Assembly: GCA_029865385.1 (NCBI GenBank)
Contig: JAOUGX010000006.1
Coordinates: 1 to 64,000 of the forward strand
DNA from: Gammaproteobacteria bacterium
GTDB taxonomy: Bacteria; Pseudomonadota; Gammaproteobacteria; Steroidobacterales; Woeseiaceae
DNA: 64,000 nucleotides
Direction of reading: 5' to 3'
Notes under the pieces: generated by a model
Seen by the model: only the letters and a program-made list of their open reading frames with translations
Database searches by the model: none
Told to the model about the DNA's origin: nothing
Shown: piece by piece, positions 1 through 64,000 of the stretch
Layout: each line of letters opens with the position of its first letter
How positions within the stretch are numbered: the stretch's first letter is position 1
Made by a program: the position numbers and the translations under genes

Positions 1-48
1 ACGACCGAAAGTCGGCCTCGTGTCCCGCGAAGCAAGGTGGGATTGATA

Positions 49-1407
49 ATGAAACTGACAATGAAAACAGCTCTGCTGGTGCTTGGTGTAGCGGGATTGT
101 CTCTGTCGGGCGTAGGCAGTGCGCAGGCTCAGGACCTGAACGTGGAAATTGCGCAATTGCGCGCATCGCTTGCGGAAGCAAAAAGCGAATACGAGGCGCG
201 AATTGCGGCGCTGGAACAAAGGCTGCAACGGGCCGAGCGCTTGGCAGGGTCCGCCAGCCGCGATGCAGATCAGGCGATCGACATCGCCGAACAGGCGGCG
301 ATCGATGCAACGCCTTCATCGTCGGCGGCAAACACCTACAACCCTGCCCTCGGCGCCGTGCTGGTTGGCCGCTTCGGTGATGTTGAACAGAGCTGGGATT
401 CCATTCCGGGCTTTATTTCTGGTGGTGAAATCGGGCCTGGCGGTTCGGGATTCTCACTCGGCGAGTCCGAGATCAATCTGAACGCGAATATCGATCCGCG
501 GTTTTTCGGCAACCTGACGCTGGCCGTCGAGGACGATGCGGGCGAGACCGAAATCGGGCTCGAGGAAGCCTGGATACAGACCACCACGCTGCCCCATGGC
601 CTTGCCGCGAAAGCCGGCCGCTATTTTTCCAATGTCGCGTACCTGAACGGTTTTCACCGTCACAGCGACGAATTCGCGGACCGGCCGCTACCCTATCAGG
701 CGTTCCTCGGCGGGCAGTACATTGCGGACGGTCTGCAGATGACCTGGCTGGCGCCCACGGCGCTGTTTCTCGAGTTCGGCGCGGAAATGAACTGGGGATC
801 GGGTTTTCCGATGAGCGGCAACGGCGAATCCGGCCCTGATGCCTGGACCTTATCCGGCAAGGTCGGCGGAGACATTGGCGACAGCCAAAGCTGGCAGGCC
901 GGCCTGTCCTACCTGAGAGTCGATGTGCTCGAACGAAACGCCGGCGACGATGCGGTGCCGGGCGAAGATTTTTCAGGTGACAGTAACCTTGCTATCGCCG
1001 ATTTCGTCTGGAAATGGGCGCCGGCCGGCAACTCCACGGTCAACAACTTCAAAATCCAGGGCGAGTATTTCCATCGTGACGAGAAAGGAAGTTTCGCGAG
1101 CCTGCCTTACGACGGCATGCAGAGTGGCTGGTACCTGCAAAGCATCTGGCAATTTCGCCAGGGCTGGCGAGTCGGTGCGCGCTACGACGAGGTCAGCAGC
1201 GATAACGGCACGCTGTTCGCGGGCACCGTTCTGCAAGACCCTTCGTGGACGCCTCGACGTGCCAGCGTGATGCTGGACTGGTCACCCAGCGAGTTCAGTC
1301 GCCTTCGCATGCAGTACACGGACGACCGGGTTCAGGATGCCGGCGGCAGCCAGTTCCTGCTGCAATACCTGATGAGCCTCGGTGCTCACGGCGCTCACCG
1401 CTTCTAG
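49..1407 (+). CDS. Porin-like outer membrane protein next to metal ABC transporter genes
   Basis: Predicted 452-aa exported protein. The ATG at 49 is preceded by AAGGTGG at 34-40, which favours it over the in-frame GTG at 37. A signal peptide (residues 1 to about 28, ending SAQAQ) is followed by a coiled-coil stretch of E/A/R-rich heptads (about 30-75). The rest is rich in alternating aromatic and polar strands ending in FLLQYL, as in a beta-barrel. The gene lies 8 bp before a ZnuA-like gene, so it probably serves metal (zinc or manganese) passage across the outer membrane. The metal role is inferred from neighbours only; the barrel is inferred from composition. Confidence 0.7.
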   Translation: MKLTMKTALLVLGVAGLSLSGVGSAQAQDLNVEIAQLRASLAEAKSEYEARIAALEQRLQRAERLAGSASRDADQAIDIAEQAAIDATPSSSAANTYNPALGAVLVGRFGDVEQSWDSIPGFISGGEIGPGGSGFSLGESEINLNANIDPRFFGNLTLAVEDDAGETEIGLEEAWIQTTTLPHGLAAKAGRYFSNVAYLNGFHRHSDEFADRPLPYQAFLGGQYIADGLQMTWLAPTALFLEFGAEMNWGSGFPMSGNGESGPDAWTLSGKVGGDIGDSQSWQAGLSYLRVDVLERNAGDDAVPGEDFSGDSNLAIADFVWKWAPAGNSTVNNFKIQGEYFHRDEKGSFASLPYDGMQSGWYLQSIWQFRQGWRVGARYDEVSSDNGTLFAGTVLQDPSWTPRRASVMLDWSPSEFSRLRMQYTDDRVQDAGGSQFLLQYLMSLGAHGAHRF

Positions 1408-1415
1408 GATTGCCG

Positions 1416-2309
1416 ATGAACAGACTCATAGCATTGATCCTGATCCTGATTTCGCCGATGCAGGCATCGGCGCTGCAGATTTTTGCCTGCGAGCCCGAAT
1501 GGGGATCGCTGGCCCGGGAACTAGCCGGCGACGCGGCGCAGATCACAACGGCCACCACGGCATACCAGGATCCGCACCGGCTGGAAGCGAAGCCGAGTCT
1601 GATCGCGGCGGTGCGACGCGCCGATCTGCTGATCTGCACCGGTGCCGATCTCGAGATCGGCTGGCTCCCGCTGTTGTTGCGCCGGTCCGGCAATACGGCG
1701 ATAAAGCCCGGCAGCCCGGGCAACTTGCTGGCAGCAGATTTCGTACGCCGCATCGAACTGCCGGACCGAATCGATCGCGGCGAAGGCGATATACATCCGC
1801 AAGGCAATCCCCATATTCACCTGAATCCGCACAACGTCGAGCGGGTCGCCAAGGCGCTGGCCGATCGACTACGGCAAATTGATCCTGCAGGAAGCTCTGG
1901 TTATCAGGCCAGGGAAAAAGAGTTCCTTGCACGTTGGCAAGAGGCCACCGCCACCTGGGAAGACCGCGCAATGAATCTCGCGGGTTTGCGACTCGTATCG
2001 CACCATCGCGGCTTTTCCTATCTCGCGGACTGGCTGCACCTCGATATCCTGGCGGACATCGAGCCCAAACCGGGCATACCAGCGACTGCCGCCCATCTCG
2101 CGACGCTGGTCGAGGCGCTCGGTCCGAATCCGCCGGCAGGCATTGTTCGAACGCCGTACACCGATTCGAAAGCGTCGTTATGGCTGTCCGAAAAACTCGG
2201 GGTACCGGCCATGCAATTGCCGTACACCGTTGGCGGCAGCGATCGTGCGACCGACCTGTTCGGCTTGTTCGACGACACCTTGACCCAACTCGAGGCGCTG
2301 CGCCGATGA
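1416..2309 (+). CDS. ZnuA-like metal ABC transporter substrate-binding protein
   Basis: 297-aa periplasmic binding protein of the cluster A-I (ZnuA/TroA/PsaA) family, which hands Zn2+ or Mn2+ to an inner-membrane ABC importer. A short signal peptide ends near ASA (17-19). Likely metal ligands are H54 (in DPHRLEAKPS), H133 (in GNPHIHLNP), a His in the SHHRGFSYLADW segment, and Asp in the YTVGGSD motif near the C-terminus. The His-rich mobile loop typical of enteric ZnuA is missing. The ATG at 1416 was chosen for the signal peptide; the frame is open further upstream. The stop overlaps the permease start (ATGA at 2306), so the two are translationally coupled. The metal cannot be decided. Confidence 0.85.
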   Translation: MNRLIALILILISPMQASALQIFACEPEWGSLARELAGDAAQITTATTAYQDPHRLEAKPSLIAAVRRADLLICTGADLEIGWLPLLLRRSGNTAIKPGSPGNLLAADFVRRIELPDRIDRGEGDIHPQGNPHIHLNPHNVERVAKALADRLRQIDPAGSSGYQAREKEFLARWQEATATWEDRAMNLAGLRLVSHHRGFSYLADWLHLDILADIEPKPGIPATAAHLATLVEALGPNPPAGIVRTPYTDSKASLWLSEKLGVPAMQLPYTVGGSDRATDLFGLFDDTLTQLEALRR

Positions 2310-3073
2310 ACGCCATCGAATTGTCCATTCTGCTTCCGGCGTTCGTCGCCGGTCTGATCGTATTGAGTACGCACGTGCCGCTAGGTGCGGAAGTCCTTCG
2401 CCGCGGCATCATTTTCATCGACCTGGCCATTGCGCAGGTTGCAGGGCTCGGGGTCATCGCGGCGGACCGGATCGGCTTCGAACCGAGCGACTGGATGGTG
2501 CAGGTCTCCGCGGTCTCCGCCGCTCTGCTGGTCAGCCTCATTCTAAACTGGACGAACCGGCGCTGGCCCGAGGTCCAGGAAGCCCTCATTGGCATCTGTT
2601 TCGTCATGGCCGCAGCGGCCGGTATTCTCCTGCTCGCCGGCAACCCCCACGGCGGGGAGAATCTTCGAGAGCTCCTGGTCGGACAGATTCTCTGGGTGAC
2701 TTTCGATCAGCTGATCCCGTTCGGCGTTGTCAATGCCGTTATCCTCGGGCTGTGGTTCCGATTCAGAAGCCGCATGAACGGACTGCCCTTCTATATCCTG
2801 TTCGCGTTCGCTGTCACCTCCTCGGTGCAGCTGGTCGGCATCTACCTGGTGTTTGGCAGCCTGATCATCCCCGCGCTGGCGACCTTGCGTATCGAGCGGC
2901 GCTTCCACCGCCTGACGTCCGGCTACGTGCTGGGTAGCCTGGGTTTTGCCGCCGGGCTCGCGTTATCGGCCTGGCTCGATCTGCCGTCCGGCGCCGTGAT
3001 CGTATGGACCCTGGCGGCTGTGGCCGTGCTCTTTGGCAAATTCAATCCCTGGACGGATCGGACGAGTTCCTGA
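2306..3073 (+). CDS. ABC-3 family metal ABC transporter permease (ZnuB-like)
   Basis: 255-aa integral membrane protein with about seven to eight hydrophobic segments. Family features include the early RRGIIFIDLAIAQVAGLG segment and the late GIYLVFGSLIIPALATL segment that contacts the ATPase. It should form the membrane channel of a Zn2+/Mn2+ importer together with the binding protein encoded just upstream (ATGA overlap). No ATP-binding subunit follows: the next gene is a PrsW-like protease after 62 bp. The ATPase must lie left of the window or elsewhere in the genome. Confidence 0.85.
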   Translation: MNAIELSILLPAFVAGLIVLSTHVPLGAEVLRRGIIFIDLAIAQVAGLGVIAADRIGFEPSDWMVQVSAVSAALLVSLILNWTNRRWPEVQEALIGICFVMAAAAGILLLAGNPHGGENLRELLVGQILWVTFDQLIPFGVVNAVILGLWFRFRSRMNGLPFYILFAFAVTSSVQLVGIYLVFGSLIIPALATLRIERRFHRLTSGYVLGSLGFAAGLALSAWLDLPSGAVIVWTLAAVAVLFGKFNPWTDRTSS

Positions 3074-3135
3074 CTGCTGTCGATTCTGTGAGTCGAATGC
3101 AGGCCGCATAAGCGATTGCGCGGCATACTGGGCCG

Positions 3136-3936
3136 ATGAATATCGTCTGGCTTAGCCTTCAAATAGTGCTTCCGGTCCTTTTCTGGAGCGCTTACCACTA
3201 CCACAAGGATCGACACCTACCGGAGCCGCCGGCCAATCTCGCCTTGTGTTTTTTGCTGGGTTGCGCCGCGGCAGGGATCAGCCGCCTGTTTTACGAAGGC
3301 CTCGGCGCTCTCAATCTGCGATACGACGCACTGGAACTGGGATTGACCGACCTGCCCGGTCTTTTCGCCTACGCGATGCTGGCAATCGGCCCGATTGAGG
3401 AACTGGCGAAGCTGCTGCCATTCCTCCTGGTCGTATTGCGCCTGCGCGCTTTCGATGAACCGCTGGACGGTATCATTTATGCGTCCTTTATCGCGCTCGG
3501 ATATTCAAGCATCGAGAACGCTTACTATTTGCAGTACCTGACCAATGTCGAGGCGATAGCACGAGGTTTCGCCGGGCCGCTGGTGCACATCATGTTTGCG
3601 TCGATCTGGGGGTACTCCATCGGCCGGGCCCATTTGCAGGGCCGATCGCTGTGGCAGGCGGCGCTGATATCTCTTGCGATTGCCAGCAGCCTGCACGGCA
3701 TTTACGACTTCCTGGTGCTCGCCGAACCGCTGGCGGCCCTGCCGCTTTCGGCGCTGTTAATGCTGATGATCTGGATCTGGCGCATGCTGCTGATTCGCGG
3801 TATCCACAGCCGCAGTGCTCACGAGGACAAGTGCGGAATCTGCGAAGTCATTGCCGGTCTTGAGGGGAAGGCAGGCAATATTCCGACGCACGCTGCCGCT
3901 AACGGCCAGGAAGTCGGTGGACGACGAAGGCGCTAG
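3136..3936 (+). CDS. PrsW family glutamic-type intramembrane protease
   Basis: 266-aa polytopic membrane protein of the PrsW/CPBP-related group. Conserved elements are the E88-E89-x-x-K motif (PIEELAKLLP), the D-x-IIYASFIALGYSSIEN block with E127-N128, and H151 in a later helix; these are the family's predicted active-site residues. Family members cleave membrane-anchored proteins such as anti-sigma factors, but no candidate substrate is encoded beside it. The C-terminal 50 residues are polar and cytosolic-looking, with GRRRR at the end. The start follows the permease stop by 62 bp. The 3' end overlaps the convergent 55-aa gene. Confidence 0.82.
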   Translation: MNIVWLSLQIVLPVLFWSAYHYHKDRHLPEPPANLALCFLLGCAAAGISRLFYEGLGALNLRYDALELGLTDLPGLFAYAMLAIGPIEELAKLLPFLLVVLRLRAFDEPLDGIIYASFIALGYSSIENAYYLQYLTNVEAIARGFAGPLVHIMFASIWGYSIGRAHLQGRSLWQAALISLAIASSLHGIYDFLVLAEPLAALPLSALLMLMIWIWRMLLIRGIHSRSAHEDKCGICEVIAGLEGKAGNIPTHAAANGQEVGGRRRR

Positions 3937-4100
3937 GCGCGGTTGTACGGGTCGCTGTTGTCGTTTTTCGCGGTCTGGAACTCGGAGTCTTCGAGGCGCA
4001 GCTCGGTCAGGCCATCCGGCTCTTCCATGAGTTCACTGCAACGCTTCTGAATTTCCGTCAGTTTCAGCGATACGTACGATTTCGAAAGTGGTGTGTCCAT
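3933..4100 (-). CDS. Small acidic protein, 55 aa, unrecognised
   Basis: An ATG-to-TAG frame of 55 codons, encoding a soluble acidic protein that begins MDTPLSKSYVSLKLTEIQKR and ends NDNSDPYNRA. It has no signal peptide or membrane segment and only one Cys. I do not recognise the family. Evidence that it is real: balanced codon use, and an excellent promoter upstream on the same strand (TATACT at 4172-4177 with a perfect TGTGA-N6-TCACA site centred at -41.5) giving a leader of about 65 nt. The ribosome-binding site is weak. The 3' end overlaps the convergent PrsW-like gene by 4 bases. Confidence 0.6.
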   Translation of the reverse strand: MDTPLSKSYVSLKLTEIQKRCSELMEEPDGLTELRLEDSEFQTAKNDNSDPYNRA

Positions 4101-4138
4101 ACTTTAATTGCCGTGCTTTATTGCCCTGCCCGCAGATT

Positions 4139-4158
4139 CTGTCGCGGTATGGCGACAG
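4139..4158 (-). repeat. Leader hairpin upstream of the 55-aa gene
   Basis: CTGTCGC at 4139-4145 and GCGACAG at 4152-4158 form a perfect 7-bp inverted repeat with a 6-nt loop. It lies wholly within the predicted 5' leader of the 55-aa gene (predicted start of transcription near 4165, ATG at 4100). It could stabilise the leader or control translation; no function can be shown. Confidence 0.45.
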
Positions 4159-4171
4159 GCCTGTTTGTCGC

Positions 4172-4214
4172 AGTATAGAGACGGTCAAGACCCCAAAGTG
4201 TGACCCGGGTCACA
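4172..4214 (-). promoter_or_regulatory. Class II CRP/Vfr-type promoter
   Basis: TGTGACCCGGGTCACA (4199-4214) is a perfect 16-bp palindrome matching the CRP consensus TGTGA-N6-TCACA. On the minus strand it is followed after 21 nt by the -10 hexamer TATACT (4177-4172). This puts the palindrome centre at -41.5, the exact position for class II CRP activation, and the -35 region is poor as expected for such promoters. The only gene downstream on that strand is the 55-aa gene. Confidence 0.65.
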
Positions 4215-4295
4215 GTTTCCTGCTATTTCCGAAGCCTTTTCAGTAACTTATGTAAGACAGGCAGGATCCTTTCCTAGCCCGGGCGGGGTCAGATC

Positions 4296-5264
4296 CTAGA
4301 AGCGAACGAGTGCGGAGCCCCAGGTGAAACCTGCGCCGAAGGCCTCCAGCAACAGAAGGTCGCCTCGTTTGATACGCCCGTCCCGTACGGCGACATCCAG
4401 CGCCAGCGGAATCGAAGCGCTCGATGTATTGGCATGTTCGTCCACCGTGACCACTACCCTGTCCATCGGCAATTTGAGTTTTTTGGCGGCAGCGGAAATG
4501 ATTCGCAGATTGGCCTGGTGCGGAATCAGCCAGGCGATATCACTTTCCTTGACGTTATTGGCAGTCAGAGTTTCGCGGGCGATCGCCCCGAGCACGCCCA
4601 CTGCGGCACGAAACACTTCATGGCCTTTCATCTGGATGAATGCACTCTCCTGCCGCACCTGGTCGTAGCCGGAAGAGATGCCGGCGGGAACATGAAGAAG
4701 TTCTTCGTGCTGTCCATCCGCATGACTGTGCGTTGACAGAATGCCGGCTTCATCCGACGCTTGCAGTATCACGGCTCCGGCCCCGTCGCCAAACAATACG
4801 CAAGTGCCGCGATCATTCCAGTTGATAATGCGCGAGTAGATTTCGGCGCCAATGACCAGGGCACACTTCGATCCGCCGGTCCTGACAAAACGGTTTGCAA
4901 TATCCAGCGCGTAGACGAAACCGGAACAGGCTGCGTTGACGTCAAATGCAGCAAATCCGCTTATGCCGAGGCGCCGCTGCACGATGCAGGCAGTACTTGG
5001 AAATACCTTGTCGGGAGTGGAAGTGGCGACGATGATCAAATCCACATCCTTTGCGTCTGTCTCCGCCATTTGCAGCGCTTCCCGTGCGGCTGCCAATCCC
5101 ATATCAGATGTTTTCTCATCATCTGCCGCAATGTGACGACGTATTATTCCGGTTCGTTCCCGAATCCACTCGTCGCTGGTATCGACGATGGCCTCGAAAT
5201 CCTTGTTGGTCATAACCCGCTTCGGCAGGTAGCCACCGGTGCCGGTGATGCGCGCATACTTCAT
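4296..5264 (-). CDS. 3-oxoacyl-ACP synthase III (KAS III, FabH-like)
   Basis: 322-aa thiolase-fold enzyme that condenses an acyl starter (usually acyl-CoA) with malonyl-ACP. The catalytic triad is intact: C113 in [12 protein letters not shown]249 in IPHQANLRI and N279 in [13 protein letters not shown], the same order and spacing as E. coli FabH. It starts in an ATGA overlap with the upstream ligase-carrier gene, so the two products are probably made together. There are no acpP, fabD or fabG genes nearby. That argues for a dedicated role, for example elongating an acyl group activated by the neighbouring ligase, rather than the housekeeping fatty acid gene. Confidence 0.9.
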
Positions 5265-7219
5265 GGAGTGGACCCTGATTTGCTGCGAATAAAATCCGCC
5301 ATTTGCCGCACGGTCGGGTAGTCAAACAGATCGCTGACATCGACCTTGCCCGGAAATTTCAGATCAACTGCCAGCATGATTTCGGTCAATGTCAGTGAAC
5401 TGATCCCTGTCTCGAACAAGTTGTCGTCGGCCGAGATCCTGCGATCTTTTGCAAACTCGCTGCATATCGCCAGCAGTTCTGCGACCAGTGGGTCCGATTC
5501 GGGTGTCGGTTCCCGCGTCGAGCTTTTCAGTTGCCCCAACTCCGCCACGGCAGCGGCGAACTCGCCGTCAAGATAAGCTGCAGCAAGGTGCGCTCGCTGA
5601 ACCTTGCCGCTGGTGGTCTTCGGGATCCTGGCAACAGGCACGACCTGGTCCACGTCGAGACCTGCATGCGCGCCAATCCTGTCACGGATTTGTTCGACCA
5701 GCGGGGCGAAAGAACGCAAACCCTGGCGATGCAAGACAAAAACGACCAGCTGTTCTACGGGGCTGTCGGCCGGTCTGACGCCACTAATGACGACCTTTCC
5801 CAGATCGAGTCCCTCAATGGCAGCGACGATCTCTTCGAGGTCGTGCGGATAGTAGTTCTGGCCGTTGATGATGATGATGTCCTTGACGCGACCGGTAATG
5901 ACGAGGTCGCCATCGACGATGACACCGACGTCGCCGGTTCGTAACCAGCCATCGGCCGTGAACAGCTCGGCCTGTGCTTCGTCAGCGTTGTAAAGCCCGC
6001 TGGTGACGCTGCCACCACGAAGCAGTATATTTCCAACGAGGCCATCCGCGAGCGGCAGATCATCCTCGTCTGCAATTCGCAATTCCACATCACGGATCGG
6101 TCGACCGACTTTCAGGAAGCTGACCGCATCCGCATCGCCAGGATTTGCATTTTCGAAGGCGGTCCCGATCTTCAGTGAATGCCGGTTCGCAGTGATGCGT
6201 GAGTACGCGTGACCTGGCTCGGGAAAGGTAACGGCGACCGTTGCTTCAGCCAGTCCGTACACCGGGTGCATGGTATTGCGCCGCAAGCCGAATGGAGCCA
6301 TGGCGTCCATGAATTCTTCACACAATTCCCAGGATATCGGCTCGGCACCGTTCAGGATCAGTCGGACGTTGCTGAGATCAAGACCGTCGAGGCCCTTGCG
6401 CTCGAACATCTTGAGAAAGTGCTTGTATCCGAAGTTTGGCGAGCAAAGCTGCGTCGCACGAAGTTCGCTCGCTTTACTCATCCACAACAGCGGCCTTCGG
6501 ACGAACAGGCTGGTATCCATCACCGTATGATTCATTCCGGCTGCCATCATCGTCAGATGATAGCCGATCAGTCCCATGTCGTGGGTCAGCGGCATCCAGC
6601 TCAGTGAATGGTCTTCCGGTGTAAATTTGAGCTTCTCGATAACCGCGCGAAAATTGGTACCGAGATTGCCGTGCGTCAGGCAGACTCCCTTCGGGTCGCT
6701 GGTCGATCCGGACGAATACTGGATGAACGCCAGATCGTCTGCATTGACCTTGGCAATATTTCCATCCTGGCCGGATTCAATATCGCTCATCAGCACCGTT
6801 GCGTCATGTAACAGAGTGACAACAGATGTCAGCTCCTGTGATTCGGCGAAAGCCTTCAGTTTCGCGAGCAGTGCCGAATCGGTGTACAGGGTGCCGCGAC
6901 GCATCTGCTGCAGAATGCGAAAAAGCTTCAAACGATGTTCGTCGCTGATGCCCACGGCGACCGGTACCGGAACGATACCGCCGAGAACTGCCGCCCAGAA
7001 AGCGATGATGAATTCTTCATTTGACTTACTGAAGATGACGAGTTCGTCGCCGGGTACCATGCCTTTCTCTTGCAGGGCGCCGAGCAGTTCAGAAGAACGA
7101 AGCCAGATATCGTCAAATGACACCTTGGATTCGTCCGTTTCGCCGTCGATGAAGTGAATATGCTTAGCGCGCCCACGCGCATCAGCAAGCATGTCAATCA
7201 GGCTGCCGTAAAGGACCAT
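5261..7219 (-). CDS. Fatty-acyl-AMP ligase fused to an acyl carrier domain
   Basis: 652-aa two-domain protein. Residues about 1-560 are an AMP-binding adenylation enzyme with the P-loop [11 protein letters not shown] (168-178), [12 protein letters not shown], the hinge segment [16 protein letters not shown], and the C-terminal Lys in [12 protein letters not shown]. The [10 protein letters not shown] block resembles the fatty-acyl-AMP ligases (FAAL) that load carriers rather than CoA. Residues about 575-652 form a phosphopantetheine carrier domain, with S608 in GISSL as the likely attachment site; the usual GxDSL has Ser in place of Asp. I infer that it activates a fatty acid, loads it in cis, and passes it to the KAS III enzyme. 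The substrate is unknown. Confidence 0.87.
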
Positions 7220-7505
7220 CAGCGGGTACCGGCAGCGCTTGTCCGGTCAAGTCCGGATACGGATAAGTTCATGATAAAAGGATATATTCTGTGTATGGTA
7301 GCCGCTTGCACGCGCAATAGTACATTGACCGGCACAGAACCGATACTGCAAACTCGCCGGCCCGGCGGCGACCTGAAACGTATGTTTATCCGATGGCGTT
7401 ATTCATTCGTTGTTCAGACGCATTTTCGTAATCTGTACGTCTATATTTCGTTGTATGGTCGATTTCGCAGGCAAACGCCAATATTTCTTGCAACAGAGCT
7501 CATCG

Positions 7506-8252
7506 ATGACTGACGAAAATACGCCAAGCAATTTCTCTGATATTCAGGCGCGGCGCAGTCCCTCGTCCAGCCGTCAGCGGTCTCTATGGCGTCGCGCCTA
7601 CTACGCGATAGGCATGCCGATATTGCAGGGTGTGATCAGCCTGCTGTTTCGAAGTTACCGCATCGAGGCGGTGATCGGTCAGGACGTAGTGGATCGGTTG
7701 ATCAACTCCGGCACAACCTGTGCGCCGTGTTACTGGCACCAGCACCTGATACTCGGCAACCTGTTTCTCAGGAAGTGGATTACGCGCGGTTTCAGAGCCG
7801 GCTTTCTCATTTCCGCTTCCGTAGACGGTGACGTACCGTCACGAATCGCCCGCTCCTGGGGAGCCGAGGTTGTGCGAGGTTCTGCCAACAACACGGGCGC
7901 GTTGGTGTTGCGGGACATGCACGGACTCTTCAGGCGCGGGATCTCAGTGGTCTCCATTGCCGACGGTCCGACCGGTCCGAAAGCGGTTTTCAAGACCGGT
8001 GTAGTATTGATGGCAAGAATTGCAAACGTGCCGATGGTCCCTATCGGCTGCGCGGCGGAAAGCGCCTGGTACCTGAATCGTTGGGACGATTTCATGATAC
8101 CGAAGCCCTTTTCTCGGATTGTCCTTGCGGTGGGCGAGCCGGTAACGATTCCACCAAAGACTCCGGTCGATGCGATGGAAAATTACAGGCAGCAGATGGA
8201 AGATGCAGTAAAGTCGCTGTGCGAGCGGTCCAAGGAACTCATCAGCAGATAG
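7506..8252 (+). CDS. DUF374-type lysophospholipid acyltransferase family protein
   Basis: 248-aa protein of the LPLAT superfamily, DUF374 branch. Visible motifs are the YWHQHLILGN segment (His-containing block I), the RGSANNTGALVLRDM region, and SIADGPTGPKAVFKTG, typical of this family. A hydrophobic stretch at about 30-50 likely anchors it to the inner membrane. Members transfer acyl chains to lipid acceptors. The ATG at 7506 is preferred because the frame upstream looks non-coding; its ribosome-binding site is weak. It diverges from the acyl ligase-carrier gene across 286 bp in which I see no clear operator. The shared acyl theme suggests the two units cooperate, which is inference. Confidence 0.8.
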   Translation: MTDENTPSNFSDIQARRSPSSSRQRSLWRRAYYAIGMPILQGVISLLFRSYRIEAVIGQDVVDRLINSGTTCAPCYWHQHLILGNLFLRKWITRGFRAGFLISASVDGDVPSRIARSWGAEVVRGSANNTGALVLRDMHGLFRRGISVVSIADGPTGPKAVFKTGVVLMARIANVPMVPIGCAAESAWYLNRWDDFMIPKPFSRIVLAVGEPVTIPPKTPVDAMENYRQQMEDAVKSLCERSKELISR

Positions 8253-8265
8253 CGGAGATAAACAG

Positions 8266-9030
8266 GTGTCGCGAAAATCAAAAATTCATTCAAGTCTCAT
8301 TGCCGGCAGCATGATCTGGGTCCTTGTGGCGCTCTCAGTCGGCAATGCCGGTGCGGCACAGCCACTGACACCTTACAGGGCCGAATACAAGGTAAAGATC
8401 AGCGTCCTCAGCGGCAAGTTGACGACAGAGTTTCGACGCACGTCCGACGGTTACTCGGCCAAGTCAACCATTGAGCCGGCGGGACTGGCGAACATCTTCC
8501 TGAATGGATCGATCGAGGAAAGTTCGACATTTACGGTCACGGACGGCGGCGTCGTTCCAGCACTATACCGATCGATGGACACACTCACGAAAGATCAGAA
8601 AGAAATGAATTTCAGTTTTGACTGGGACCGGCACGAGGTAGCGGGAACGATCGGTGAAGCAAATTACGTGATCCCGCTCGAGGGCCCGGTGCACGATCGA
8701 GTTACGATTCAGTATGAACTGATGTACGAGCTGATGAACGGTTCACCGGCAGACAACTACGTCATGTTGAACGAAGAAGAGCTTCGCCCGATCGTCGTTT
8801 CCAACATCGGCAAGAAACAGGTCAAGGTTCCGTTCGGCACGTTCGAAGCGGTTGGTATACAGCACCGGACAGAGGATTCGTCGAGAGTGTCAACTCTCTG
8901 GTGTGTCGAAAAGCTGGGATTCCTGCCGGTCATTATCGAGCAGCACCGGGACGGTAAACTTCGTGCTCGTGCCGTGCTGAACGAATACGCACCTATAGAC
9001 GAATCACAAGGCGGCAGTGACCAGCTGTAA
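8266..9030 (+). CDS. DUF3108 domain-containing exported protein
   Basis: 254-aa protein with a signal peptide (cleavage near NAGAA, residue about 31). The mature part shows DUF3108 features: the opening PYRAEYKV, the GLANIFLNGSIEESSTF block, and the DTLTKDQKEMNFSFDW block. Function is unknown; members are predicted periplasmic beta-rich proteins. It starts at GTG (8266) with CGGAG well placed, 13 bp after the acyltransferase stop, so the two probably form one operon. A lipid- or envelope-related role is possible from context only. Confidence 0.8.
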   Translation: MSRKSKIHSSLIAGSMIWVLVALSVGNAGAAQPLTPYRAEYKVKISVLSGKLTTEFRRTSDGYSAKSTIEPAGLANIFLNGSIEESSTFTVTDGGVVPALYRSMDTLTKDQKEMNFSFDWDRHEVAGTIGEANYVIPLEGPVHDRVTIQYELMYELMNGSPADNYVMLNEEELRPIVVSNIGKKQVKVPFGTFEAVGIQHRTEDSSRVSTLWCVEKLGFLPVIIEQHRDGKLRARAVLNEYAPIDESQGGSDQL

Positions 9031-9031
9031 A

Positions 9032-9457
9032 TCAGCTGTGCGTGATCGAAAGCTGCAGCACGAACATTATCGTCGCGGTCACCAGCGCACTTAGCAGCAG
9101 GCAAGTCGTCCAGCGCACGATGGTCGAGAGGTTTGCGACGCCTGCGAATACCGGTGCCACCGGCAATAGCAGGATGCAAGCCAGTGGCAGGGCCAGCCGC
9201 GCAATCCCCGGAAAACGAAAGGTCCAGCTTCTCAAAGCAATCGTGTTCGAGACCTGCTGTACCAGCCGGGCGGGGTCGCCCAGCCGCGCCGCAGCCAGTT
9301 CCCCGGCCGAGTCCGGCGACGAACCGCTATTGAGGTTTTCAGTCTGGAGATCATCGTAGTGATCGCTGAGTTCGGCGATTGTGCGCATAGCGACTCGCGT
9401 TGACACCCCGTTGCGGAGCATCTCGTCGCACATCCGTTTGAAGTCAGGTCGAGACAT
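9032..9457 (-). CDS. HAAS/DUF1700-type membrane partner of PadR
   Basis: 141-aa protein. The first 70 residues are soluble and match the HAAS-type prefix domain often found beside PadR regulators (…ELSDHYDDL…AARLGDPARLVQQV). They are followed by three hydrophobic helices (about 78-140). Its start lies 14 bases inside the 3' end of padR, so translation is coupled. Such PadR-HAAS pairs are thought to form envelope-sensing switches; the signal is unknown. Downstream it is convergent with the DUF3108 gene, with only 1 bp between them. Confidence 0.7.
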   Translation of the reverse strand: MSRPDFKRMCDEMLRNGVSTRVAMRTIAELSDHYDDLQTENLNSGSSPDSAGELAAARLGDPARLVQQVSNTIALRSWTFRFPGIARLALPLACILLLPVAPVFAGVANLSTIVRWTTCLLLSALVTATIMFVLQLSITHS

Positions 9458-9788
9458 GATTCACAGGACCCAGGGCAGCGCTTATTCCCGATTCTATCCT
9501 TTGCCATTCTCCGTGCAAACGATCAAGTCGCTTTCTGCCTTTTGCAGTCAGCCGATAGTACACACGCGTACGCCCGTCCACGGATCTGCGCTTGGCCTTC
9601 AGTGCGCCTCCCCGCTCCAGGTTATGCAGGACCGGGTAAATGACACCCTCGCCAAGGCTGATGGCTTCGCCGGTAACCAGCCTGATCGATTTGACCAGTT
9701 CGTAACCGTACATCTCGCGCTGAGCCAGCAAACGCAGTAACAAAAGCTCCGGTACTCCGCTCATAAAGGGTGGATTCGTCTGGCCCAT
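9444..9788 (-). CDS. PadR family transcriptional regulator
   Basis: 114-aa winged-helix repressor of the PadR-s group. Typical features are the LLLLRLLAQREMYGYELVKS helix-turn-helix start, the GVIYPVLHNLERGG segment, and the wing sequence RTRVYYRLTAKGRKRL. The ATG at 9788 is preceded by GCAGGGACG; an upstream in-frame start at 9854 would place coding sequence across operator palindromes and is unlikely. Two near-identical palindromes lie between this gene and the divergent TonB-like gene, so it probably represses both itself and that gene. Confidence 0.85.
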   Translation of the reverse strand: MGQTNPPFMSGVPELLLLRLLAQREMYGYELVKSIRLVTGEAISLGEGVIYPVLHNLERGGALKAKRRSVDGRTRVYYRLTAKGRKRLDRLHGEWQRIESGISAALGPVNHVST

Positions 9789-9818
9789 CGTCCCTGCCCC
9801 GCGGTTCAAAAACGCCAC

Positions 9819-9897
9819 TATACCTCGTAGCACAAGGTATATCAATATATACATAGTTGTTCGAGGTATGTAGCATATACCTCGTAGATAGAGGTAT
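9819..9897. promoter_or_regulatory. Twin palindromic operators, presumed PadR sites
   Basis: Two copies of ATACCT-N9-AGGTAT lie at 9820-9840 and 9877-9897. Both share CGTAG as the first five bases of the spacer, and the first arm pair extends to TATACCT/AGGTATA at 9819-9841. A third half-site, AGGTAT at 9864-9869, sits between them and pairs with ATACCT at 9877-9882. The array fills the gap between padR (start 9788, minus) and the TonB-like gene (start 9923, plus), the layout of an autoregulated divergent promoter region. Confidence 0.7.
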
Positions 9898-9922
9898 CCC
9901 GGCGGATAAGGAGAAAAGATCG

Positions 9923-10519
9923 ATGATTATTACGAGATACCTGTCCGCAACCTCTGCCGGCTTGCTAATCACGACGAGCCTGCTATTTCTCATGCAGGCC
10001 CTTATCGACATCGGACCCGACGTAGTTACCGAGCCGATCGTTTACGACCGGTTCGAGTGGGTGATGCCAAAAAAGGATGAGACCCTGAATGTCGAAGATC
10101 CGAAACCGGTCAAGCCGAGGCCGCCGGAAGCCGTGCCGGCAGATCCAAGACAACCCTCTTCAGATGTCAACTGGCACGTTGGCGTTCCGAACCACCTACC
10201 CCTTCCGGGCCCGGGTCCGATTCGACTGGACAAACCCGTGCCGGCGGATGGTCCGCCGATTTCTCTCATCAACGTCGCCCCGGTCTACCCGGCGAGGGCT
10301 CTGGAAAAGGGCCTCGAAGGCTATGTGATCGTGAGTTATGACGTACTTGCAAACGGCGCGGTCGCCAACGTCGTCGTTACGGAGTCCAGCCATTCGGTGT
10401 TTGACGACGCTGCAATAGCGGCAGCCTACCGCTTCCGTTACAAGCCGAGGATCGTCGACGGTGTTGCAATTGAAACTCACGGATTAGGAAATCGTTTTGT
10501 GTTCAGGATTGAAGACTGA
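9923..10519 (+). CDS. TonB-family protein under PadR-type operators
   Basis: 198-aa protein with an N-terminal signal-anchor (about residues 10-30), a Pro-rich periplasmic spacer (about 50-110) and a C-terminal TonB domain. The C-terminal domain has VAPVYPARALEKGLEGYVIV and the DDAAIAAAYRFRYKPR helix typical of the family. TonB proteins pass proton-motive energy to outer membrane receptors. No exbB or exbD is present, and some stand-alone members act in other envelope roles. The ATG at 9923 has AAGGAG at 9908-9913; an upstream in-frame start at 9857 would run through the operators and is rejected. Confidence 0.8.
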   Translation: MIITRYLSATSAGLLITTSLLFLMQALIDIGPDVVTEPIVYDRFEWVMPKKDETLNVEDPKPVKPRPPEAVPADPRQPSSDVNWHVGVPNHLPLPGPGPIRLDKPVPADGPPISLINVAPVYPARALEKGLEGYVIVSYDVLANGAVANVVVTESSHSVFDDAAIAAAYRFRYKPRIVDGVAIETHGLGNRFVFRIED

Positions 10520-10577
10520 GCACCAAGTGCAAGGCTGAGGGGGTTGAACTTTGCTGGACCTTATCTCCCGCCGGGTA

Positions 10578-11216
10578 TCAACGAAGTTCTTCCCCCTCTT
10601 CTTGACTGGAGTTGCTGCTCCTGGAAAAAGATTGTTTCAGCGTGACATCGTTGTTGTCGGATTTCCGAAGAACGATGCGCCGATGAAGCGTTTCTCTATC
10701 GTCGGAGAGGTACAGATTTTCTGTCAGCTTCATACCCTTTCGATCAAGTGTCTCTACGACGTATTGTTCGCCTTCCCATCCGGAAACGCGCTGGGCGGTA
10801 ATTTCGCCGACGTTGATCATTCGGTTCTCACCAAAACGATACTCAACCACAACCGAGCGATCGAAACTGATGAATATTCCGTGCGGGGTCTGGGTGACCT
10901 TGAGATTCTCACCCGACTCGAGAAACACTTGCACAAGGCCGCCTTTGCCCTGCCTTGACGAAGATCGGCTGGACGAAACACGCGTCTGACGTTTCTCCGC
11001 TGGCATTGGAATGATGTCGGTACCAGCGCCGGCCGCCCGTCCTATTGCCTCATTGATACGGTCGCGATCTGCAGCGGAATCGGTGCGGATGTGCCAGCTA
11101 CCGGACAAATCCACGCCGGGGGGCGCAACAGAACTTTTGGTCAAGAGAACTTCCTTTGTCGCGCATCCAGAGAGACACAGGAAGGCAAGAGCACAAGCGA
11201 TGCGATTTACGAACAT
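10578..11216 (-). CDS. Hypothetical lipoprotein
   Basis: 212-aa protein with a lipoprotein signal peptide: hydrophobic core, then LCLSGC with C18 as the lipidated Cys and Ala-Thr at +2/+3, suggesting outer membrane sorting. The mature part opens with a segment containing DLSGSWHIR, has a basic Ser/Arg-rich linker (about 80-92), then beta-rich sequence (FISFDRSVVVEYRFGENR). I do not recognise the family. It is convergent with the TonB-like gene (58-bp gap), and its promoter must lie in the 284-bp gap up to the next gene, where I see no clear motif. Confidence 0.65.
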   Translation of the reverse strand: MFVNRIACALAFLCLSGCATKEVLLTKSSVAPPGVDLSGSWHIRTDSAADRDRINEAIGRAAGAGTDIIPMPAEKRQTRVSSSRSSSRQGKGGLVQVFLESGENLKVTQTPHGIFISFDRSVVVEYRFGENRMINVGEITAQRVSGWEGEQYVVETLDRKGMKLTENLYLSDDRETLHRRIVLRKSDNNDVTLKQSFSRSSNSSQEEGEELR

Positions 11217-11500
11217 TTGCCGCTCAGGCTCTGTCGGGAAACGATGCCGGGGTTTGGGCCACCATGCCGGCGCGGAGATCGCTGCCTCGGCCGCTGACGG
11301 CCGAAAACCAATGAAATTCCGCTTTCATCAGGAAATCCGTTAGGTAAATTTGCAAAGGGAAACCGATATTACCCTTTTTGGTCCAAGGCGACAGAACCCA
11401 ATGGATACGGCAGAATCGCCAGGCTTCAGGTCGATGCCGCGTTCGACCTGATGTTTCGTTACAATCCGCGATAGCGGATACCGGAAGGAAGGAGAAGTTT

Positions 11501-11953
11501 GTGAAATTCGCAAATAGAACTATCGCAATTGTTGTTGGATTGATGTTTGTCTGCCCACTCTTGCTTATGTCCCCGCTGTATGCCGAAACGCCGGATCCGG
11601 CGGGAATGAGCGCGGACGAGCGTCGCGCTGCATATGAATCGATGAACGACGAAGACCGGGCCGAGTTCCGGGCCAAAATGCGCACCTACTATGAGAACTT
11701 GAGTCCCGAAGAGAAAAAGGCCGCGAAGCAGGCAGCACGCGAACGCTTCAAGAACATGACACCGGAAGAACGGCAGGCTGCGAAGGGTCGGGCCCGCGAC
11801 CTATTCGAAAGCCTGACACCCGAAGAACAGGAAGCGGCCAGGCAGAAGGCGCGCGAGCGATACCAGGACATGACACCCGAAGAGCGCAAGGCAATGAAGG
11901 AAAAAACGACCAGGCAGAAAGACCCTGCAACGACTGACGACGGTTTGAAATGA
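11501..11953 (+). CDS. Exported tandem-repeat protein (19-residue PEE repeats)
   Basis: 150-aa exported protein. It starts at GTG 11501 behind a strong GGAAGGAAGGAG; the signal peptide ends near LYAE (about residue 27). The mature protein is almost wholly helical and charged. About three and a half perfect-length 19-residue repeats (about 74-145) follow the pattern (L/M)(S/T)PEE-x3-A-x3-AR-(E/D)-x(F/Y), preceded by two degenerate copies (SADERRAAYESM, NDEDRAEFRAKM). It resembles DUF3106-like repeat proteins of unknown function. No Cys. Its stop overlaps an ATG that leads only to a 15-codon frame before the MarC-like gene. Confidence 0.7.
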   Translation: MKFANRTIAIVVGLMFVCPLLLMSPLYAETPDPAGMSADERRAAYESMNDEDRAEFRAKMRTYYENLSPEEKKAAKQAARERFKNMTPEERQAAKGRARDLFESLTPEEQEAARQKARERYQDMTPEERKAMKEKTTRQKDPATTDDGLK

Positions 11954-12020
11954 AGTTTGAATCGGTCCAGAAACACGTGTTGCAGACGCAGCGATAGTCG
12001 ACTGGCCTGTTTTAGTCGGT

Positions 12021-12659
12021 GTGACAGTTGGCGCCTTGCTGCCGATTGCAAATCCATTCAGCACTGCTCCGGTTTTCGTTGCAATCACGCGCAGAATGAG
12101 TCACGTGCGACGCAACCAGCAGGCCCGCATGGCCGCTATCTATATGGCCTGCATATTGATGGTTGCACTGCTGGCCGGCGCATTGATCCTGAAGTTTTTT
12201 GGCATTTCCTTGCCGGCGTTGCGCATGGCGGGAGGGCTGATTATTGCTCGCATCGGATTCAAGATGCTGGATCCCGCCGCGGAAGAAGCACTGCCGGAGC
12301 AGGATCAGCGAGAAGCACTGGATCGCAGGGATATCGCATTTGCACCGGTTGCGATGCCGCTGTTGAGCGGCCCGGGTTCCATCGCGGTCACTATCAGCAT
12401 GGCCACATCGGTTGACAAGATTTCAGATTTCATTCCCGTCTATTTCGGCATAGCCATAGTGGCCTTCATTTCCTGGTTGGTGCTGCGATCGTCCTCACGA
12501 ATCATCGGTTTCATGGGTACCAGCGGAGTCAATGTGCTGACAAGGATCATGGGGCTCATCCTGGTATGTGTCGGTATTCAATTCGTCGCTAACGGTTTCA
12601 TCGGGCTGTTGACGGACGAGGCCATCGCCAGCATTTTCATGGAAGCGTATCCCGACTGA
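12021..12659 (+). CDS. MarC family (UPF0056) membrane protein
   Basis: Six-helix membrane protein of the MarC/NAAT family, role unresolved. It shares LLPIANPF, LRMAGGLIIARIGFKML, FAPVAMPLLSGPGSIA and the late RIMGLILVCVGIQF with E. coli MarC. GTG 12021 is the only standard start codon in the frame and gives 212 aa, but it clips the first helix and has no ribosome-binding site. The frame is open back to 11961. An ATA at 11994 falls exactly where the initiator Met of MarC would align (IVDWPVLVGVTVGALLP), so the true N-terminus is probably there, from a non-standard or mutated start. Confidence 0.8.
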   Translation: MTVGALLPIANPFSTAPVFVAITRRMSHVRRNQQARMAAIYMACILMVALLAGALILKFFGISLPALRMAGGLIIARIGFKMLDPAAEEALPEQDQREALDRRDIAFAPVAMPLLSGPGSIAVTISMATSVDKISDFIPVYFGIAIVAFISWLVLRSSSRIIGFMGTSGVNVLTRIMGLILVCVGIQFVANGFIGLLTDEAIASIFMEAYPD

Positions 12660-12681
12660 CTTCGTTTCCACTTTGCAGCAA

Positions 12682-13635
12682 TCAGATATCCTTGATATGG
12701 GTCGATGCCAGTGCAATGTAACCAATATACATCGCAAGAAAGATCAGGCCTTCTCCCCTGCTGACGCGCCGTCCGGTTATGGATGCGGCAACGAAAAGCA
12801 GCGTTACGACGCACATCATGTAACCATCGAAATTGCGGATTTGCGCGGGTACAGAGATTGGCGCGACGACGGCGGTTGCCCCGAGAATTGCAAGTATGTT
12901 GAAAATATTCGATCCGATAATATTGCCAATGGCGATATCCGCTTCGCGGCGTATTGCGGCTATCAATGACGTAACCAGTTCCGGCATCGACGTCCCGGCG
13001 GCAACGATGGTCAATCCGACAATGCTCTCGTTGACGCCGAGCCGCTGCGCTATGGAAATGGAACTGTCGACAAGCCAGTCGGCTCCGATAAGTACCAAGG
13101 TAAGGCCGAAAACTGCGATCAGCAATGGTTTGACATGCCTCACCAGACCCGCTGACGGCGCGTCATTGGCAAAGGCTTCTTCAGTCGTTTCAATTCGCGA
13201 TGCCGTGCGGACTGCAAAGATCAGGTAGGCGGCCAGCGCAAGCACGAATGTGACGCCGATCCAGCGCGTCAGTTCGCCGTAGCGTAACGCCATCAGGCAG
13301 AGAATCGACGCAAGCAACATAATTGAACCGTCTCGCCGCACGACCTCGGCGGAGCAAGCAATCGGCGATATGACCGCCACCAGGCCAATGATCAGCAATA
13401 CGTTGGTGATGTTCGATCCCACGACATTGCCGACGGCAATGCCGGGCGAGCCGGCCAGCGCTGCATCGATACTGGTAGCGAGTTCGGGCGCGGACGTGCC
13501 AAAAGCCACCAATGTCAGTCCAATCAAGATCGGTGGAAATCCGATCCCGCGGGCAAACTTTACAGAGCCACTAACCAGAGACTCACCGCCAACGAAAAGC
13601 AACACGAAGCCCGCAACCAGTTGCAAATATTCCAA
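12682..13635 (-). CDS. Calcium/sodium antiporter (CaCA family, YrbG-like)
   Basis: 317-aa inner membrane cation exchanger with about ten helices and the two inverted alpha repeats that bind the ions. Alpha-1 is LTLVAFGTSAPELATS followed by GNVVGSNITN; alpha-2 is LTIVAAGTSMPELVTS followed by GNIIGSNIFN. It should exchange Ca2+ for Na+ or H+ across the cytoplasmic membrane. Start: TTG at 13635 (or 13641), with AGGA 7 nt before the first; no ATG fits, and a TTG gives the usual family length. It follows the pirin gene by 31 bp on the same strand and is convergent with the MarC-like gene. Confidence 0.88.
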   Translation of the reverse strand: MEYLQLVAGFVLLFVGGESLVSGSVKFARGIGFPPILIGLTLVAFGTSAPELATSIDAALAGSPGIAVGNVVGSNITNVLLIIGLVAVISPIACSAEVVRRDGSIMLLASILCLMALRYGELTRWIGVTFVLALAAYLIFAVRTASRIETTEEAFANDAPSAGLVRHVKPLLIAVFGLTLVLIGADWLVDSSISIAQRLGVNESIVGLTIVAAGTSMPELVTSLIAAIRREADIAIGNIIGSNIFNILAILGATAVVAPISVPAQIRNFDGYMMCVVTLLFVAASITGRRVSRGEGLIFLAMYIGYIALASTHIKDI

Positions 13636-13666
13636 TGTCAATTCCTGTCGCTGTTGTCGGGAAGGA

Positions 13667-14554
13667 TTACCGGTTCGATCCGGGTAAGGGAATGAACTCA
13701 GGGTCGCCAGGCACCGAATCAAAGCGCCCATCGCGCCAGTCGTTCTTGGCTTGCTCGATTCGTCGGCGTGAGCTGCTTACGAAGTTCCACCAGATATGGC
13801 GTTCGCCATTCAGGCGCTTGCCGCCAAGCAGCATGCACTTGCTTTGCATGGATGCATCGAGAGATGCGGTGGCCGATTCTGCCAACACAGCCATACGACC
13901 TGGCGACAGAGTATTGCCGCCGATATCAACGGCACCGTCGACGACGTATACGCCGATTTCGTCCACGCCCTCGGGTAGCTGCAAGGTCGCGTCTTTCTCC
14001 AGATCAGCCTCGACGTAGAGTGTCTCGCTGGCGGTTCGCACCGGAGACACTCCGCCGTAGGCATTGCCTGCAATGACTTTCAAACTGGCGCCCGACAAGT
14101 CGATACGGGGAATCGTGTCGGCGGCATAGTGCACAAAATCCGGCTCGATCTCTTCGCTTTCGGTCGGTAGCGCAATCCATGCCTGAATCCCGTGCAAATG
14201 CGACCCGGAGCGTTTCAGGGATTCCGGCGTCCGCTCCGAGTGAACGACTCCGCGACCAGCTGTCATCCAGTTGACATCACCAGGCCGTATCAGCTGATCG
14301 AAGCCGAGGCTGTCACGATGCCTGATCGCGCCGGCAAACAGATAAGTGATTGTAGCCAGACCTATATGCGGGTGCGGCCGGACATTGACACCGCTGCCAG
14401 GAGAGAAATCTGCCGGGCCCATGTGATCGAAAAAAATGAACGGACCCACACGCTGCTGATTTCTGTCTGGCAGCGTTCGGCGTACGTCGAATTCTCCGAG
14501 GCTTCTGCTCGCAGGCGTCAGTATCCGCGCAACGGAATGTCCAGTGCCTTTCAT
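13667..14554 (-). CDS. Pirin family protein
   Basis: 295-aa bicupin. The N-terminal cupin metal site is complete: H61 and H63 in RPHPHIGLAT, H105 and E107 in VVHSERTP, matching the iron ligands of human pirin. Pirins are Fe(II) proteins; some have quercetinase activity, others act as redox-sensing regulators, so the substrate here is open. The start shares ATGA with the end of the upstream methyltransferase gene, and the antiporter gene follows after 31 bp, giving a three-gene unit. Confidence 0.88.
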   Translation of the reverse strand: MKGTGHSVARILTPASRSLGEFDVRRTLPDRNQQRVGPFIFFDHMGPADFSPGSGVNVRPHPHIGLATITYLFAGAIRHRDSLGFDQLIRPGDVNWMTAGRGVVHSERTPESLKRSGSHLHGIQAWIALPTESEEIEPDFVHYAADTIPRIDLSGASLKVIAGNAYGGVSPVRTASETLYVEADLEKDATLQLPEGVDEIGVYVVDGAVDIGGNTLSPGRMAVLAESATASLDASMQSKCMLLGGKRLNGERHIWWNFVSSSRRRIEQAKNDWRDGRFDSVPGDPEFIPLPGSNR

Positions 14555-15399
14555 TTCTCCGGCTTGATGAATTTCAGCGTCATCCGATCGGATTCGCCGA
14601 TTGCAAGGTATTTGTCACGATCGACATCACCGAGCGCCAGTGACGGTGGGAGAGTCCAGACACCCTCCGGGTGGTCACGCGTGTCTTTCGGGTTGCTGTT
14701 TATCTCCGAACGTCCCGCGAATCGAAAACCGGCACTTTCTGCATCGGCAATGACGCGTTGCTCTGAGATATATCCGTTGTCGGCCGACGGATCCTCGGTT
14801 TTCGCGTCAGGCCAGCGATGATCTACGATTCCGAGCACGCCGCCCGGTTTCAGCGCATCGAACATGGCGCGGTAGCCAAGTCGCATTGCGTCCTGGCCGT
14901 ATCCTTCACTGGCCCAATTGTGCACATTGCGGAAAGTGACGACGAGATCGGCAGAACCGGGTGGTGCAATCTGCAGCGAATACGGAAAATCGAGCGTCGT
15001 GACATGCACGTCGCGATAGACGTCCGGCGTGGTCCCGATTTTGGTCAGGAACGAGCCGAAATAGCGTCTTTGATACGCGAAAGGCGGATTGGGGCTGTAC
15101 TGTGCCGCATAAAGCCGGCCTCGATCTTTCAGCGCCGGCGCCAGGATTTCCGTGTACCAGCCACCGCCTGGCCATACTTCGACCACCGTCATGTCGGATC
15201 GAAAGCCGAAAAATGCCAGTGTTTCCATGGGATGACGATATACGTCCCGCGCCTTGTTCTCCGCGCTGCGATGTTCGCCATTTATTGCAGCATTCAGGGC
15301 AGCTTCGGTCGTCGCATCGAAGGAATTGCCGTCGGCGCGCGCGCTGACAGCTGCCAGGCTCATTGCGAGAACAATTACCGAAATCCATCTGTTCAACAT
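14551..15399 (-). CDS. Exported class I methyltransferase-like protein (COG4798-like)
   Basis: 282-aa protein with a clear Sec signal peptide (hydrophobic core, ending SARA near residue 22) in front of a Rossmann methyltransferase fold. It has VVEVWPGGGWYTEIL as the SAM-binding motif I, then DLVVTFRNVHNW and LKPGGVLGIVDHR as later core motifs. The ATG at 15399 is preceded by AAAGGGATAAAC. SAM is not expected in the periplasm, so either it binds another nucleotide-like ligand or the signal is not used. Known COG4798 proteins share this puzzle. It is the first gene of the methyltransferase-pirin-antiporter unit. Confidence 0.75.
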   Translation of the reverse strand: MLNRWISVIVLAMSLAAVSARADGNSFDATTEAALNAAINGEHRSAENKARDVYRHPMETLAFFGFRSDMTVVEVWPGGGWYTEILAPALKDRGRLYAAQYSPNPPFAYQRRYFGSFLTKIGTTPDVYRDVHVTTLDFPYSLQIAPPGSADLVVTFRNVHNWASEGYGQDAMRLGYRAMFDALKPGGVLGIVDHRWPDAKTEDPSADNGYISEQRVIADAESAGFRFAGRSEINSNPKDTRDHPEGVWTLPPSLALGDVDRDKYLAIGESDRMTLKFIKPEK

Positions 15400-15572
15400 G
15401 TTTATCCCTTTGTCACTTTTGTTTTTTTCAATAGGGCTGCATATCAAATACTGCCTATAGGCCTTCAGCCCCGCTATAATTGCCAGCTTTCCGCAATCAA
15501 TAGAACCAAGTTCCTTGCGACAGGTCAATGGTCCCTGCTTGGACCTCTGATTTTTCACGGCGTGGGCCACGA

Positions 15573-16580
15573 ATGCTCTACAGAATACTGACGACGGCGA
15601 TTTTCGCTCTAATACCCGCGCTCGCAAGCGCAGCAGATCCGATCCCCGTATCGGTGCAACGGCTATCGGAAGTACTGGTCGATCGGGAGGTCCGGGCACC
15701 GGCAAGCGTCATCTCCGCGAACCGGGCCATTGTCACGTCAGAAGTTTCGGCCCTAATCAAGGAATTCGCCGCCGACGTCGGTGCATCCGTTCGCAAGGAT
15801 CAACTGCTGATTCGACTCGATTCCGACAATGCGAGTCTTGCGCTGGCGCAGTCGAAGGCGGCACTTGCCGCGATCGAAGCGCAGATCGTGCAGGCGAAAC
15901 AGCGACTACGCAAAGCCGAGGAACTGCTGGAAAAGAATTTCGTATCCGATGACGAACTGATAGCGAGGCAAACCGATCTGGCGGTGCTTGAAGCCAATCG
16001 TGTCTCACAACAGGTAGTCATTCAACAGGCCGAACTCGCGCTTTCCCGGACGCGAGTCAGAGCTCCGTTCGACGCCACGGTGGTAGAACGCCAGGCGCAG
16101 GTCGGCAGCTTTGCAATGCCCGGTACGCCACTGATCACGCTCGTACAAACGGACAGCCGCGAGGTCGACGCTGAACTCGACCCCCGATCTGCCAGTGGCC
16201 TTTCTCAGGGATCCGGCCTGCAATTCGTCAGTCAGGACCGCTCATGGCCCGTCAAGCTGGCTCGTTTGTCGGATGTTATTGAGACAAATACGCGAAAACT
16301 GCGCGGCCGATTCGTTTTCACCGCCGATGCGGCTCCGGTCGGCTCCACCGGGGAACTGGTCTGGAACGAATCGCGAGGCCTGGTTCCGGTTGCCCTTATT
16401 GTGCAGCGTGGTGACGAGTTCGGCATTTTCGTTGCCGTGAACAATCTGGCTCGCTTTGTCGCAATTCCGAGTGCGCAGGAGGGTCGTCCGGCTATGCTCG
16501 ACATGCCGCCTGACACACTGATTGTGTCCAGGGGGCATATCCGATTGCAGGACGGCGACGCACTGCAAATCAGCAGATGA
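15573..16580 (+). CDS. RND efflux periplasmic adaptor subunit
   Basis: 335-aa membrane fusion protein. It has a signal peptide (MLYRILTTAIFALIPALASA), a split lipoyl/barrel-sandwich region (ASVISANRAIVTSEVSALI and RTRVRAPFDATVVERQ), a coiled-coil hairpin (about 85-150), and a beta-barrel region. The adaptor links an RND pump to an outer membrane channel. The ATG at 15573 is chosen for the signal peptide, although the frame opens at 15528. Its stop shares ATGA with the pump gene. It lacks the N-terminal lipid Cys of AcrA. Confidence 0.85.
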   Translation: MLYRILTTAIFALIPALASAADPIPVSVQRLSEVLVDREVRAPASVISANRAIVTSEVSALIKEFAADVGASVRKDQLLIRLDSDNASLALAQSKAALAAIEAQIVQAKQRLRKAEELLEKNFVSDDELIARQTDLAVLEANRVSQQVVIQQAELALSRTRVRAPFDATVVERQAQVGSFAMPGTPLITLVQTDSREVDAELDPRSASGLSQGSGLQFVSQDRSWPVKLARLSDVIETNTRKLRGRFVFTADAAPVGSTGELVWNESRGLVPVALIVQRGDEFGIFVAVNNLARFVAIPSAQEGRPAMLDMPPDTLIVSRGHIRLQDGDALQISR

Positions 16581-19500
16581 TGAATTTCTACCGCACCATC
16601 CTGACCAATCACCCGTTGGTCAACATCCTGTTCGGTGTCGTTTTGCTCATGGGTGCGCTTTCGTATTTGCAAATGCCTCGTGAGCAGGATCCGGAAATCA
16701 ACTTCAACGTCGTCAACATCAATACAGTGTTGCCCGGTTCGACAGCAGCGGACGTCGAGGAACTTGTAACCGGCCCGCTGGAGGATGCGCTGCGAAACGT
16801 TCAGGACATCAAGTTCGTTGCAAGTGCTTCGCGGGAAAACGTATCCAACATCCTGGTCCGGTTTCGAGAGCTGTCGGAGAGAGATTTCGACAAGCGCGTG
16901 ACGGATTTGCGTCGCGAAATACAGAGCAAGACAAACGACGAGTTGCCGGAAGATGTGCAGGACCCGTACATCATGGAAATCACGACGTCGAACGGTTTTC
17001 CTACTGCTATGGTGCTGGTAGTAGGACAGGCGGATGACGAGCTGCTGCGACGGCAATCGAAAATCATCAAGGACGAACTGGAGCGATTGAGCGGGGTCGA
17101 TCGGGTACAGGCTTTCGGTTTCAACGAGCCGGAGCTGCAGATCGAACTCGATCCGCAGGCATTGGCGGCGTATGGAATCACCGGTGCCGACGTCGCGGAT
17201 CAGCTGCGGGAATCGTACCTGGATGTATCGGGGGGCAAGGTCGATGTGGCGGGCGATGCCTGGCTAGTTCGTGTGAAGGGCAAGACAACCGAGCCGGATG
17301 AACTGGCACAGTTCCTCGTTGCGCCGCGCGCGACACCGCAAGTCAAGATTCCGCTGGACCGTATCGCGAAAGTGAGGCGTGGCCGTGAGGAAGCGCAGCA
17401 ACTCGTCGAGTATCAGCAGAATCCCGCAATCAGCATGTCCATCACCAAAGTCGGGTTTACCAACACGCTGCAACTGGTTGACCGGATCAGTGCCTATGTG
17501 GAGGACAAGAACAGCTATCTGGCAGGAACCGGCATTCAACTGATACTTGCCGACGATCAGACGACGCAGACGCGCCAGGCGCTCAGTATCATGCAAAGAA
17601 ATGCCGGTCTGGGCCTGTTCCTGGTACTCGGAGTTTGCTGGCTTTTTCTCGGACTCCGCATTGCAGCTTTCGTGACCATGGGCATCGCATTTTCGATTGC
17701 AGGTGCGTTCTGGGTGTTGAATGTTTCGGGCAACACGCTGAACGTATCGGTACTGCTCGGCATCGTCATCGTTCTCGGCATGCTGGTAGACGATGCCGTG
17801 GTCGTCGTCGAAGCGATGTACTACCGGCTGCAGCGTGGCCAGGAAGCCGTTGCGGCCGCGCTGGATTCGATCAGGGAAGTCGGCAAGCCGGTGACCTCGG
17901 CCGTGTTCACGACCATTTCGGCGTTCGCGCCACTGATGCTTCTGCCGGGCATCGTCGGCGATTTCATGTTGATCATCCCGATGGTCGTGACGGTCGGATT
18001 GCTGGTCAGCCTGATCGAGGCGTTCTGGATCCTGCCGTCACACGTGGTCGGCTCTAGGGCGCGACCGGTTTCCGCCGCGGATCAGCTTCACCACTGGCGA
18101 GGGCGATGGACTCACCTGGTGCGCGTCAAGTACACGCGAATGCTTGCATACGTTTTTCGCCGACCCGTGCGCTTCTTCGCTGCCGGTACCCTTGCGTTCG
18201 TCCTCTCCGTCGCCGGGCTGATGACAGAGCAGGTTCGAATGGAATTCTTCACATTCGACCCGATGCGCATTTTTTACATCAATGTCGAATTGCCGCCGGA
18301 CGCGCCGCTGGAAGAGACGCTTGCACAGTCCGAACGCGTTGAAGCCGCAATTCGGCCGTTTCTTCTGGATGAAGAAATTCGGGCTATCTCCGCTATGGCT
18401 GGAGTCAAATTCACCGACGCCGAAGCGCTGTTCGGCGATCAATACGGCCAGATTCTGGTCTCGCTGAATCCGAAAGTCCGCGGATCACGTGACGTCGGCG
18501 AGGTGGTGAACGCGATGCGCGACGCCGCCATCGACGCCCGTGGCAACGCCAAGGTGACCTTCTTCGAGCTTTCCGGCGGCCCGCCGGTAGCAAAGGATGT
18601 CGAAGTCCGTGTCCGCAGTGACAACTACAGGGAGCTACGCGCCGCGGCGGACCGCATGCTTGAAATCGTGAGAAACATCGACGGTTCATCCAATGTGCTC
18701 GACGACGATGTCCCGGGACGCTTCGAATTGTCGCTGGATCTGGATCATCGCGCCGTTCGCGAGGCCGGGTTGAATCCCGGTACGGTGGCAAGGCTGATGC
18801 GATTGCACGTTGAAGGAGAAGTCGTTGCGTTTACCCGCGACGCCGGCGAGAAAGTCGAACTACGGGTACGGGGACCGCGACGTACGCTGGAAGACATTCA
18901 TGAGATTCTCGATGATCCGATTGCTTTGCCGCAGGGTGGCACAACTACGTTTCGCGCACTGGCCACGACCGGTATCGAACGCAGCAGCGGTACTATTCGC
19001 CATTACAATTATCGCCGATCGATCAAGGTCGAGGCCGATCTGGACCCGCTGAAAACGAACACCGTGGCGGCGAAAAACCTGATCGCGGAAGAATGGGACA
19101 AGATACGGGAAGACTTCCCTGCTTCGGACCTGGATTTCTCCGGAGCTTTCGACGACATCCAGGAGAGCCTGGATTCCCTTCTGATACTTTTCCTGTTCGG
19201 CGTCGGCCTTATTTACCTGATTCTGGCGACACAATTTCGCAGCTATTTCCAGCCGATGCTGATCATCGCTACATTGCCGATGGCATTTACCGGCGTCGTT
19301 TTCGGCTTGTGGGTAACCAGTAATCCGCTCAGTCTCTACACGCTGTATGGCATAGTCGCTCTTACCGGCATTGCGGTAAATGCTGCCATCGTCTTGATCG
19401 ACGCCGCCAATATGCGCATTCGCGACGGCATGCGCCCGTTGCATGCCATCATGTACGCTGCCAGGCGCCGGGTCATTCCGATTCTGATGACGACAATGAC

Positions 19501-19723
19501 GACGATTGCCGGGCTTTTTTCTCTCGCGACCGGCCTCGGCGGCAAGTCGCTGCTGTGGGGACCGGTTGCGACGAGCATGGTATTCGGATTGTTCGTTGCC
19601 ACGATACTGACCCTGTTCCTGGTGCCGGTCATGTTCAGGTCATTTATGCGGTTGCGTGATCACCGTATCCGAAATGCATTAAAGTACGGCGTCTTGAAAT
19701 TGCAGAACGCCCTCAAATCATGA
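16577..19723 (+). CDS. RND efflux transporter permease (AcrB superfamily)
   Basis: 1048-aa inner membrane proton-driven pump with twelve predicted helices in two homologous halves separated by two large periplasmic loops. The helix 4 proton-relay pair is present (D405-D406 in GMLVDDAVVVVEAM). The position matching the helix 10 Lys of AcrB appears to be Val or Asn (GIAVNAAIVLIDAAN), so the proton path differs from classic HAE1 pumps. The substrate is unknown. It is coupled by ATGA overlaps to the adaptor upstream and to an FAD oxidoreductase downstream. No TolC-type gene is in the window. Confidence 0.9.
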   Translation: MMNFYRTILTNHPLVNILFGVVLLMGALSYLQMPREQDPEINFNVVNINTVLPGSTAADVEELVTGPLEDALRNVQDIKFVASASRENVSNILVRFRELSERDFDKRVTDLRREIQSKTNDELPEDVQDPYIMEITTSNGFPTAMVLVVGQADDELLRRQSKIIKDELERLSGVDRVQAFGFNEPELQIELDPQALAAYGITGADVADQLRESYLDVSGGKVDVAGDAWLVRVKGKTTEPDELAQFLVAPRATPQVKIPLDRIAKVRRGREEAQQLVEYQQNPAISMSITKVGFTNTLQLVDRISAYVEDKNSYLAGTGIQLILADDQTTQTRQALSIMQRNAGLGLFLVLGVCWLFLGLRIAAFVTMGIAFSIAGAFWVLNVSGNTLNVSVLLGIVIVLGMLVDDAVVVVEAMYYRLQRGQEAVAAALDSIREVGKPVTSAVFTTISAFAPLMLLPGIVGDFMLIIPMVVTVGLLVSLIEAFWILPSHVVGSRARPVSAADQLHHWRGRWTHLVRVKYTRMLAYVFRRPVRFFAAGTLAFVLSVAGLMTEQVRMEFFTFDPMRIFYINVELPPDAPLEETLAQSERVEAAIRPFLLDEEIRAISAMAGVKFTDAEALFGDQYGQILVSLNPKVRGSRDVGEVVNAMRDAAIDARGNAKVTFFELSGGPPVAKDVEVRVRSDNYRELRAAADRMLEIVRNIDGSSNVLDDDVPGRFELSLDLDHRAVREAGLNPGTVARLMRLHVEGEVVAFTRDAGEKVELRVRGPRRTLEDIHEILDDPIALPQGGTTTFRALATTGIERSSGTIRHYNYRRSIKVEADLDPLKTNTVAAKNLIAEEWDKIREDFPASDLDFSGAFDDIQESLDSLLILFLFGVGLIYLILATQFRSYFQPMLIIATLPMAFTGVVFGLWVTSNPLSLYTLYGIVALTGIAVNAAIVLIDAANMRIRDGMRPLHAIMYAARRRVIPILMTTMTTIAGLFSLATGLGGKSLLWGPVATSMVFGLFVATILTLFLVPVMFRSFMRLRDHRIRNALKYGVLKLQNALKS

Positions 19724-21078
19724 GCCACAACATCGCGCGGGACACCGTCTCACAAACCTGGTCGAAGCCTGTCACCGCGCCGGAAAGCACCCCGGAACAG
19801 GCGCAAGTCGTGATCATCGGCGCGGGCATCGTCGGCATTTCGACGGCCTGGTTCCTGGCCAAGCAGGGAATCAAGGCCGTCGTCTGCGAAAAAGGCCATA
19901 TTGCCGGCGAGCAGTCGGGGCGCAACTGGGGCTGGGTCAGGCAGCAGGCGCGCGACCCGCGTGAAATGCCGATGATCATCGAATCCCTGAAGATCTGGCG
20001 CGGCCTCGAGGTCGAGATCGGGGAGGATGTCGGTTTTGCCGGGGGCGGTTGCCTTTTCACGGCGCGCAACGACAAGGATGTCGAGGATTTCGAAGCCTGG
20101 CTCAAAGTATCCCGGGAATTCGGGTTGGACACGCGAATCATCTCCGGCAAGGAACTGGATGCGCAGGTTCACGGAGGCTCGCAACGTTGGCCGGCGGCAA
20201 TATTTACCGCCAGCGACGGGCGCGCCGAGCCACACAAGGCTACACCGGCGATAGCTCGGGCCGCGCAACGTCTCGGTGCTACCGTACTGACCGGCTGTGC
20301 CGTTCGGGGTATCGAAACTTCCTCCGGCCGCGTGTCTGCCGTGGTTACGGAGCATGGCAGCATTCGGACGTCGACCGTTCTTTGCGCGGCCGGCGCCTGG
20401 AGTTCGATGTTTTGCCGCTCGTTAGGCATTTCGCTGCCGCAACTCAAGGTGCGCGGAACGGTAGCGCGGACTGCTCCGGCGGACGTCGTCCTGAATGGCG
20501 CGTTATTCGACCACAAGATCGGCATACGGCGACGCCAGGACGGCGGCTATACGATCGCGCACGGCTCGGTGCTCGATCACGGCCTGACGCCGTCGACGCT
20601 GCGCTATTCACTCAAGTTTGTAAAGGCCCTCATGAGTGAGTTCAGCGTGTTGCGTTTGTCGATTGGAAGCGAATTCTTCGAGGAGCTGCGAACGCCGAGG
20701 CGCTGGCCGCTCGACCAGCCCTCGCCGTTCGAACATAAGCGCGTTCTCGATCCCGAGCCGAATGCAAAAGTTCTGCAAGAGATACGCAAGAATCTTGACG
20801 AAACGTTTCCGGAGTTGGCCGGTGTCGAGATCGTCGAGTCCTGGGCCGGCATGGTGGAAACCACGCCGGACGTCGTACCGGTCATCTGCGAAGCGGAATC
20901 GATCCCCGGTTTCCACATTGCCACGGGATTCAGCGGACACGGCTTCGGCATCGGTCCCGGCGCCGGCAAAGCGATTGCCGGCATGCTGGGCGGCACGGAC
21001 AGCGGCATCGATCTCAGCGAGTTTCGCCTGAGCCGTTTCTTCGACGGGACGCCCATCCGCCCTTACACGACTATCTGA
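19720..21078 (+). CDS. FAD-dependent amino acid/amine oxidoreductase (DAO family)
   Basis: 452-aa flavoprotein of the glycine/D-amino-acid oxidase family. The dinucleotide motif is VVIIGAGIVGIS (G34-G39), preceded by an unusual 28-residue extension. A distinctive SGRNWGWVRQQARDPRE segment follows, and the C-terminal FAD contact is GFSGHGFGIGPGAGKAIA. It probably oxidises the C-N bond of an amino acid or amine, passing electrons to O2 or a quinone. No signal peptide. The ATGA overlap with the RND pump gene suggests the pump exports its substrate, product or a related compound. Confidence 0.85.
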   Translation: MSHNIARDTVSQTWSKPVTAPESTPEQAQVVIIGAGIVGISTAWFLAKQGIKAVVCEKGHIAGEQSGRNWGWVRQQARDPREMPMIIESLKIWRGLEVEIGEDVGFAGGGCLFTARNDKDVEDFEAWLKVSREFGLDTRIISGKELDAQVHGGSQRWPAAIFTASDGRAEPHKATPAIARAAQRLGATVLTGCAVRGIETSSGRVSAVVTEHGSIRTSTVLCAAGAWSSMFCRSLGISLPQLKVRGTVARTAPADVVLNGALFDHKIGIRRRQDGGYTIAHGSVLDHGLTPSTLRYSLKFVKALMSEFSVLRLSIGSEFFEELRTPRRWPLDQPSPFEHKRVLDPEPNAKVLQEIRKNLDETFPELAGVEIVESWAGMVETTPDVVPVICEAESIPGFHIATGFSGHGFGIGPGAGKAIAGMLGGTDSGIDLSEFRLSRFFDGTPIRPYTTI

Positions 21079-21089
21079 TCGGAGGCTCC

Positions 21090-22514
21090 ATGCATTGCAG
21101 ACCAGCCGGCATCGCCATCTTTGTCGTGATTGCAGTTTCCAGTACAGGCGGCATGGCAGCGGCATCCGAAGGCGTGCGCACAATGCGGCTCGACTTCTAT
21201 CACAGCGGTAATCACCAATCCGAGATGTTCAGCCTGGATCAGCTCGTACTTGAGCCGCTGGCTTGGCCCGGCAACCTGCAGCAGCCGGTGGACAAGACGC
21301 TGCGCGGGAAATACGCCTTCGAAATTGTCGATGTCGAAACCGGCGTCGTAAGCTGGTCGCGCAGCTTCAGCAGCATCTACGGCGAGTGGGAAACGACCGG
21401 CGAGGCGCGTGAAATGAACCGCACCTTCCACGAATCGCTGCGTTTTCCGCAACCCGAGCAGAACTTTCGCGTGATCCTCAAGAAGCGCGACCACGACAAT
21501 AGTTTCCACACGATCTGGCAGATCGAGCTGGATCCGGTCGATTACCTGGTTCACCGGGAATCGGCTGCCTACCGGCACGAGGTCGTGGCAATCGTGCAGA
21601 ACGGCGCTCCGGGTGAGAAAGTGGACCTGCTGCTTCTTGGCGATGGCTATACCGCGGCCGAAACCGACACTTTTATCGCGCGCGCAAGAGAACTCACAGA
21701 GGTGTTCCTCGCGACGGCACCGTTTCGCGAGCGAAGTGACGACTTCAACGTCTGGGCAGTGGCGCCCGCCGCCAAGGAATCCGGCGTGTCCCGCCCGTCT
21801 ACTGGCATCTACCGCGACTCGCCCTTCGCCGCGACTTACGATGCGTTTCGCAGCGAACGATATGTATTGACGTATGAAAACAGACGCTGGCGGCAAATCG
21901 CATCATCAGCGCCTTACGATTTCGTCGAGATACTGACCAACAGCGACACTTATGGTGGCGGCGGAATTTACGGGCTTTACAGCACCGCCGCCGCACACAG
22001 CGAATGGGCGGACTATCTTTTCGTCCACGAATTCGGCCACCATTTTGCGGGTCTGGCCGACGAGTACTACACCAGCTCGGTAGCCTACGAGGCACCCGAC
22101 GGGATTCGCGAACCGTATGAACCGAACGTCACCGCGTTGCTGGATCCTGCCGAACTCAAATGGCGGCACCTCGTAAATGCCAAAACACCCTTGCCAACGC
22201 CCTGGCCGAAAGACGCATTCGAAGAACATTCGCTCGCCTACCAGGCGCGCCGCGCCAGGATGCGCGAAGAAAACGTCGCCGAATCGCAGATGAACAAACT
22301 GTTCAGGGACAACCAGGAAATCGTCGACGGGATGTTTTCCGAGGCGCCATTCAAGGATGAAATCGGTGCATTCGAAGGCGCCAACTACCAGGCAAAAGGT
22401 TACTACCGGTCCGAATTGAATTGCATCATGTTCACTCGAACGACCGACTTTTGCCGGGTTTGTGCAGACGCGATCGAGCAGGTAATCGACGAATACACCA
22501 AGGGCAGCGACTAG
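21090..22514 (+). CDS. M64 family metallopeptidase (IgA peptidase M64-like)
   Basis: 474-aa exported zinc protease. A signal peptide (1 to about 27, ending MAAAS) is followed by an N-terminal beta-rich domain (about 30-165, DFYHSGNHQSEMFSLD) and then the M64 catalytic domain. The zinc site is HEFGHHFAGLADEYY (313-327), with the ADEYY extension typical of M64. The substrate is unknown; close characterised relatives cleave host or matrix proteins. It lies 11 bp after the FAD oxidoreductase, so it is likely the last gene of the adaptor-pump-oxidase operon. The 3' end overlaps the convergent YcaQ-like gene by 4 bases. Confidence 0.88.
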   Translation: MHCRPAGIAIFVVIAVSSTGGMAAASEGVRTMRLDFYHSGNHQSEMFSLDQLVLEPLAWPGNLQQPVDKTLRGKYAFEIVDVETGVVSWSRSFSSIYGEWETTGEAREMNRTFHESLRFPQPEQNFRVILKKRDHDNSFHTIWQIELDPVDYLVHRESAAYRHEVVAIVQNGAPGEKVDLLLLGDGYTAAETDTFIARARELTEVFLATAPFRERSDDFNVWAVAPAAKESGVSRPSTGIYRDSPFAATYDAFRSERYVLTYENRRWRQIASSAPYDFVEILTNSDTYGGGGIYGLYSTAAAHSEWADYLFVHEFGHHFAGLADEYYTSSVAYEAPDGIREPYEPNVTALLDPAELKWRHLVNAKTPLPTPWPKDAFEEHSLAYQARRARMREENVAESQMNKLFRDNQEIVDGMFSEAPFKDEIGAFEGANYQAKGYYRSELNCIMFTRTTDFCRVCADAIEQVIDEYTKGSD

Positions 22515-23710
22515 CGCAGTTCGGTGCCGAGTCGACGCGCCAGAGTACCGCGGCGCCCGACCTTGATCGTCGGCAACTCAAGCCAATCCGCGAGATTCCG
22601 AAGCTCCTCTGCCAGAGCGTGCGCCGTTTGCGATACATCGATGCCGTCTTCGGCATGCGCGGCCTGCACCAGCAAGCAGCCTTTGGCTCGGTCCGCCTTC
22701 AGGTCAACGCGCGCAACGATGCGATCGCCGAGCAGAAACGGCAGCACGTAGTATCCCCACTTGCGTTTCGCCGCCGGTACGTAGATCTCGATGCGGTAAC
22801 GAAAATCGAAAAGTCTTTCTGCGCGCGGTCGAAACCAGACGAGCGGATCGAACGGGGACAGCAATGCGCGTGCCGGCCTCGGCCGCGGTATTCGGACATC
22901 GGCAGGAACATAGGCTGTGTCGCGCCATCCCTCGACCCGCACGGGCATCAGCCTGCCCTGCTCCTGAAGCTCCAGCAGCCGCGGGCGCGCCTGCGGAACC
23001 GGTATGCGGTAATAATCTGCGAGATCCGGCAGCGTGGCTATGCCAAACGCTTTCGCAGCGAGCATTAGCAATTCCCGTTGGCCGCGGACCCTGGACAAGC
23101 CTTTTTCGAGATGCTGCCGATCGATCAGACGTTCGGGCAGGTCGTATTTTCTCTGGAAGTTCGGCAGGCGATCCGCGATGGCCAGCCGGCCGAAACCGAA
23201 GTGGTACTCGAGCGCCCAGCGGGGCACCGAGCGATGCCAGTCACCAGGTTTTCGCTTTGGCCCGGGAACCGGTTCCAGGTCGGCAGAGGTGACAGCGCCT
23301 TTTGTTCTTATTAAATCAATGACTTCATCGAGATACTTCTTGTTGTTTCGAAGTCGCATGATTGGACTGTTGGGCCAGGGCTTGAATTCGTCGCGCCGGT
23401 ATTTCAGCAAGGGCCAGGCCTCGACCGGGACAATGCTTGCTTCATGCGCCCAGTGTTCGGTGAAGCCGCGGCTGCCGTAAATCAGTTCGTTGAAAGTCTC
23501 TCGCCGGTAATTTCCGAGTCGTGAAAAGATCACGAGATAGTGTGCCGGGACCAACACGTTGACGAAGTCCAGCTGCAACAGCCCGAGCCGGCGAATGACA
23601 TTGCCGATATTGATTTGGCTTGCCCTGCCTTTCGGGCGTGCCTTGTCGAATCCCTGTGACGCCAGTGCCAATCGGCGCGCTTCCGCGATCGACAGGCTAT
23701 CGCAGGTCAC
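22511..23710 (-). CDS. YcaQ/AlkZ-like DNA glycosylase (HTH_42 family)
   Basis: 399-aa protein of the winged-helix HTH_42 family, which includes E. coli YcaQ and Streptomyces AlkZ; these unhook interstrand crosslinks and remove bulky alkyl bases. The catalytic motif is Q46-L47-D48 (LLQLDFVNVL), the QxD variant seen in YcaQ rather than the QxQ of AlkZ. Other conserved parts are EHWAHEASIVP and LSPFDPLVWFRPRAERLFDF. GTG 23710 shares GTGA with the end of the upstream sterol-desaturase-like gene and gives the usual family length. Confidence 0.85.
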   Translation of the reverse strand: MTCDSLSIAEARRLALASQGFDKARPKGRASQINIGNVIRRLGLLQLDFVNVLVPAHYLVIFSRLGNYRRETFNELIYGSRGFTEHWAHEASIVPVEAWPLLKYRRDEFKPWPNSPIMRLRNNKKYLDEVIDLIRTKGAVTSADLEPVPGPKRKPGDWHRSVPRWALEYHFGFGRLAIADRLPNFQRKYDLPERLIDRQHLEKGLSRVRGQRELLMLAAKAFGIATLPDLADYYRIPVPQARPRLLELQEQGRLMPVRVEGWRDTAYVPADVRIPRPRPARALLSPFDPLVWFRPRAERLFDFRYRIEIYVPAAKRKWGYYVLPFLLGDRIVARVDLKADRAKGCLLVQAAHAEDGIDVSQTAHALAEELRNLADWLELPTIKVGRRGTLARRLGTELR

Positions 23711-24999
23711 GGCGTGACGGATTTGATGGAGTCGGTGGGAGCGACGGGGCCGCCGCCGGACTTCGTTGCCAGTGCCAATGCGAGACAGGAACCCGCCGAA
23801 TACAGCAACACGGCCGGCCAGATCCATGGGACATTGCTGACCGCCGGCGTCCAGACACTGGTCGCAAGCGTTACCGCCGGCAGCACTGCAAAGAGCCTCA
23901 GCAACTCGAAGCGGCTCGCGAAGGCCCTGTTTTCGGAAAGCAGGCCCAACGAAAAAAGATGCACCCACAGCAACAGGCAGGGAGTGGTTATCGCTGCAAG
24001 CCCCTGCTCCGCATACCGTTCGCCGATCCAGAGCACGCCGGCAACGGCGACCAGGAACTGCCCGATGATGTAGCGGCGCAAGCCCGTGCCGACCGGCGGT
24101 TCGAACTTGCGGAAATTCGCAAGGTCTCCTGTGGCCTTCGGGTATATGGTATCGACATCCGGAGGACGCCAGCCGGTACGGCGAAACCAGATTCCTATCT
24201 TGTCGCGCCAGCGGCGGGTATGCCGTGCATCGAACCAGAGGTAGGCGTAAACCTGCAGGTTGGCCCAGAACGGGTTCCAGCTTGCCAGCGGCTTGCGTAC
24301 GCCGAAGACGACCGGCTCCGTGTCGAGCTCCTCCTGAAAGGTGCCGAACAGACGGTCCCAGAGCACCAGGATGCCTCCGTAGTTTCGATCGATATACAAC
24401 TGATTCTGCGCATGATGAACGCGATGATTCGAAGGCGTGACGAAAACGCGGTCAAGCCACCCCAGCTTTCCGACAAAGCGCGTATGTACCCAGAACTGGT
24501 AGATCAGATTCAGGGCATTGACCGTTATCAGCACCTCCGGAGGGAATCCAATAAGGAACAGCGGCAGGTAGAAAATCCAGGAAAAGATGAAACCGGTACT
24601 TGTCTGTCGCAAAGCCGTCGACAGATTGTAGTCTTCGCTCTGGTGGTGGACCGCATGAGCCGCCCACAGGATGGAAATTTCGTGGCCGCCGCGGTGTGCC
24701 CAGTAATAGCAAAAGTCCCACCCGACCATGGCGGCAAACCACAATGCGAGACCCGTTGCCGACAAATCGAACCATTCCATCGGCATGTCGATGATCGCGA
24801 AATTCTGCAATGCATAGGCCCAGATGACCGTCGGCACAATCCTGGTGAAATAGCCGAATGTCGTGCTCAGCGTGCCGGCACTGAGGCTGTTAATCGCATC
24901 GACCGCGCGAAAATATCCGGTGCCGCGCAGCCGGTCGAGGGCGAGCTCTGCCAGCAACGCGAGCAGAAAAAACGGCACGGCGATCGCGATAAGATCCAT
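23707..24999 (-). CDS. Sterol desaturase family (fatty acid hydroxylase superfamily) membrane protein
   Basis: 430-aa integral membrane di-iron oxygenase. The His clusters are intact: HRGGH (102-106), HAVHH (115-119) and HRVHH (192-196), with H172 between. Overall it resembles the TMEM195/AGMO branch, with extra C-terminal helices (about 305-420). Such enzymes hydroxylate or desaturate lipids, including ether lipids and sterols; the substrate cannot be told. It is translationally coupled to the downstream YcaQ-like gene by GTGA. It diverges from the PLP decarboxylase across 96 bp. Confidence 0.87.
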   Translation of the reverse strand: MDLIAIAVPFFLLALLAELALDRLRGTGYFRAVDAINSLSAGTLSTTFGYFTRIVPTVIWAYALQNFAIIDMPMEWFDLSATGLALWFAAMVGWDFCYYWAHRGGHEISILWAAHAVHHQSEDYNLSTALRQTSTGFIFSWIFYLPLFLIGFPPEVLITVNALNLIYQFWVHTRFVGKLGWLDRVFVTPSNHRVHHAQNQLYIDRNYGGILVLWDRLFGTFQEELDTEPVVFGVRKPLASWNPFWANLQVYAYLWFDARHTRRWRDKIGIWFRRTGWRPPDVDTIYPKATGDLANFRKFEPPVGTGLRRYIIGQFLVAVAGVLWIGERYAEQGLAAITTPCLLLWVHLFSLGLLSENRAFASRFELLRLFAVLPAVTLATSVWTPAVSNVPWIWPAVLLYSAGSCLALALATKSGGGPVAPTDSIKSVTP

Positions 25000-25095
25000 T
25001 TAACCGCTCACAACGAAAAAACAGATTGCCAATAGTACCGGACAATCGGCGAATCTGGGTTAGGATCCGGGCGACGCGAAGCAAAGGGTGCACAG

Positions 25096-26451
25096 ATGGC
25101 ATTGCTGGAAAAATCCGAAATCGACATTCTGTTGAGTGCATTGCAGACACTGCAGAAGGGATTCGATCATTTGCCGGAATTTTCCGTGCAATACGATCGC
25201 GACAAGCTGCAGTCCGTACTCAATCAGGTCGCTCGGCGCATGCAGGATAATTATCCCTACTATCATCCGCGATATGCTGGTCAGATGCTCAAACCACCGC
25301 ATCCTATAGCGCGTCTCGCCTACGCGTTATCGTTATGGATCAACCCCAACAATCACGCACTGGACGGTGGTCGCGCAAGTTCAGGCATGGAACTGGAGTG
25401 CGTCGTGCAGCTTGGCCGGATGTTCGGCCTGGACAAACCGCTGGGTCACTTGTGTGGCGGCGGCACGATGGCGAATCTGGAAGCCTTGTGGGTGGCGGGT
25501 CGCGTTCATCCTGGTAAGACGATCCTTGGCTCGGCGCAGGCACACTACACGCATTCGCGCATCAGTGAAGTGCTGGCGCTGGATTTCGAAGCGCTGTCGG
25601 TGACGAACGATGGCCGTATGGACGTATCAGTCCTTGCGGAGAGATTGGGCCAATCCGATGTCGGTACGGTAGTTGTAACGTTGGGAACGACCGGGCTGGG
25701 TGCCGTTGATCCGTTGCCGGAAATTCTCGAGCTGCGCGAGAAGTTCGGATTCCGGGTGCATGTCGACGCAGCCTACGGTGGCTACTTCAGGCTGGCGAGC
25801 GAGCTTGCAGCGGATGCGCATGAGGCGTTCTCGCGTACCGGCGAAGCCGATTCCATTGTTATCGACCCGCACAAACATGGCTTGCAACCGTATGGTTGCG
25901 GTTGCGTGTTGTTTCGTGATCCGTCAGTCGGTGCCTTATACAAGCACGATTCACCCTACACCTATTTCAGCTCGGCCGAATTGCATTTGGGCGAGATCAG
26001 TCTGGAATGTTCCCGGCCAGGTGCGGCGGCAGTCGCTCTGTGGGCAACGCAACAGTTGCTTCCGATGGAACCCGGCGGTGAGTTCGCCGCAGGTCTAGAT
26101 CAATCGATTCTGGCTGCGCGCGACTTTTGGCGAAGGCTGCAGGCCAGCGAACGGTATCGCGTTCTCATGCAGCCGCAGCTGGATATCGTTGTGTTTGCGC
26201 CGGACGGTCCGGATGCGAAGCAGGTCAGCGAAAAGGCGCGACAGCTTTTCGAGGAAGCCGCGAAACGGGATTTACACCTTGCGCTGACCGAGATACCGGC
26301 AGCGATGGTCTCTCACTACTGGCCCGAGCTGCACCTGAATCGGGATACGGTAAGCTGTTTGCGTTCCTGCCTGATGAAGCCGGAACACCTGCAATGGATA
26401 GACGATATCTGGTCGACGCTGGAATCAGCCGCCCTGTGTCTGAACCACTGA
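25096..26451 (+). CDS. Group II PLP-dependent decarboxylase
   Basis: 451-aa fold-type I PLP enzyme of the aromatic-L-amino-acid/glutamate decarboxylase group. The PLP Lys is K260 in IDPHKHGLQPYGCG. H150 likely stacks on the cofactor, and D224 in HVDAAYGGY pairs with the pyridine nitrogen. The N-terminal part (ISPNNHALDGGRASSGMELE-type segment around 80-100) fits the family. The substrate may be an aromatic or acidic amino acid and is not predictable here. ATG 25096 has AAAGGG upstream. The 3' end overlaps crcB by 27 bases on the opposite strand. Confidence 0.82.
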   Translation: MALLEKSEIDILLSALQTLQKGFDHLPEFSVQYDRDKLQSVLNQVARRMQDNYPYYHPRYAGQMLKPPHPIARLAYALSLWINPNNHALDGGRASSGMELECVVQLGRMFGLDKPLGHLCGGGTMANLEALWVAGRVHPGKTILGSAQAHYTHSRISEVLALDFEALSVTNDGRMDVSVLAERLGQSDVGTVVVTLGTTGLGAVDPLPEILELREKFGFRVHVDAAYGGYFRLASELAADAHEAFSRTGEADSIVIDPHKHGLQPYGCGCVLFRDPSVGALYKHDSPYTYFSSAELHLGEISLECSRPGAAAVALWATQQLLPMEPGGEFAAGLDQSILAARDFWRRLQASERYRVLMQPQLDIVVFAPDGPDAKQVSEKARQLFEEAAKRDLHLALTEIPAAMVSHYWPELHLNRDTVSCLRSCLMKPEHLQWIDDIWSTLESAALCLNH

Positions 26452-26844
26452 GCGAATGAGCGCGGCGCCTGCATAAAAGCAGGCGAAACCGCCGATCATC
26501 GTTGCGCACAGATAGGCAAATGCCGGCAGTACCTCACCGCGCTGCATCAGGTTACTCATCTCAACGACAAGCGCCGAGAGTGTTGTGAAGCTGCCGCAGA
26601 ATCCAACGGCAAAGAAAAGCCGGTTTTGTTGCGTGATCAATTCACTGTGACTGAACCAGCCAGGACTGGCCAGTAGCTGCACGACAATTCCCATGACGAA
26701 GCAGCCGATCAGGTTCGAAGCGAAGGTTCCCAGCGGAACAAGAACGATACTGCGTGAAAGCCAAAGCGTCATCGCCAGGCGTGCCACGGCGCCCAGCGCG
26801 CCTCCGAGTGCAACCAGCAGAAACGACTGCATCATCGGTGGCAT
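26425..26844 (-). CDS. crcB: Fluoride channel CrcB/FluC
   Basis: 139-aa four-helix membrane protein of the Fluc family, which forms dual-topology dimers that export toxic fluoride. Signature segments are GGALGAVARL, GTFASNLIGCFVMG and the helix 3 break GFCGSFTTLSAL, which holds the central sodium and the Phe box. It lies 27 bp after the nitronate monooxygenase gene on the same strand. That gap is too short for a fluoride riboswitch, so expression is probably as part of that unit. Confidence 0.93.
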   Translation of the reverse strand: MPPMMQSFLLVALGGALGAVARLAMTLWLSRSIVLVPLGTFASNLIGCFVMGIVVQLLASPGWFSHSELITQQNRLFFAVGFCGSFTTLSALVVEMSNLMQRGEVLPAFAYLCATMIGGFACFYAGAALIRSVVQTQGG

Positions 26845-26871
26845 TTTCAGCTAATCTCTTATTCCACAGGC

Positions 26872-27837
26872 TCAGGCAGCTGTCACGCGCTGCAATGTGT
26901 CGCGGTATTCCCGCTCGATCTGCATCACGACATCGTGCACCGGCAGAATTTCGTCGATTGTTCCCACGCCCTGCCCCGCGCCCCAGATGTCGCGCCATGC
27001 CTTGGCGCGGCTGTTACCCCCACTGCCGAAATTCATATGTTTCGTGTCGACCTGATCGAGATTGTCCGGATCGAGCCCGGCGGCTTCTATACTGCCGCGA
27101 AGGTAGCTGCCATGGACTCCAGTGAATAACGGCGTGTAAACGATATCCGCCGAATTGCTGTTCACAATCATCTCCTTGTACTTTGCCGGGGCGTTTGCTT
27201 CGGTGGTCGCAATGAAGCGCGTGCCGAAATACGCGAGGTCGGCACCGATGGCGCGAGCGGCAACAAGATCGCAACCGCGACTCATGCTGCCGGACAGGAT
27301 AAGCGCTCCGTCGAAAATCCTGCGGATCTCCTTGATCAGTGCGAATGGACTGGTGGTGCCGGCATGTCCACCTGCGCCGGCGCACACGGCAATGATGCCA
27401 TCGACGCCCTGTTCCAGCGCTTTCTCCGTGTGACGCAGATTGATCACATCGTGAAACACGATGCCACCGTAGCTGTGTACTGCATCGACTACGTCGGCCG
27501 GCGGACGCAGACTGGTAATGACGATGGGAACCTTGTACCTGACGCACATCTCGACGTCGTGACCGAGGCGATCATTGCTCTTGTGCACGATCTGGTTGAC
27601 GGCGAACGGGGCAACGGGGAGGCCCGGATTCTTCGCCGAGAACTCCGCCAGTTCCGTTGTAATTTTCTGCAGCCATTCCTCCAGCATGCTCTCCGGCCTG
27701 GCGTTCAGTGCCGGGAACGAGCCGACTATGCCGGCCTTGCATTGCGCCAACACCAGCTCAGGGCCGGAAACGATGAACATCGGCGCCCCGATCAGCGGTA
27801 TTCTGAGCTTGCCGTCAAGGTTTGCAGGTAATGCCAT
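26872..27837 (-). CDS. Nitronate monooxygenase (NMO/2-nitropropane dioxygenase family)
   Basis: 321-aa FMN-dependent TIM-barrel enzyme that oxidises alkyl nitronates such as propionate 3-nitronate to aldehydes or keto acids and nitrite. Features are the N-terminal PLIGAPMFIVSGPEL, the GVDGIIAVCAGAGGHAGT motif with the catalytic-site His, and LILSGSMSRGCDLVAARAIGADLAYFG for the FMN phosphate. Start: the ATG at 27837 with CGGAG upstream, rather than the ATG eight codons earlier. Probably transcribed with crcB. Confidence 0.88.
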   Translation of the reverse strand: MALPANLDGKLRIPLIGAPMFIVSGPELVLAQCKAGIVGSFPALNARPESMLEEWLQKITTELAEFSAKNPGLPVAPFAVNQIVHKSNDRLGHDVEMCVRYKVPIVITSLRPPADVVDAVHSYGGIVFHDVINLRHTEKALEQGVDGIIAVCAGAGGHAGTTSPFALIKEIRRIFDGALILSGSMSRGCDLVAARAIGADLAYFGTRFIATTEANAPAKYKEMIVNSNSADIVYTPLFTGVHGSYLRGSIEAAGLDPDNLDQVDTKHMNFGSGGNSRAKAWRDIWGAGQGVGTIDEILPVHDVVMQIEREYRDTLQRVTAA

Positions 27838-27903
27838 CGATATCTCCGGTCCGGGATACAAAAAAACGAGCGCATCCTAACATAGCCGGCCGCCCTGACG
27901 GCA

Positions 27904-27946
27904 CGTGACTGCTGTCACATTTCAGCTCGAACGTCACTGCTAGACT
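27904..27946 (+). promoter_or_regulatory. CRP-type site plus -10, class II geometry
   Basis: CGTGACTGCTGTCACA (27904-27919) matches TGTGA-N6-TCACA with one mismatch. A -10-like TAGACT lies at 27941-27946, so the palindrome centre is at -41.5, the same geometry as the site at 4199-4214. The predicted start of transcription (about 27953) coincides with the ATG of the 74-aa gene, implying a leaderless or nearly leaderless transcript. Control of the divergent nitronate monooxygenase gene from the same site is also possible, though its -10 candidate is less well placed. Confidence 0.5.
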
Positions 27947-27952
27947 GACACG

Positions 27953-28177
27953 ATGAAAAAATCAAACCATCCAGGTGTCGAAGACACTGCGCAAAAGGCA
28001 ATTGACGCGTTGACCGGTGTCGACTGCAAGTCAGTTTCCTTCGTACAACTTCGAAAATTGAACGCCGCGTTGCTTGACGCCAGCGAGCGCGTTGCAGCGG
28101 AGACGGCACATCGCTCGAATGACGATGCTCTCGGGGATACGGTCAGAGTCGCCGTCCCGACTTCTACCGACAGGTAG
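27953..28177 (+). CDS. Small hypothetical protein, 74 aa
   Basis: Open frame encoding a soluble, mostly helical protein (SNHPGVEDTAQKAIDALTG… KLNAALLDASERVAAETAH) with one Cys and no export signal. I do not recognise it. Support comes from third-position GC-rich codon use, an isolated position between a divergent and a convergent gene, and a CRP-type promoter just upstream. Against it, there is no Shine-Dalgarno sequence, although that would fit a leaderless mRNA. The opposite strand also has open frames here, but they lack promoters. Confidence 0.45.
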   Translation: MKKSNHPGVEDTAQKAIDALTGVDCKSVSFVQLRKLNAALLDASERVAAETAHRSNDDALGDTVRVAVPTSTDR

Positions 28178-28197
28178 TTCCGTGCAAGCAGCAACCG

Positions 28198-28599
28198 CTA
28201 TGCGGCCATGAAGCTGGCTTCGCAATCCGCAACGAGTGTTCCGTCAGAAAGGCGCGCCTCTCCCCTGAGAACGATCAACCGTTTGCGCTGACTATCGATC
28301 CAGCCCTTCAGAAAGATACTTTCATTCACCGCCAGTGGACGGCGGTAGCGGATTTCGCATCGCGCCGTATGCGCCTTTATGTTCTTCAAATAGAGGACAT
28401 TGGCCATGACATCGTCCAGCGCCGAAAAGATGATGCCGCCGTGCACTGTATTACTGTAGCCCACGTGATTTTCGTTCGCCCGGAATTCGCCGCTGCAAAC
28501 ATCGTCTGCCAGCGTGAATCGAATCTGCAGCCCAATGGGATTGTCCGGGCCACAGGCGAAACACATTTTCGCTTCTTCGATCTGGTTTGCATTCGACAA
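28198..28599 (-). CDS. PaaI/hotdog-fold thioesterase
   Basis: 133-aa single hotdog domain. The N-terminal MCFACGPDNPIGLQIRF and the hotdog helix start NTVHGGIIFSALDDVMANV place it with the PaaI-like acyl-CoA thioesterases; D in SALDD is the probable catalytic acid. It would hydrolyse an acyl-CoA in the cytosol; the substrate is unknown. It is 36 bp downstream of ccmI on the same strand and may be read from the ccm operon, but no functional link to haem transfer is known. Confidence 0.85.
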   Translation of the reverse strand: MSNANQIEEAKMCFACGPDNPIGLQIRFTLADDVCSGEFRANENHVGYSNTVHGGIIFSALDDVMANVLYLKNIKAHTARCEIRYRRPLAVNESIFLKGWIDSQRKRLIVLRGEARLSDGTLVADCEASFMAA

Positions 28600-28635
28600 A
28601 GGGCCGCTCCGAAACGTCGTGTTGTGATTCCGGTT

Positions 28636-29637
28636 CTACGGTACTTGCTGATCGATACGGATTCGAACGGATTCGCTGTTTCCCCTTTGGATCGTCAGCG
28701 TTCCGAACCAATCGCCGCTTTGCGCTATTGGATTGCCGGACATCGAAACCCGGGCGATCAATTCGAGTTCTGCAAATGCAGACGGCACGCGGCCCGGTAT
28801 CATCGCGTCGGCGTCCGACAATGTGATTACGGCAGGCAGTTCGGCGGCGCGTCGGCGAACAGCCGCAATCGGCGGCGACGGTTGCGCCGGGTCTCGCGCT
28901 ATGACGAATACCGTTGCATCCGGGAGAACTGCGGATTCGGCCTCGGTACTTAACTCGACGTCAATGGAAATTCCGAGGCCTGGCTCTGCACTGCTATCCG
29001 CCATGGCAGCGAGCGACGGTGGCGGCTCTCCCCGCAACTCTGCGATCCGGGTCCGGAGAATGTCCTCGATTTCCTTGGGTTGCGGGCTTGCCAGCAGTGC
29101 CTCCCAGCGGTCGGCGCCGAGTTGGGAATCGCCGCGATTGATCGCAACCAGGCCCGCATAGAAAAGGGCTTTCGGGTTGCCGGGTGCAATGGACAACGCG
29201 GTTTCGAACAACTGCCCGGCGCGCGCCGTTATGCTGCTTTGGTCGTTCATGAAGATCGCTTCGCCGAGGTCGGCCAACGTCTGAGCATCGCGTCCGGATT
29301 CGAGTTCCACTGCTTTCTCGAAGGCGGCGATCGATTCGGGCAGGCGTCGCAATTGGAGAAGCGATCGGCCGAGCATTTTCCAGCCGGCGATATCCTGTGG
29401 ATTGTCTTTCAGCCGCGCCGCGAGGGAGTCCGTCATTTCCTCGATGCTGGGCACGGATTCGGCTGCCGGGCCGCCGTGCGGACTGCCGATTTGCAGGTAC
29501 AGCAGGGGTGTAAGGGCAAGCAGCACCAGCAGAACGGAGATCGCCGTCGACGAAATCCGTCTTTCACGTCGGTACAGGGGCCACAGCAGCATCACGGCCG
29601 CGGCCGCGAGCATGAGCGCGAAGATTGAATAGAGCAC
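28636..29637 (-). CDS. ccmI: Cytochrome c maturation protein CcmI (apocytochrome chaperone)
   Basis: 333-aa inner membrane protein. Two N-terminal helices (about 1-20 and 30-50) flank a short basic loop (RRERRI). A periplasmic TPR region follows (IAGWKMLGRSLLQLRR and neighbours, about 80-200), then a beta-rich C-terminal domain (about 225-333). CcmI holds the apocytochrome c C-terminal helix and brings it to CcmFH. It is separate from CcmH here, unlike the E. coli CcmH fusion. It starts 3 bp after ccmH. Confidence 0.87.
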   Translation of the reverse strand: MLYSIFALMLAAAAVMLLWPLYRRERRISSTAISVLLVLLALTPLLYLQIGSPHGGPAAESVPSIEEMTDSLAARLKDNPQDIAGWKMLGRSLLQLRRLPESIAAFEKAVELESGRDAQTLADLGEAIFMNDQSSITARAGQLFETALSIAPGNPKALFYAGLVAINRGDSQLGADRWEALLASPQPKEIEDILRTRIAELRGEPPPSLAAMADSSAEPGLGISIDVELSTEAESAVLPDATVFVIARDPAQPSPPIAAVRRRAAELPAVITLSDADAMIPGRVPSAFAELELIARVSMSGNPIAQSGDWFGTLTIQRGNSESVRIRIDQQVP

Positions 29638-29640
29638 GAA

Positions 29641-30078
29641 TCAGGCCTTTGTTTCGATAGTCGGTTCTACGTCTGATTCGTCGTCGATCGGCAGCGCCAT
29701 ACGCTTCCGCACTACGCGAAATGCGACGAACGCTCCGAATCCGGCGAAAACAAACAATGCCAGCCAAAGAAACATTCCGCTGCCGGACATTTGCGGCCGG
29801 TAGAGCGCAAACTCGCCGTAGCGCACCACCAGGAAGTCATAGACTTCCGCATCGGTCTTTCCTTCCTCGAGCAGGCGGCGGATTTCGCGCCGCAGGTCGT
29901 CGGCGAGAAAGGCGTTCGAGTCCTTGATCGTCTGGTTCTGGCACTTGAGGCAGCGGACTTCCGAAATGATTTTCTCGTAACGCGCCTGCAGCTCGGGATC
30001 TTCGAATGCCAGTCCGGTGTCGATCGCAAGCGACGCCATTGGTATCGCTAGCAGGAGGGCTGCAAGAAAAAACCGCAT
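29641..30078 (-). CDS. ccmH: Cytochrome c maturation protein CcmH (thiol reductase)
   Basis: 145-aa periplasm-facing thiol protein. It has a signal peptide (1-18), the RCLKCQNQTI motif with C43 and C46, the three-helix bundle region (DLRREIRRLLEEGKTDAEVYDFLV), and a C-terminal membrane anchor (about 100-122). It reduces the CxxCH cysteines of apocytochrome c before haem attachment. It is the short form without TPRs; those are in CcmI. Start and stop abut the flanking genes (TGATG with ccmG). Confidence 0.93.
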   Translation of the reverse strand: MRFFLAALLLAIPMASLAIDTGLAFEDPELQARYEKIISEVRCLKCQNQTIKDSNAFLADDLRREIRRLLEEGKTDAEVYDFLVVRYGEFALYRPQMSGSGMFLWLALFVFAGFGAFVAFRVVRKRMALPIDDESDVEPTIETKA

Positions 30079-30611
30079 CAGGATGCACTCCCCTCGGCCT
30101 GCAGAATTCTCGGCTCGAATTCCTGTTGCCAGACCTGGCTGTTCAGCGGACCGAGATATTTGTACAAAACGGTGCCGTCCTTTGCGATCAGGAACGTTTC
30201 GGGCGCACCGTAGACGCCCCAGTCAATTCCGGCCTTTCCGTCGCCATCGTAGCCGGACACGACATAGGGATTGCCGAGCTGCCGCAGCCATTGCAGAGCA
30301 TCCTCGCGCCGATCTCGCCAGTTCAGGCCGTAGATCGGGATCACCTTGTCGCGCGCCAGCTGCAGCAGGAACTCGTGTTCCTGGCGGCAACCGACGCACC
30401 AGGTAGCCCAGACGTTGACCAGCACGACCTGACCGGAAAGATCCGCGTTGCTGACTCGTTTGCTGGCGTTTTCGAGCGTTGGCAAATCGAATGCCGGTGC
30501 TGCCCTGCCGATAAACGGCGACGGCAGAATGGTCGGATCCTTGTTCAAACCGATCATGAACACGCCGAGCAGAATGACGAATACGACGATCGGTGCGATG
30601 TATCGGTTCAT
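30078..30611 (-). CDS. ccmG: Thiol:disulfide interchange protein CcmG/DsbE
   Basis: 177-aa membrane-anchored thioredoxin-like protein: an N-terminal helix (about 5-22), then a periplasmic thioredoxin fold. The active site is W71-C72-V-G-C75 (VNVWATWCVGCRQEH), where many homologues have WCPTC or WCVPC. The acidic GVYGAPETFLI segment with the cis-Pro is also present. It keeps CcmH and apocytochrome cysteines reduced. It overlaps ccmF by one base. Confidence 0.93.
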   Translation of the reverse strand: MNRYIAPIVVFVILLGVFMIGLNKDPTILPSPFIGRAAPAFDLPTLENASKRVSNADLSGQVVLVNVWATWCVGCRQEHEFLLQLARDKVIPIYGLNWRDRREDALQWLRQLGNPYVVSGYDGDGKAGIDWGVYGAPETFLIAKDGTVLYKYLGPLNSQVWQQEFEPRILQAEGSAS

Positions 30612-32572
30612 CAGGCGGGTTTCCCTTCCAGCGCTGCCGCGGGTTCCGTGGCTTTGACGCTAAGGCGATAACGGCGATCGCTCGCGGCGATAATGCCGCC
30701 GAGGGCCATGACCAGCGCGCCAAGCCAGATGAATCTAATCATCGGCTTGTACTGAATACGCACGCTCCACGCATCACCTCCGAGGGGGTCGCCGAGTGCG
30801 ACGAACAGATCGCGATTCCAGCCGGCGTCGATGCCTGCCTCGGTCATCGGACTTTGCTGCACAAGGTAAGTCCGTTTTTGCGGTCGCAATTGGGTCACGA
30901 ATTCGCCGTTCCGGTGGACATCCACTTCACCCTCGAGCGCCCGGTAATTCGGCCCATCGACCTGGCGCAGGCCGCGCAGCTCGAACTGGTAACCGGCCAC
31001 CTCAATGGAATCGCCCGGCACCAGACGGCGGTCTTCTTCGACGGTATAGGCCGATACTATGGTTACGCCGAGGACGAACAGGCCAAGCCCGAGGTGTGCG
31101 ACGGACATGCCAAGGACTGCGCGCGTTATAGCGGGCGTGCCCGGCGCGCGGCGCAGCGAACGAATGGGCTGCAAAAGCGAGACGGCGATAATCCAGACCG
31201 CGGCGATACTGCCGACAGTGACCAAAAGGCCGAAGCGGCCATACAACAGGACCGGAATCAGTCCTCCAACGACCAGTGCGATGATGGCCGGAATCCGCAC
31301 CTGCTTTGCGAGTGCGTTCCACGGCTGCAGCCGCCAAGCGGTTTGCATACCCAGGCCGACCAGCAGGATCAACGGCAGCATTGGAATGGCAAAGGCAATT
31401 TCGAACCACGGCGGTCCAACGGATATCTTGCCGGCCTCGAATACCTCGACCAGCAATGGCGCCAGCGTTCCGAAAAGAATCAGCGTTGCCGCGATCACCA
31501 GCAGCACGTTATTCAGCAACAGGAAAGTCTCTCGCGACAGCGGTCGGAAGCCGGCCGCCGAATCGAGTTTCGGCGCACGCCATGCGTACAGGATCAGCGC
31601 GCCAAGGATGACGATTGCGAGGAAAGCCAGAATAAAGCGGCCGCGGGTCGGGTCGGTGGCAAAAGCATGCACCGAAATCAGGATGCCCGAGCGCACCAGG
31701 AAAGTTCCTAGCAGGCTCAGCGAAAACGCCGAGATGGCCAGCAGCAGCGTCCAGCTCTTGAAAAGCCCGCGCTTTTCGGTAACGGCGAGCGAATGGATCA
31801 ACGCCGTGCCGACCAGCCATGGCATGAACGAGGCGTTCTCGACCGGATCCCAGAACCACCAGCCGCCCCAGCCGAGCTCGTAGTAGGCCCACCAGCTGCC
31901 GAGCGCGATGCCTACAGTCAGGAACAGCCAGGCAAAGGTCGTCCATGGCCGGGTCCATCGCGCCCAGCTCTGATCGAGCTGGCCGCTGAGCATGGCCGCA
32001 ATGGCGAATGCAAACGCGACCGAGAATCCAACATAGCCGACGTACAGGATCGGCGGATGAATGGCGAGTCCGGGATCCTGCAGCAGCGGATTGAGGTCGC
32101 CGCCGTCCACAGGCGCGGGAAACAGTCTTTCGAAGGGATTTGAAGTGAGCAGAGTGAACAACAGAAAGCCGCAGCTCAGCAAACCGAGCACGCCGATGAC
32201 CCTCGCCGAGAACGCGTCCGGCAGCTCATCGCTATAACGCCCTACTGCGACGGTCCAGACCGCAAGAATCAGGATCCAAAGTAGCAACGAACCCTCGTGG
32301 GCGCCCCAGACGGCAGAAAATTTGTAAATGTTGGGCAGTGCGAGCTGCGAGTGATTGGCAACGTACAGGACCGAGAAATCACTTTGCAGGAAGGACCAGG
32401 CGAGACTGGCGAAGGCGATGCCGACAAAAAACAGCTGACCGACGGCAGCCGGTCGCGCCACAGCCATCATCGCGGCGTCGTTTCGATGCGCCCCAACCAG
32501 CGGCAAAACGCCCTGGCAAATGGCCAGTGACAGGGCGAGGATCAATGCAAAATGTCCGATCTCTGGAATCAC
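30611..32572 (-). CDS. ccmF: Haem lyase CcmF
   Basis: 653-aa polytopic membrane protein of the haem-handling family. The WWD signature is WGGWWFWDPVENASFMPWL (about 235-253). H172 (IHPPILYVGY) and further His residues likely bind haem, and the large C-terminal periplasmic domain (about 500-620) is present. It attaches haem to apocytochrome c delivered by CcmHI. It is coupled by ATGA to ccmE upstream and by a single-base overlap to ccmG downstream. Length is normal. Confidence 0.95.
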   Translation of the reverse strand: MIPEIGHFALILALSLAICQGVLPLVGAHRNDAAMMAVARPAAVGQLFFVGIAFASLAWSFLQSDFSVLYVANHSQLALPNIYKFSAVWGAHEGSLLLWILILAVWTVAVGRYSDELPDAFSARVIGVLGLLSCGFLLFTLLTSNPFERLFPAPVDGGDLNPLLQDPGLAIHPPILYVGYVGFSVAFAFAIAAMLSGQLDQSWARWTRPWTTFAWLFLTVGIALGSWWAYYELGWGGWWFWDPVENASFMPWLVGTALIHSLAVTEKRGLFKSWTLLLAISAFSLSLLGTFLVRSGILISVHAFATDPTRGRFILAFLAIVILGALILYAWRAPKLDSAAGFRPLSRETFLLLNNVLLVIAATLILFGTLAPLLVEVFEAGKISVGPPWFEIAFAIPMLPLILLVGLGMQTAWRLQPWNALAKQVRIPAIIALVVGGLIPVLLYGRFGLLVTVGSIAAVWIIAVSLLQPIRSLRRAPGTPAITRAVLGMSVAHLGLGLFVLGVTIVSAYTVEEDRRLVPGDSIEVAGYQFELRGLRQVDGPNYRALEGEVDVHRNGEFVTQLRPQKRTYLVQQSPMTEAGIDAGWNRDLFVALGDPLGGDAWSVRIQYKPMIRFIWLGALVMALGGIIAASDRRYRLSVKATEPAAALEGKPA

Positions 32573-33039
32573 TGCGTGGCCCCCTCGGATTCGGCCGCCG
32601 CCTCGGCGGCTTTCGCGGCTGCGTGCTTCGCCAGCGTATCGGCAACCTCCGGCGGCATGTAGTTCTCGTCGTGCTTCGCCAGCACGGTGTCTGCCATAAA
32701 TCGTCCGTCATCGCCCAGGCGGCCATGTGCAATCACACCCTGTCCCTCGCGAAACAGATCGGGGAGAACCCCGCTGTAGGCGACGACGAGATCCGATTCG
32801 GTGTCGGTCAGCGTGAACTCCATCTCGAGTTCGCCGGGATCCCGGCGCACGCTGTTCTCCATCACGAGACCGCCAACGCGAAAATTGCGATCGTCCGGGA
32901 CGTTGCCCTTGGCGACTTCCGATATCTCGATGTAGAACATCATGTTGTCCTGGAATGCTCTCAGCGTCAGTGCTGCGGCAATCGCCAGGCCCGCTACGGC
33001 CAACCCGACCGCCAGCATTCTCTGCTGTCGTGGTTTCAT
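32569..33039 (-). CDS. ccmE: Haem chaperone CcmE
   Basis: 156-aa protein with an N-terminal anchor (about 8-28) and a periplasmic OB-fold. The covalent haem site is H123 in AKHDENYMPPEV, with Y127 as the axial ligand (the HxxxY motif). CcmE takes haem from CcmABCD and passes it to CcmF. The ATG at 33039 overlaps the ccmD stop (ATGA). The frame continues upstream through ccmD, so the longer reading is an artefact. The tail is Ala-rich and acidic. Confidence 0.94.
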   Translation of the reverse strand: MKPRQQRMLAVGLAVAGLAIAAALTLRAFQDNMMFYIEISEVAKGNVPDDRNFRVGGLVMENSVRRDPGELEMEFTLTDTESDLVVAYSGVLPDLFREGQGVIAHGRLGDDGRFMADTVLAKHDENYMPPEVADTLAKHAAAKAAEAAAESEGATQ

Positions 33040-33200
33040 CTGCTCTGCTCCATCGCTTTCAGTTGGGTGCGAATGTCGTTGAAAATCCTGTGCTGGCGCC
33101 GACGCGCCGAAATCGCACAAACGGCCAGCACTATCAGTGTTAAGCCAATGCAACTCCATACGTAGGGTCCGTAACCCCCCATACTCAGAGCCTCGCTCAT
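33036..33200 (-). CDS. ccmD: Haem exporter subunit CcmD
   Basis: 54-aa single-helix protein that fits the exact ccmD slot between ccmC and ccmE. It begins MSEALSMGGYGPYVWSCIG, has one membrane helix (about 14-33), then a basic stretch (ARRRQHR) and a polar tail. YGPYVW is the typical family N-terminus. CcmD holds CcmE in the CcmABC complex for release of haem-loaded CcmE. ATG overlaps the ccmC stop, and its stop overlaps the ccmE start. Confidence 0.9.
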   Translation of the reverse strand: MSEALSMGGYGPYVWSCIGLTLIVLAVCAISARRRQHRIFNDIRTQLKAMEQSR

Positions 33201-33940
33201 CACCGCATCTCCCCGCCGAGCACCAGTTCACGAACCCAGCGGGAGCGCCGTTCCCGGTACAGGACCTCGCTGCGCACGCGGTACAGCAGCAACGCACCGA
33301 AAACCAGCGTAAATCCGAGGATGTTGATCAGCAAAGGATTCAGCATTTCGGGCGGCATTTTTCCTTCCATGACCGTCTGCCCCTGGTGCAGGGAGGTCCA
33401 CCAGTACACGGAGTAATGAATAATCGGGATATTGACTGCTCCTACGAGGGCCAGTACCGCGCTGGCCTTGTCGGCCTTCAGCGGATCATCTATGGCGGAA
33501 CGCAGTGCCATGTAGCCGAAATACAGAAATAACATTAAAAGTTGCGATGTCAGCCTTGGATCGCCCCACTCCCACCAGGTTCCCCACATCGGCCGACCCC
33601 AGATAGAGCCGGTGGCGAGCGCCAGGAAAGTGAACCAGGCTCCGAGCGGCGCTGCGCCGGCGGCGACCGCATGTGCCAGCTTCATGCGCCAGATCAGCCC
33701 TATGGTCGCCGACACGGCCATGATCGAATAGGCCATCATCGACAGGTAAGCCGTCGGCACGTGAACGTAAATGATGCGAAAAGCATCCTTTTGCTGGTAG
33801 TCGATCGGCGCCTCGAACAGGCCGCCCCAGCTGCCCCAGCCGATCAGGACCAGGCCGGTAACGGCAAAAACGCGGATAAATGCCGGTGCAATGCGATAGA
33901 AGTGTGGCGGTGAGGCCAGCTTGTGAAAAAACGTCCACAT
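33200..33940 (-). CDS. ccmC: Haem exporter/handling protein CcmC
   Basis: 246-aa six-helix membrane protein of the WWD family. Its signature is WGRPMWGTWWEWGDPRLTS (about 114-132). H60 (IIYVHVPTAY) and H185 (WWTSLHQG) correspond to the two haem-ligand His residues of E. coli CcmC. It binds haem at the periplasmic face and loads it onto CcmE. It lies 11 bp after ccmB. Confidence 0.95.
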   Translation of the reverse strand: MWTFFHKLASPPHFYRIAPAFIRVFAVTGLVLIGWGSWGGLFEAPIDYQQKDAFRIIYVHVPTAYLSMMAYSIMAVSATIGLIWRMKLAHAVAAGAAPLGAWFTFLALATGSIWGRPMWGTWWEWGDPRLTSQLLMLFLYFGYMALRSAIDDPLKADKASAVLALVGAVNIPIIHYSVYWWTSLHQGQTVMEGKMPPEMLNPLLINILGFTLVFGALLLYRVRSEVLYRERRSRWVRELVLGGEMR

Positions 33941-33951
33941 GGTTTCTTTTC

Positions 33952-34650
33952 TTACTCGTTACTGATTTTAAGGGCAGCCGCTGTAGCGAATGGTGCGAGC
34001 GACAGGTTGAGCATGCAATAGCCGGCAAGAAAGTACACGCCCGACGATGTCGCGTCGCCGGCGACGGCCAGCGAGACCGTTCGCGCACCGAAAATCAAAA
34101 CCGGCATGGCCAGCGGCAGGATCAGCAGGCTCAGCAATGCATTACCGCGATTCAGTCCGACCGTCAATGCCGCGCCTATGGAGCCCAGCAGGCTCAGGCT
34201 GATGGTACCGAGTGTCAGCGTCAACAACAGGATGCCGGTGATTTCCGTGGGCAGGCTGAAGGTCATGGCTATTACCGGTGAAACCAGCACGAGAGGCAGC
34301 CCCGTTGTCAACCAGTGTGCGACGGACTTGCCGAGCACCAGCAGCGGTAAAGGCTGCGGGCTCAGGATCAGCTGATCGAGACTGCCGTCTTCGTAATCCG
34401 ATACGAACAGCCCGTTCAAGGCCAGCAAGGTTGCCAGAAGCGCTGCAACCCAGAGTACACCGGGCCCGTTAAGCAAGAGCTGTTGCTGGCTTGGGCCGGT
34501 GGCGAGCGGGAAAAGCGTACTGACCATGGCATAGAACACCAGCGGATTGAGAGCATCGCCAGGGCGTTTCCATGCCAGCAGCAGATCTCGGCGAACGATC
34601 GCCGAAAAACCGGCAAGCAAGTCGCTACCATCGTGCTCTGCAGGCGTCAT
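33952..34650 (-). CDS. ccmB: Haem exporter permease CcmB
   Basis: 232-aa six-helix membrane subunit of the CcmABCD ABC complex. Recognisable blocks are FSAIVRRDLLLAWKRPGDAL near the N-terminus, SDYEDGSLDQLILSP and LNRGNALLSLLILPLAMPVLIFG. It partners with the ATPase CcmA in releasing holo-CcmE. The ATG at 34650 overlaps the ccmA stop (ATGA) and removes a non-conserved upstream extension. Confidence 0.93.
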   Translation of the reverse strand: MTPAEHDGSDLLAGFSAIVRRDLLLAWKRPGDALNPLVFYAMVSTLFPLATGPSQQQLLLNGPGVLWVAALLATLLALNGLFVSDYEDGSLDQLILSPQPLPLLVLGKSVAHWLTTGLPLVLVSPVIAMTFSLPTEITGILLLTLTLGTISLSLLGSIGAALTVGLNRGNALLSLLILPLAMPVLIFGARTVSLAVAGDATSSGVYFLAGYCMLNLSLAPFATAAALKISNE

Positions 34651-35261
34651 TGCAGCGTCACCCGTCGCGTTGGCGCACCGATATCGAAGGATTGGTGCGA
34701 TGCTACGACACACAGGCCGCCATCTCTCAGGTGCTCGCGGACCAGTTCGAGTACCAGGTCATGACCGGCGACGTCCAGGTTGGTAAACGGCTCATCCATC
34801 AGCCAAAGACCGGACGCCGACAGAATCAGGCGCGCCAATGCGACCCTGCGCTGCTGTCCGGCAGACAATGCGCGCAGCGGCAGCCGCGTAAGGCGGTCGA
34901 TTCCCAGCCGCCGAAGAAGCGATTCCTGATCGTGCCATTTAGCGCCACGCAGCCTGGCTTCGAATCGCAGGTTTTCGACCAGCGTCAGGTCGTACTTCAT
35001 CCCCAGGCGATGTGCCAGCCATGACATCTCGGCAGACAGTTCCTGACGATGCAACCGGGTTGCCTTACCCCGCCAGTGGATTTCCCCCTGGTCGAGCGGA
35101 AGCAATCCCGCGATGGCGCGCAACAGGCTCGTTTTGCCGCTTCCGTTGGCCCCTTCCACCAGCAGCAATTCGCCGGGATTTAGCGCAAACGAGAGATCCC
35201 GGATGAGACAGCGATCGCCACGATAGAGGCGAAGCCGATCTGCAGAAAGCAACCCAGTCAA
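34647..35261 (-). CDS. ccmA: Haem ABC transporter ATP-binding protein CcmA
   Basis: 204-aa ATPase with Walker A GANGSGKTS (37-45), a signature of the LSAGQQ form (132-137) followed by RRVALARL, Walker B LWLMDEP (152-158), and a switch His in VASHQS. It powers release of haem-loaded CcmE from CcmCD. First gene of the ccm operon. The start is taken as TTG 35261, since no ATG or GTG fits the family length; the ribosome-binding site is weak and the start is less certain than the rest. Confidence 0.93.
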   Translation of the reverse strand: MTGLLSADRLRLYRGDRCLIRDLSFALNPGELLLVEGANGSGKTSLLRAIAGLLPLDQGEIHWRGKATRLHRQELSAEMSWLAHRLGMKYDLTLVENLRFEARLRGAKWHDQESLLRRLGIDRLTRLPLRALSAGQQRRVALARLILSASGLWLMDEPFTNLDVAGHDLVLELVREHLRDGGLCVVASHQSFDIGAPTRRVTLQ

Positions 35262-35539
35262 GGTCTTAACTCAGACTGTCTGGCATCGGCGACAGCGCCG
35301 TTGCGGAAGAGTGGAGCCATAAATTCGCTTAATAAACATTGTATTAACGTTCATAGTTAATGTTAATAATTTGATTCTCACGCTGGCACGTTGATAGCAA
35401 ACAACACACGCGCAACGCGTTTGCAGCGCATTGCTCATGTCCGTAGACTAATTCGCCCGGTTACAAGAAAGATCAGAAAGCACAAAAGAAAGTAACTCTA
35501 TCAGAATGAAAAACCGGGACTAAATCAGAGTTCAAGAAA
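35262..35539. promoter_or_regulatory. Divergent intergenic region with AT-rich core
   Basis: This 278-bp gap separates ccmA (minus) from the AAA-FHA gene (plus). An AT-rich core at about 35325-35380 holds ATTAAC (35343-35348) and GTTAAT (35356-35361), a 6-bp inverted repeat with a 7-nt spacer, and a wider AACATT/AATGTT pair. The composition differs sharply from the surroundings, so promoters for both directions probably sit here. I could not assign convincing -35/-10 pairs or a known regulator. Confidence 0.35.
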
Positions 35540-36832
35540 ATGGAACTTGCCGCCGCCGGATTGCAGGAACAACCCTTCCGTACCCACGGGAAACCGCTGG
35601 TATACGTCGATTGTGCGGCTCAAAAAAACGCCCTGCGATTCCTGCGCGAAACGGCCGCGCATGCGCAGGGCCTCGGGCTGTTCCAGGGGCCCCGGCTGTC
35701 CGGAAAATCAACGATCATCCGTGAATTCGTCGAGTACCTGGATGACGATACAGCGGTGGCATTGGTCGACGGCGCCGGGCTGAATACCACGTCCTTCCTG
35801 AATAGCGTATTGAGCCAGTTCGGCTATGAATTGCAGTTCAACTCGGCCAATGAGCTGATCAATATGTTGCGCGTTTTCGCGCTGCAACAGACAGCGACCA
35901 GTCGCCCGCCGGTCCTCATCGTAGAGAATACGCACGCGATGAACCCGAGTGCGCTCAGGATGTTGTGCGAACTGGCGCAGTTCCGCCTGAAGAACCGGTA
36001 CGCACTGATAATGATATTGGTCAGTGACCGTTCGATCGAACCGATTGTCAATGCACCGGCCATGGACGGTGTCGGCAGCCGCCTGACGGGCAGCTTCTTT
36101 CTCGAGCCGTTGTCCGAGGAGGACACCCGGCACTACCTGGGCACCAAGCTCCGTGCCGGCGGTTGTTTCGATCCCGGAGCCATAGTCCCGGATGACGTAT
36201 GCCGCCGGATCCACGAGTACTCGGGCGGCTGGCCCGGCATCATCGACCGGCTTGTGCTCCTTGCCATTGCCAAGGCAGACCAATGCCCTCTCAATATTGG
36301 TCACCTCGAACGTCCTTTGTTGCCGGCATTGCGGACCGCACCGTCTCCGGCGACAGGCGGCGATGCCACTGCGGCAGCCTACGCAGGCCCGCCACGCCTG
36401 ATATTGACCCGCAGTGGCAAGACACTAAAAGAACTGTCCATGGAACGGCCGCGCTTGTTGATAGGGCGTTCGGAACACAATGATCTGTGCGTCAACAGCA
36501 AGTACGTCAGCAGGCACCACGCCCTGTTGGTCCGTCACGGCAAGGCGACCTTCCTGATGGACCTCAACAGCACGAACGGAACCTACGTGAATTCCCGTCG
36601 CGTCTCGAATCACGTCATGCAGCATGACGACGTCATCTCGCTCGGCCAGCACGCGGTCAAGTTCGTCGATCCGGCCGCAGCGGACAGCAGTGCGATAGAC
36701 GGTGACGGATTTGCCGACACCGTCATAATGAAGAGCCTGCAGGACATTCGCAGATTGCTCGCCCGGGAGAACACCGTATCGCTGCCTGCCTGTGAAGGCG
36801 ACTCGGCGGAGGCCGATTCCGCTTCCAGCTGA
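35540..36832 (+). CDS. ExeA-like AAA ATPase fused to an FHA domain
   Basis: 430-aa cytosolic protein. Residues about 20-270 resemble the ExeA/GspA-type AAA ATPase, with Walker A GPRLSGKS (50-57) and a Walker B-like VLIVENTHAM that keeps Glu but lacks the usual Asp. A linker (about 275-298) leads to an FHA domain (about 300-372) with the phosphothreonine-binding signature GRSEHNDL, SKYVSRHH and LNSTNGTYVN. FHA domains bind phosphothreonine peptides, so this may be a phospho-dependent ATPase adaptor, perhaps for envelope assembly. No kinase or secretion genes are adjacent. Confidence 0.78.
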   Translation: MELAAAGLQEQPFRTHGKPLVYVDCAAQKNALRFLRETAAHAQGLGLFQGPRLSGKSTIIREFVEYLDDDTAVALVDGAGLNTTSFLNSVLSQFGYELQFNSANELINMLRVFALQQTATSRPPVLIVENTHAMNPSALRMLCELAQFRLKNRYALIMILVSDRSIEPIVNAPAMDGVGSRLTGSFFLEPLSEEDTRHYLGTKLRAGGCFDPGAIVPDDVCRRIHEYSGGWPGIIDRLVLLAIAKADQCPLNIGHLERPLLPALRTAPSPATGGDATAAAYAGPPRLILTRSGKTLKELSMERPRLLIGRSEHNDLCVNSKYVSRHHALLVRHGKATFLMDLNSTNGTYVNSRRVSNHVMQHDDVISLGQHAVKFVDPAAADSSAIDGDGFADTVIMKSLQDIRRLLARENTVSLPACEGDSAEADSASS

Positions 36833-36845
36833 AAGCAGCGCCGAA

Positions 36846-37460
36846 TCAGCCTGTAGCGGTCGAGTCCTGCTTGCGCACCGACCCGCGCAGGAAATTCTCC
36901 TTGAAATGCCGGCGGCACATCGAAACGTAGCGAGTGTTGCCGCCGATCTCAACCTGCGAGCCTTCGGTAATTGCGATGCCGTCCTGGTCCAGGCGGATGA
37001 CCATGGTGGCTTTCGATCCGCAATGGCAGATGGCCTTCAACTCGCTCAGCACGTCGCTCCACGCGAGAAGATAGCGGCTACCTTCGAAAGGCTCACCGCG
37101 GAAATCGGTTCTCAGCCCGTAAGCAAGCACGGGAATACCGAGTCGGTCGGCGACCTCGCCAAGTTGGAATACCTGAAGCTTGGTGAGGAACTGTGCCTCG
37201 TCGATCATGACGCAATGCAAAGGGTCTTCCTTGAGACAGGTCTCGACGATCTCGAACAAGTCGTCGGCGCGATTGAAGGTGGTCGCCTCTGCTTCCAGCC
37301 CGATCCTCGAAGTTACCCTTCCGACTCCGTATCGATTGTCGATGGCAGGTGCAAGGATCAGCGTGTTCATGCCACGCTCCTTGTAGTTATAGCTGGACTG
37401 AAGAAGCGACGTCGATTTGCCCGCATTCATCGATGAATAATAAAAATACAACTTCGCCAT
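36846..37460 (-). CDS. tdk: Thymidine kinase
   Basis: 204-aa TK1-type kinase that phosphorylates thymidine for salvage. Walker A is SSMNAGKST (9-17) and the catalytic Glu lies in MIDEAQF. The lasso zinc site uses the Cys pair of [10 protein letters not shown] and the Cys/His of SMCRRHF. The sequence closely follows E. coli Tdk, including RLDQDG…[14 protein letters not shown]. It is convergent with the AAA-FHA gene (13-bp gap). Confidence 0.94.
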
Positions 37461-37550
37461 GGAACTGTCCTGGTGAGGAGCTGATTGTTACGGCGTGGCC
37501 AAGCGCAGCCCGGAGTTTATTGACCTCTATTCGACGGCCGAAGACCGGCG

Positions 37551-38102
37551 CTACTGAACGCGCTTGACTCTGATGCCACTCTTTTCACCATCGATGGTCA
37601 TCTTGTAGCCGAATACGTCCTTGCGTAGCGTTGCTTCAAAGACGCACTCGCTTGTCTTGACGCGCTTGCCGCCGGTCTGTTTCCAGATTTCCCCGTTCTC
37701 GAGAAAAAAATAGAACTCGCTGTTCCTGTTCTGCTCACAGGAGCTCACGGCGACGCGGAATTCCTCGGTCGGCCGTTCGTCGCCTTTGAAAGGAACGTTT
37801 GTCGGAGCAGATGTTTCGCCGGTCGCGGCTGCGGTCGAAGCAGCGGCGACTGACATCTCCTTCGCCGTTTCAGCTTTCGGGCTGGTGTTTCCGGGCTGTT
37901 TGGCCGGCGAGACCGTCTTGTCGCGGCCGGCGTCAAGCACTTCCTGGCCCAGCGCCTCATAGCAGGCCGCGCGTGCGGCAGACTCTTCGATTCTGGCACA
38001 AGCTATGAGCCGCTCGGTGGTATCGTCGGATTGCGCAAGTGCCGAACCTGCAACACCGGCAAGCCATAACAGGACTGTCTGCGTGAATATTCTCATCATC
38101 AT
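37551..38102 (-). CDS. Exported hypothetical protein
   Basis: 183-aa protein with a signal peptide (cleavage near SALAQ, residue about 24). A short Cys motif (ACARIEESAARAACYEALGQ) resembles the CxxI…R..CYD box of several periplasmic proteins, including some associated with type VI secretion. An Ala/Thr-rich low-complexity linker (about 60-100) separates it from a beta-rich C-terminal domain with two Cys (SSCEQNRNSEFYFF, TSECVFEATLRKD). Function is unknown. Three adjacent ATG codons compete as the start. It begins 10 bp after tRNA-Leu and may share its transcript. Confidence 0.65.
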   Translation of the reverse strand: MMMRIFTQTVLLWLAGVAGSALAQSDDTTERLIACARIEESAARAACYEALGQEVLDAGRDKTVSPAKQPGNTSPKAETAKEMSVAAASTAAATGETSAPTNVPFKGDERPTEEFRVAVSSCEQNRNSEFYFFLENGEIWKQTGGKRVKTSECVFEATLRKDVFGYKMTIDGEKSGIRVKRVQ

Positions 38103-38112
38103 AAATTCTTGT

Positions 38113-38199
38113 TGGTGCCCGGGGCGGGAATCGAACCCACACTCGCTTTCGCGAAACGGATTTTAAGTCCGTAGCGTCTACCAGTTCCGCCACCCGGGC
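38113..38199 (-). tRNA. tRNA-Leu (anticodon UAA)
   Basis: 87-nt type II tRNA. The acceptor arms GCCCGGG/CCCGGGC pair fully, the anticodon loop CTTAAAA gives UAA, there is a long variable arm (TTCGCGAAAGCGA), and the T arm carries GTTCGATTC. CCA is genome-encoded. It is last in the Gly-Cys-Leu series, as leuZ is in E. coli. Confidence 0.97.
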
Positions 38200-38212
38200 T
38201 TGCGGAGGTAAA

Positions 38213-38286
38213 TGGAGGCTAGGGTCGGAATCGAACCGGCGTCCACGGCTTTGCAGGCCGCTGCATAACCACTCTGCCACCTAGCC
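38213..38286 (-). tRNA. tRNA-Cys (anticodon GCA)
   Basis: 74-nt cloverleaf with acceptor arms GGCTAGG/CCTAGCC, anticodon loop CTGCAAA (GCA), discriminator U73 as required for CysRS, and an encoded CCA. It sits 13 nt before tRNA-Leu and shares a transcript with it. It corresponds to cysT in the E. coli pgsA-glyW-cysT-leuZ order. Confidence 0.97.
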
Positions 38287-38349
38287 GGGGGCACTTACCA
38301 ACAGGGATTCCGGCAAATTCGCCATACTACCCTATCTGGCAGGCGCTGC

Positions 38350-38377
38350 AGTATACCGACCTCCGGAGCGGAATCAA
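38350..38377 (-). promoter_or_regulatory. Promoter for tRNA-Cys/tRNA-Leu
   Basis: On the minus strand TTGATT (38377-38372) and TATACT (38355-38350) are separated by 16 bp, followed by a GC-rich discriminator (GCAGCGCC) typical of stringently controlled tRNA promoters. Predicted transcription starts near 38343, 57 nt before tRNA-Cys. Confidence 0.7.
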
Positions 38378-38560
38378 TTTCAAAATCATGCTGTTAATCG
38401 ATCGCTGCAGCGTATTGTCCCGGTTGCCGCCGGTCGATGTTTGGGAGAACTGATTCACGTCCGTTGACAATAATCTGTCGAATTCCGTCAATCGAACGCG
38501 GACCCGCGGAAACCGCGAGAGTCCATTGCAGGAACTCGCTTTCGCAGTTATCGCAATTCC

Positions 38561-38597
38561 AAAAAAAAAAGCCCCGCATCGCGGGGCCTTTTATTTC
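38561..38597 (-). terminator. Rho-independent terminator after tRNA-Gly
   Basis: Read on the minus strand, the 7-bp perfect stem GCCCCGC/GCGGGGC (38571-38587, loop of 3) is followed by a run of ten T. It begins about 10 nt past the tRNA-Gly 3' end. It separates tRNA-Gly from tRNA-Cys/Leu, which have their own promoter. Confidence 0.9.
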
Positions 38598-38673
38598 TGG
38601 AGCGGGTGAACGGGCTCGAACCGTCGACCTGTACCTTGGCAAGGTACCGCTCTACCAACTGAGCTACACCCGC
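38598..38673 (-). tRNA. tRNA-Gly (anticodon GCC)
   Basis: 76-nt cloverleaf with acceptor arms GCGGGTG/CACCCGC (the 3' arm containing one mismatch-free pairing run), anticodon loop TTGCCAA (GCC), T arm GTTCGAGCC, and encoded CCA. It corresponds to glyW of E. coli. Its own promoter lies at 38752-38779, and a terminator follows at once. Confidence 0.97.
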
Positions 38674-38751
38674 AGAGTGTTGATTTACCGTATGAATATT
38701 GGCCTGGCTCAAATGCCTGTTCTGTCAGCCTATTCCCGCGGAAGGGCGCAG

Positions 38752-38779
38752 ATTGTAGCCGGTCAACCGGGTCTGTCAA
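38752..38779 (-). promoter_or_regulatory. Promoter for tRNA-Gly
   Basis: On the minus strand a perfect -35 TTGACA (38779-38774), a 16-bp spacer and TACAAT (38757-38752) are followed by the GC-rich discriminator CTGCGCCC. Transcription would start near 38745, 72 nt before tRNA-Gly. It lies in the 168-bp gap after the RnfD/FG-GAP gene, so tRNA expression does not depend on that cluster. Confidence 0.75.
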
Positions 38780-38841
38780 GGACAATGGCCGGGTGTTCCC
38801 TGCCGGTAGCGAGGAATATGCCGTGTAGAAGCATGCAGGCA

Positions 38842-41565
38842 TCAGTCTTGCGTCAGTTTGTGATACCGGTTCATGGCCAGGTCGGGAAAACGCGCCCGTT
38901 GCATGCCGCACCAGGCCACTTCGATTTCCATTGGCCCGGTGTAGCTGCCCAGGCCGAACAGCAGGCGGCTGTCGCCCTGCGCCGAAAAACCATTTGCCGA
39001 CGTTACTTCCCGATACTGATTCGACATACCGCTTTCCTTCGGAAACCGGAGCCAGGCCCGGGTACCGACGGCATCCCGGTTGCATTCCCTGGCATTTCCC
39101 TGCAGATCGAGTCCCAGCCAGGTCCTGTTTTCACTGTCGTTGCGAAACAGCGATGCCGCTTCGAACTGATGTGTCACCAGCGCATCGAGGTCGCCGTCAT
39201 TGTCAAAATCGGCAAGCGCGATGCCGCGCGACACACCGCCCTCGTCCCAGCCCACATCGGCTGCCACATCGACGAAGTTGCTGCCGCGATTCAGGTAGAC
39301 GCGATTGAGTTCATTCGGAAAAATACAACGTCCACGCAGGTCCGCCCAGCGATCGGCGAATCCGTGAACGCTTGGCGCCGTCAGCGCTATCTTGTCGTTC
39401 CAGTACCAATAGTCGGGGCATCCCTCGTACTGCTCGTCGTAGCTGTCGTCGACCATGCCGTTGGCCTGCAGGATATCGATACGACCGTCGCGGTCGAGGT
39501 CGCCGACGGCCCCTCCCCAGCCGAATCGATGTTCGTTCAAAGCATTGAGCGATGTCGCACGATCCCGCAGCGCATCGGCGCCGCGCGTACCGAGGGTGCC
39601 GTCGTTGAGCCACAAGAGGCTCCCTTCGGGTTGCAGCACGTGATGCACGTTCGATACGTAGATGTCCGGGTAACCGTTGCCGTCAACATCGGCGATCGAC
39701 GCGTTCATTCCCTTATATGTGTCACGGCCAGGCTGACCGACGAGGTGCCCGCGCACTTCGGCGAAACGCCGGCCACCCTCGTTCAGATACAGTTGGTCCG
39801 GCCCGAAGTCGTTCGCGAGGTACAGGTCGGTATAGCCGTCATCGTTTAGATCCGATGCACCGATCGCGATAGTCCAGCGCTTGCCTTCCAGTCCCCAGTC
39901 ATCGTTGTCTGCCAGTTCGAAGGCAGTGCCTCGGTTCAGGTACAGCCGGTTTTCGCCACCGTTCGCGGCATCGTGCCAGGTTCGGTGCATGATATTGAAC
40001 ATGCGCCGGTCCCCCTCGTATTGCGGTGCCGGTAAGCGGAAGACGTTCAGTCGCGTTTCCTGCTCGTATTCCGCCAGGAACGGATCAAGCGAATTGCCAA
40101 CCAGGATATCCAGCAGGCCATCCCGATTTACATCGATGGCGTTGGCGGCCAGGCTGACCGTATACGGACGTATTCCGCTCGTGTCACCGGTATCGACAAA
40201 TAGCAGCTGGCCGTCTTCTGCCACCCGGTTCTGAAGCAGACGGCTGTTGCCGTAGCCGGCTTGCAGGAACAGGTCCTGGTCGCCGTCGTTGTCGTAGTCG
40301 AGGAACAACGCGCCGGAGGGCAGGCCATGGCTCGCAGGGTCGCTCGTGAACTCATCGAGCGATGGCATAGCATGTCGCCGGAACGTCAAATTGCCGTTGT
40401 TCAGAAAAAGCGCGGCTCGCTTGCTCTGCTCCTTCAGCGGGTAGGTGAGGAAGACGTCCAGCAGCCCGTCGTTGTCAACGTCGGCGACTGCAACGGCGTC
40501 GCCGACGGAGAGCAGCCATTTGGCAACGTGCGCGAGCCGCGGATCCACCTGTTGCAGGATGTCGCCCGGCGCGGCGTCCAGCCCGCTTGCCTCTGTATCG
40601 ATCCGGACAAAGCGAAATCCGGTGTCTCCACCAGGGACCAGGCTGCGCGTCGATTCGTGCGCGAAATGTGCCGTAATTGCAATCGCCGAAATAATGACTG
40701 CGTTGCGGACGGCCGGCAGCAGTCGCGATTTCAACATGCCGGGATTTTCTCGGTACGCGGCCAGCGACTGCCACGCAAACATCAGCGAATAGACGACGAA
40801 CGCCGCTTTGAACAAAGCGGCGAAACTGCCGTACTGCTGAAACATCAGGTCGATAACACAGATAGCGAATGACATGGCGACTTGCGCCCGCGGCGTCTTG
40901 GGAGACGTCGCCGGATCCGTGATCATGAAGAACGCAAAAAGATAGAAAGCCGGCGATGTCAGCGTGCCGAAGAACAAGGTCTCCGGCGGAACGTGATAAC
41001 GGGTGAGCCACGCGCGAAGCGCGAGATTCAAAGTGTAGAAAAGCAGAAACGAGGCTATCAGCGCGCTGCGCCGGATCTTCAGAACAAACAGCAGCAGCGC
41101 GGCGGTAACGATAAAGACGGCGACGGCCGGATAGCCGCCCCATTGATAGGCCGGCGCGGGGCTGATCATTTCGCCACCCAGCCATATCGCCACGACCAGC
41201 CCGAAAAGAGACGGGTTGTATACATGCCGGCCGTTAACTGTGAATACGTACTTCGATGCAATCGCAAAAAACACTGGAATCAGCGGCAACCAAAGGCCGT
41301 GGGAGTAATTCACCAGGATGGCCAGCGAGGAGCCGCTTATAGCCGCGCTCAACGGAATGAGCCAGCGCCCCTTGAATGCACGGTGAAAAAAGACATCCAG
41401 CAGGCAAGTGGCCAGAATCACGAGCAATATCTGGGTCGGGCTCCGGTTAAACCCGAGCAAAGTGATTCCCAGCACCAGGTAACTGATGAGCAGCAGCAGC
41501 ACCGGCAATCGCGGATCACCTTTCACAGGAAAACCGTCCAGTGATCTCAGATCTTGCAGATTCAT
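38842..41565 (-). CDS. RnfD/NqrB-like membrane domain fused to FG-GAP repeats and an ASPIC/UnbV-like tail
   Basis: 907-aa fusion. Residues about 20-300 hold eight to ten helices of the NqrB/RnfD family (VYNPSLFGLV at 116-124, FFMITDPATSPKTP at 212-225). The family's SGAT flavin-attachment motif is not evident. From about 345 the protein is periplasmic, with seven calcium-binding FG-GAP/VCBS repeats (VADVDNDGLLD, LDYDNDGDQD, IDVNRDGLLD, SDLNDDGYTD, ADVDGNGYPD, GDLDRDGRID, ADFDNDGDLD). The C-terminal 75 residues resemble UnbV/ASPIC (NRTWLGLDLQGN…DAVGTRAWL). It may link membrane electron transfer to an extracytoplasmic propeller. Last gene of a six-gene cluster; ATGA overlap with the gene before it. 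Confidence 0.8.
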   Translation of the reverse strand: MNLQDLRSLDGFPVKGDPRLPVLLLLISYLVLGITLLGFNRSPTQILLVILATCLLDVFFHRAFKGRWLIPLSAAISGSSLAILVNYSHGLWLPLIPVFFAIASKYVFTVNGRHVYNPSLFGLVVAIWLGGEMISPAPAYQWGGYPAVAVFIVTAALLLFVLKIRRSALIASFLLFYTLNLALRAWLTRYHVPPETLFFGTLTSPAFYLFAFFMITDPATSPKTPRAQVAMSFAICVIDLMFQQYGSFAALFKAAFVVYSLMFAWQSLAAYRENPGMLKSRLLPAVRNAVIISAIAITAHFAHESTRSLVPGGDTGFRFVRIDTEASGLDAAPGDILQQVDPRLAHVAKWLLSVGDAVAVADVDNDGLLDVFLTYPLKEQSKRAALFLNNGNLTFRRHAMPSLDEFTSDPASHGLPSGALFLDYDNDGDQDLFLQAGYGNSRLLQNRVAEDGQLLFVDTGDTSGIRPYTVSLAANAIDVNRDGLLDILVGNSLDPFLAEYEQETRLNVFRLPAPQYEGDRRMFNIMHRTWHDAANGGENRLYLNRGTAFELADNDDWGLEGKRWTIAIGASDLNDDGYTDLYLANDFGPDQLYLNEGGRRFAEVRGHLVGQPGRDTYKGMNASIADVDGNGYPDIYVSNVHHVLQPEGSLLWLNDGTLGTRGADALRDRATSLNALNEHRFGWGGAVGDLDRDGRIDILQANGMVDDSYDEQYEGCPDYWYWNDKIALTAPSVHGFADRWADLRGRCIFPNELNRVYLNRGSNFVDVAADVGWDEGGVSRGIALADFDNDGDLDALVTHQFEAASLFRNDSENRTWLGLDLQGNARECNRDAVGTRAWLRFPKESGMSNQYREVTSANGFSAQGDSRLLFGLGSYTGPMEIEVAWCGMQRARFPDLAMNRYHKLTQD

Positions 41566-42665
41566 ACTGCAGCCATTTCTATGTAAGGAACTCGTTTGTC
41601 GATTGCTGAAATTGTGTCTCGTTGTTCGGGATAGTAGATCAGAAACAAGGTGCCGCCTGCGTCAATTCGACGATAGTCATGCAATACCGGGCACAGTGGA
41701 TCGTCTTCATGCAGGCCGGCAATCATGAAGTGGTTTTCTCCGGCTCGCCTGTCCCGATAAATGCTGCGCAGGAGGCTCGCAAAAACCTCTCGACTGTCGT
41801 TCGTGACGGCGATCATCCCGAGATACAGGAATCGAATCTGCCCTCCGACCGGCGGCAGTTCATGCACAGACGTAAATCGTGCAGCGAGGTTATAAAATGG
41901 TCGGGCGGCGCGCAGACTTGCCGAATACTCTTCGACATGCGTCTGGCGGAAAGCCGATTGATCCCACGCTGCGACACAGCCGACGATGGTTTTTCCCTGA
42001 GTGGCGACATAGAAATCGATCGGGGAAAGTCCAAGGAGTCGACCGCTGCCGAGATCCGACTCGCGGTAGGCGGGTGCGAGCTGCTTGCGAGCCAGCTCGC
42101 GTCGCAAGAAACCGAATACGTCCGGCATGATTTCGGCGTTTGCCTGGCGAATCGATACTCCGGCGCAATCCAGTTCCGCTAGCCTCCGGTCAAGATGAAT
42201 CGCGGGGGTCAGAATCCTGCCGCGCGCCTCGTAGATCGGGAGCCCTGCGCGCGCACCGCTCAGTGCGCGCACCGCTTCGTCGTTGCCTTGCAGAATGACG
42301 GAGTAATACAGGGGAAGTGGCTCGGCATCGTGCAGTTTGCGAAGGAACGCGTAGCCACGGGCCAGCAATGTGCGACGCCGAACGTCGATGTCGGCTCGCA
42401 GATCCGACAGGTATCCGACGATTGTTTCCTCACCGTTGAGAAACAGTCGCTGTCCGTGACGCGCACCCAGACCGACGATCTTGCCGGATCTCGAGTCTGT
42501 GCATTTGATGACCCTTGACCCCTCCCCCTGCACCCTGCAACCGAGGAAGTAACTCGGCTCGCGGCGGAAACTCAGGCTGATGTAGCCGCGCATGCGGTCC
42601 TCTGCCATGCGTCTTCGCAACTCGGCATCGTCTTCGGGCCCCGCAAGTTCGATGGCGTAGCGCAT
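41562..42665 (-). CDS. GNAT-like acyltransferase family protein
   Basis: 367-aa soluble protein with GNAT-like organisation. The first half has the core IVGLGARHGQRLFLNGEETIVGYLSDLRAD, then RRRTLLARGYAFLRKLH (helix after the acyl-CoA-binding strand) and YSVILQGNDEAVRAL. The second half (about 190-367) looks like a further, degenerate acyltransferase lobe. The acceptor is unknown. Start: ATG 42665, giving an 11-bp gap from the GH3 gene; a TTG at 42689 would overlap it. The stop is coupled to the RnfD/FG-GAP gene. Confidence 0.6.
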   Translation of the reverse strand: MRYAIELAGPEDDAELRRRMAEDRMRGYISLSFRREPSYFLGCRVQGEGSRVIKCTDSRSGKIVGLGARHGQRLFLNGEETIVGYLSDLRADIDVRRRTLLARGYAFLRKLHDAEPLPLYYSVILQGNDEAVRALSGARAGLPIYEARGRILTPAIHLDRRLAELDCAGVSIRQANAEIMPDVFGFLRRELARKQLAPAYRESDLGSGRLLGLSPIDFYVATQGKTIVGCVAAWDQSAFRQTHVEEYSASLRAARPFYNLAARFTSVHELPPVGGQIRFLYLGMIAVTNDSREVFASLLRSIYRDRRAGENHFMIAGLHEDDPLCPVLHDYRRIDAGGTLFLIYYPEQRDTISAIDKRVPYIEMAAV

Positions 42666-42675
42666 TGGCACTTTT

Positions 42676-44214
42676 TCAGGTCCCGGCAATGCGCAGGTAA
42701 GTCTCGGACCAGTGCCTTCCTGCCAGCGTCACCGGCTTGATGTCGCCCAGCCGCTGACCGCATTCGAGACAGATGCTCTGGTAGGTGTCCAGCAGAGATG
42801 AAACCCGGCGCGGCTGCAACATCGGCAATTGCTCCAGTTGCCGTGCGTGCCGGTATTGCGGATTGCGCATGAGGCTTTCATCCGCCAGAGCGGCAAAGCG
42901 CTCCTGCTCGTCCGCCGACACGGCTGCCGAGTCAAGCAACAGCAAGTAGCCCGGTTGATCTGCAACGGGAACCAGCAGGGCGTCTCCCGGTATCGCAGCA
43001 ATTGCCGTGCGCACGAATTCCTCCGTCAGTTTTTCCCCGCAGAGGTCTGATGCGACGCCCTCCCGGCCCAGGTACTCGAAGCACGGCGATGCTTCGTACC
43101 ACCCGGCAAGCCGAACCCGGTCTCCCAACCGGTATCGATAAAGCCCTCCTGCCGTGGTCATGATGACCGTATAGCTCGCTTCGTCCTGCAGGTCCGCCAG
43201 GGCCACCAGGTTCCCCTCGTCGTTCAGGAACTCGAAATAAGCGCTGTTGATGGCCAATACCGGAGCGCAGGCATCTTCCAGCGGCAATGTAATTGCGCCT
43301 TCCGTTGCAAGCAGACCTTTTCCCTGCAGGTGGCTTCGAGGAAAGGATTCTTTGAGTGTTTCGGCGTAACGGCGACTCGACGCCGAGCTCCAGCAACTGA
43401 TCGTGTCCAGGGCGGGCCAGAGTGCCTGCCAGTCGAAACGGTTGCGCGCATGGAACCCGGCAAGGACAGAAGCAGCCTCCGGTTGCACAGCCTCAATTTC
43501 ATCGGCCAGGCTTGTTGCGTCTTTGCGAACCGCTTCGAGCAGCTGCAAAAAAAAGGTAGGACTCCAGACCGATACGAAACTCAGGTCCCTGCAAGCCAGT
43601 AGCGAAACAAGCGTTTGCCTTTGCCAGGCCTTGAACGAATCGTGTTTTGCAACCTCCGGCGGTACAGCCAGCGTGCTGCCGATGGCTTCCGCCAGTTCCG
43701 CGCCGAACCATACAGCATCGTTATCGATGCCGATGGGCACGCCGCCCTTCGTATGGCTTCGCGGACGAACGGCCGGACTGATTGCCCAGTACGCCCGGCC
43801 CTGCATTATTCCGGGCCGAGCATTGAGCAGATCGTCCAGCCAGGGCAGTATCGCCTCGCGAAGGCACTCGATCGAGTGCGCGGTAATGGGAATGTACTTC
43901 TGGCCCCCGGTCGATCCGCCGGTCTCCTCGAAAAGCAGGACCTCGTCCGCGCAAAGCACGTTGCCCGTACCGTTCATCATTCGCCCGATGTCTTCGCGCA
44001 GATCCTCGAAGGTCTGGATCGGTATCCGACTTGCATAAGCGGAAACCCCATCGATGCTGGCGAAGCCGTAGCGACGACCGAACTCGGAACGCCGGTTGCG
44101 CCGCAATATCTCAGTCAACAACTGCTGCTGAGCCCTTTCGGGCTGCCGCAGAAGCGCTGTCAGCTGCCGGCGCTTGCCAGCGAGGCCACGTCGAATATCA
44201 GCCCATCCCGACAA
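42676..44214 (-). CDS. GH3 family acyl-adenylating amido synthetase
   Basis: 512-aa member of the ANL-type GH3 family, best known from plant enzymes that adenylate acyl acids such as jasmonate or indole acetate and couple them to amino acids. Visible are the P-loop ETGGSTGGQKYIPIT (97-111) and the strong motif YTVIMTTAGGLYRYRLGD, followed by GWYEASPCFEYLGR. Bacterial members are mostly uncharacterised. TTG 44214 is used as the start, with GGAGG about 10 nt upstream; this makes a 55-base overlap with the preceding gene. It likely forms an N-acyl or amide bond in the pathway of this cluster. Confidence 0.85.
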   Translation of the reverse strand: MSGWADIRRGLAGKRRQLTALLRQPERAQQQLLTEILRRNRRSEFGRRYGFASIDGVSAYASRIPIQTFEDLREDIGRMMNGTGNVLCADEVLLFEETGGSTGGQKYIPITAHSIECLREAILPWLDDLLNARPGIMQGRAYWAISPAVRPRSHTKGGVPIGIDNDAVWFGAELAEAIGSTLAVPPEVAKHDSFKAWQRQTLVSLLACRDLSFVSVWSPTFFLQLLEAVRKDATSLADEIEAVQPEAASVLAGFHARNRFDWQALWPALDTISCWSSASSRRYAETLKESFPRSHLQGKGLLATEGAITLPLEDACAPVLAINSAYFEFLNDEGNLVALADLQDEASYTVIMTTAGGLYRYRLGDRVRLAGWYEASPCFEYLGREGVASDLCGEKLTEEFVRTAIAAIPGDALLVPVADQPGYLLLLDSAAVSADEQERFAALADESLMRNPQYRHARQLEQLPMLQPRRVSSLLDTYQSICLECGQRLGDIKPVTLAGRHWSETYLRIAGT

Positions 44215-44933
44215 GAATTCAGACCCTCCAGAAATGCAGTACGCGAAATGAAGCGCATGTTGTCATCACAGAGCTCGGTAATACAAACCAGTTCGTCACC
44301 GGACACATAACCCGGATTCCTTTTCAGAAAGTATTGGACATCCGGTTTTCGTACGATCTCTTCACCGAGCTCGGACCACTCCTGCCGCAGATGTCCGCGC
44401 GGCTTGTCAAAGTGCAACACGCCAGTCGCCGGATTGTAGGCTCTGCCGAATTTCTTCAACGCGACGATATCGACAATGTTCTGCAGTTCGGCTGGTGTCG
44501 CTTCGCGGTGGCGTGGAAAAAAGCGCCTTGTGAATGCCGGAAGGTATCGATACGTTCGGTGTCCCTTCACTATCAGGAACCAGTACAAAGGCGTTTCAGG
44601 ACGCTGTTTCTTTATCTGCCCGGCAAAATAACACCAGGCGTAGGCCAGCCTCTGTTCGCCCCAGTGTTCGTGACTGATAATCGTGTCACCGGAATAGAGC
44701 AACATGCATTCGGGGCTTGTCTCATCTACCCGGCAAACTTCAATCGTCGAAAACCCCTGCAGTTCCTGCTGCGCATCCCAAAGCAGAATGGCAATCGACT
44801 TGCCGTTCAGGTCCTGTTCGAATTGCGCCGCATCAACTGCATCGTAATACCTGTTGAACAATGCGAACATTCTATTGCGCGTCGCGGCGTCCAGTGATGG
44901 CACTGAATGGTATTCGGCGGCCAACTTAGACAT
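44160..44933 (-). CDS. Unrecognised soluble protein, GH3 partner
   Basis: 257-aa soluble protein without signal or membrane segment. I do not recognise the family with confidence. The N-terminal half (FALFNRYYDAVDAAQFEQDL, then KSIAILLWDAQQELQGFSTI) and the arrangement of strands and helices hint at a GNAT or acyl-homoserine-lactone-synthase-like fold. The segment YWFLIVKGHRTYRYLPAFTRRFFP is distinctive. It overlaps the next gene (GH3) by 55 bases and the previous one by 8, so it is tightly coupled to both. A role as acyl donor or acceptor enzyme for the GH3 ligase is inference. Confidence 0.55.
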   Translation of the reverse strand: MSKLAAEYHSVPSLDAATRNRMFALFNRYYDAVDAAQFEQDLNGKSIAILLWDAQQELQGFSTIEVCRVDETSPECMLLYSGDTIISHEHWGEQRLAYAWCYFAGQIKKQRPETPLYWFLIVKGHRTYRYLPAFTRRFFPRHREATPAELQNIVDIVALKKFGRAYNPATGVLHFDKPRGHLRQEWSELGEEIVRKPDVQYFLKRNPGYVSGDELVCITELCDDNMRFISRTAFLEGLNSCRDGLIFDVASLASAGS

Positions 44934-45534
44934 GCAGCCAGCGCCTCGCGAAAACCAGCACATACACAATCAGCAATCCGACGCAGATCGCGGTCGCAAG
45001 CAGAATCGATTGGTGATCGGCGGAATCGGGAACGAAATAGACAGTAGCTCCGGCCACACTCGCGTGCTTCAGCATGTACAGCGCAAAAAGCCCCTCCGGA
45101 ACGTAGATCAGACTGGCAACCAGCAGGAAATCGCTGTAAGGCCTGTTGTCGGCACGAAAGGCAGCACTCAGAAACCACAGCATGAGTCCCAGCGAGAACA
45201 TATCGTGCGCGATTCCCATCCACGGGTGCCAGCTCTGCGATACGTACATCAGATACAGTTCGGCAATAGCTCGCAGCAGCATATTCGTCAGCAGGACCTT
45301 GCATGCGAGCCGCGCCGCCGGCGGCATGCGCCGGTCGAGCAGGAGCAGGAGTGGCATCAAGTACCAGAAATATACCGTACACGCGAGCCAGGCCAGCTTG
45401 ACCAGCGCTATTTCACCACCGGGGAGAATGCCCGAATTCTGCAGTCTGTAAAAAATGGCCGCCAGAAGAACAAGCGCTGCCACCACCAGCGCAAACGCTT
45501 TCTTGAGGCCGCCTTCAGATAACGATGCGAACAT
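44926..45534 (-). CDS. Six-helix membrane protein, unknown function
   Basis: 202-aa integral membrane protein with six predicted helices (about 12-29, 43-65, 74-96, 105-122, 130-150, 176-196) and few polar residues in the membrane. Single His and Trp residues cluster in the MYVSQSWHPWMGIAHDMFS segment between helices 3 and 4, a possible cofactor or ligand site. No family recognised. ATG 45534 lies 20 bases inside the Rieske gene. It is placed between the oxygenase and the GH3 partner gene. Confidence 0.6.
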   Translation of the reverse strand: MFASLSEGGLKKAFALVVAALVLLAAIFYRLQNSGILPGGEIALVKLAWLACTVYFWYLMPLLLLLDRRMPPAARLACKVLLTNMLLRAIAELYLMYVSQSWHPWMGIAHDMFSLGLMLWFLSAAFRADNRPYSDFLLVASLIYVPEGLFALYMLKHASVAGATVYFVPDSADHQSILLATAICVGLLIVYVLVFARRWLHV

Positions 45535-46528
45535 CGTAAGGCTCGGTGCGGACGGCGGGAACCCTGCCTTCGGAGAGCGCATTCCTCCAGCGACGGATGT
45601 GTGGCAGCAGAACGTCCTGCTCGATAATGCGAAATTCACTGCGCTCGTATTTCGCAAGATTCCGCTGCTGCTTTCGCAGTGTGCGAACATCCTGGGCAAT
45701 GATCTTTCTGGACAGCGGTTCGAAGACCAGGCGCAGCAATGCGCCGATCTTCCGGTAACGAAATGTAACTACGGTATATACGTCAGTCAGGACATCGTTC
45801 ACCGGCGTGCAGCTGGACGTGATCGTGTAGTGCCTGTCTTCCGAGAAAACATAATCGACTCGCGACATAGCCGGCGCAATGAAACGGTCGCTGTGCTGCA
45901 TGCCGCCCTGTTGCGGTGAAAGCAGTGACCAGACCAGGCTCCTCTCGCGCGGTTCGTCGAAATATTCGGCTACGGCTCCATCTTCCAGCGCACTTACCCG
46001 GCAACGCACTTCGCGGTCAGTCGGGCTGCGAAACCAACTGCGATGGACAAAGGTAGCGTGCGGGCAGTCGAGGAAATTCTCCAGGCAGGACTCGACGGGA
46101 GCTTCGAAACGATTATACAAGCGGAAGCTTGTCCAGCCGTGCTCACCAAGAAAAGGAAACTTTTGTGGCGTTTCCTGCCGCGGCTCGACTCCAGGACATA
46201 CCCAGATATAGCCGTCCTGCTCGCAACAGCGATACCTTCTGATCGCGCTTTCATTGCGACATCCGTCTGAAAACGATTGCGAGGGAACGTGGACCACGCA
46301 ACCAGTACGGTCGTAGCACCATCCATGATAGGAGCATTGCAATCTTCCGCCGACGACTTTGCCGTCAGCCAGCGGCATGCCGCGATGTGCACAACGATTC
46401 TCGAGTGCCACCGGCAAACCATCGGCGTCACGGAACAGGACGATATTACGCGACAGCAAGTTGACGACTATCGGCTTACCCCGCAGCCGGCCGGTCGGAC
46501 ACGCTATGTACCAGTAGTCTGTCAGCAT
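45515..46528 (-). CDS. Rieske non-haem iron oxygenase, alpha subunit
   Basis: 337-aa ring-hydroxylating-type oxygenase. The Rieske [2Fe-2S] ligands are C46-x-H48 (CAHRG) and C65-x2-H68 (CSYHGW). The mononuclear iron site is in ENFLDCPHATFVH, with H157 and H162 as ligands and D154 as the electron-bridging Asp. The third carboxylate is probably in the AQDVRTLRKQQRN segment. No ferredoxin or reductase gene is adjacent, so electrons must come from elsewhere, possibly from the RnfD-like protein at the end of the cluster. It opens the cluster, 60 bp after pgsA. Confidence 0.88.
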   Translation of the reverse strand: MLTDYWYIACPTGRLRGKPIVVNLLSRNIVLFRDADGLPVALENRCAHRGMPLADGKVVGGRLQCSYHGWCYDRTGCVVHVPSQSFSDGCRNESAIRRYRCCEQDGYIWVCPGVEPRQETPQKFPFLGEHGWTSFRLYNRFEAPVESCLENFLDCPHATFVHRSWFRSPTDREVRCRVSALEDGAVAEYFDEPRERSLVWSLLSPQQGGMQHSDRFIAPAMSRVDYVFSEDRHYTITSSCTPVNDVLTDVYTVVTFRYRKIGALLRLVFEPLSRKIIAQDVRTLRKQQRNLAKYERSEFRIIEQDVLLPHIRRWRNALSEGRVPAVRTEPYDVRIVI

Positions 46529-46588
46529 TCGCCTGCGCTCATCAGCGCCGATCGGGGCCTGTTGGTAACGGAATATGCTTTTATTGCG

Positions 46589-47149
46589 TCAACCGTCATG
46601 CTGCATGGCAGGCCAGGCCGCCCGCAGGTAGATGAACATCGACCAGATCGTCATGCCGACCGCGGCGAGCAGGAGCAGGAAGCCGACAGGATAGATGTCG
46701 ATTCCGAAAAGCGGCTCTTCGTAGACCATGAAAGCAATGCCAAACATCTGCAGCGTGGTCTTGATCTTTCCGCCCCACGAAACCGCAACGTTTGCACGTT
46801 CGCCTATGGTCGCCATCCATTCGCGGAGCGCCGAGACGGTTATTTCCCGCCCGATGATGATGATTGCAATGATGTCGACGTACCAGTCCGGGTCCTGTTG
46901 CACGAGAAGCACCATGACAATTGCGACCATCAGCTTGTCGGCTACAGGGTCAAGGAATTCGCCGAATCGCGATACCTGGCCGAATCGTCGCGCAACATAA
47001 CCGTCGATCAGGTCGGTTATTGCGGCGACACCAAAAACTATTCCCGCAATCGGCCTGGCGTATGGCAGCGAACTGTAAAAACAGATAACAACGACCGGGA
47101 TAGCCGCAATTCGGATCAGGGTAAGTATGTTTGCCGTGTTCAGTTTCAC
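46589..47149 (-). CDS. pgsA: CDP-diacylglycerol-glycerol-3-phosphate 3-phosphatidyltransferase
   Basis: 186-aa membrane enzyme that makes phosphatidylglycerol phosphate. The CDP-alcohol phosphotransferase signature is complete: D-G-x2-A-R-x8-G-x3-D-x3-D in ITDLIDGYVARR…GEFLDPVADK. Start: GTG 47149 with AAGGGC upstream, giving the conserved KLNTANILTLIRI N-terminus; longer readings run into uvrC. Only 19 bp after uvrC, as in enteric bacteria. Confidence 0.93.
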   Translation of the reverse strand: MKLNTANILTLIRIAAIPVVVICFYSSLPYARPIAGIVFGVAAITDLIDGYVARRFGQVSRFGEFLDPVADKLMVAIVMVLLVQQDPDWYVDIIAIIIIGREITVSALREWMATIGERANVAVSWGGKIKTTLQMFGIAFMVYEEPLFGIDIYPVGFLLLLAAVGMTIWSMFIYLRAAWPAMQHDG

Positions 47150-47168
47150 TGCTATGCCCTTGCTGCGG

Positions 47169-49016
47169 TCAGGTACCACTGTCCGCATGAAATTCGTTGT
47201 AGATCTTCTCGGCCAGCGAGTGGCTGATGCCCCGGACTTTGACGAGATCGCCAATTCCGGCGCTCTTCACTCCCTGCAGGCCACCGAATTGTCGAAGCAA
47301 TTCACGACGTTTTTTCGGTCCAAGGCCGCTGATCGATTCCAGACTTGATGTCATTCGCGCCCGGGATCGCTGCGATCGGTGTCCCGTAATCGCAAATCGA
47401 TGTGCCTCATCGCGAATCTGCTGGATCAGGTGCAGTGCCGGCGAGTCCGCGGGCAGTATAGAGGGCGTGCTTTGACCTGCCAAGAAAAGCTGTTCCATGC
47501 CGGGTTTGCGGGTACGGCCTTTGGCAACGGCCACCACCTTGATCCAGTCAAATGCCAATTCGTCGAGCACGGTCTGTGCTTCTGCCAGCTGTCCCTTGCC
47601 GCCGTCAATCAACAGCACGTCCGGAGTCGGAACTTCACCCTTTGCAACCCTCAGGTAGCGTCGTCGAATGGCTTCCCCCATCGCGCCGTAGTCGTCCCCG
47701 CCTTTTTCGGGTTTCAGATTGAATCTCCGGTAGTCCGACTTCAGCGCGCCGCTCTGGTTAAAGACCACGCAGGACGCGACAGTGGCTTCCCCGGAGGTAT
47801 GGCTTACATCAAAGCACTCGATTCTTTTCGGTACCGCGTCCGTTTCCAGGAACTCGCCGAGTGCCTCAAATTGTCCACGAATGCTCGTTCGACTCGCGAG
47901 TTTCAGACGCAATCCCTGGTCGGCATTTGTCTGCGCGAGCTTCAACCAACGCAGCCGATCGCCGCGTACTTTCTCGCGTATTTCAACTTTGTGTGCGGAT
48001 CGCTGCGACAGCTCCTGTTCGAGCAGCAGGCGGTCTTCGACGGCGACCGGCACAACGATTTCGGATGGGGCCTCTCGCCCCAGGTAGTACTGAGGCAGAA
48101 ATCCTTCGAGTATGTGCCGGGGACCCGACTCGCCGCTGGTTTTCGGAAAATGATCCCTGCTGCCCAGAATCGCTCCCTTGCGGATGAAAAGTACGGTGAC
48201 GCAGTGAATTCCGCGTTCCGAGGCTACGCCAAGCACGTCGACGTCGCTCGCAGCACTGTTTGAAACGTGTTGCTCCGCTTCGATTTGCTTGATCCGGGAA
48301 ATCTGGTCACGAAAGCGTGCTGCCCGCTCGTATTCGCGATTGGCCGACGCGAGCTCCATTCTCTCGACCAGTGTATCGATTACGTGGCGGTTGCGGCCCT
48401 CGAGAAACTGTATCGCAGCTTCGATATCCTCGGCGTAGCCACTCTCGTCGATCAGGCCGACGCACGGTGCCGTGCAACGCTGAATCTGGTATTGAAGGCA
48501 GGGCCGTGTTCTGTTTGCAAAATAGCTGTCCTGGCACTGGCGGATCATGAACAGCTTCTGCAGTTCGGTCAGTGTCTTGCGTACCGCGCTGGTACTGGGG
48601 TAAGGCCCGAAATAGCGCCCGCTTGCCTTGCGTGACCCGCGATGAAACTCGAGGCGGGGAAACGGGTGCCGGGTGGACACATAGATGTACGGGTAGCTCT
48701 TGTCGTCTCGCAGGATGACATTGAACCTCGGCTTGTGGCGCTTGATGAGGTTGTATTCAAGCAGCAACGCCTCGGCTTCCGTATTGGTGACGGTAACCTC
48801 GATGCTGCAAACAACGCTCATCATGGCGGCCGTTTTCACATCGGCGTGCTGCTTGCTGAAGTAACTGGACACGCGTTTCTTCAGGTTCAGAGCTTTCCCG
48901 ACGTACACGACTTTTCCCTTGTCGTTCAGCATACGATAGGTACCCGGACGGGAGGTCAGGCCGCTGAGGAATGTCTTGGCGTCGAATTCGACTGTCTTGT
49001 TCACGGGTAACGTCAT
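47169..49016 (-). CDS. uvrC: Excinuclease ABC subunit C
   Basis: 615-aa nuclease that makes both incisions in nucleotide excision repair. Domains: GIY-YIG (SRPGTYRMLNDKGKVVYVGK, about 17-95), a Cys-rich [4Fe-4S] region (QCQDSYFANRTRPCLQ then RCTAPC), a UVR motif near 205-240, an RNase H-like endonuclease domain (IECFDVSHTSGE onward), and C-terminal helix-hairpin-helix motifs (LESISGLGPKKRRELL, GDLVKVRGIS). Length is normal. It is 42 bp downstream of the uracil-DNA glycosylase gene. Confidence 0.96.
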   Translation of the reverse strand: MTLPVNKTVEFDAKTFLSGLTSRPGTYRMLNDKGKVVYVGKALNLKKRVSSYFSKQHADVKTAAMMSVVCSIEVTVTNTEAEALLLEYNLIKRHKPRFNVILRDDKSYPYIYVSTRHPFPRLEFHRGSRKASGRYFGPYPSTSAVRKTLTELQKLFMIRQCQDSYFANRTRPCLQYQIQRCTAPCVGLIDESGYAEDIEAAIQFLEGRNRHVIDTLVERMELASANREYERAARFRDQISRIKQIEAEQHVSNSAASDVDVLGVASERGIHCVTVLFIRKGAILGSRDHFPKTSGESGPRHILEGFLPQYYLGREAPSEIVVPVAVEDRLLLEQELSQRSAHKVEIREKVRGDRLRWLKLAQTNADQGLRLKLASRTSIRGQFEALGEFLETDAVPKRIECFDVSHTSGEATVASCVVFNQSGALKSDYRRFNLKPEKGGDDYGAMGEAIRRRYLRVAKGEVPTPDVLLIDGGKGQLAEAQTVLDELAFDWIKVVAVAKGRTRKPGMEQLFLAGQSTPSILPADSPALHLIQQIRDEAHRFAITGHRSQRSRARMTSSLESISGLGPKKRRELLRQFGGLQGVKSAGIGDLVKVRGISHSLAEKIYNEFHADSGT

Positions 49017-49058
49017 GAAAAGCCTGTCAGAATTCTACATCGTGAATCCTGCAATCGC

Positions 49059-49694
49059 TCACTGCCCGGCCAGCTTGCTGGCTTTCGCGAACACGGCTCG
49101 AAACATCTCTTCGGTCAGCCGCCCGGTGTTCGTGTTGTAACGACTGCAGTGATAGGAATCGAGAAGCGCGAAGTCGCCACCAAGTTCGTGCACGGCAGCA
49201 TGCGCAAATTTGTGATCGGCCTGCCGCAGGTGCACGGCACGAATAACGGCGCGATGCGCGATGCCACCGAGGGCAAGAACGACCGCGTCCTTCGGCAGCC
49301 GCCGCAACTCGTTCGCCAGGAACGTGTTGCAGCTGTTGATCTCCGAACCGACCGGTTTGTTGTCCGGAGGCAGGCATTTTACGGCGTTGGTGATGCGGCA
49401 GTTTTTCAATTGCAGGCCGTCATCTGCTGCCAGCGACGCGGGTCCTGAACTGAAGCCGAATTCGTGCAGCATCCGGTACAGCAGGATACCGGCATGATCG
49501 CCGGTAAACGGCCTGCCCGTCCGGTTGGCGCCGTGCATGCCCGGTGCCAGGCCTACAATCAGCAATCGCGCCGCCACATCGCCAAACGGAGGAACCGGCT
49601 TGTTGTAGTAGTCAGGGTGCTGGTCCGCAATGCGGTCGAGGAACCCGGCCAACCTCGAACACCGGCGGCAGGCTTTATCGAACGTTTCAGTCAT
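49059..49694 (-). CDS. Uracil-DNA glycosylase, family 5 (UdgB-like)
   Basis: 211-aa Fe-S base-excision glycosylase. Motif A is [19 protein letters not shown] (48-66), close to family 5, where the catalytic-water Asp/Asn of other UDGs is replaced. Four cluster Cys are at C9, C12, C99 and C107. Motif B is likely in [16 protein letters not shown]. Family 5 enzymes remove uracil, hypoxanthine and damaged bases. The start overlaps icd by 8 bases and uvrC follows, so two repair genes lie in a row. Confidence 0.85.
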
Positions 49695-51027
49695 CCATGT
49701 GCCGGATTATCGCTTCGCCGAATCCCTTCGTGCCAACCAGCACAGCCCCGGGGATGAGCTCCTCGAGTTCGTGCTCGACTTCCGATTTGTCGTGCGGACG
49801 GTCCTTGCGAATCGGACGGTGAATTGCTTCCCGCAGCCGCGCGAGATCGAATGTCAGTTCCTTGTTGGCAATCGTATTGGCGACGCCCTTGATGATCAGG
49901 TCCGCCGCCTCATGCCAGCCGATATAGCGCAACATCATCTCGCCTGACAGGATCAGCGAGCCTGGATTGACGCGGTCTTTGCCGGCAAATCCCGGCGCTG
50001 TGCCATGTGTTGCCTCGAATACTGCTACACCTTCTCCGATGTTTCCGCCCGGCGCGATTCCGATGCCGCCGACTTGCGCCGCGAGCGCATCCGAAATGTA
50101 ATCCCCATTCAGGTTGAGCGTTGCTATGACGTCATATTCCTCCGGTCGCATCAGGATCTGCTGCAGGAAGTTGTCCGCGATAACGTCCTTGATGATGATT
50201 TCGTTTCCGGTTCGCGGGTTCGTGAAGCCGAGCCACGGGCCCCCATCCTTCTCGCTTGCACCGAATTCCTCGCGCGCGAGCTTGTATCCCCACTCGCAGA
50301 ACGCGCCCTCGGTGAATTTCATGATGTTGCCCTTGTGCACGAGGGTCACCGACGAAAGGTCACGGTTGATGCAATATTCGATCGCTTTGCGCACAAGCCG
50401 TTGCGACCCTTCGCGGGAGACCGGCTTGATGCCGATCCCCGAACTCAAGGGAAAGCGAATCTCTTTCACACCCAGTTCGTTTTGCAGGAAGTTGATCAGC
50501 TTTTGTACTTCCTGCGAGCCGGTCGGGTATTCGATGCCTGCGTAAATGTCTTCTGTGTTCTCGCGAAAGACTGTCATGTCGACCAGGTTCGAATCCTTCA
50601 TCGGCGTGATCACGCCGGGAAAATAGCGAATCGGCCGGACACAGGCATACAGGTCCATGGTCTGGCGAATGGAGACGTTGAGCGAGCGGATTCCGCCGCC
50701 AATCGGCGTCGTCAGCGGGCCTTTGATCGAAACGACGTATTTCTGCAGCGCATGCAGCGTCTCATCCGGCAGATAATTGTCGCTGCCGTATAAGTCCGAC
50801 GCTTTTTGTCCGGCGAAGATCTGCATCCAGCGAATGGCGCGTTTCTCCCCGTAAGCTTTCTTCACTGCGGCATTGACGACATCCAGCATGACCGGCGTGA
50901 CATCGACGCCGATTCCATCGCCTTCGATATAGGGGATGATCGGGAAACTCGGGACGTTGATGGAATGATCGCCGTTGATGGTGATGATCTCGCCATCCAC
51001 CGGTTCCTTAATGTGATCGTATTGCAT
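49687..51027 (-). CDS. icd: NADP-dependent isocitrate dehydrogenase
   Basis: 446-aa TCA-cycle enzyme of the E. coli Icd type. It has [16 protein letters not shown], the substrate loop [20 protein letters not shown] with S115 at the site phosphorylated by AceK in E. coli, [15 protein letters not shown], and [21 protein letters not shown] short insertion near residues 400-430 ([20 protein letters not shown]) is unusual for the E. coli form. ATG 51027 (MQYDHIKEP) matches the family N-terminus; starts at 51063 or 51072 are possible. It follows aceB by about 40-85 bp. Confidence 0.94.
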
Positions 51028-51110
51028 TGGCTGCCATGGTCCGTGCGTGAAAACGGGCTGCATTGTACTCATTGACGACGTTCGCTACAGCGATTCGTAC
51101 CCTCATCGCC

Positions 51111-52700
51111 TTACTCCAGTTCCTCGTAAGCGATGCTGGTCAGAAACTGCGCGAAGTCCCCGTCTTTCGTGATCTCGTCCAGCAATCGGGCCGCTTTGCG
51201 ATACTGCCCGCGATCGAAGGCTTCCCCGCCAACGGACTTGCGTATCCGGTCCATCTCCTCGCGCAAAAGCGCTTTGAAATAGCCATAGCTGATGTTGCGG
51301 CCGCTTTCGAGCACGCCGGTTTCATGATGTACCCATTGCCAGATCTGCGCCCGCGAGATCTCGGCGGTCGCCGCATCTTCCATCAGGTTATTGAGGGGTA
51401 CGCAGCCGTTGCCGGCGAGCCACGACGCCATGTATTGCACGGCGACGTTGATGTTTTCCCGAAATCCCTGCTCGGTGATCTTGCCTTTGGCGACCTGCAG
51501 CAAATCCGCTGCCGTTATATGCACATCGTCGCGCAAGCGCTCGAGCTGGTTCGGCGCCGGCATGTGCTCGTCGAAAATCTGCATCGCCAGCGGGACCAGC
51601 CCCGGATGCGCGACCCAGGTGCCGTCATGCCCGTCGCGGACCTCGCGCAACTTGTCCGCCCTTACCTTCTCCATGGCACGCTCATTGGCTTCAGCATCGT
51701 CCTTGATCGGAATCTGTGCTGCCATGCCGCCGATGGCCAGTGCGCCGCGCCGGTGACAGGTTTTGATGACCAGCTGCGAGTAAGAGCGCAGAAAGTGAGT
51801 TGTCATGCCGACCTCTACCCGGTCAGGCAACACAAATTCCGGGTAGGCACAGAACTTCTTGATGAAGCTGAAGATGTAGTCCCAGCGCCCGCAATTCTGG
51901 CCGACGATGTAATCACGAAGCTCGAATAGAATCTCGTCGATTTCGAATGCTGCCAGTATCGTCTCGATCAGCACAGTTACCTTGATTTCGTTGCTGCCGA
52001 CGACGCCCTGTTCTTCGGAAAAACGGAACACATCGTTCCATAACCTCGCTTCGAGGTGAGATTCGAGTTTGGGCAGGTAGAAATACGGACCGGTTCCCCG
52101 CGATTTCAACGTTTCCGCGTTGTGAAAGAGGTACAGGCCGTAATCCAGTAAGGCCCCCGGAATGGGCTTGCCGTGCAGGTGCACGTGCTTCTCCGGCAGA
52201 TGCCAGCCACGCGGACGCACGATCAGTGTCGCGGTCTGTTCGTTCAACCGGTAGTGCTTGCCGTTGCTGTCCAGCGAGATGTCACCGTTTACCGCATCGC
52301 GTAGATTGATCTGGCCCTGTACAACGTTGTGCCAGGTCGGCGTCATCGAGTCTTCGCAATCCGCCATGAAGACGCGCGCGCCGGAATTCAGCGCATTGAT
52401 GATCATCTTGCGATCCGTGGGTCCGGTAATCTCGACCCGGCGGTCCCTGAGGTCGTCAGGAATCGGACCGACCTTCCAGTCACCCTCGCGAATCTTGCGG
52501 GTTTGGCTCAGGAAGTCCGGCATTTCGCCAGCGCTGATAGCAGCCTGGCGTTCGACACGCATGGCCAGCAGCTGCTCGACCCGCTCGCCGAACCGACCGG
52601 CGAGCGCTGCGACAAAGGCAAGAACGTCGTCGCCCAGAATGTCGCCATAATCTAATTCGCTGCTGCCTGTGAGGCTGATGCCGCTTCGCGTTCTGGCCAT
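51111..52700 (-). CDS. aceB: Malate synthase A
   Basis: 529-aa glyoxylate-shunt enzyme joining glyoxylate and acetyl-CoA to malate. Conserved blocks are NALNSGARVFMADCEDS, RPRGWHLPEKHV, the signature LRDYIVGQNCGRWDYIFS, and AIGGMAAQIPIKDD. It lies directly upstream of icd on the same strand, placing the bypass and the competing oxidative step together. No isocitrate lyase gene is in the window. It diverges from rluE. Confidence 0.95.
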   Translation of the reverse strand: MARTRSGISLTGSSELDYGDILGDDVLAFVAALAGRFGERVEQLLAMRVERQAAISAGEMPDFLSQTRKIREGDWKVGPIPDDLRDRRVEITGPTDRKMIINALNSGARVFMADCEDSMTPTWHNVVQGQINLRDAVNGDISLDSNGKHYRLNEQTATLIVRPRGWHLPEKHVHLHGKPIPGALLDYGLYLFHNAETLKSRGTGPYFYLPKLESHLEARLWNDVFRFSEEQGVVGSNEIKVTVLIETILAAFEIDEILFELRDYIVGQNCGRWDYIFSFIKKFCAYPEFVLPDRVEVGMTTHFLRSYSQLVIKTCHRRGALAIGGMAAQIPIKDDAEANERAMEKVRADKLREVRDGHDGTWVAHPGLVPLAMQIFDEHMPAPNQLERLRDDVHITAADLLQVAKGKITEQGFRENINVAVQYMASWLAGNGCVPLNNLMEDAATAEISRAQIWQWVHHETGVLESGRNISYGYFKALLREEMDRIRKSVGGEAFDRGQYRKAARLLDEITKDGDFAQFLTSIAYEELE

Positions 52701-52859
52701 CGTAGTCTTGTTTCCTTTGGCTAACTTAGGCTTTATTAATCATAATGTTACAGGTCTTACCGAGAGGTATCCTTAACTCCGGACCTGTCTGCTGCAGCGC
52801 GGCAGCATAAACCGTGCGCTGCGCGTGCACAACGCAGCTACCGTGGAAACCATCCCCAA

Positions 52860-53498
52860 ATGTCCCGTGTGCCGGCACGCGCCATTGTCGCGACAGGTCC
52901 TATACTCCGCCCCGTGCCACTGATTCTTCTCAACAAGCCGTTTCGCGTACTGAGCCAGTTCCGAGATGACAACGGACGCGAAACGCTGGCTTCGTATATC
53001 CGCGAAAAAGACGTCTATCCGGCGGGCCGCCTGGATCTGGATAGCGAGGGACTGTTGCTATTGACGGACGACGGCGCGCTTCAGGCCCGTATCAGCGAGC
53101 CCGGTTCGAAGCTCGCGAAAACCTATCGGGTTCAGGTGGAAGGGCTTGCCACATCGCGGCAATTGGACAGCCTGTGCCGCGGCGTTCAGCTGAAGGACGG
53201 GCCGGCATCCGCACTGACGGCGCGGATCGTCGATGAACCGTCCGTTCTATGGCCGAGAGATCCACCGATCCGCTTTCGTGCCGACATCCCGACAAGCTGG
53301 CTCGAACTGGCGATCGACGAAGGACGAAACCGCCAGGTACGGCGCATGACCGCCGCGGTCGGTTTACCGACCTTGCGCCTGATTCGGGTCCGCATCGGGC
53401 CCTGGACGCTGGACTCTCTGGCTCCCGGCCAAAGCGCGTCGATCAGCAACGAAATGGCCTGGCAGAAACTGAAAGATTGGAGTCAGGAAACGCTCTGA
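52860..53498 (+). CDS. rluE: 23S rRNA pseudouridine synthase RluE-type
   Basis: 212 aa from ATG 52860. The conserved part begins LILLNKPFRVLSQF, so GTG 52914 (194 aa) is an equally good start; a TATACT at 52901-52906 would favour the latter or a leaderless mRNA. The catalytic Asp is in AGRLDLDSEGLLLL, and EGRNRQVRRMTAAVGLPTLRL is the RsuA-family C-terminal signature. RluE modifies U2457 of E. coli 23S rRNA. In E. coli, rluE is divergent from icd; here aceB lies between them. The 3' end overlaps the DAHP synthase gene by 16 bases. Confidence 0.9.
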   Translation: MSRVPARAIVATGPILRPVPLILLNKPFRVLSQFRDDNGRETLASYIREKDVYPAGRLDLDSEGLLLLTDDGALQARISEPGSKLAKTYRVQVEGLATSRQLDSLCRGVQLKDGPASALTARIVDEPSVLWPRDPPIRFRADIPTSWLELAIDEGRNRQVRRMTAAVGLPTLRLIRVRIGPWTLDSLAPGQSASISNEMAWQKLKDWSQETL

Positions 53499-54841
53499 CG
53501 AAGTCCGGCGATACGCATCGCTACTTCCATGGCCTGCTCGTAATTAAGCCGCGGATCGACCGGTGATTTGTAGGCCCTGACCAGGTCTGCGTCGGTAAGG
53601 CCGCGAGCACCGCCGGTGCACTCGGTTACATTTTCGCCGGTCAGCTCCAGGTGCACGCCACCGAGGTAGCTGCCCATCGCCTGGTGAATCCTGAAGGCCG
53701 ACTCCAGTTCGGCAACGATTTTGTCGAAGCGGCGCGTCTTCGTCCCGTCGGCCGTGCTTTCCGTGTTGCCGTGCATTGGATCACAGACCCAAAGCACCGG
53801 CGAGCCCGTTTCGCGCACCGCCCTGATTATGGTCGGCAGGTGGTCTTCGATTTGTTTCGCCCCGAATCGGTGAATCAGCGTCAGCCGGCCCGGCTCATTG
53901 TCGGGATTCAGGATGCGAATGAGATTCTGTATCCAGTCCGCCGTCATGCCGGCACCGATTTTGATGCCCATTGGATTTGCAATGCCCCGGAAATACTCGA
54001 CATGAGCACCGTCCAGGCTGGCTGTACGCATGCCGATCCAGGGAAAGTGCGTTGTCAGGTTGTACCAGAGTTTGCGGCGCCCCAGGAAACGGGTCTGAGC
54101 CTGCTCATAGGACAGGTGCAGGCCTTCGTGGGCTGCATAGATATCGGCGCGCTGCGTATCGTGCAGCGCACGACCGGTAATGGATTCGAGGAAATCCAGC
54201 GAATTCGAAATGGAGCGGACGACTTCGTGGTACTGCTCGGCCATCTTCGAATGGCCGACCCACTCGAGGTCCCAATATTCCGGGTGATGCAGGTCAGCGA
54301 ATCCGCCATCGATCAGCGATCGCACGAAGTTCAGGGTCAGCGCGGCGCGCTCGTAGCCGCGCAGGATAAGCTGTGGATCCGGCACGCGGTCATCAGCAGT
54401 GAACGGATTCCGGTTCACGAGGTCGCCGCGGAAGCTCGGCAAGGTGAGTCCGTCGCGGGTTTCGAGGTCGGCGGATCTCGGCTTCGCGTATTGCCCGGCC
54501 ATTCGACCGATACGAATGACCGGTTTTTTCAGCCCGTACAGCATGACCAGGCTCATCTGCAGCAGGATTTTCAACTTGGCGACAATGCTGTCCGAAGTGC
54601 AGTCGTAGAAACTTTCGGCGCAATCGCCGCCTTGCAGCACAAATGCCTCCCCTCGCTGTGCGCGCGCGATATGGCTTTTCAACGCGTCGATTTCCCACGA
54701 GGTGACGATCGGTGGCAAGCGACTCAGTTCTGCGATCACCCGGTCGAGTGCGGCCCCGTCGGGATAGCTTGGCTGCTGTGCGGCGACAAGGCGCTGCCAG
54801 CCTGCAGGATGCCAGTCGGAAGGGGTTACCGTTCGGGTCAC
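53483..54841 (-). CDS. 3-deoxy-7-phosphoheptulonate synthase, class II
   Basis: 452-aa plant-type (AroA-II) DAHP synthase, the first step of the shikimate pathway. It has VLQGGDCAESFYDC (Mn/PEP site), RIGRMAGQYAKPRSAD, GMRTASLDGAHVEYFRGI, and WVCDPMHGNTE. GTG 54841 gives VTRTVTPSDWHPAGWQ, the usual family opening; an ATG at 54922 would add 27 atypical residues. Class II enzymes are often regulated differently from AroFGH. The 277-bp gap to the next gene shows no clear leader peptide or attenuator. Confidence 0.93.
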   Translation of the reverse strand: MTRTVTPSDWHPAGWQRLVAAQQPSYPDGAALDRVIAELSRLPPIVTSWEIDALKSHIARAQRGEAFVLQGGDCAESFYDCTSDSIVAKLKILLQMSLVMLYGLKKPVIRIGRMAGQYAKPRSADLETRDGLTLPSFRGDLVNRNPFTADDRVPDPQLILRGYERAALTLNFVRSLIDGGFADLHHPEYWDLEWVGHSKMAEQYHEVVRSISNSLDFLESITGRALHDTQRADIYAAHEGLHLSYEQAQTRFLGRRKLWYNLTTHFPWIGMRTASLDGAHVEYFRGIANPMGIKIGAGMTADWIQNLIRILNPDNEPGRLTLIHRFGAKQIEDHLPTIIRAVRETGSPVLWVCDPMHGNTESTADGTKTRRFDKIVAELESAFRIHQAMGSYLGGVHLELTGENVTECTGGARGLTDADLVRAYKSPVDPRLNYEQAMEVAMRIAGLRQSVS

Positions 54842-55118
54842 TTGGATTTCGCCGTTATTCGTGCAGATCTCATTGGCCCGGACTATGCCATGTGCGCAAC
54901 CGGACTGGCAAAAGTTTCTCATGCAATCAGGAATTTACGCGCGCATTCTGAAAAAGACCGCGAAAACGCACATCGCCGCCCGGCCGCCACGTTCGCGATA
55001 GCGCCACATAGCGAAAACCGGGTGGAAAGGTCTACGCGACATTGGCACAATGCGCGCCTTCGTTGCACTGCCACGGTGCATATCTGCAACGTCCAATCGA
55101 AACCTCACTGGAGTTTCC

Positions 55119-56291
55119 ATGCAAGACATCCTGGTTCTGGGCGCCGGCAAAATTGGCGCGCTGATTTCCGGCCTGCTCGGCGAATGCGGCGATTACAACG
55201 TCCAGCTGGTTGACAGCGTAGACGGGGCATCGGACGAGGTGGTCCGGGCGCACGGACTGGCCACGATCAGGGCCTATACTTTCGACGCCGGCAACGAGGC
55301 GTTGCTGACCGCGCATGTGCGCAAACACAAGCCGTCGACAGTGATTTCCGGACTGCCCTATTTCTGCAACCCCGCCGTCGCAAAGGTAGCCCGAGACGAA
55401 GGCCTGCACTACTTCGACCTGACCGAAGACGTCGCGGTGACGGCGGCCGTTCGCAAGCTGGCTGAAGGCGCGGACACGGTATTCGTACCGCAGTGTGGTC
55501 TCGCGCCCGGATTTATCAGCATTGCGGCGAACGAGTTGATGAAGCACTTCGACGAGGTACGTTCGGTCAAACTACGGGTCGGGGCGCTGCCACAGCATCC
55601 CAACAACGTCCTGAAATACTCGCTGACCTGGTCGACGGACGGCCTGATCAACGAATACGGCAACATGTGCCAGAGCGTGCGTAACGGCAAGGAAGTCGAC
55701 GTTCTGCCACTGGAAGGTCTGGAGGAAATCGAGATCGACGGTACGAGTTACGAAGCCTTCAATACCTCTGGCGGACTCGGATCATTGGGTGAAACCTATC
55801 GCGGCAAAGTCCGTTCGATGAACTACAAGACGATCCGATACCCGGGTCACTGCGAGCAGATGCGCTTGTTGATGAACGGGCTGAAACTGAATGACGACCG
55901 GGCGACCTTCAAACGCATCCTCGAAAACGCCGTTCCACAGACGTTGCAGGACGTTGTAATCGTCTACGCCGCGGTCACCGGTATTCAGGATGGGGAATTC
56001 CGGGAAGAGAACTACGTAAACAAGGTTTATCCGGAGATGGTCGCCGGGCGCCTTTGGTCTGCCATTCAGATCACTACGGCCGCCGGTGTCTGCAGCGTCG
56101 TCGACCGCATTCTGACCAGCCCGGACAAACACAAGGGATTTATCGCGCAGGAGCAATTCAGCCTGAAAAACATCCTGGGCAATCGATTCGGTGAATACTA
56201 CGAGCACGGCGGCAGCAACATTGTTTCCTCGGAACTTGTTGCCCGCGGCGAAACCGGTCACCAGCGCGGAGTGAAAAGGAGCAAGAAATGA
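55119..56291 (+). CDS. Saccharopine dehydrogenase (glutamate-forming type)
   Basis: 390-aa Rossmann enzyme with [15 protein letters not shown] (6-20) and the LYS9-like catalytic half ([47 protein letters not shown]). It should oxidise saccharopine to 2-aminoadipate semialdehyde plus glutamate. ATG 55119 has TGGAG 6 nt upstream. It is coupled by ATGA to an ALDH7-type dehydrogenase that would oxidise that semialdehyde. The lysine-ketoglutarate reductase needed for the first step is not in the window. Confidence 0.88.
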
Positions 56292-57805
56292 ACCCGGTCC
56301 TGAAAAAACTCGGCCTTGATAAGGTTAATTCCGGTACCTGGCTCGGCGCGAAATCGCTCGAGACCGCAGCCGCGCCGTTGATCGATTCACTGAATCCCGC
56401 TTCCGGCGAACTCATCGCTCGTGTTCGCTCGACCACAGATGGCGAGTACGAAAAGCTGCTGGCCGCCGCGCGCGAGTCCTTCCTGGAATGGCGAAAGATT
56501 CCGGCTCCCGCTCGCGGTGACGCCATTCGCCGGGTTGGCAACGCGCTTCGCGATAACAAGGATGCGCTGGGAAGCCTGGTTACGCTCGAGATGGGAAAAA
56601 TCAAGGCGGAAGGCGATGGCGAAGTTCAGGAGATGATTGACATTGCGGATTTTGCAGTTGGCCAGTCGCGCATGCTTTATGGCAATGCCATGCACTCCGA
56701 GCGGCCGATGCACCGCATGTACGAGCAATGGCATCCTCTGGGTGTCGTAGGCACGATTTCAGCGTTCAATTTTCCGGTCGCAGTGTGGTCATGGAACGCG
56801 TTCATCGCAGCGATCTGCGGCAACATCAACGTCTGGAAACCATCGCCGAAAACCCCATTGTGCGGCGTCGCCGTGCAAAAAATCTGCAACGAGGCATTGT
56901 CGGGCAGCGGGTTACCGGACCTCTTCTATCTGTTCAATGACGGTGAGAACAAGCTCGCGCAGAAATTTGTCGATGACAGGCGTGTCGACCTCGTGTCCTT
57001 TACCGGGTCAACGGCCGTAGGCCGCAAAGTCGGCGAGCGCGTTGCCGCCAGAATGGGCAAATGCCTGCTGGAACTGGGCGGAAACAACGCAATTATCGTC
57101 GACAAGTTTGCGAACATGGACATCGCCGTGCCGGGAATCGTGTTTGGTTCTGTCGGTACGGCAGGACAACGCTGCACTTCGACGCGACGCATCATCGTTC
57201 ACGAGTCGCGCATGGACGAACTGCAGACCCGCCTGGTCAATGCCTACGAACAGGTGCGAATCGGCGATCCGCTGGACAAGAAGACGCTCATGGGACCGTT
57301 GATCGACGAGTCGGCCGTAGAGCGATTCGAGCGCGCCGTCAAGGCTGTACAGGCCGCCGGCGGCAAACTGCTTTGTGGCGGTAAGCGGATCGACCGGCCC
57401 GGTCACTTCGTGGAACCCGCGATCGCACTGGCGAAAAACGAATTCGATATCGTGCAGTCGGAAACTTTCGGACCGATCCTCTACCTGATTCCTTTCAAGT
57501 CTCTCGACGAAGCGATTGGCCTGCAGAACGGCGTCGCGCAGGGGCTGTCTTCGGCGATATTCACCGACAACCTGCAAAACGCAGAATATTTTCTTTCAAA
57601 TGCGGGCTCCGACTGCGGCATTGCGAACGTCAACATCGGCACGTCCGGTGCGGAAATCGGCGGGGCATTCGGCGGCGAAAAGGAAACCGGCGGCGGGCGT
57701 GAAGCCGGGTCGGATTCCTGGAAAGCCTACATGCGCCGCCAGACTAATACGATCAACTGGGGAAGGGATTTGCCGCTTGCACAAGGCATCGATTTCAAAT
57801 TGTAG
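56288..57805 (+). CDS. ALDH7-type 2-aminoadipate-6-semialdehyde dehydrogenase (AmaB-like)
   Basis: 505-aa NAD-dependent aldehyde dehydrogenase close to ALDH7A1/AmaB. It has [24 protein letters not shown] for the coenzyme, [11 protein letters not shown] with the general-base Glu, and catalytic C296 in [10 protein letters not shown]. Near the C-terminus is [19 protein letters not shown]. Oxidises 2-aminoadipate semialdehyde (or piperideine-6-carboxylate) to 2-aminoadipate in lysine breakdown. Translationally coupled to the saccharopine dehydrogenase, so the two steps are adjacent in sequence and pathway. Confidence 0.91.
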
Positions 57806-57814
57806 TCGGCAGCC

Positions 57815-58300
57815 TCAGCCGGTCGCCTCGAATCGGTTTGCCGTACGATTCTTGGCGACTGCATCGCCCGCAAAAACCTGTCCGTTCATCGCGATATAGA
57901 CTCCGGGTTTGACCAGTTGCACCGCGGCGACTGCCATGCCGATATTGAACACGGCATCGGTGGTACGGAACCGGGCAGGACTCAGGGCGCCGGTCAATAC
58001 GATCGCTTTCCCCGCCAGGCCCTGCAAAGTGGCGGCAGTTTCCGTCATCGTGTCCGTTCCGTGCGTGATGACATACAGGGACGCACTGTCCTTTTCGAGA
58101 TATTTGCGCAGCTCCGCTCGATCCTCCTCGGTGATATCGAGGCTGTCTTTCTGGAACAATGACACTACGTCATAGTCAAACGCAGCGAGACCTTCCGCGA
58201 GAATATGATGGATCTGCGAATCTCCGACTTCGAACTGGCTCATGGCGTCGAAGTAGATCTTGTCGATCGTACCGCCGGTGGTCACAAAGCGAATAAACAT
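57815..58300 (-). CDS. Single-domain asparaginase-like protein
   Basis: 161-aa protein covering only the N-terminal domain of the asparaginase/glutaminase family, whose members are normally about 320-340 aa. Both catalytic Thr motifs are kept: TTGGTID (7-13) and HGTDT (80-84), and LTGALSP follows. The C-terminal domain that completes the active site in the dimer is missing, yet the frame has a proper start and stop and no sign of decay. It is probably a distinct short family rather than a recent truncation. Convergent with the ALDH7 gene (9-bp gap). Confidence 0.78.
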   Translation of the reverse strand: MFIRFVTTGGTIDKIYFDAMSQFEVGDSQIHHILAEGLAAFDYDVVSLFQKDSLDITEEDRAELRKYLEKDSASLYVITHGTDTMTETAATLQGLAGKAIVLTGALSPARFRTTDAVFNIGMAVAAVQLVKPGVYIAMNGQVFAGDAVAKNRTANRFEATG

Positions 58301-58390
58301 CGTGTTCCTGCTGTAAATGCGTTCTCAATTGCAGGCTAAGGATGCCATTCGGCGTACCCTGTTGCCATGCCCGACTGCTATTATGTGCCC

Positions 58391-59791
58391 ATGAATACCT
58401 ACAAACACCGAATCCTGCTTGCACTGTTCCTGGCGCTCGCAACAAATGCGTCCCTCGCTGCAGATCTCGCCCTACGGCTGGAGATCGATGGTGCCATTGG
58501 CGTTGCGACGTCGGAATACATAGTCGGCGGGCTACAGCAGGCCGAGGAGCGCGGTGCCAGCCTCGTGATCATCCACATGGACACACCGGGCGGACTCGTC
58601 GAGCCAATGCGCGACATCGTACAGGCAATACTGGCATCGCCTGTGCCGGTCGTGACCTACGTATCGCCGGGTGGCGCACGAGCTGACAGCGCCGGAACGT
58701 ATATCCTGTTGGCGAGCCACATTGCCGCGATGGCGCCGACGACCCATCTGGGCGCTGCAACACCGGTCGCGCTGGGCGGTGGCGATCGACCCGACCCTCC
58801 TACTCCGCTGAATCGGGGCAAGCCCGCCGGGGAGGATTCCGACGACGGGGACGGCAGCGACAAACCGGCAGCGCCCGATACCGCTATGGAGCGCAAGGTG
58901 CTGAACGATGCGGTGGCCTATATCCGCGGTCTGGCTGAAGCCCACGGGCGGAATGCGGACTGGGCGGAAGACGCGGTGATCAATGCAGCCACGCTGACGG
59001 CTGCCGCAGCGCTGGAGAAGAACGTCATTGACCTGATTGCCGACAACGAAAGCGAACTATTGCAGGCCATCAATGGCCGGGAAGTCCAGGTCAATCATCA
59101 GCCGGTCGCGTTGAGAACCGATGACATCGACATAGAAAGCATCGAGCCGGGCTGGCGCCTGAAAATACTCAGCGCCATTGCGAGCCCGGAAATTGCACTT
59201 CTATTGATGCTTGTGGGCATCTACGGGCTGGTTTTCGAGGGCTGGAATCCCGGAGCTATCGTGCCCGGTGTGGTCGGTGTCATCTGCCTGTTGCTGGCCG
59301 CTTACGCACTGCAGGTCCTGCCGGTGAATTACGCCGGTCTCGCATTGATTCTGGTCGGCTTTGCGTTAATCATTGCAGAGTCGTTCGTCCCGAGCTTTGG
59401 CGCGTTAGGGCTTGGCGGCATTGTCGCATTCATATTCGGGGCGATCATGATGTTCGACAGCGGCATACCCGGATTCGGCATATCGAAAATGTTTGTCGTC
59501 GTTTTGGCCCTGGTGTTCGGCCTGTTGCTGTTGTGGCTGGTAAGTTACTTGCTGAAACTGCAGCGCCGAGGCTCGGTCAGCGGACGTGATTCGATAGTCG
59601 GCGGTGTCGGAACAGCAATCGATTCTTTTGTTGGGCAAGGGACCGTCTGGCTCGAGGGTGAAGCCTGGCAAGCCGTCAGCAAAGTCGCAGTAGAGAAAGA
59701 CCAGAACGTGATTGTGCGGGATCTCGACGGGCTGGTACTGCATGTCGAACCGCTTACGGACTCTGTCAGCGCCGAGTTACAAACCGACTGA
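58391..59791 (+). CDS. NfeD-type membrane-bound serine protease (ClpP-class)
   Basis: 466-aa long-form NfeD. It has a signal peptide (1 to about 23), a ClpP-like protease domain with the nucleophile S100 in [11 protein letters not shown] and a Lys in [12 protein letters not shown] as the probable dyad partner, then a Pro/Asp/Gly-rich insertion (about 130-165). Five C-terminal helices (about 262-390) and a small OB-fold domain follow (about 400-466). These proteases cleave the C-terminus of stomatin partners. The slipin gene follows after 35 bp, the standard pairing. Confidence 0.9.
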
Positions 59792-59826
59792 ATTATCAGA
59801 AACTGAATCTTCAGAAAGGAAATACG

Positions 59827-60594
59827 ATGCCATTCGCTACCCTGGGTTTCATAGTCGCCATAGTCATAGTTCTGCTTTACAACACAGTAAAAGTACTCAA
59901 GGAGTACGAGCGTGGTGTCGTTTTCTTCCTCGGCAAATTCCAGAAGGTCAAAGGACCCGGATTGATCCTGCTGTTCCCGATGATCCAGGTGATGACCAAA
60001 GTCGATCTTCGCGTCGTTGTCATGGACGTACCGACGCAGGACGTCATTTCCCGGGACAACGTTTCCGTGAAGGTCAATGCGGTCATCTATTTCCGTATCG
60101 TCGATCCGGAGAAAGCGGTTATTCGCGTGGCCAATGTTTTCGAAGCAACCAGCCAGCTGTCGCAGACCACTTTGCGGTCGGTACTCGGTCAGCACGAGCT
60201 GGACGACATGCTTGCAGAACGGGACAAACTGAATATCGACATCCAAAACATCCTCGATCAGCGCACCGACAACTGGGGCATCAAGGTCGCGAATGTCGAG
60301 ATCAAGCACGTCGATCTGGACGAAAGCATGATCCGGGCTATTGCACAGCAGGCTGAGGCGGAACGTTCCAGGCGCGCCAAGGTAATCAATGCCGAAGGCG
60401 AGAAACAGGCTGCGACGGCACTGGCGGAAGCCGCTCAGATGCTCGCATCTCAGGACCAGGCGCTGACATTGCGCTACCTGCAGACGCTGAAGGAAATCTC
60501 CAGCGAAAAAACCAATACGATAGTGTTCCCGCTGCCGCTGGATCTGATCAAGCCCTTGTTGAAGCACTCTGATTCCGTCAGGCGGGATGCCTGA
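59827..60594 (+). CDS. Slipin (stomatin/SPFH family)
   Basis: 255-aa SPFH protein with one N-terminal hairpin helix (about 4-24). The stomatin signature runs [20 protein letters not shown] and then [20 protein letters not shown]; a coiled coil with many Ala/Glu (about 175-215) follows. The C-terminus ends [15 protein letters not shown], the segment recognised by the partner NfeD protease in archaeal homologues. It scaffolds membrane microdomains. Start has AGAAAGGAAATACG upstream. Confidence 0.92.
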
Positions 60595-60610
60595 TTGCAA
60601 TGCAATCAGG
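60590..60610. repeat. Perfect palindrome at two convergent gene ends
   Basis: CCTGATTGCA (60590-60599) and TGCAATCAGG (60601-60610) are exact inverted repeats around one base. Each arm contains the stop codon of one of the converging genes (slipin and histidine kinase). As RNA it would fold with an 8-bp stem and 5-nt loop; there is no T-run, so a bidirectional terminator role is weakly supported. Confidence 0.5.
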
Positions 60611-61985
60611 TCGGGCTGCTCGATGATCTGCCCTCGGGAGCGATAGTAATGCTGATCTCGGCGCCCCCGAGTGGCGATCGGCCGATGGTGATTTTACCGT
60701 TATAGGACGCGACAATATCCTTAACGACGGCGAGGCCGATGCCGTGGCCTGGTGCCGATTCGTCGAGCCGCACTCCCCTTTGCATTAACTGCGACGCCGC
60801 TTCCTGCGGAATGCCCGGGCCATCATCGGATACGATCATGTTCAGGTATCCGCTGTCGTTATCATCGCCGGCGCGCAGGCACAGTTCGACTTTCTTGCGG
60901 CACCATTTGCATGCGTTGTCCAGAAGATTACCGCAGAGCTCCATGAAATCGCCCATGTCTCCCCTAAACCGGACATCGTGTCCGATATCGAGGCGAATAT
61001 CGGGCTGCTTGTCGCGATAGACTTTTTTCAGGCCGTCGACCAGGCGTAACAATTCGCCTTCCACCGCAACCGGCGCTACCCCCAGAGTACCGCTGACCAG
61101 CGTAGCCGGCTTGCGCAATTGGTATCGTACGATGTCATTCATGCGCTGGACCTGCTCTTCCACTTTTGCGTTGACTTCGCTTTTCGGTTGCTCCGAAACG
61201 ACGCTTAGAATAGCGGCGAGCGGAGTTTTCAGGCTATGTGCCAGGTTGTCGAGCGTGTTTCGATATCGCTCCGACCGTGCCCGCTCGCTGCCGATCAATA
61301 CGTTGAGGTTGCGCGCAACGCCGTGCAGTTCCGTCGGGAAGCTCTCCGACAGCGATCCGCGCTTGCCCTCCTCGACCTCAGTGATTTCTTTTTCAATCTG
61401 CCGCAGGGGGCGGAGCAGACTTCTCATGACCAGCGAAATCGAGAACAGCATGATAATTGCGACAGCGCCGAACCAGCCGAACAGCTGACGGCGGAATCGC
61501 GCCAGTTGGGCGTGAAAGGAATCGAGGCTTTCCGAGACGCTGAAGGTATACGGTCGAAGTTCTCCACTGGCCAGCTCCCATTCGACAGACAGGCTGAGTG
61601 CCATCAGCGGAGTGCCGTCCGAAAGCTGCAGCCGCGAGAACCGATGCTCACCGGCGCCGGGAGGGTCGCCGTATGGTAGCTCCAGACCAAGCGCCGATTG
61701 CGATTTCCAAACCGGTTCGCCGCTATTGTCACGCAGCTCGCCGTAAAGACCGGAATCCACGTTTGAGAAGCGAGGTTCCGGCAGGTCCGGTGGCATCTGC
61801 AGTTCACCGTAGATGTTGGGTTCCGCCGCGGCCAGAAGGGACATCAACTGGCCGTCGAGAATATCTTCCTGTGCCTGCTCGCCAGCGTCGCGAAACGCGA
61901 TATCCAACACAACAATGGTGACGCTGAAGAAAAACAGCAGCAACAGGCTGACGGAGATCAGCAATCGGGTACTGAGCGACGACAT
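60606..61985 (-). CDS. Sensor histidine kinase (PhoQ-like)
   Basis: 459-aa membrane kinase: helix 1 (about 8-30), a periplasmic sensor of about 135 residues rich in acidic patches, helix 2 (about 168-190), a HAMP-like linker, the H-box LDNLAHSLKTPLAAIL with H250, the N-box GNLLDNACKWC, and the ATP motifs SDDGPGIP and PGHGIGLAVVKDI. The layout and the SLKTPLA H-box resemble PhoQ. It follows the response regulator by 9 bp. The signal is unknown; divalent cations or envelope stress are plausible from the acidic sensor. Confidence 0.9.
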   Translation of the reverse strand: MSSLSTRLLISVSLLLLFFFSVTIVVLDIAFRDAGEQAQEDILDGQLMSLLAAAEPNIYGELQMPPDLPEPRFSNVDSGLYGELRDNSGEPVWKSQSALGLELPYGDPPGAGEHRFSRLQLSDGTPLMALSLSVEWELASGELRPYTFSVSESLDSFHAQLARFRRQLFGWFGAVAIIMLFSISLVMRSLLRPLRQIEKEITEVEEGKRGSLSESFPTELHGVARNLNVLIGSERARSERYRNTLDNLAHSLKTPLAAILSVVSEQPKSEVNAKVEEQVQRMNDIVRYQLRKPATLVSGTLGVAPVAVEGELLRLVDGLKKVYRDKQPDIRLDIGHDVRFRGDMGDFMELCGNLLDNACKWCRKKVELCLRAGDDNDSGYLNMIVSDDGPGIPQEAASQLMQRGVRLDESAPGHGIGLAVVKDIVASYNGKITIGRSPLGGAEISITIAPEGRSSSSPT

Positions 61986-61994
61986 GCGCCCGGA

Positions 61995-62681
61995 TTACTC
62001 CGACTGGATTCTTTCGAGTGAAAAGCGGTAACCGCGGCCGCGGAGAGTCTCGATGGGTTTGATGGTGTTGTCCGGATCCATTTTCTTGCGCAGCCGACCG
62101 ATGAACACCTCGATAACATTGCTGTCTCGTTCGAAGTCCTGATCGTAAAGGCGGTCCGTCAGTTCGGATTTCGAAATAACCTGTCCGGCGCGGATCATCA
62201 GGTGCTCGATGATCCGGTATTCGTAACTGGTCAATTCGATCGCTGAGCCGTTGACCTTGAGTTCCTGGCGCGATGTATCCAGCGAAACCGGTCCGGCATT
62301 TAGCACCGACGATGCCCAGCCGCCGCTGCGACGTAGCAATGCATTGACGCGGGCCAGTACTTCCTCTGTCTGGAACGGTTTGACCACGTAGTCGTCGGCG
62401 CCGGCACTAAGGCCGTCGACCTTGTCCTGCCAGCGATCGCGCGCCGTCAGAATCAGCACCGGATAGGTCTTGCCCTTTCGCCGCAGTTCGCGGATGACGT
62501 CGATGCCCGATATTTCCGGCAGTCCCAGGTCGACTATGGCCAGATCGACCGGGTACTCGAGGCCGAAATATAGTCCTTCCTTGCCGTCGCCTGCCTGCTC
62601 GACACCGAATCCTGCCGTCGCAAGCTGTGCACACAGCGATTCGCGAAGCGTTGTGTCGTCCTCAATCACCAGAAGGCGCAT
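61995..62681 (-). CDS. OmpR/PhoP-family response regulator
   Basis: 228-aa regulator. The receiver domain has D8-D9, phosphoacceptor D51 (LAIVDLGLPEISG), a conserved Thr (LILTARDRW) and K103-type Lys (VVKPFQTEE). The C-terminal winged helix (about 130-225) carries ELTSYEYRIIEHLMIRAG and the recognition segment DSNVIEVFIGRLRKK. It is probably phosphorylated by the downstream kinase. A small PepSY-like gene lies 16 bp upstream in the same unit and may be a signal modulator or target. Confidence 0.93.
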   Translation of the reverse strand: MRLLVIEDDTTLRESLCAQLATAGFGVEQAGDGKEGLYFGLEYPVDLAIVDLGLPEISGIDVIRELRRKGKTYPVLILTARDRWQDKVDGLSAGADDYVVKPFQTEEVLARVNALLRRSGGWASSVLNAGPVSLDTSRQELKVNGSAIELTSYEYRIIEHLMIRAGQVISKSELTDRLYDQDFERDSNVIEVFIGRLRKKMDPDNTIKPIETLRGRGYRFSLERIQSE

Positions 62682-62697
62682 CGATAGCTCCCAGGAT

Positions 62698-63009
62698 CTA
62701 ACCGTTTTCGAGTGTGCGGCCGTTTACTTGGACTGTCTTGACTTTGCCGTCTTCCGTCAGGACCTTGATGTAGTGCACCTCGCGATTGCCTTTGACCCTG
62801 GTCTCCGCGCTTACGATACGGCCGTTGTACTGGCGCCGTACCTGCTCAACCGCCTGGTCCAGCGTCATGCCGCCGCCTTGTGCGAGGAGAACTCGCCCGC
62901 CCTGATTGCCGCCCTTTTCCGCCATCGCACCGTTGACCGGCGCAAATGCGAGAACTAGGCAGGCCGCCAGCAGGCAGGAAACGGTGGGCGATGTACGGAA
63001 AGTTTTCAT
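62698..63009 (-). CDS. Small periplasmic PepSY-like protein
   Basis: 103-aa exported protein with a signal peptide (cleavage near AMAEK, residue about 30), a Gly/Gln-rich linker, then a single PepSY-like alpha-beta domain (LDQAVEQVRRQYNGRIVSAETR… HYIKVLTEDGKVKTVQVNG). PepSY domains often inhibit or sense peptidases or modulate two-component kinases. It is the first gene of the PepSY/regulator/kinase unit. Confidence 0.75.
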   Translation of the reverse strand: MKTFRTSPTVSCLLAACLVLAFAPVNGAMAEKGGNQGGRVLLAQGGGMTLDQAVEQVRRQYNGRIVSAETRVKGNREVHYIKVLTEDGKVKTVQVNGRTLENG

Positions 63010-63112
63010 GTCGTCAAAGGGTCAGCGCTACGGGCCTGTATGGAAGTTTGGTGTGTCGACGGACCGATTGCAATGCAGCAGGTCACAAGCGGCCCGTCGG
63101 GACACGATTCGT

Positions 63113-63688
63113 TCAGGCCGCCGGCTGTATGTCGACGCGAATACGCAGGCGCTTGCCCGGGTCATACGGCATATCGGTCGCGTACTTTCTTCCGTTGTAG
63201 CTGTACACAACCCGGTAGCTGTCGATTCGCTGTTCTTCGCGCGACTCGTAACGGGTTTCGCAGCGCTTCACCGGGCGCGAGTACTCGGACGGCCGGTAGT
63301 TGGCATTGGCGCGGACTGCCGCGTTATTGCCGATGGCCGCGCCGAGTATGCTGCCTACCGCTGTCGCCGCATCGTTGCCGCGGCCACTGCCGAACTGATG
63401 ACCAATGACGCCGCCGACTACCGCACCGAACAGCGTACTGCCGCCAACACCCGGCGGGCGCCGGTCGGTGGTGTAGTACTCCACATCGTCCCAGCATTCG
63501 CGGACGGGAGTGGTTACGGTGACGTAACGAAAATTCGGCTGGGCGCTCAGCACCCGCGCGTAGTCGTATACGTCGGCCGATCTGCCTCGGTGATGCCCGT
63601 TGCCGGACGCGTTTGCCGGTGCAGCGGCCACTGTCATCGCAATGACCAGTGACGCCAGAACGGTGGTCTTCCAGGGCTTCGTGTTCAT
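63113..63688 (-). CDS. Glycine-zipper 2TM domain exported protein
   Basis: 191-aa protein with a signal peptide (cleavage near ANASG, residue about 28). It has a central glycine zipper of two short helices (GSTLFGAVVGGVIGHQFGSG and AATAVGSILGAAIGNNAAV, about 83-125) and a C-terminal beta-rich part (CETRYESREEQRIDSYRVVY, YATDMPYDPG). Such proteins sit in the outer membrane or periplasm, related to the Rickettsia 17-kDa antigen/SlyB group, though no lipobox Cys is present. 103 bp precede the PepSY gene and nothing notable lies there. Confidence 0.8.
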   Translation of the reverse strand: MNTKPWKTTVLASLVIAMTVAAAPANASGNGHHRGRSADVYDYARVLSAQPNFRYVTVTTPVRECWDDVEYYTTDRRPPGVGGSTLFGAVVGGVIGHQFGSGRGNDAATAVGSILGAAIGNNAAVRANANYRPSEYSRPVKRCETRYESREEQRIDSYRVVYSYNGRKYATDMPYDPGKRLRIRVDIQPAA

Positions 63689-63822
63689 GCTCCTTCTCCA
63701 TTCCAGTCAAGGGGCCCGGATACAGCTCTGAGCCTTGGGAGAATCCTACGGTCTCGCCAATGAACCGTTGCTGAACACTTTCAATCGAATTTTGTGCTGA
63801 AACTGAACGACTTATGAATGAA

Positions 63823-64000
63823 CTACGGATTGCCGCCAGGAGCTTTCTTGGCCTGCTGCCAGTGCCGCTCCATTTGCTCCAGCGACAGGTCCTGCATGCT
63901 GTCGCCGCCGCTCACGATGTTTGCCTCCATGCTGCGAAAGCGACGCTCGAATTTGCGGCTGGCATTGTCCAGGGCCTGTTCGGCGTCCACGTCCAGATGG
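63823..64000 (-). CDS. mazG: MazG nucleoside triphosphate pyrophosphohydrolase, 3' end only
   Basis: The C-terminal 58 codons of a gene that continues past the right edge. The sequence HLDVDAEQALDNASRKFERR, then FRSME and a tail with SLEQMERHWQQAKK, matches the C-terminus of MazG. MazG hydrolyses NTPs and dNTPs to monophosphates and dampens the stringent response. The catalytic EExxE motifs are outside the window. Confidence 0.85.
   Translation of the reverse strand, partial: HLDVDAEQALDNASRKFERRFRSMEANIVSGGDSMQDLSLEQMERHWQQAKKAPGGNP

Follow-up and report, generated by a model that had tools for sequence, protein, structure and literature searches.

A small GH3 operon and an enediyne cassette are among the described systems closest to the locus reported here. 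According to the portion of PMC12493201 consulted, the bacterial GH3 enzyme OlsH makes N-acyl ornithine and is encoded in one operon with OlsI in Singulisphaera acidiphila. Our locus is alike in that a short bacterial operon encodes a GH3-family enzyme; that amides form at the expense of ATP, demonstrated in that portion for the OlsH/OlsI system, is something we infer for our enzyme. It differs in having two GNAT-like proteins, a Rieske enzyme, a six-helix protein and a fusion of UnbU and UnbV homologues. The plant GH3 acyl-acid-amido synthetases share the family and its nucleotide-binding motifs, whereas ours is distant in sequence, has a weak GH3_C match and lies in a bacterial operon. The C-1027 enediyne polyketide synthase (PKS) cassette (plasmid SGLP1, locus L130) also has a UnbV-type FG-GAP/ASPIC protein and a UnbU-type protein beside biosynthetic enzymes, but in our locus the pair is fused in one chain, in reversed order, beside GH3 and GNAT-like genes. 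The pair adjoins an iterative enediyne PKS in L124, another genome of the family, but not here. No function for UnbU or UnbV was found in the literature consulted, which includes part of PMC7692728.

The locus lies in a 64,000-nucleotide stretch of DNA that we call the window. Its six genes are a genuine, tightly coupled and conserved unit (Table 1), flanked by pgsA/uvrC and by tRNA genes. The coupling noted in a sequence-only reading of the window was reproduced, with overlaps of 20, 8, 55 and 4 bases and one 11-bp gap; the preferred starts of the five downstream genes are 45534, 44933, 44214, 42665 and 41565. That reading's Rieske, GH3, RnfD-like and FG-GAP calls stand by Pfam, while the soluble protein it left unrecognised has a GNAT fold. 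Pfam finds no ferredoxin or reductase, no hydrolase or methyltransferase family and no PKS among the six genes, and PADLOC assigns none of them to a defence family.

Table 1. Features of the operon and of the adjoining tRNA block in the window.
Feature	Position	Strand	Remarks
Rieske oxygenase (Rieske1)	45515..46528	-	337 aa; start 60 bp past pgsA stop
MP, membrane protein of about six helices	44926..45534	-	202 aa; nameless conserved family
SOL, predicted GNAT-fold protein	44160..44933	-	257 aa; core gene
GH3-family acyl-adenylating amide ligase (putative)	42676..44214	-	512 aa; core gene
GNAT-like acyltransferase	41562..42665	-	367 aa; probably two domains; core gene
UnbU-UnbV homologue fusion	38842..41565	-	907 aa; RnfD-like residues ~1-290, then FG-GAP + UnbV_ASPIC
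tRNA-Gly promoter-like site TTGACA-16-TACAAT	38752..38779	-	intact, downstream of insert
tRNA-Gly(gcc)	38598..38673	-	7.9 kb away from pgsA
tRNA-Cys(gca)	38213..38286	-	
tRNA-Leu(taa)	38113..38199	-	

The GH3 protein scores 153 bits to PF03321 and 58.1 bits to PF23571 (cut-off 23.6 for each), with a weak C-terminal domain match in GH3_C (20.8 bits, just below 23.6). Nucleotide-binding motifs I-III, as defined in the consulted part of PMC12493201, are recognisable among 47 family members: of these rows, motif II keeps its T in 45 and its E in 46, and motif III its G in 40 and its D in 46. The nearest solved chains are plant GH3 enzymes (E 1.1e-19). With the domain and all three motifs the window protein can, by sequence, be placed in the GH3 acyl-amido synthetase family, and this membership supports the earlier suggestion of acyl activation with amide formation.

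GNAT-like partners had been proposed for the GH3 enzyme, and this proposal gains support. The AlphaFold model of SOL (pLDDT 91.5) is matched by Foldseek best to 2hv2, a protein without assigned function (E 2.1e-6), then to AAC(2')-Ia (6.0e-6) and further acetyltransferases, and it superposes on SpNatD (4ua3) with a VIA Z of 13.0 and rmsd of 2.5 over 152 residues. SOL thus belongs, by its predicted fold, to the GNAT superfamily; a PDB profile search of its family gave no match. In the family of the larger GNAT-like protein, 15 of 34 members match PF13527 and 11 of 34 match PF00583 at E up to 1, and no Pfam model matched the window copy. Its Citrobacter homologue is annotated as N-acetyltransferase in RefSeq, and a PDB profile search of the family returned two weak GNAT matches (E 0.036 and 0.29) along with two unrelated ones. 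The two GNAT-like families show weak profile similarity to one another (probability 12.5).

Rieske1 matches PF00355 (78.1 bits) and VanA_C (45.3 bits), with C-x-H...C-x2-H at residue 46 and D-C-P-H-x4-H at residue 154, which we take to be the Rieske 2Fe-2S motif and the mononuclear iron motif. It therefore reads as a Rieske non-haem iron oxygenase, as previously called. MP has invariant R88, E92, H110 and E147 in an alignment of 14 sequences. No Pfam family matched the window copy above cut-off, and relatives gave scattered weak matches, each in a single member; a PDB profile search of the family found nothing. Its predicted structure is confident (pLDDT 91.7) and has no significant fold match in the PDB (best Foldseek E 1.2). 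The best VIA Z, 7.5 to rhodopsin (rmsd 4.6 over 161 residues), may reflect just a common helix-bundle arrangement. Conceivably MP resembles EXPERA proteins.

The same six-gene order occurs in L017, from another genome of the same family (53-72% identity), and in L029, and a third genome has the set in pieces over three contigs (L028, L020, L125). Since the six recur in the same order elsewhere, the grouping is more than chance. We compared 82 loci, consisting of 80 of the 239 relatives found, the window and L154; L127 is omitted, L017-L028 are not entered (several repeat L029-L108 records), and the near-identical L083 and L084 are each counted. The complete set is present in 10 of the 82, the window included, one of them cyanobacterial (L048), which supports the earlier reading of the six as one unit. 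SOL was found in 9 of 369 genomes drawn from the class. MP was found in 5 of the 369 and in each overlaps SOL or lies within 5 bp of it; as these five copies are already rows of the query alignment, this shows just that no MP separate from SOL turned up. In alignment A5 the window is joined by 59 of the 80 loci, 9 having been dropped for an internal stop and 12 not entered; alignment A3 covers 33 of 48 relatives, as 9 fell outside the length range and 6 were not entered; and family 9 includes L090, whose protein matches the FG-GAP part only.

Across these loci, a widespread family of clusters is built around a GNAT-GH3-GNAT core, and its oxidative partners are interchangeable. Module A (Rieske, six-helix protein and UnbU-UnbV fusion) is found in 17 of the 82 loci, and module B, consisting of B12-radical-SAM enzymes, in 30. 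The two are never found together (0/82, a count unadjusted for shared ancestry or cut contigs), and the same accessory genes accompany both. A further 14 C-loci have a related Rieske gene and no fusion match, and 21 fall outside all three architectures; L063 (rS3/rS4, on a short contig) is among the latter but groups with B in a quick GH3 tree. GH3 shares a locus with SOL in 65 of the 82; there is no GH3 match in the other 17, some on short contigs, so SOL occurs without GH3 too. In L040, L041, L042, L049 and L053, SOL has in its vicinity an adenylating-type enzyme from a single different family, of which one copy scores to PF00501. The B12-radical-SAM enzymes that serve the same core in B loci recall HpnJ, BchE, PhpK and the ladderane-type enzymes; none is among the window's six genes, and four such enzymes of L067 scored far below the cut-offs of the named models. 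Named strains of Pseudomonas and Burkholderiaceae carry the core, and so does a Citrobacter plasmid, whose B-type core has no near match in 20,395 E. coli records.

The window's own genome has a second locus, on contig C85, where Rieske2, a SnoaL-like (NTF2) protein, a desaturase and a PAP2 protein are encoded consecutively. These genes adjoin the operon in relatives such as L029. The operon is thus probably half of a pathway with companion genes at the second locus, and the earlier interpretation, supported on the conserved unit, GH3, GNATs, Rieske enzyme and insertion, missed this locus and the alternative modules. What is observed is which genes are present, their folds and homologies, their conserved order, the mutually exclusive modules and the second locus. 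The reading we favour, with something short of even confidence, sees in the operon the core half of a pathway that builds an oxidised N-acyl amide. Its substrates, step order, sidedness, oxygen role and product class we infer as follows. Going by the enzyme families, GH3 would adenylate a fatty-type carboxylic acid with ATP and couple it to an amine or amino acid, and both GNAT-like proteins would attach another acyl group, taken from a thioester donor. Module A, which would depend on oxygen, would oxidise or desaturate the amide at the membrane, with the FG-GAP/ASPIC part of the fusion probably on the periplasmic side, and the second, unlinked locus would complete and release the product. Elsewhere among bacteria this acyl core would be paired with a B12-dependent radical SAM battery in place of the oxygen-dependent module. 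Aerobic/anaerobic enzyme swaps occur in other systems.

The product could instead be a small polar or alkaloid-like amide and not a lipid. The desaturase-like proteins would then act on a substrate derived from an amino acid, which the Rieske enzyme would hydroxylate or demethylate. The solved chains nearest to Rieske1 are the small-molecule enzymes DdmC (1.2e-22), SxtT (6.2e-18) and SxtDIOX (8.1e-18), an AurF-like accessory occurs in 8 of the 82 loci, and one desaturase-like accessory weakly matches guanitoxin GntB, an arginine hydroxylase (E 0.002, below cut-off). However, both desaturase-like proteins tested match PF00487 above cut-off, and PAP2-like proteins or PAP2-desaturase fusions are in 29 of the 82 loci; membrane partners so common suit an amphiphile, and we consider the polar product possible but rather unlikely.

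A membrane amino lipid of the ornithine lipid type is less likely still. There GH3 would act as OlsH, an alpha/beta-hydrolase-like protein as OlsI, as in the Singulisphaera operon in the part of PMC12493201 consulted, and the rest would modify the lipid. The sole NCBIfam match of the GH3 protein is indeed the OlsH model, NF052613 (E 5.4e-17), but at 61.5 bits it falls far short of the equivalog cut-off of 620 for an OlsH lyso-ornithine lipid synthetase, and at this distance a fatty acyl group and an amino acid as substrates are an analogy. Two families that we read by eye as alpha/beta-hydrolases, ABH8 and ABH11, both with a motif of the S-x-S-[KR]-G type, occur in 13 and 14 of the 82 loci. 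Against this, neither has a Pfam match, a PDB search gave nothing for ABH8 and for ABH11 a carboxyl esterase only at E 0.021, there is no hydrolase among the six genes, and ABH8 was not found in the window's genome.

The pathway favoured here, ending in an oxidised N-acyl amide, assigns the fusion a part in oxidation. The earlier reading had its RnfD-like protein possibly feed electrons to the Rieske oxygenase, and the absence by Pfam of a reductase among the other five genes suits this. PF03116 does match above cut-off (51 bits; FG-GAP 120, UnbV_ASPIC 42), and K105, N117-P118 and T216-D217 of the membrane core are kept, as in 18 of 18 canonical RnfD/NqrB rows. However, the D-x-x-[ST]-x-A-T motif of all 18 canonical rows, presumably the FMN-attachment site whose threonine binds FMN, is missing from 12 of 12 fusions and from the UnbU rows. 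An RnfD subunit of an Rnf complex was rejected on this motif and on TIGR01946 (27.5 against 207 bits). The RnfD-like part matches UnbU of G250 at E 1.6e-15 and C-1027 UnbU at 7e-10, as against 1.9e-6 for the best canonical RnfD in an incomplete canonical set; the FG-GAP part matches C-1027 UnbV at 4.8e-28. In a tree, fusions and UnbU split from canonical RnfD/NqrB with 100/100 support and a long-branch warning; of its rows, UnbU_L151 represents the fusion of the window itself, and the name UnbU_L150 rests on that protein's best match alone. Nine positions, compared with L151 omitted, are common to 12/12 fusions and 3/3 UnbU and are in 0/18 canonical rows (two mostly gaps there). The protein is a UnbU homologue fused to a UnbV homologue, both proteins being known from enediyne clusters, and not an Rnf subunit. 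The 14 C-loci have a related Rieske gene without the fusion. The electron donor role is weakened to the point of being quite improbable.

The operon occupies a site that is short in relatives. In what we take to be the E. coli order, uvrC-pgsA-glyW-cysT-leuZ, the tRNA genes follow pgsA directly. The distance from the pgsA match to tRNA-Gly is 61-233 bp in 18 of the 21 relatives with such a match, against 7.9 kb in the window; G001 and G005 meet a contig end (0 and 847 bp available past pgsA), and G015 has no tRNA in the 1.5 kb examined. G002, of the same genus, has an undisturbed, empty site, and in G011 the site is empty and the cluster genes sit on other contigs. The insertion proposed earlier is thus borne out, but not the accompanying suggestion of tRNA-type integration. 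The insert is upstream of the tRNA-Gly promoter, whose promoter-like site falls within 52 bases that match the empty site of G002 at 86.5% identity, although such sites are no more frequent in the region than in shuffled sequence. Since no repeat of the tRNA end was seen flanking the insert, and no integrase family was matched by the six genes in Pfam, a tRNA-targeted integrative element was rejected; no clear compositional break was seen at the insert. The empty sites of G002 and G011 and the lack of the genes in most relatives (GH3 match in 12/60, distant ones and own genome included; fusion in 5/296, own genome included) would suit a chance grouping of unrelated-pathway genes in a permissive site, but the conserved order already contradicts this, as do the overlapping frames, the recurrence of the set as far as a cyanobacterium and MP beside SOL in 5/5 genomes, and we give it next to no credence.

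Text searches of open papers that combined GH3 with further members of the set turned up none describing it, in keeping with the earlier statement that no such system is described. The cluster is a testable biosynthetic family. Because the fusion joins two puzzling enediyne-cluster proteins, it offers a new route to learning their function, and the UnbU-UnbV pair is met here in a second and less complex context, in which its role can be studied by itself. The O2-dependent and B12-radical-SAM sets appear to substitute for one another around the same core, which makes the family a natural experiment. More speculatively, and we hold this to be rather less than probable, it may represent an undescribed, widespread class of acyl-amide biosynthesis, in which a GNAT-GH3-GNAT core is served by interchangeable modules doing equivalent C-H chemistry, one O2-dependent (Rieske, the six-helix protein as a membrane enzyme, and the fusion) and one of O2-independent B12-radical-SAM enzymes; on this view UnbU-UnbV would serve generally for oxidation or dehydrogenation at the membrane and not be polyketide-specific.

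The six minus-strand frames claimed by the sequence-only reading are all present, and the overlaps of 20, 8, 55 and 4 bases and the one 11-bp gap between them are reproduced with the starts tabulated below. Pfam backs the calls of a Rieske oxygenase, a GH3 ligase and an RnfD-like/FG-GAP fusion and adds UnbV_ASPIC to the last; the window copies of the other three proteins match no Pfam family over the cut-off. These three are a six-helix membrane protein (MP), a GNAT-fold soluble protein (SOL) and a larger GNAT-like protein. The tRNA-Gly, -Cys and -Leu genes expected beyond the cluster are there, on the operon's strand. A terminator-like hairpin, 12 pairs and a T run, lies just past tRNA-Gly, so that tRNA-Gly may be transcribed separately from tRNA-Cys and tRNA-Leu.

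Coordinates of the operon, its surroundings and related loci
Feature	Sequence	Coordinates	Start
Six-gene operon (minus strand)	window	38842-46528	
MP	window		45534
SOL	window	44160-44933	44933
GH3	window		44214
Larger GNAT-like protein	window	41562-42665	42665
UnbU-UnbV fusion	window	38842-41565	41565
Promoter-like site	window	38779-38752	
Terminator-like hairpin	window	38566-38592	
Second acyl-activating protein	window	5261-7219	
PAP2 protein of second locus	L127 (G000:C85)	9229-10713	
UnbV, UnbU, polyketide synthase	L124 (G250:C478)	7382-14000	
B-type plasmid locus	L154 (NZ_CP134684.1)	51417-63512	

The operon starts 60 bp past pgsA. A pgsA search across 24 genomes gave a match in 22, the window's own genome included, leaving 21 others for comparison. 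The distance from the pgsA match to tRNA-Gly is 61-233 bp in 18 of these, compared with 7.9 kb in the window; two of the remaining three reach the contig end (G001 and G005, with 0 and 847 bp available), and the third, G015, has no tRNA in the 1.5 kb available. The site is empty in a genome of the same genus, G002, where, beyond pgsA and the tRNA, the spacer aligns with the window over 52 bases at 86.5% identity. Because this stretch includes a promoter-like TTGACA-16-TACAAT, about 7.8 kb separates the pgsA stop from the tRNA promoter. Neither a repeat of the tRNA end flanking the insert nor a clear GC break at it was seen. The pgsA-tRNA site is not common to all carriers, since in G011, of the same family, the cluster genes are on other contigs and tRNA-Gly still adjoins pgsA.

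In Foldseek the AlphaFold model of SOL (pLDDT 91.5) has the functionally uncharacterised protein 2hv2 as its top row (E 2.1e-6), and below it AAC(2')-Ia (6.0e-6) and further acetyltransferases; against SpNatD (VIA) it gives Z 13.0 and an rmsd of 2.5 over 152 residues. For the larger GNAT-like protein, two GNAT models match 15 and 11 of 34 family members, the window copy matching neither, and the Citrobacter homologue is an N-acetyltransferase in RefSeq. Nucleotide-binding motifs of GH3 are recognisable across 47 members, its nearest solved chains are plant GH3, and it scores 61.5 of 620 bits against an OlsH model. Elsewhere in the window there is a second acyl-activating protein of 652 aa, an AMP-binding enzyme with a phosphopantetheine carrier domain. 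Both iron motif patterns are found in the Rieske protein, with DdmC and SxtT/SxtDIOX as nearest solved chains. MP is modelled confidently (pLDDT 91.7) with about six helices and conserved polar residues, and a fold search against PDB returned no significant match for it.

The SOL alignment was scanned against a genome collection of 84,980 species and gave 239 relatives; the 80 that were retained make 82 loci together with the window and one Citrobacter plasmid, and the genes of these loci were labelled by tblastn (SOL in 82, GH3 in 65, the larger GNAT in 55). The complete set of six occurs in 10 of the 82, the window counted. The order is the same at locus L017, with 53-72% identity, and again at L029, and G011 carries the six in pieces over three contigs (L028, L020, L125). 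Among 369 genomes drawn from the class, SOL is present in nine and MP in five; in all five the MP and SOL matches overlap or are at most 5 bp apart, and no MP turned up apart from SOL. These five already contribute rows to the query alignment, so they are not new carriers.

The loci fall into alternative types. Seventeen have an A module (MP, RnfD-like or UnbV), 30 have B12-radical-SAM markers rS1/rS2 (type B), 14 are of a PAP2-desaturase type (type C) from Burkholderiaceae and Pseudomonas, among them L076 of Pseudomonas kilonensis DSM 13647, and 21 have none of the three; no locus of the 82 combines two types, and Rieske1, the operon's Rieske family, is found in none of the B loci. Where SOL and GH3 occur together (n = 65), 14 loci are A, 30 are B and none is both (Fisher one-sided 3.8e-5, with no correction for shared ancestry or truncated contigs). 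On the SOL tree the types form clusters, yet six changes are needed for A and six for B, at least three of each forced by well-supported branches. This pattern fits repeated module exchange, the count of changes being open to inflation by losses and cut contigs. A complete-looking B locus lies on a Citrobacter portucalensis plasmid typed IncFIB and IncFII, with SOL, GH3, four radical SAM enzymes, GNAT, PAP2, SnoaL-like protein, a fifth radical SAM enzyme and desaturase. In L040, L041, L042, L049 and L053, SOL is near an adenylating-type enzyme of one other family, not GH3 (PF00501 in the one copy checked); the first four of these also have a cytochrome P450-like family member. The cyanobacterial SOL loci L034 and L036-L039 have no GH3 match in the fetched locus. 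The surroundings of SOL are conserved in L036-L039.

Types A and B share accessory families: desaturase (8 of 17 A loci, 18 of 30 B loci), SnoaL-like (8 and 16), PAP2-like (5 and 8), ABH8 (7 and 6) and Rieske2 (4 and 6). A desaturase search finds a homologue on contig C85 of the window's own genome (G000), in a row of Rieske2, NTF2, desaturase and a PAP2-domain protein; ABH8, matched in 3 of 9 genomes searched, was not found in this one. We infer that the operon and this second locus may serve one pathway, since both gene sets stand together in loci such as L029 and L057. The PAP2 protein (494 aa) has no Pfam match in its C-terminal half, where inspection by eye shows aspartate-rich stretches that are putatively prenyl-synthase-like.

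The FG-GAP part of the fusion matches UnbV at E 4.8e-28 (C-1027 cluster) and 4.4e-43 (G250, of the window's family). For the RnfD-like part, E values against UnbU proteins run from 1.6e-15 to 7e-10 and the best one against a canonical RnfD is 1.9e-6, in a small database whose canonical set is incomplete. The two genes immediately precede the polyketide synthase on the C-1027 plasmid; we take UnbU and UnbV to be their names, the records reading "RnfABCDGE type subunit D" or "enediyne biosynthesis protein", and "CRTAC1" or "ASPIC/UnbV". In a tree the 12 fusion rows group with the UnbU rows and are split from the 18 canonical rows (support 100/100, with a long-branch warning). Nine positions are common to all 12 fusions and all three UnbU and to none of the 18 canonical rows, two of the nine being mostly gaps in the latter. 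The motif D-x-x-[ST]-x-A-T, presumably the FMN site, is in 18/18 canonical rows, 0/12 fusions and no UnbU row. Of 296 genomes searched in the order, five match the fusion protein at E 1e-30, its own genome included, and one of the five, G250, has the unfused form. There UnbV, UnbU and a type I polyketide synthase stand in a row, the stretch ending inside the synthase, which shares 45.5% identity with SgcE of C-1027 across 1257 aa; this gammaproteobacterial genome thus has an enediyne-type cassette.

The enzyme families are already known; their combination was not found described in the literature searched, nor was an UnbU-UnbV fusion outside a polyketide cluster. A text search of open-licence PMC literature gave no paper that combines GH3 with further members of the set. 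OlsH adenylates an acid and forms an amide (PMC12493201). Against the pathway proposed here stand the distance of GH3 from OlsH, the lack of a reductase among the six and the cyanobacterial SOL loci without a GH3 match. An acyl-adenylate step beside SOL is supported by the other adenylating-type enzyme near SOL in five loci. Gene set, order, folds, homologies, alternative modules and second locus are directly observed. We rate the six-gene set as a biosynthetic cluster, in which GH3, by analogy with OlsH and plant GH3 enzymes, would adenylate an acid and then form an amide, the GNAT-like proteins would acylate, the A module would oxidise and the second locus would finish the product.
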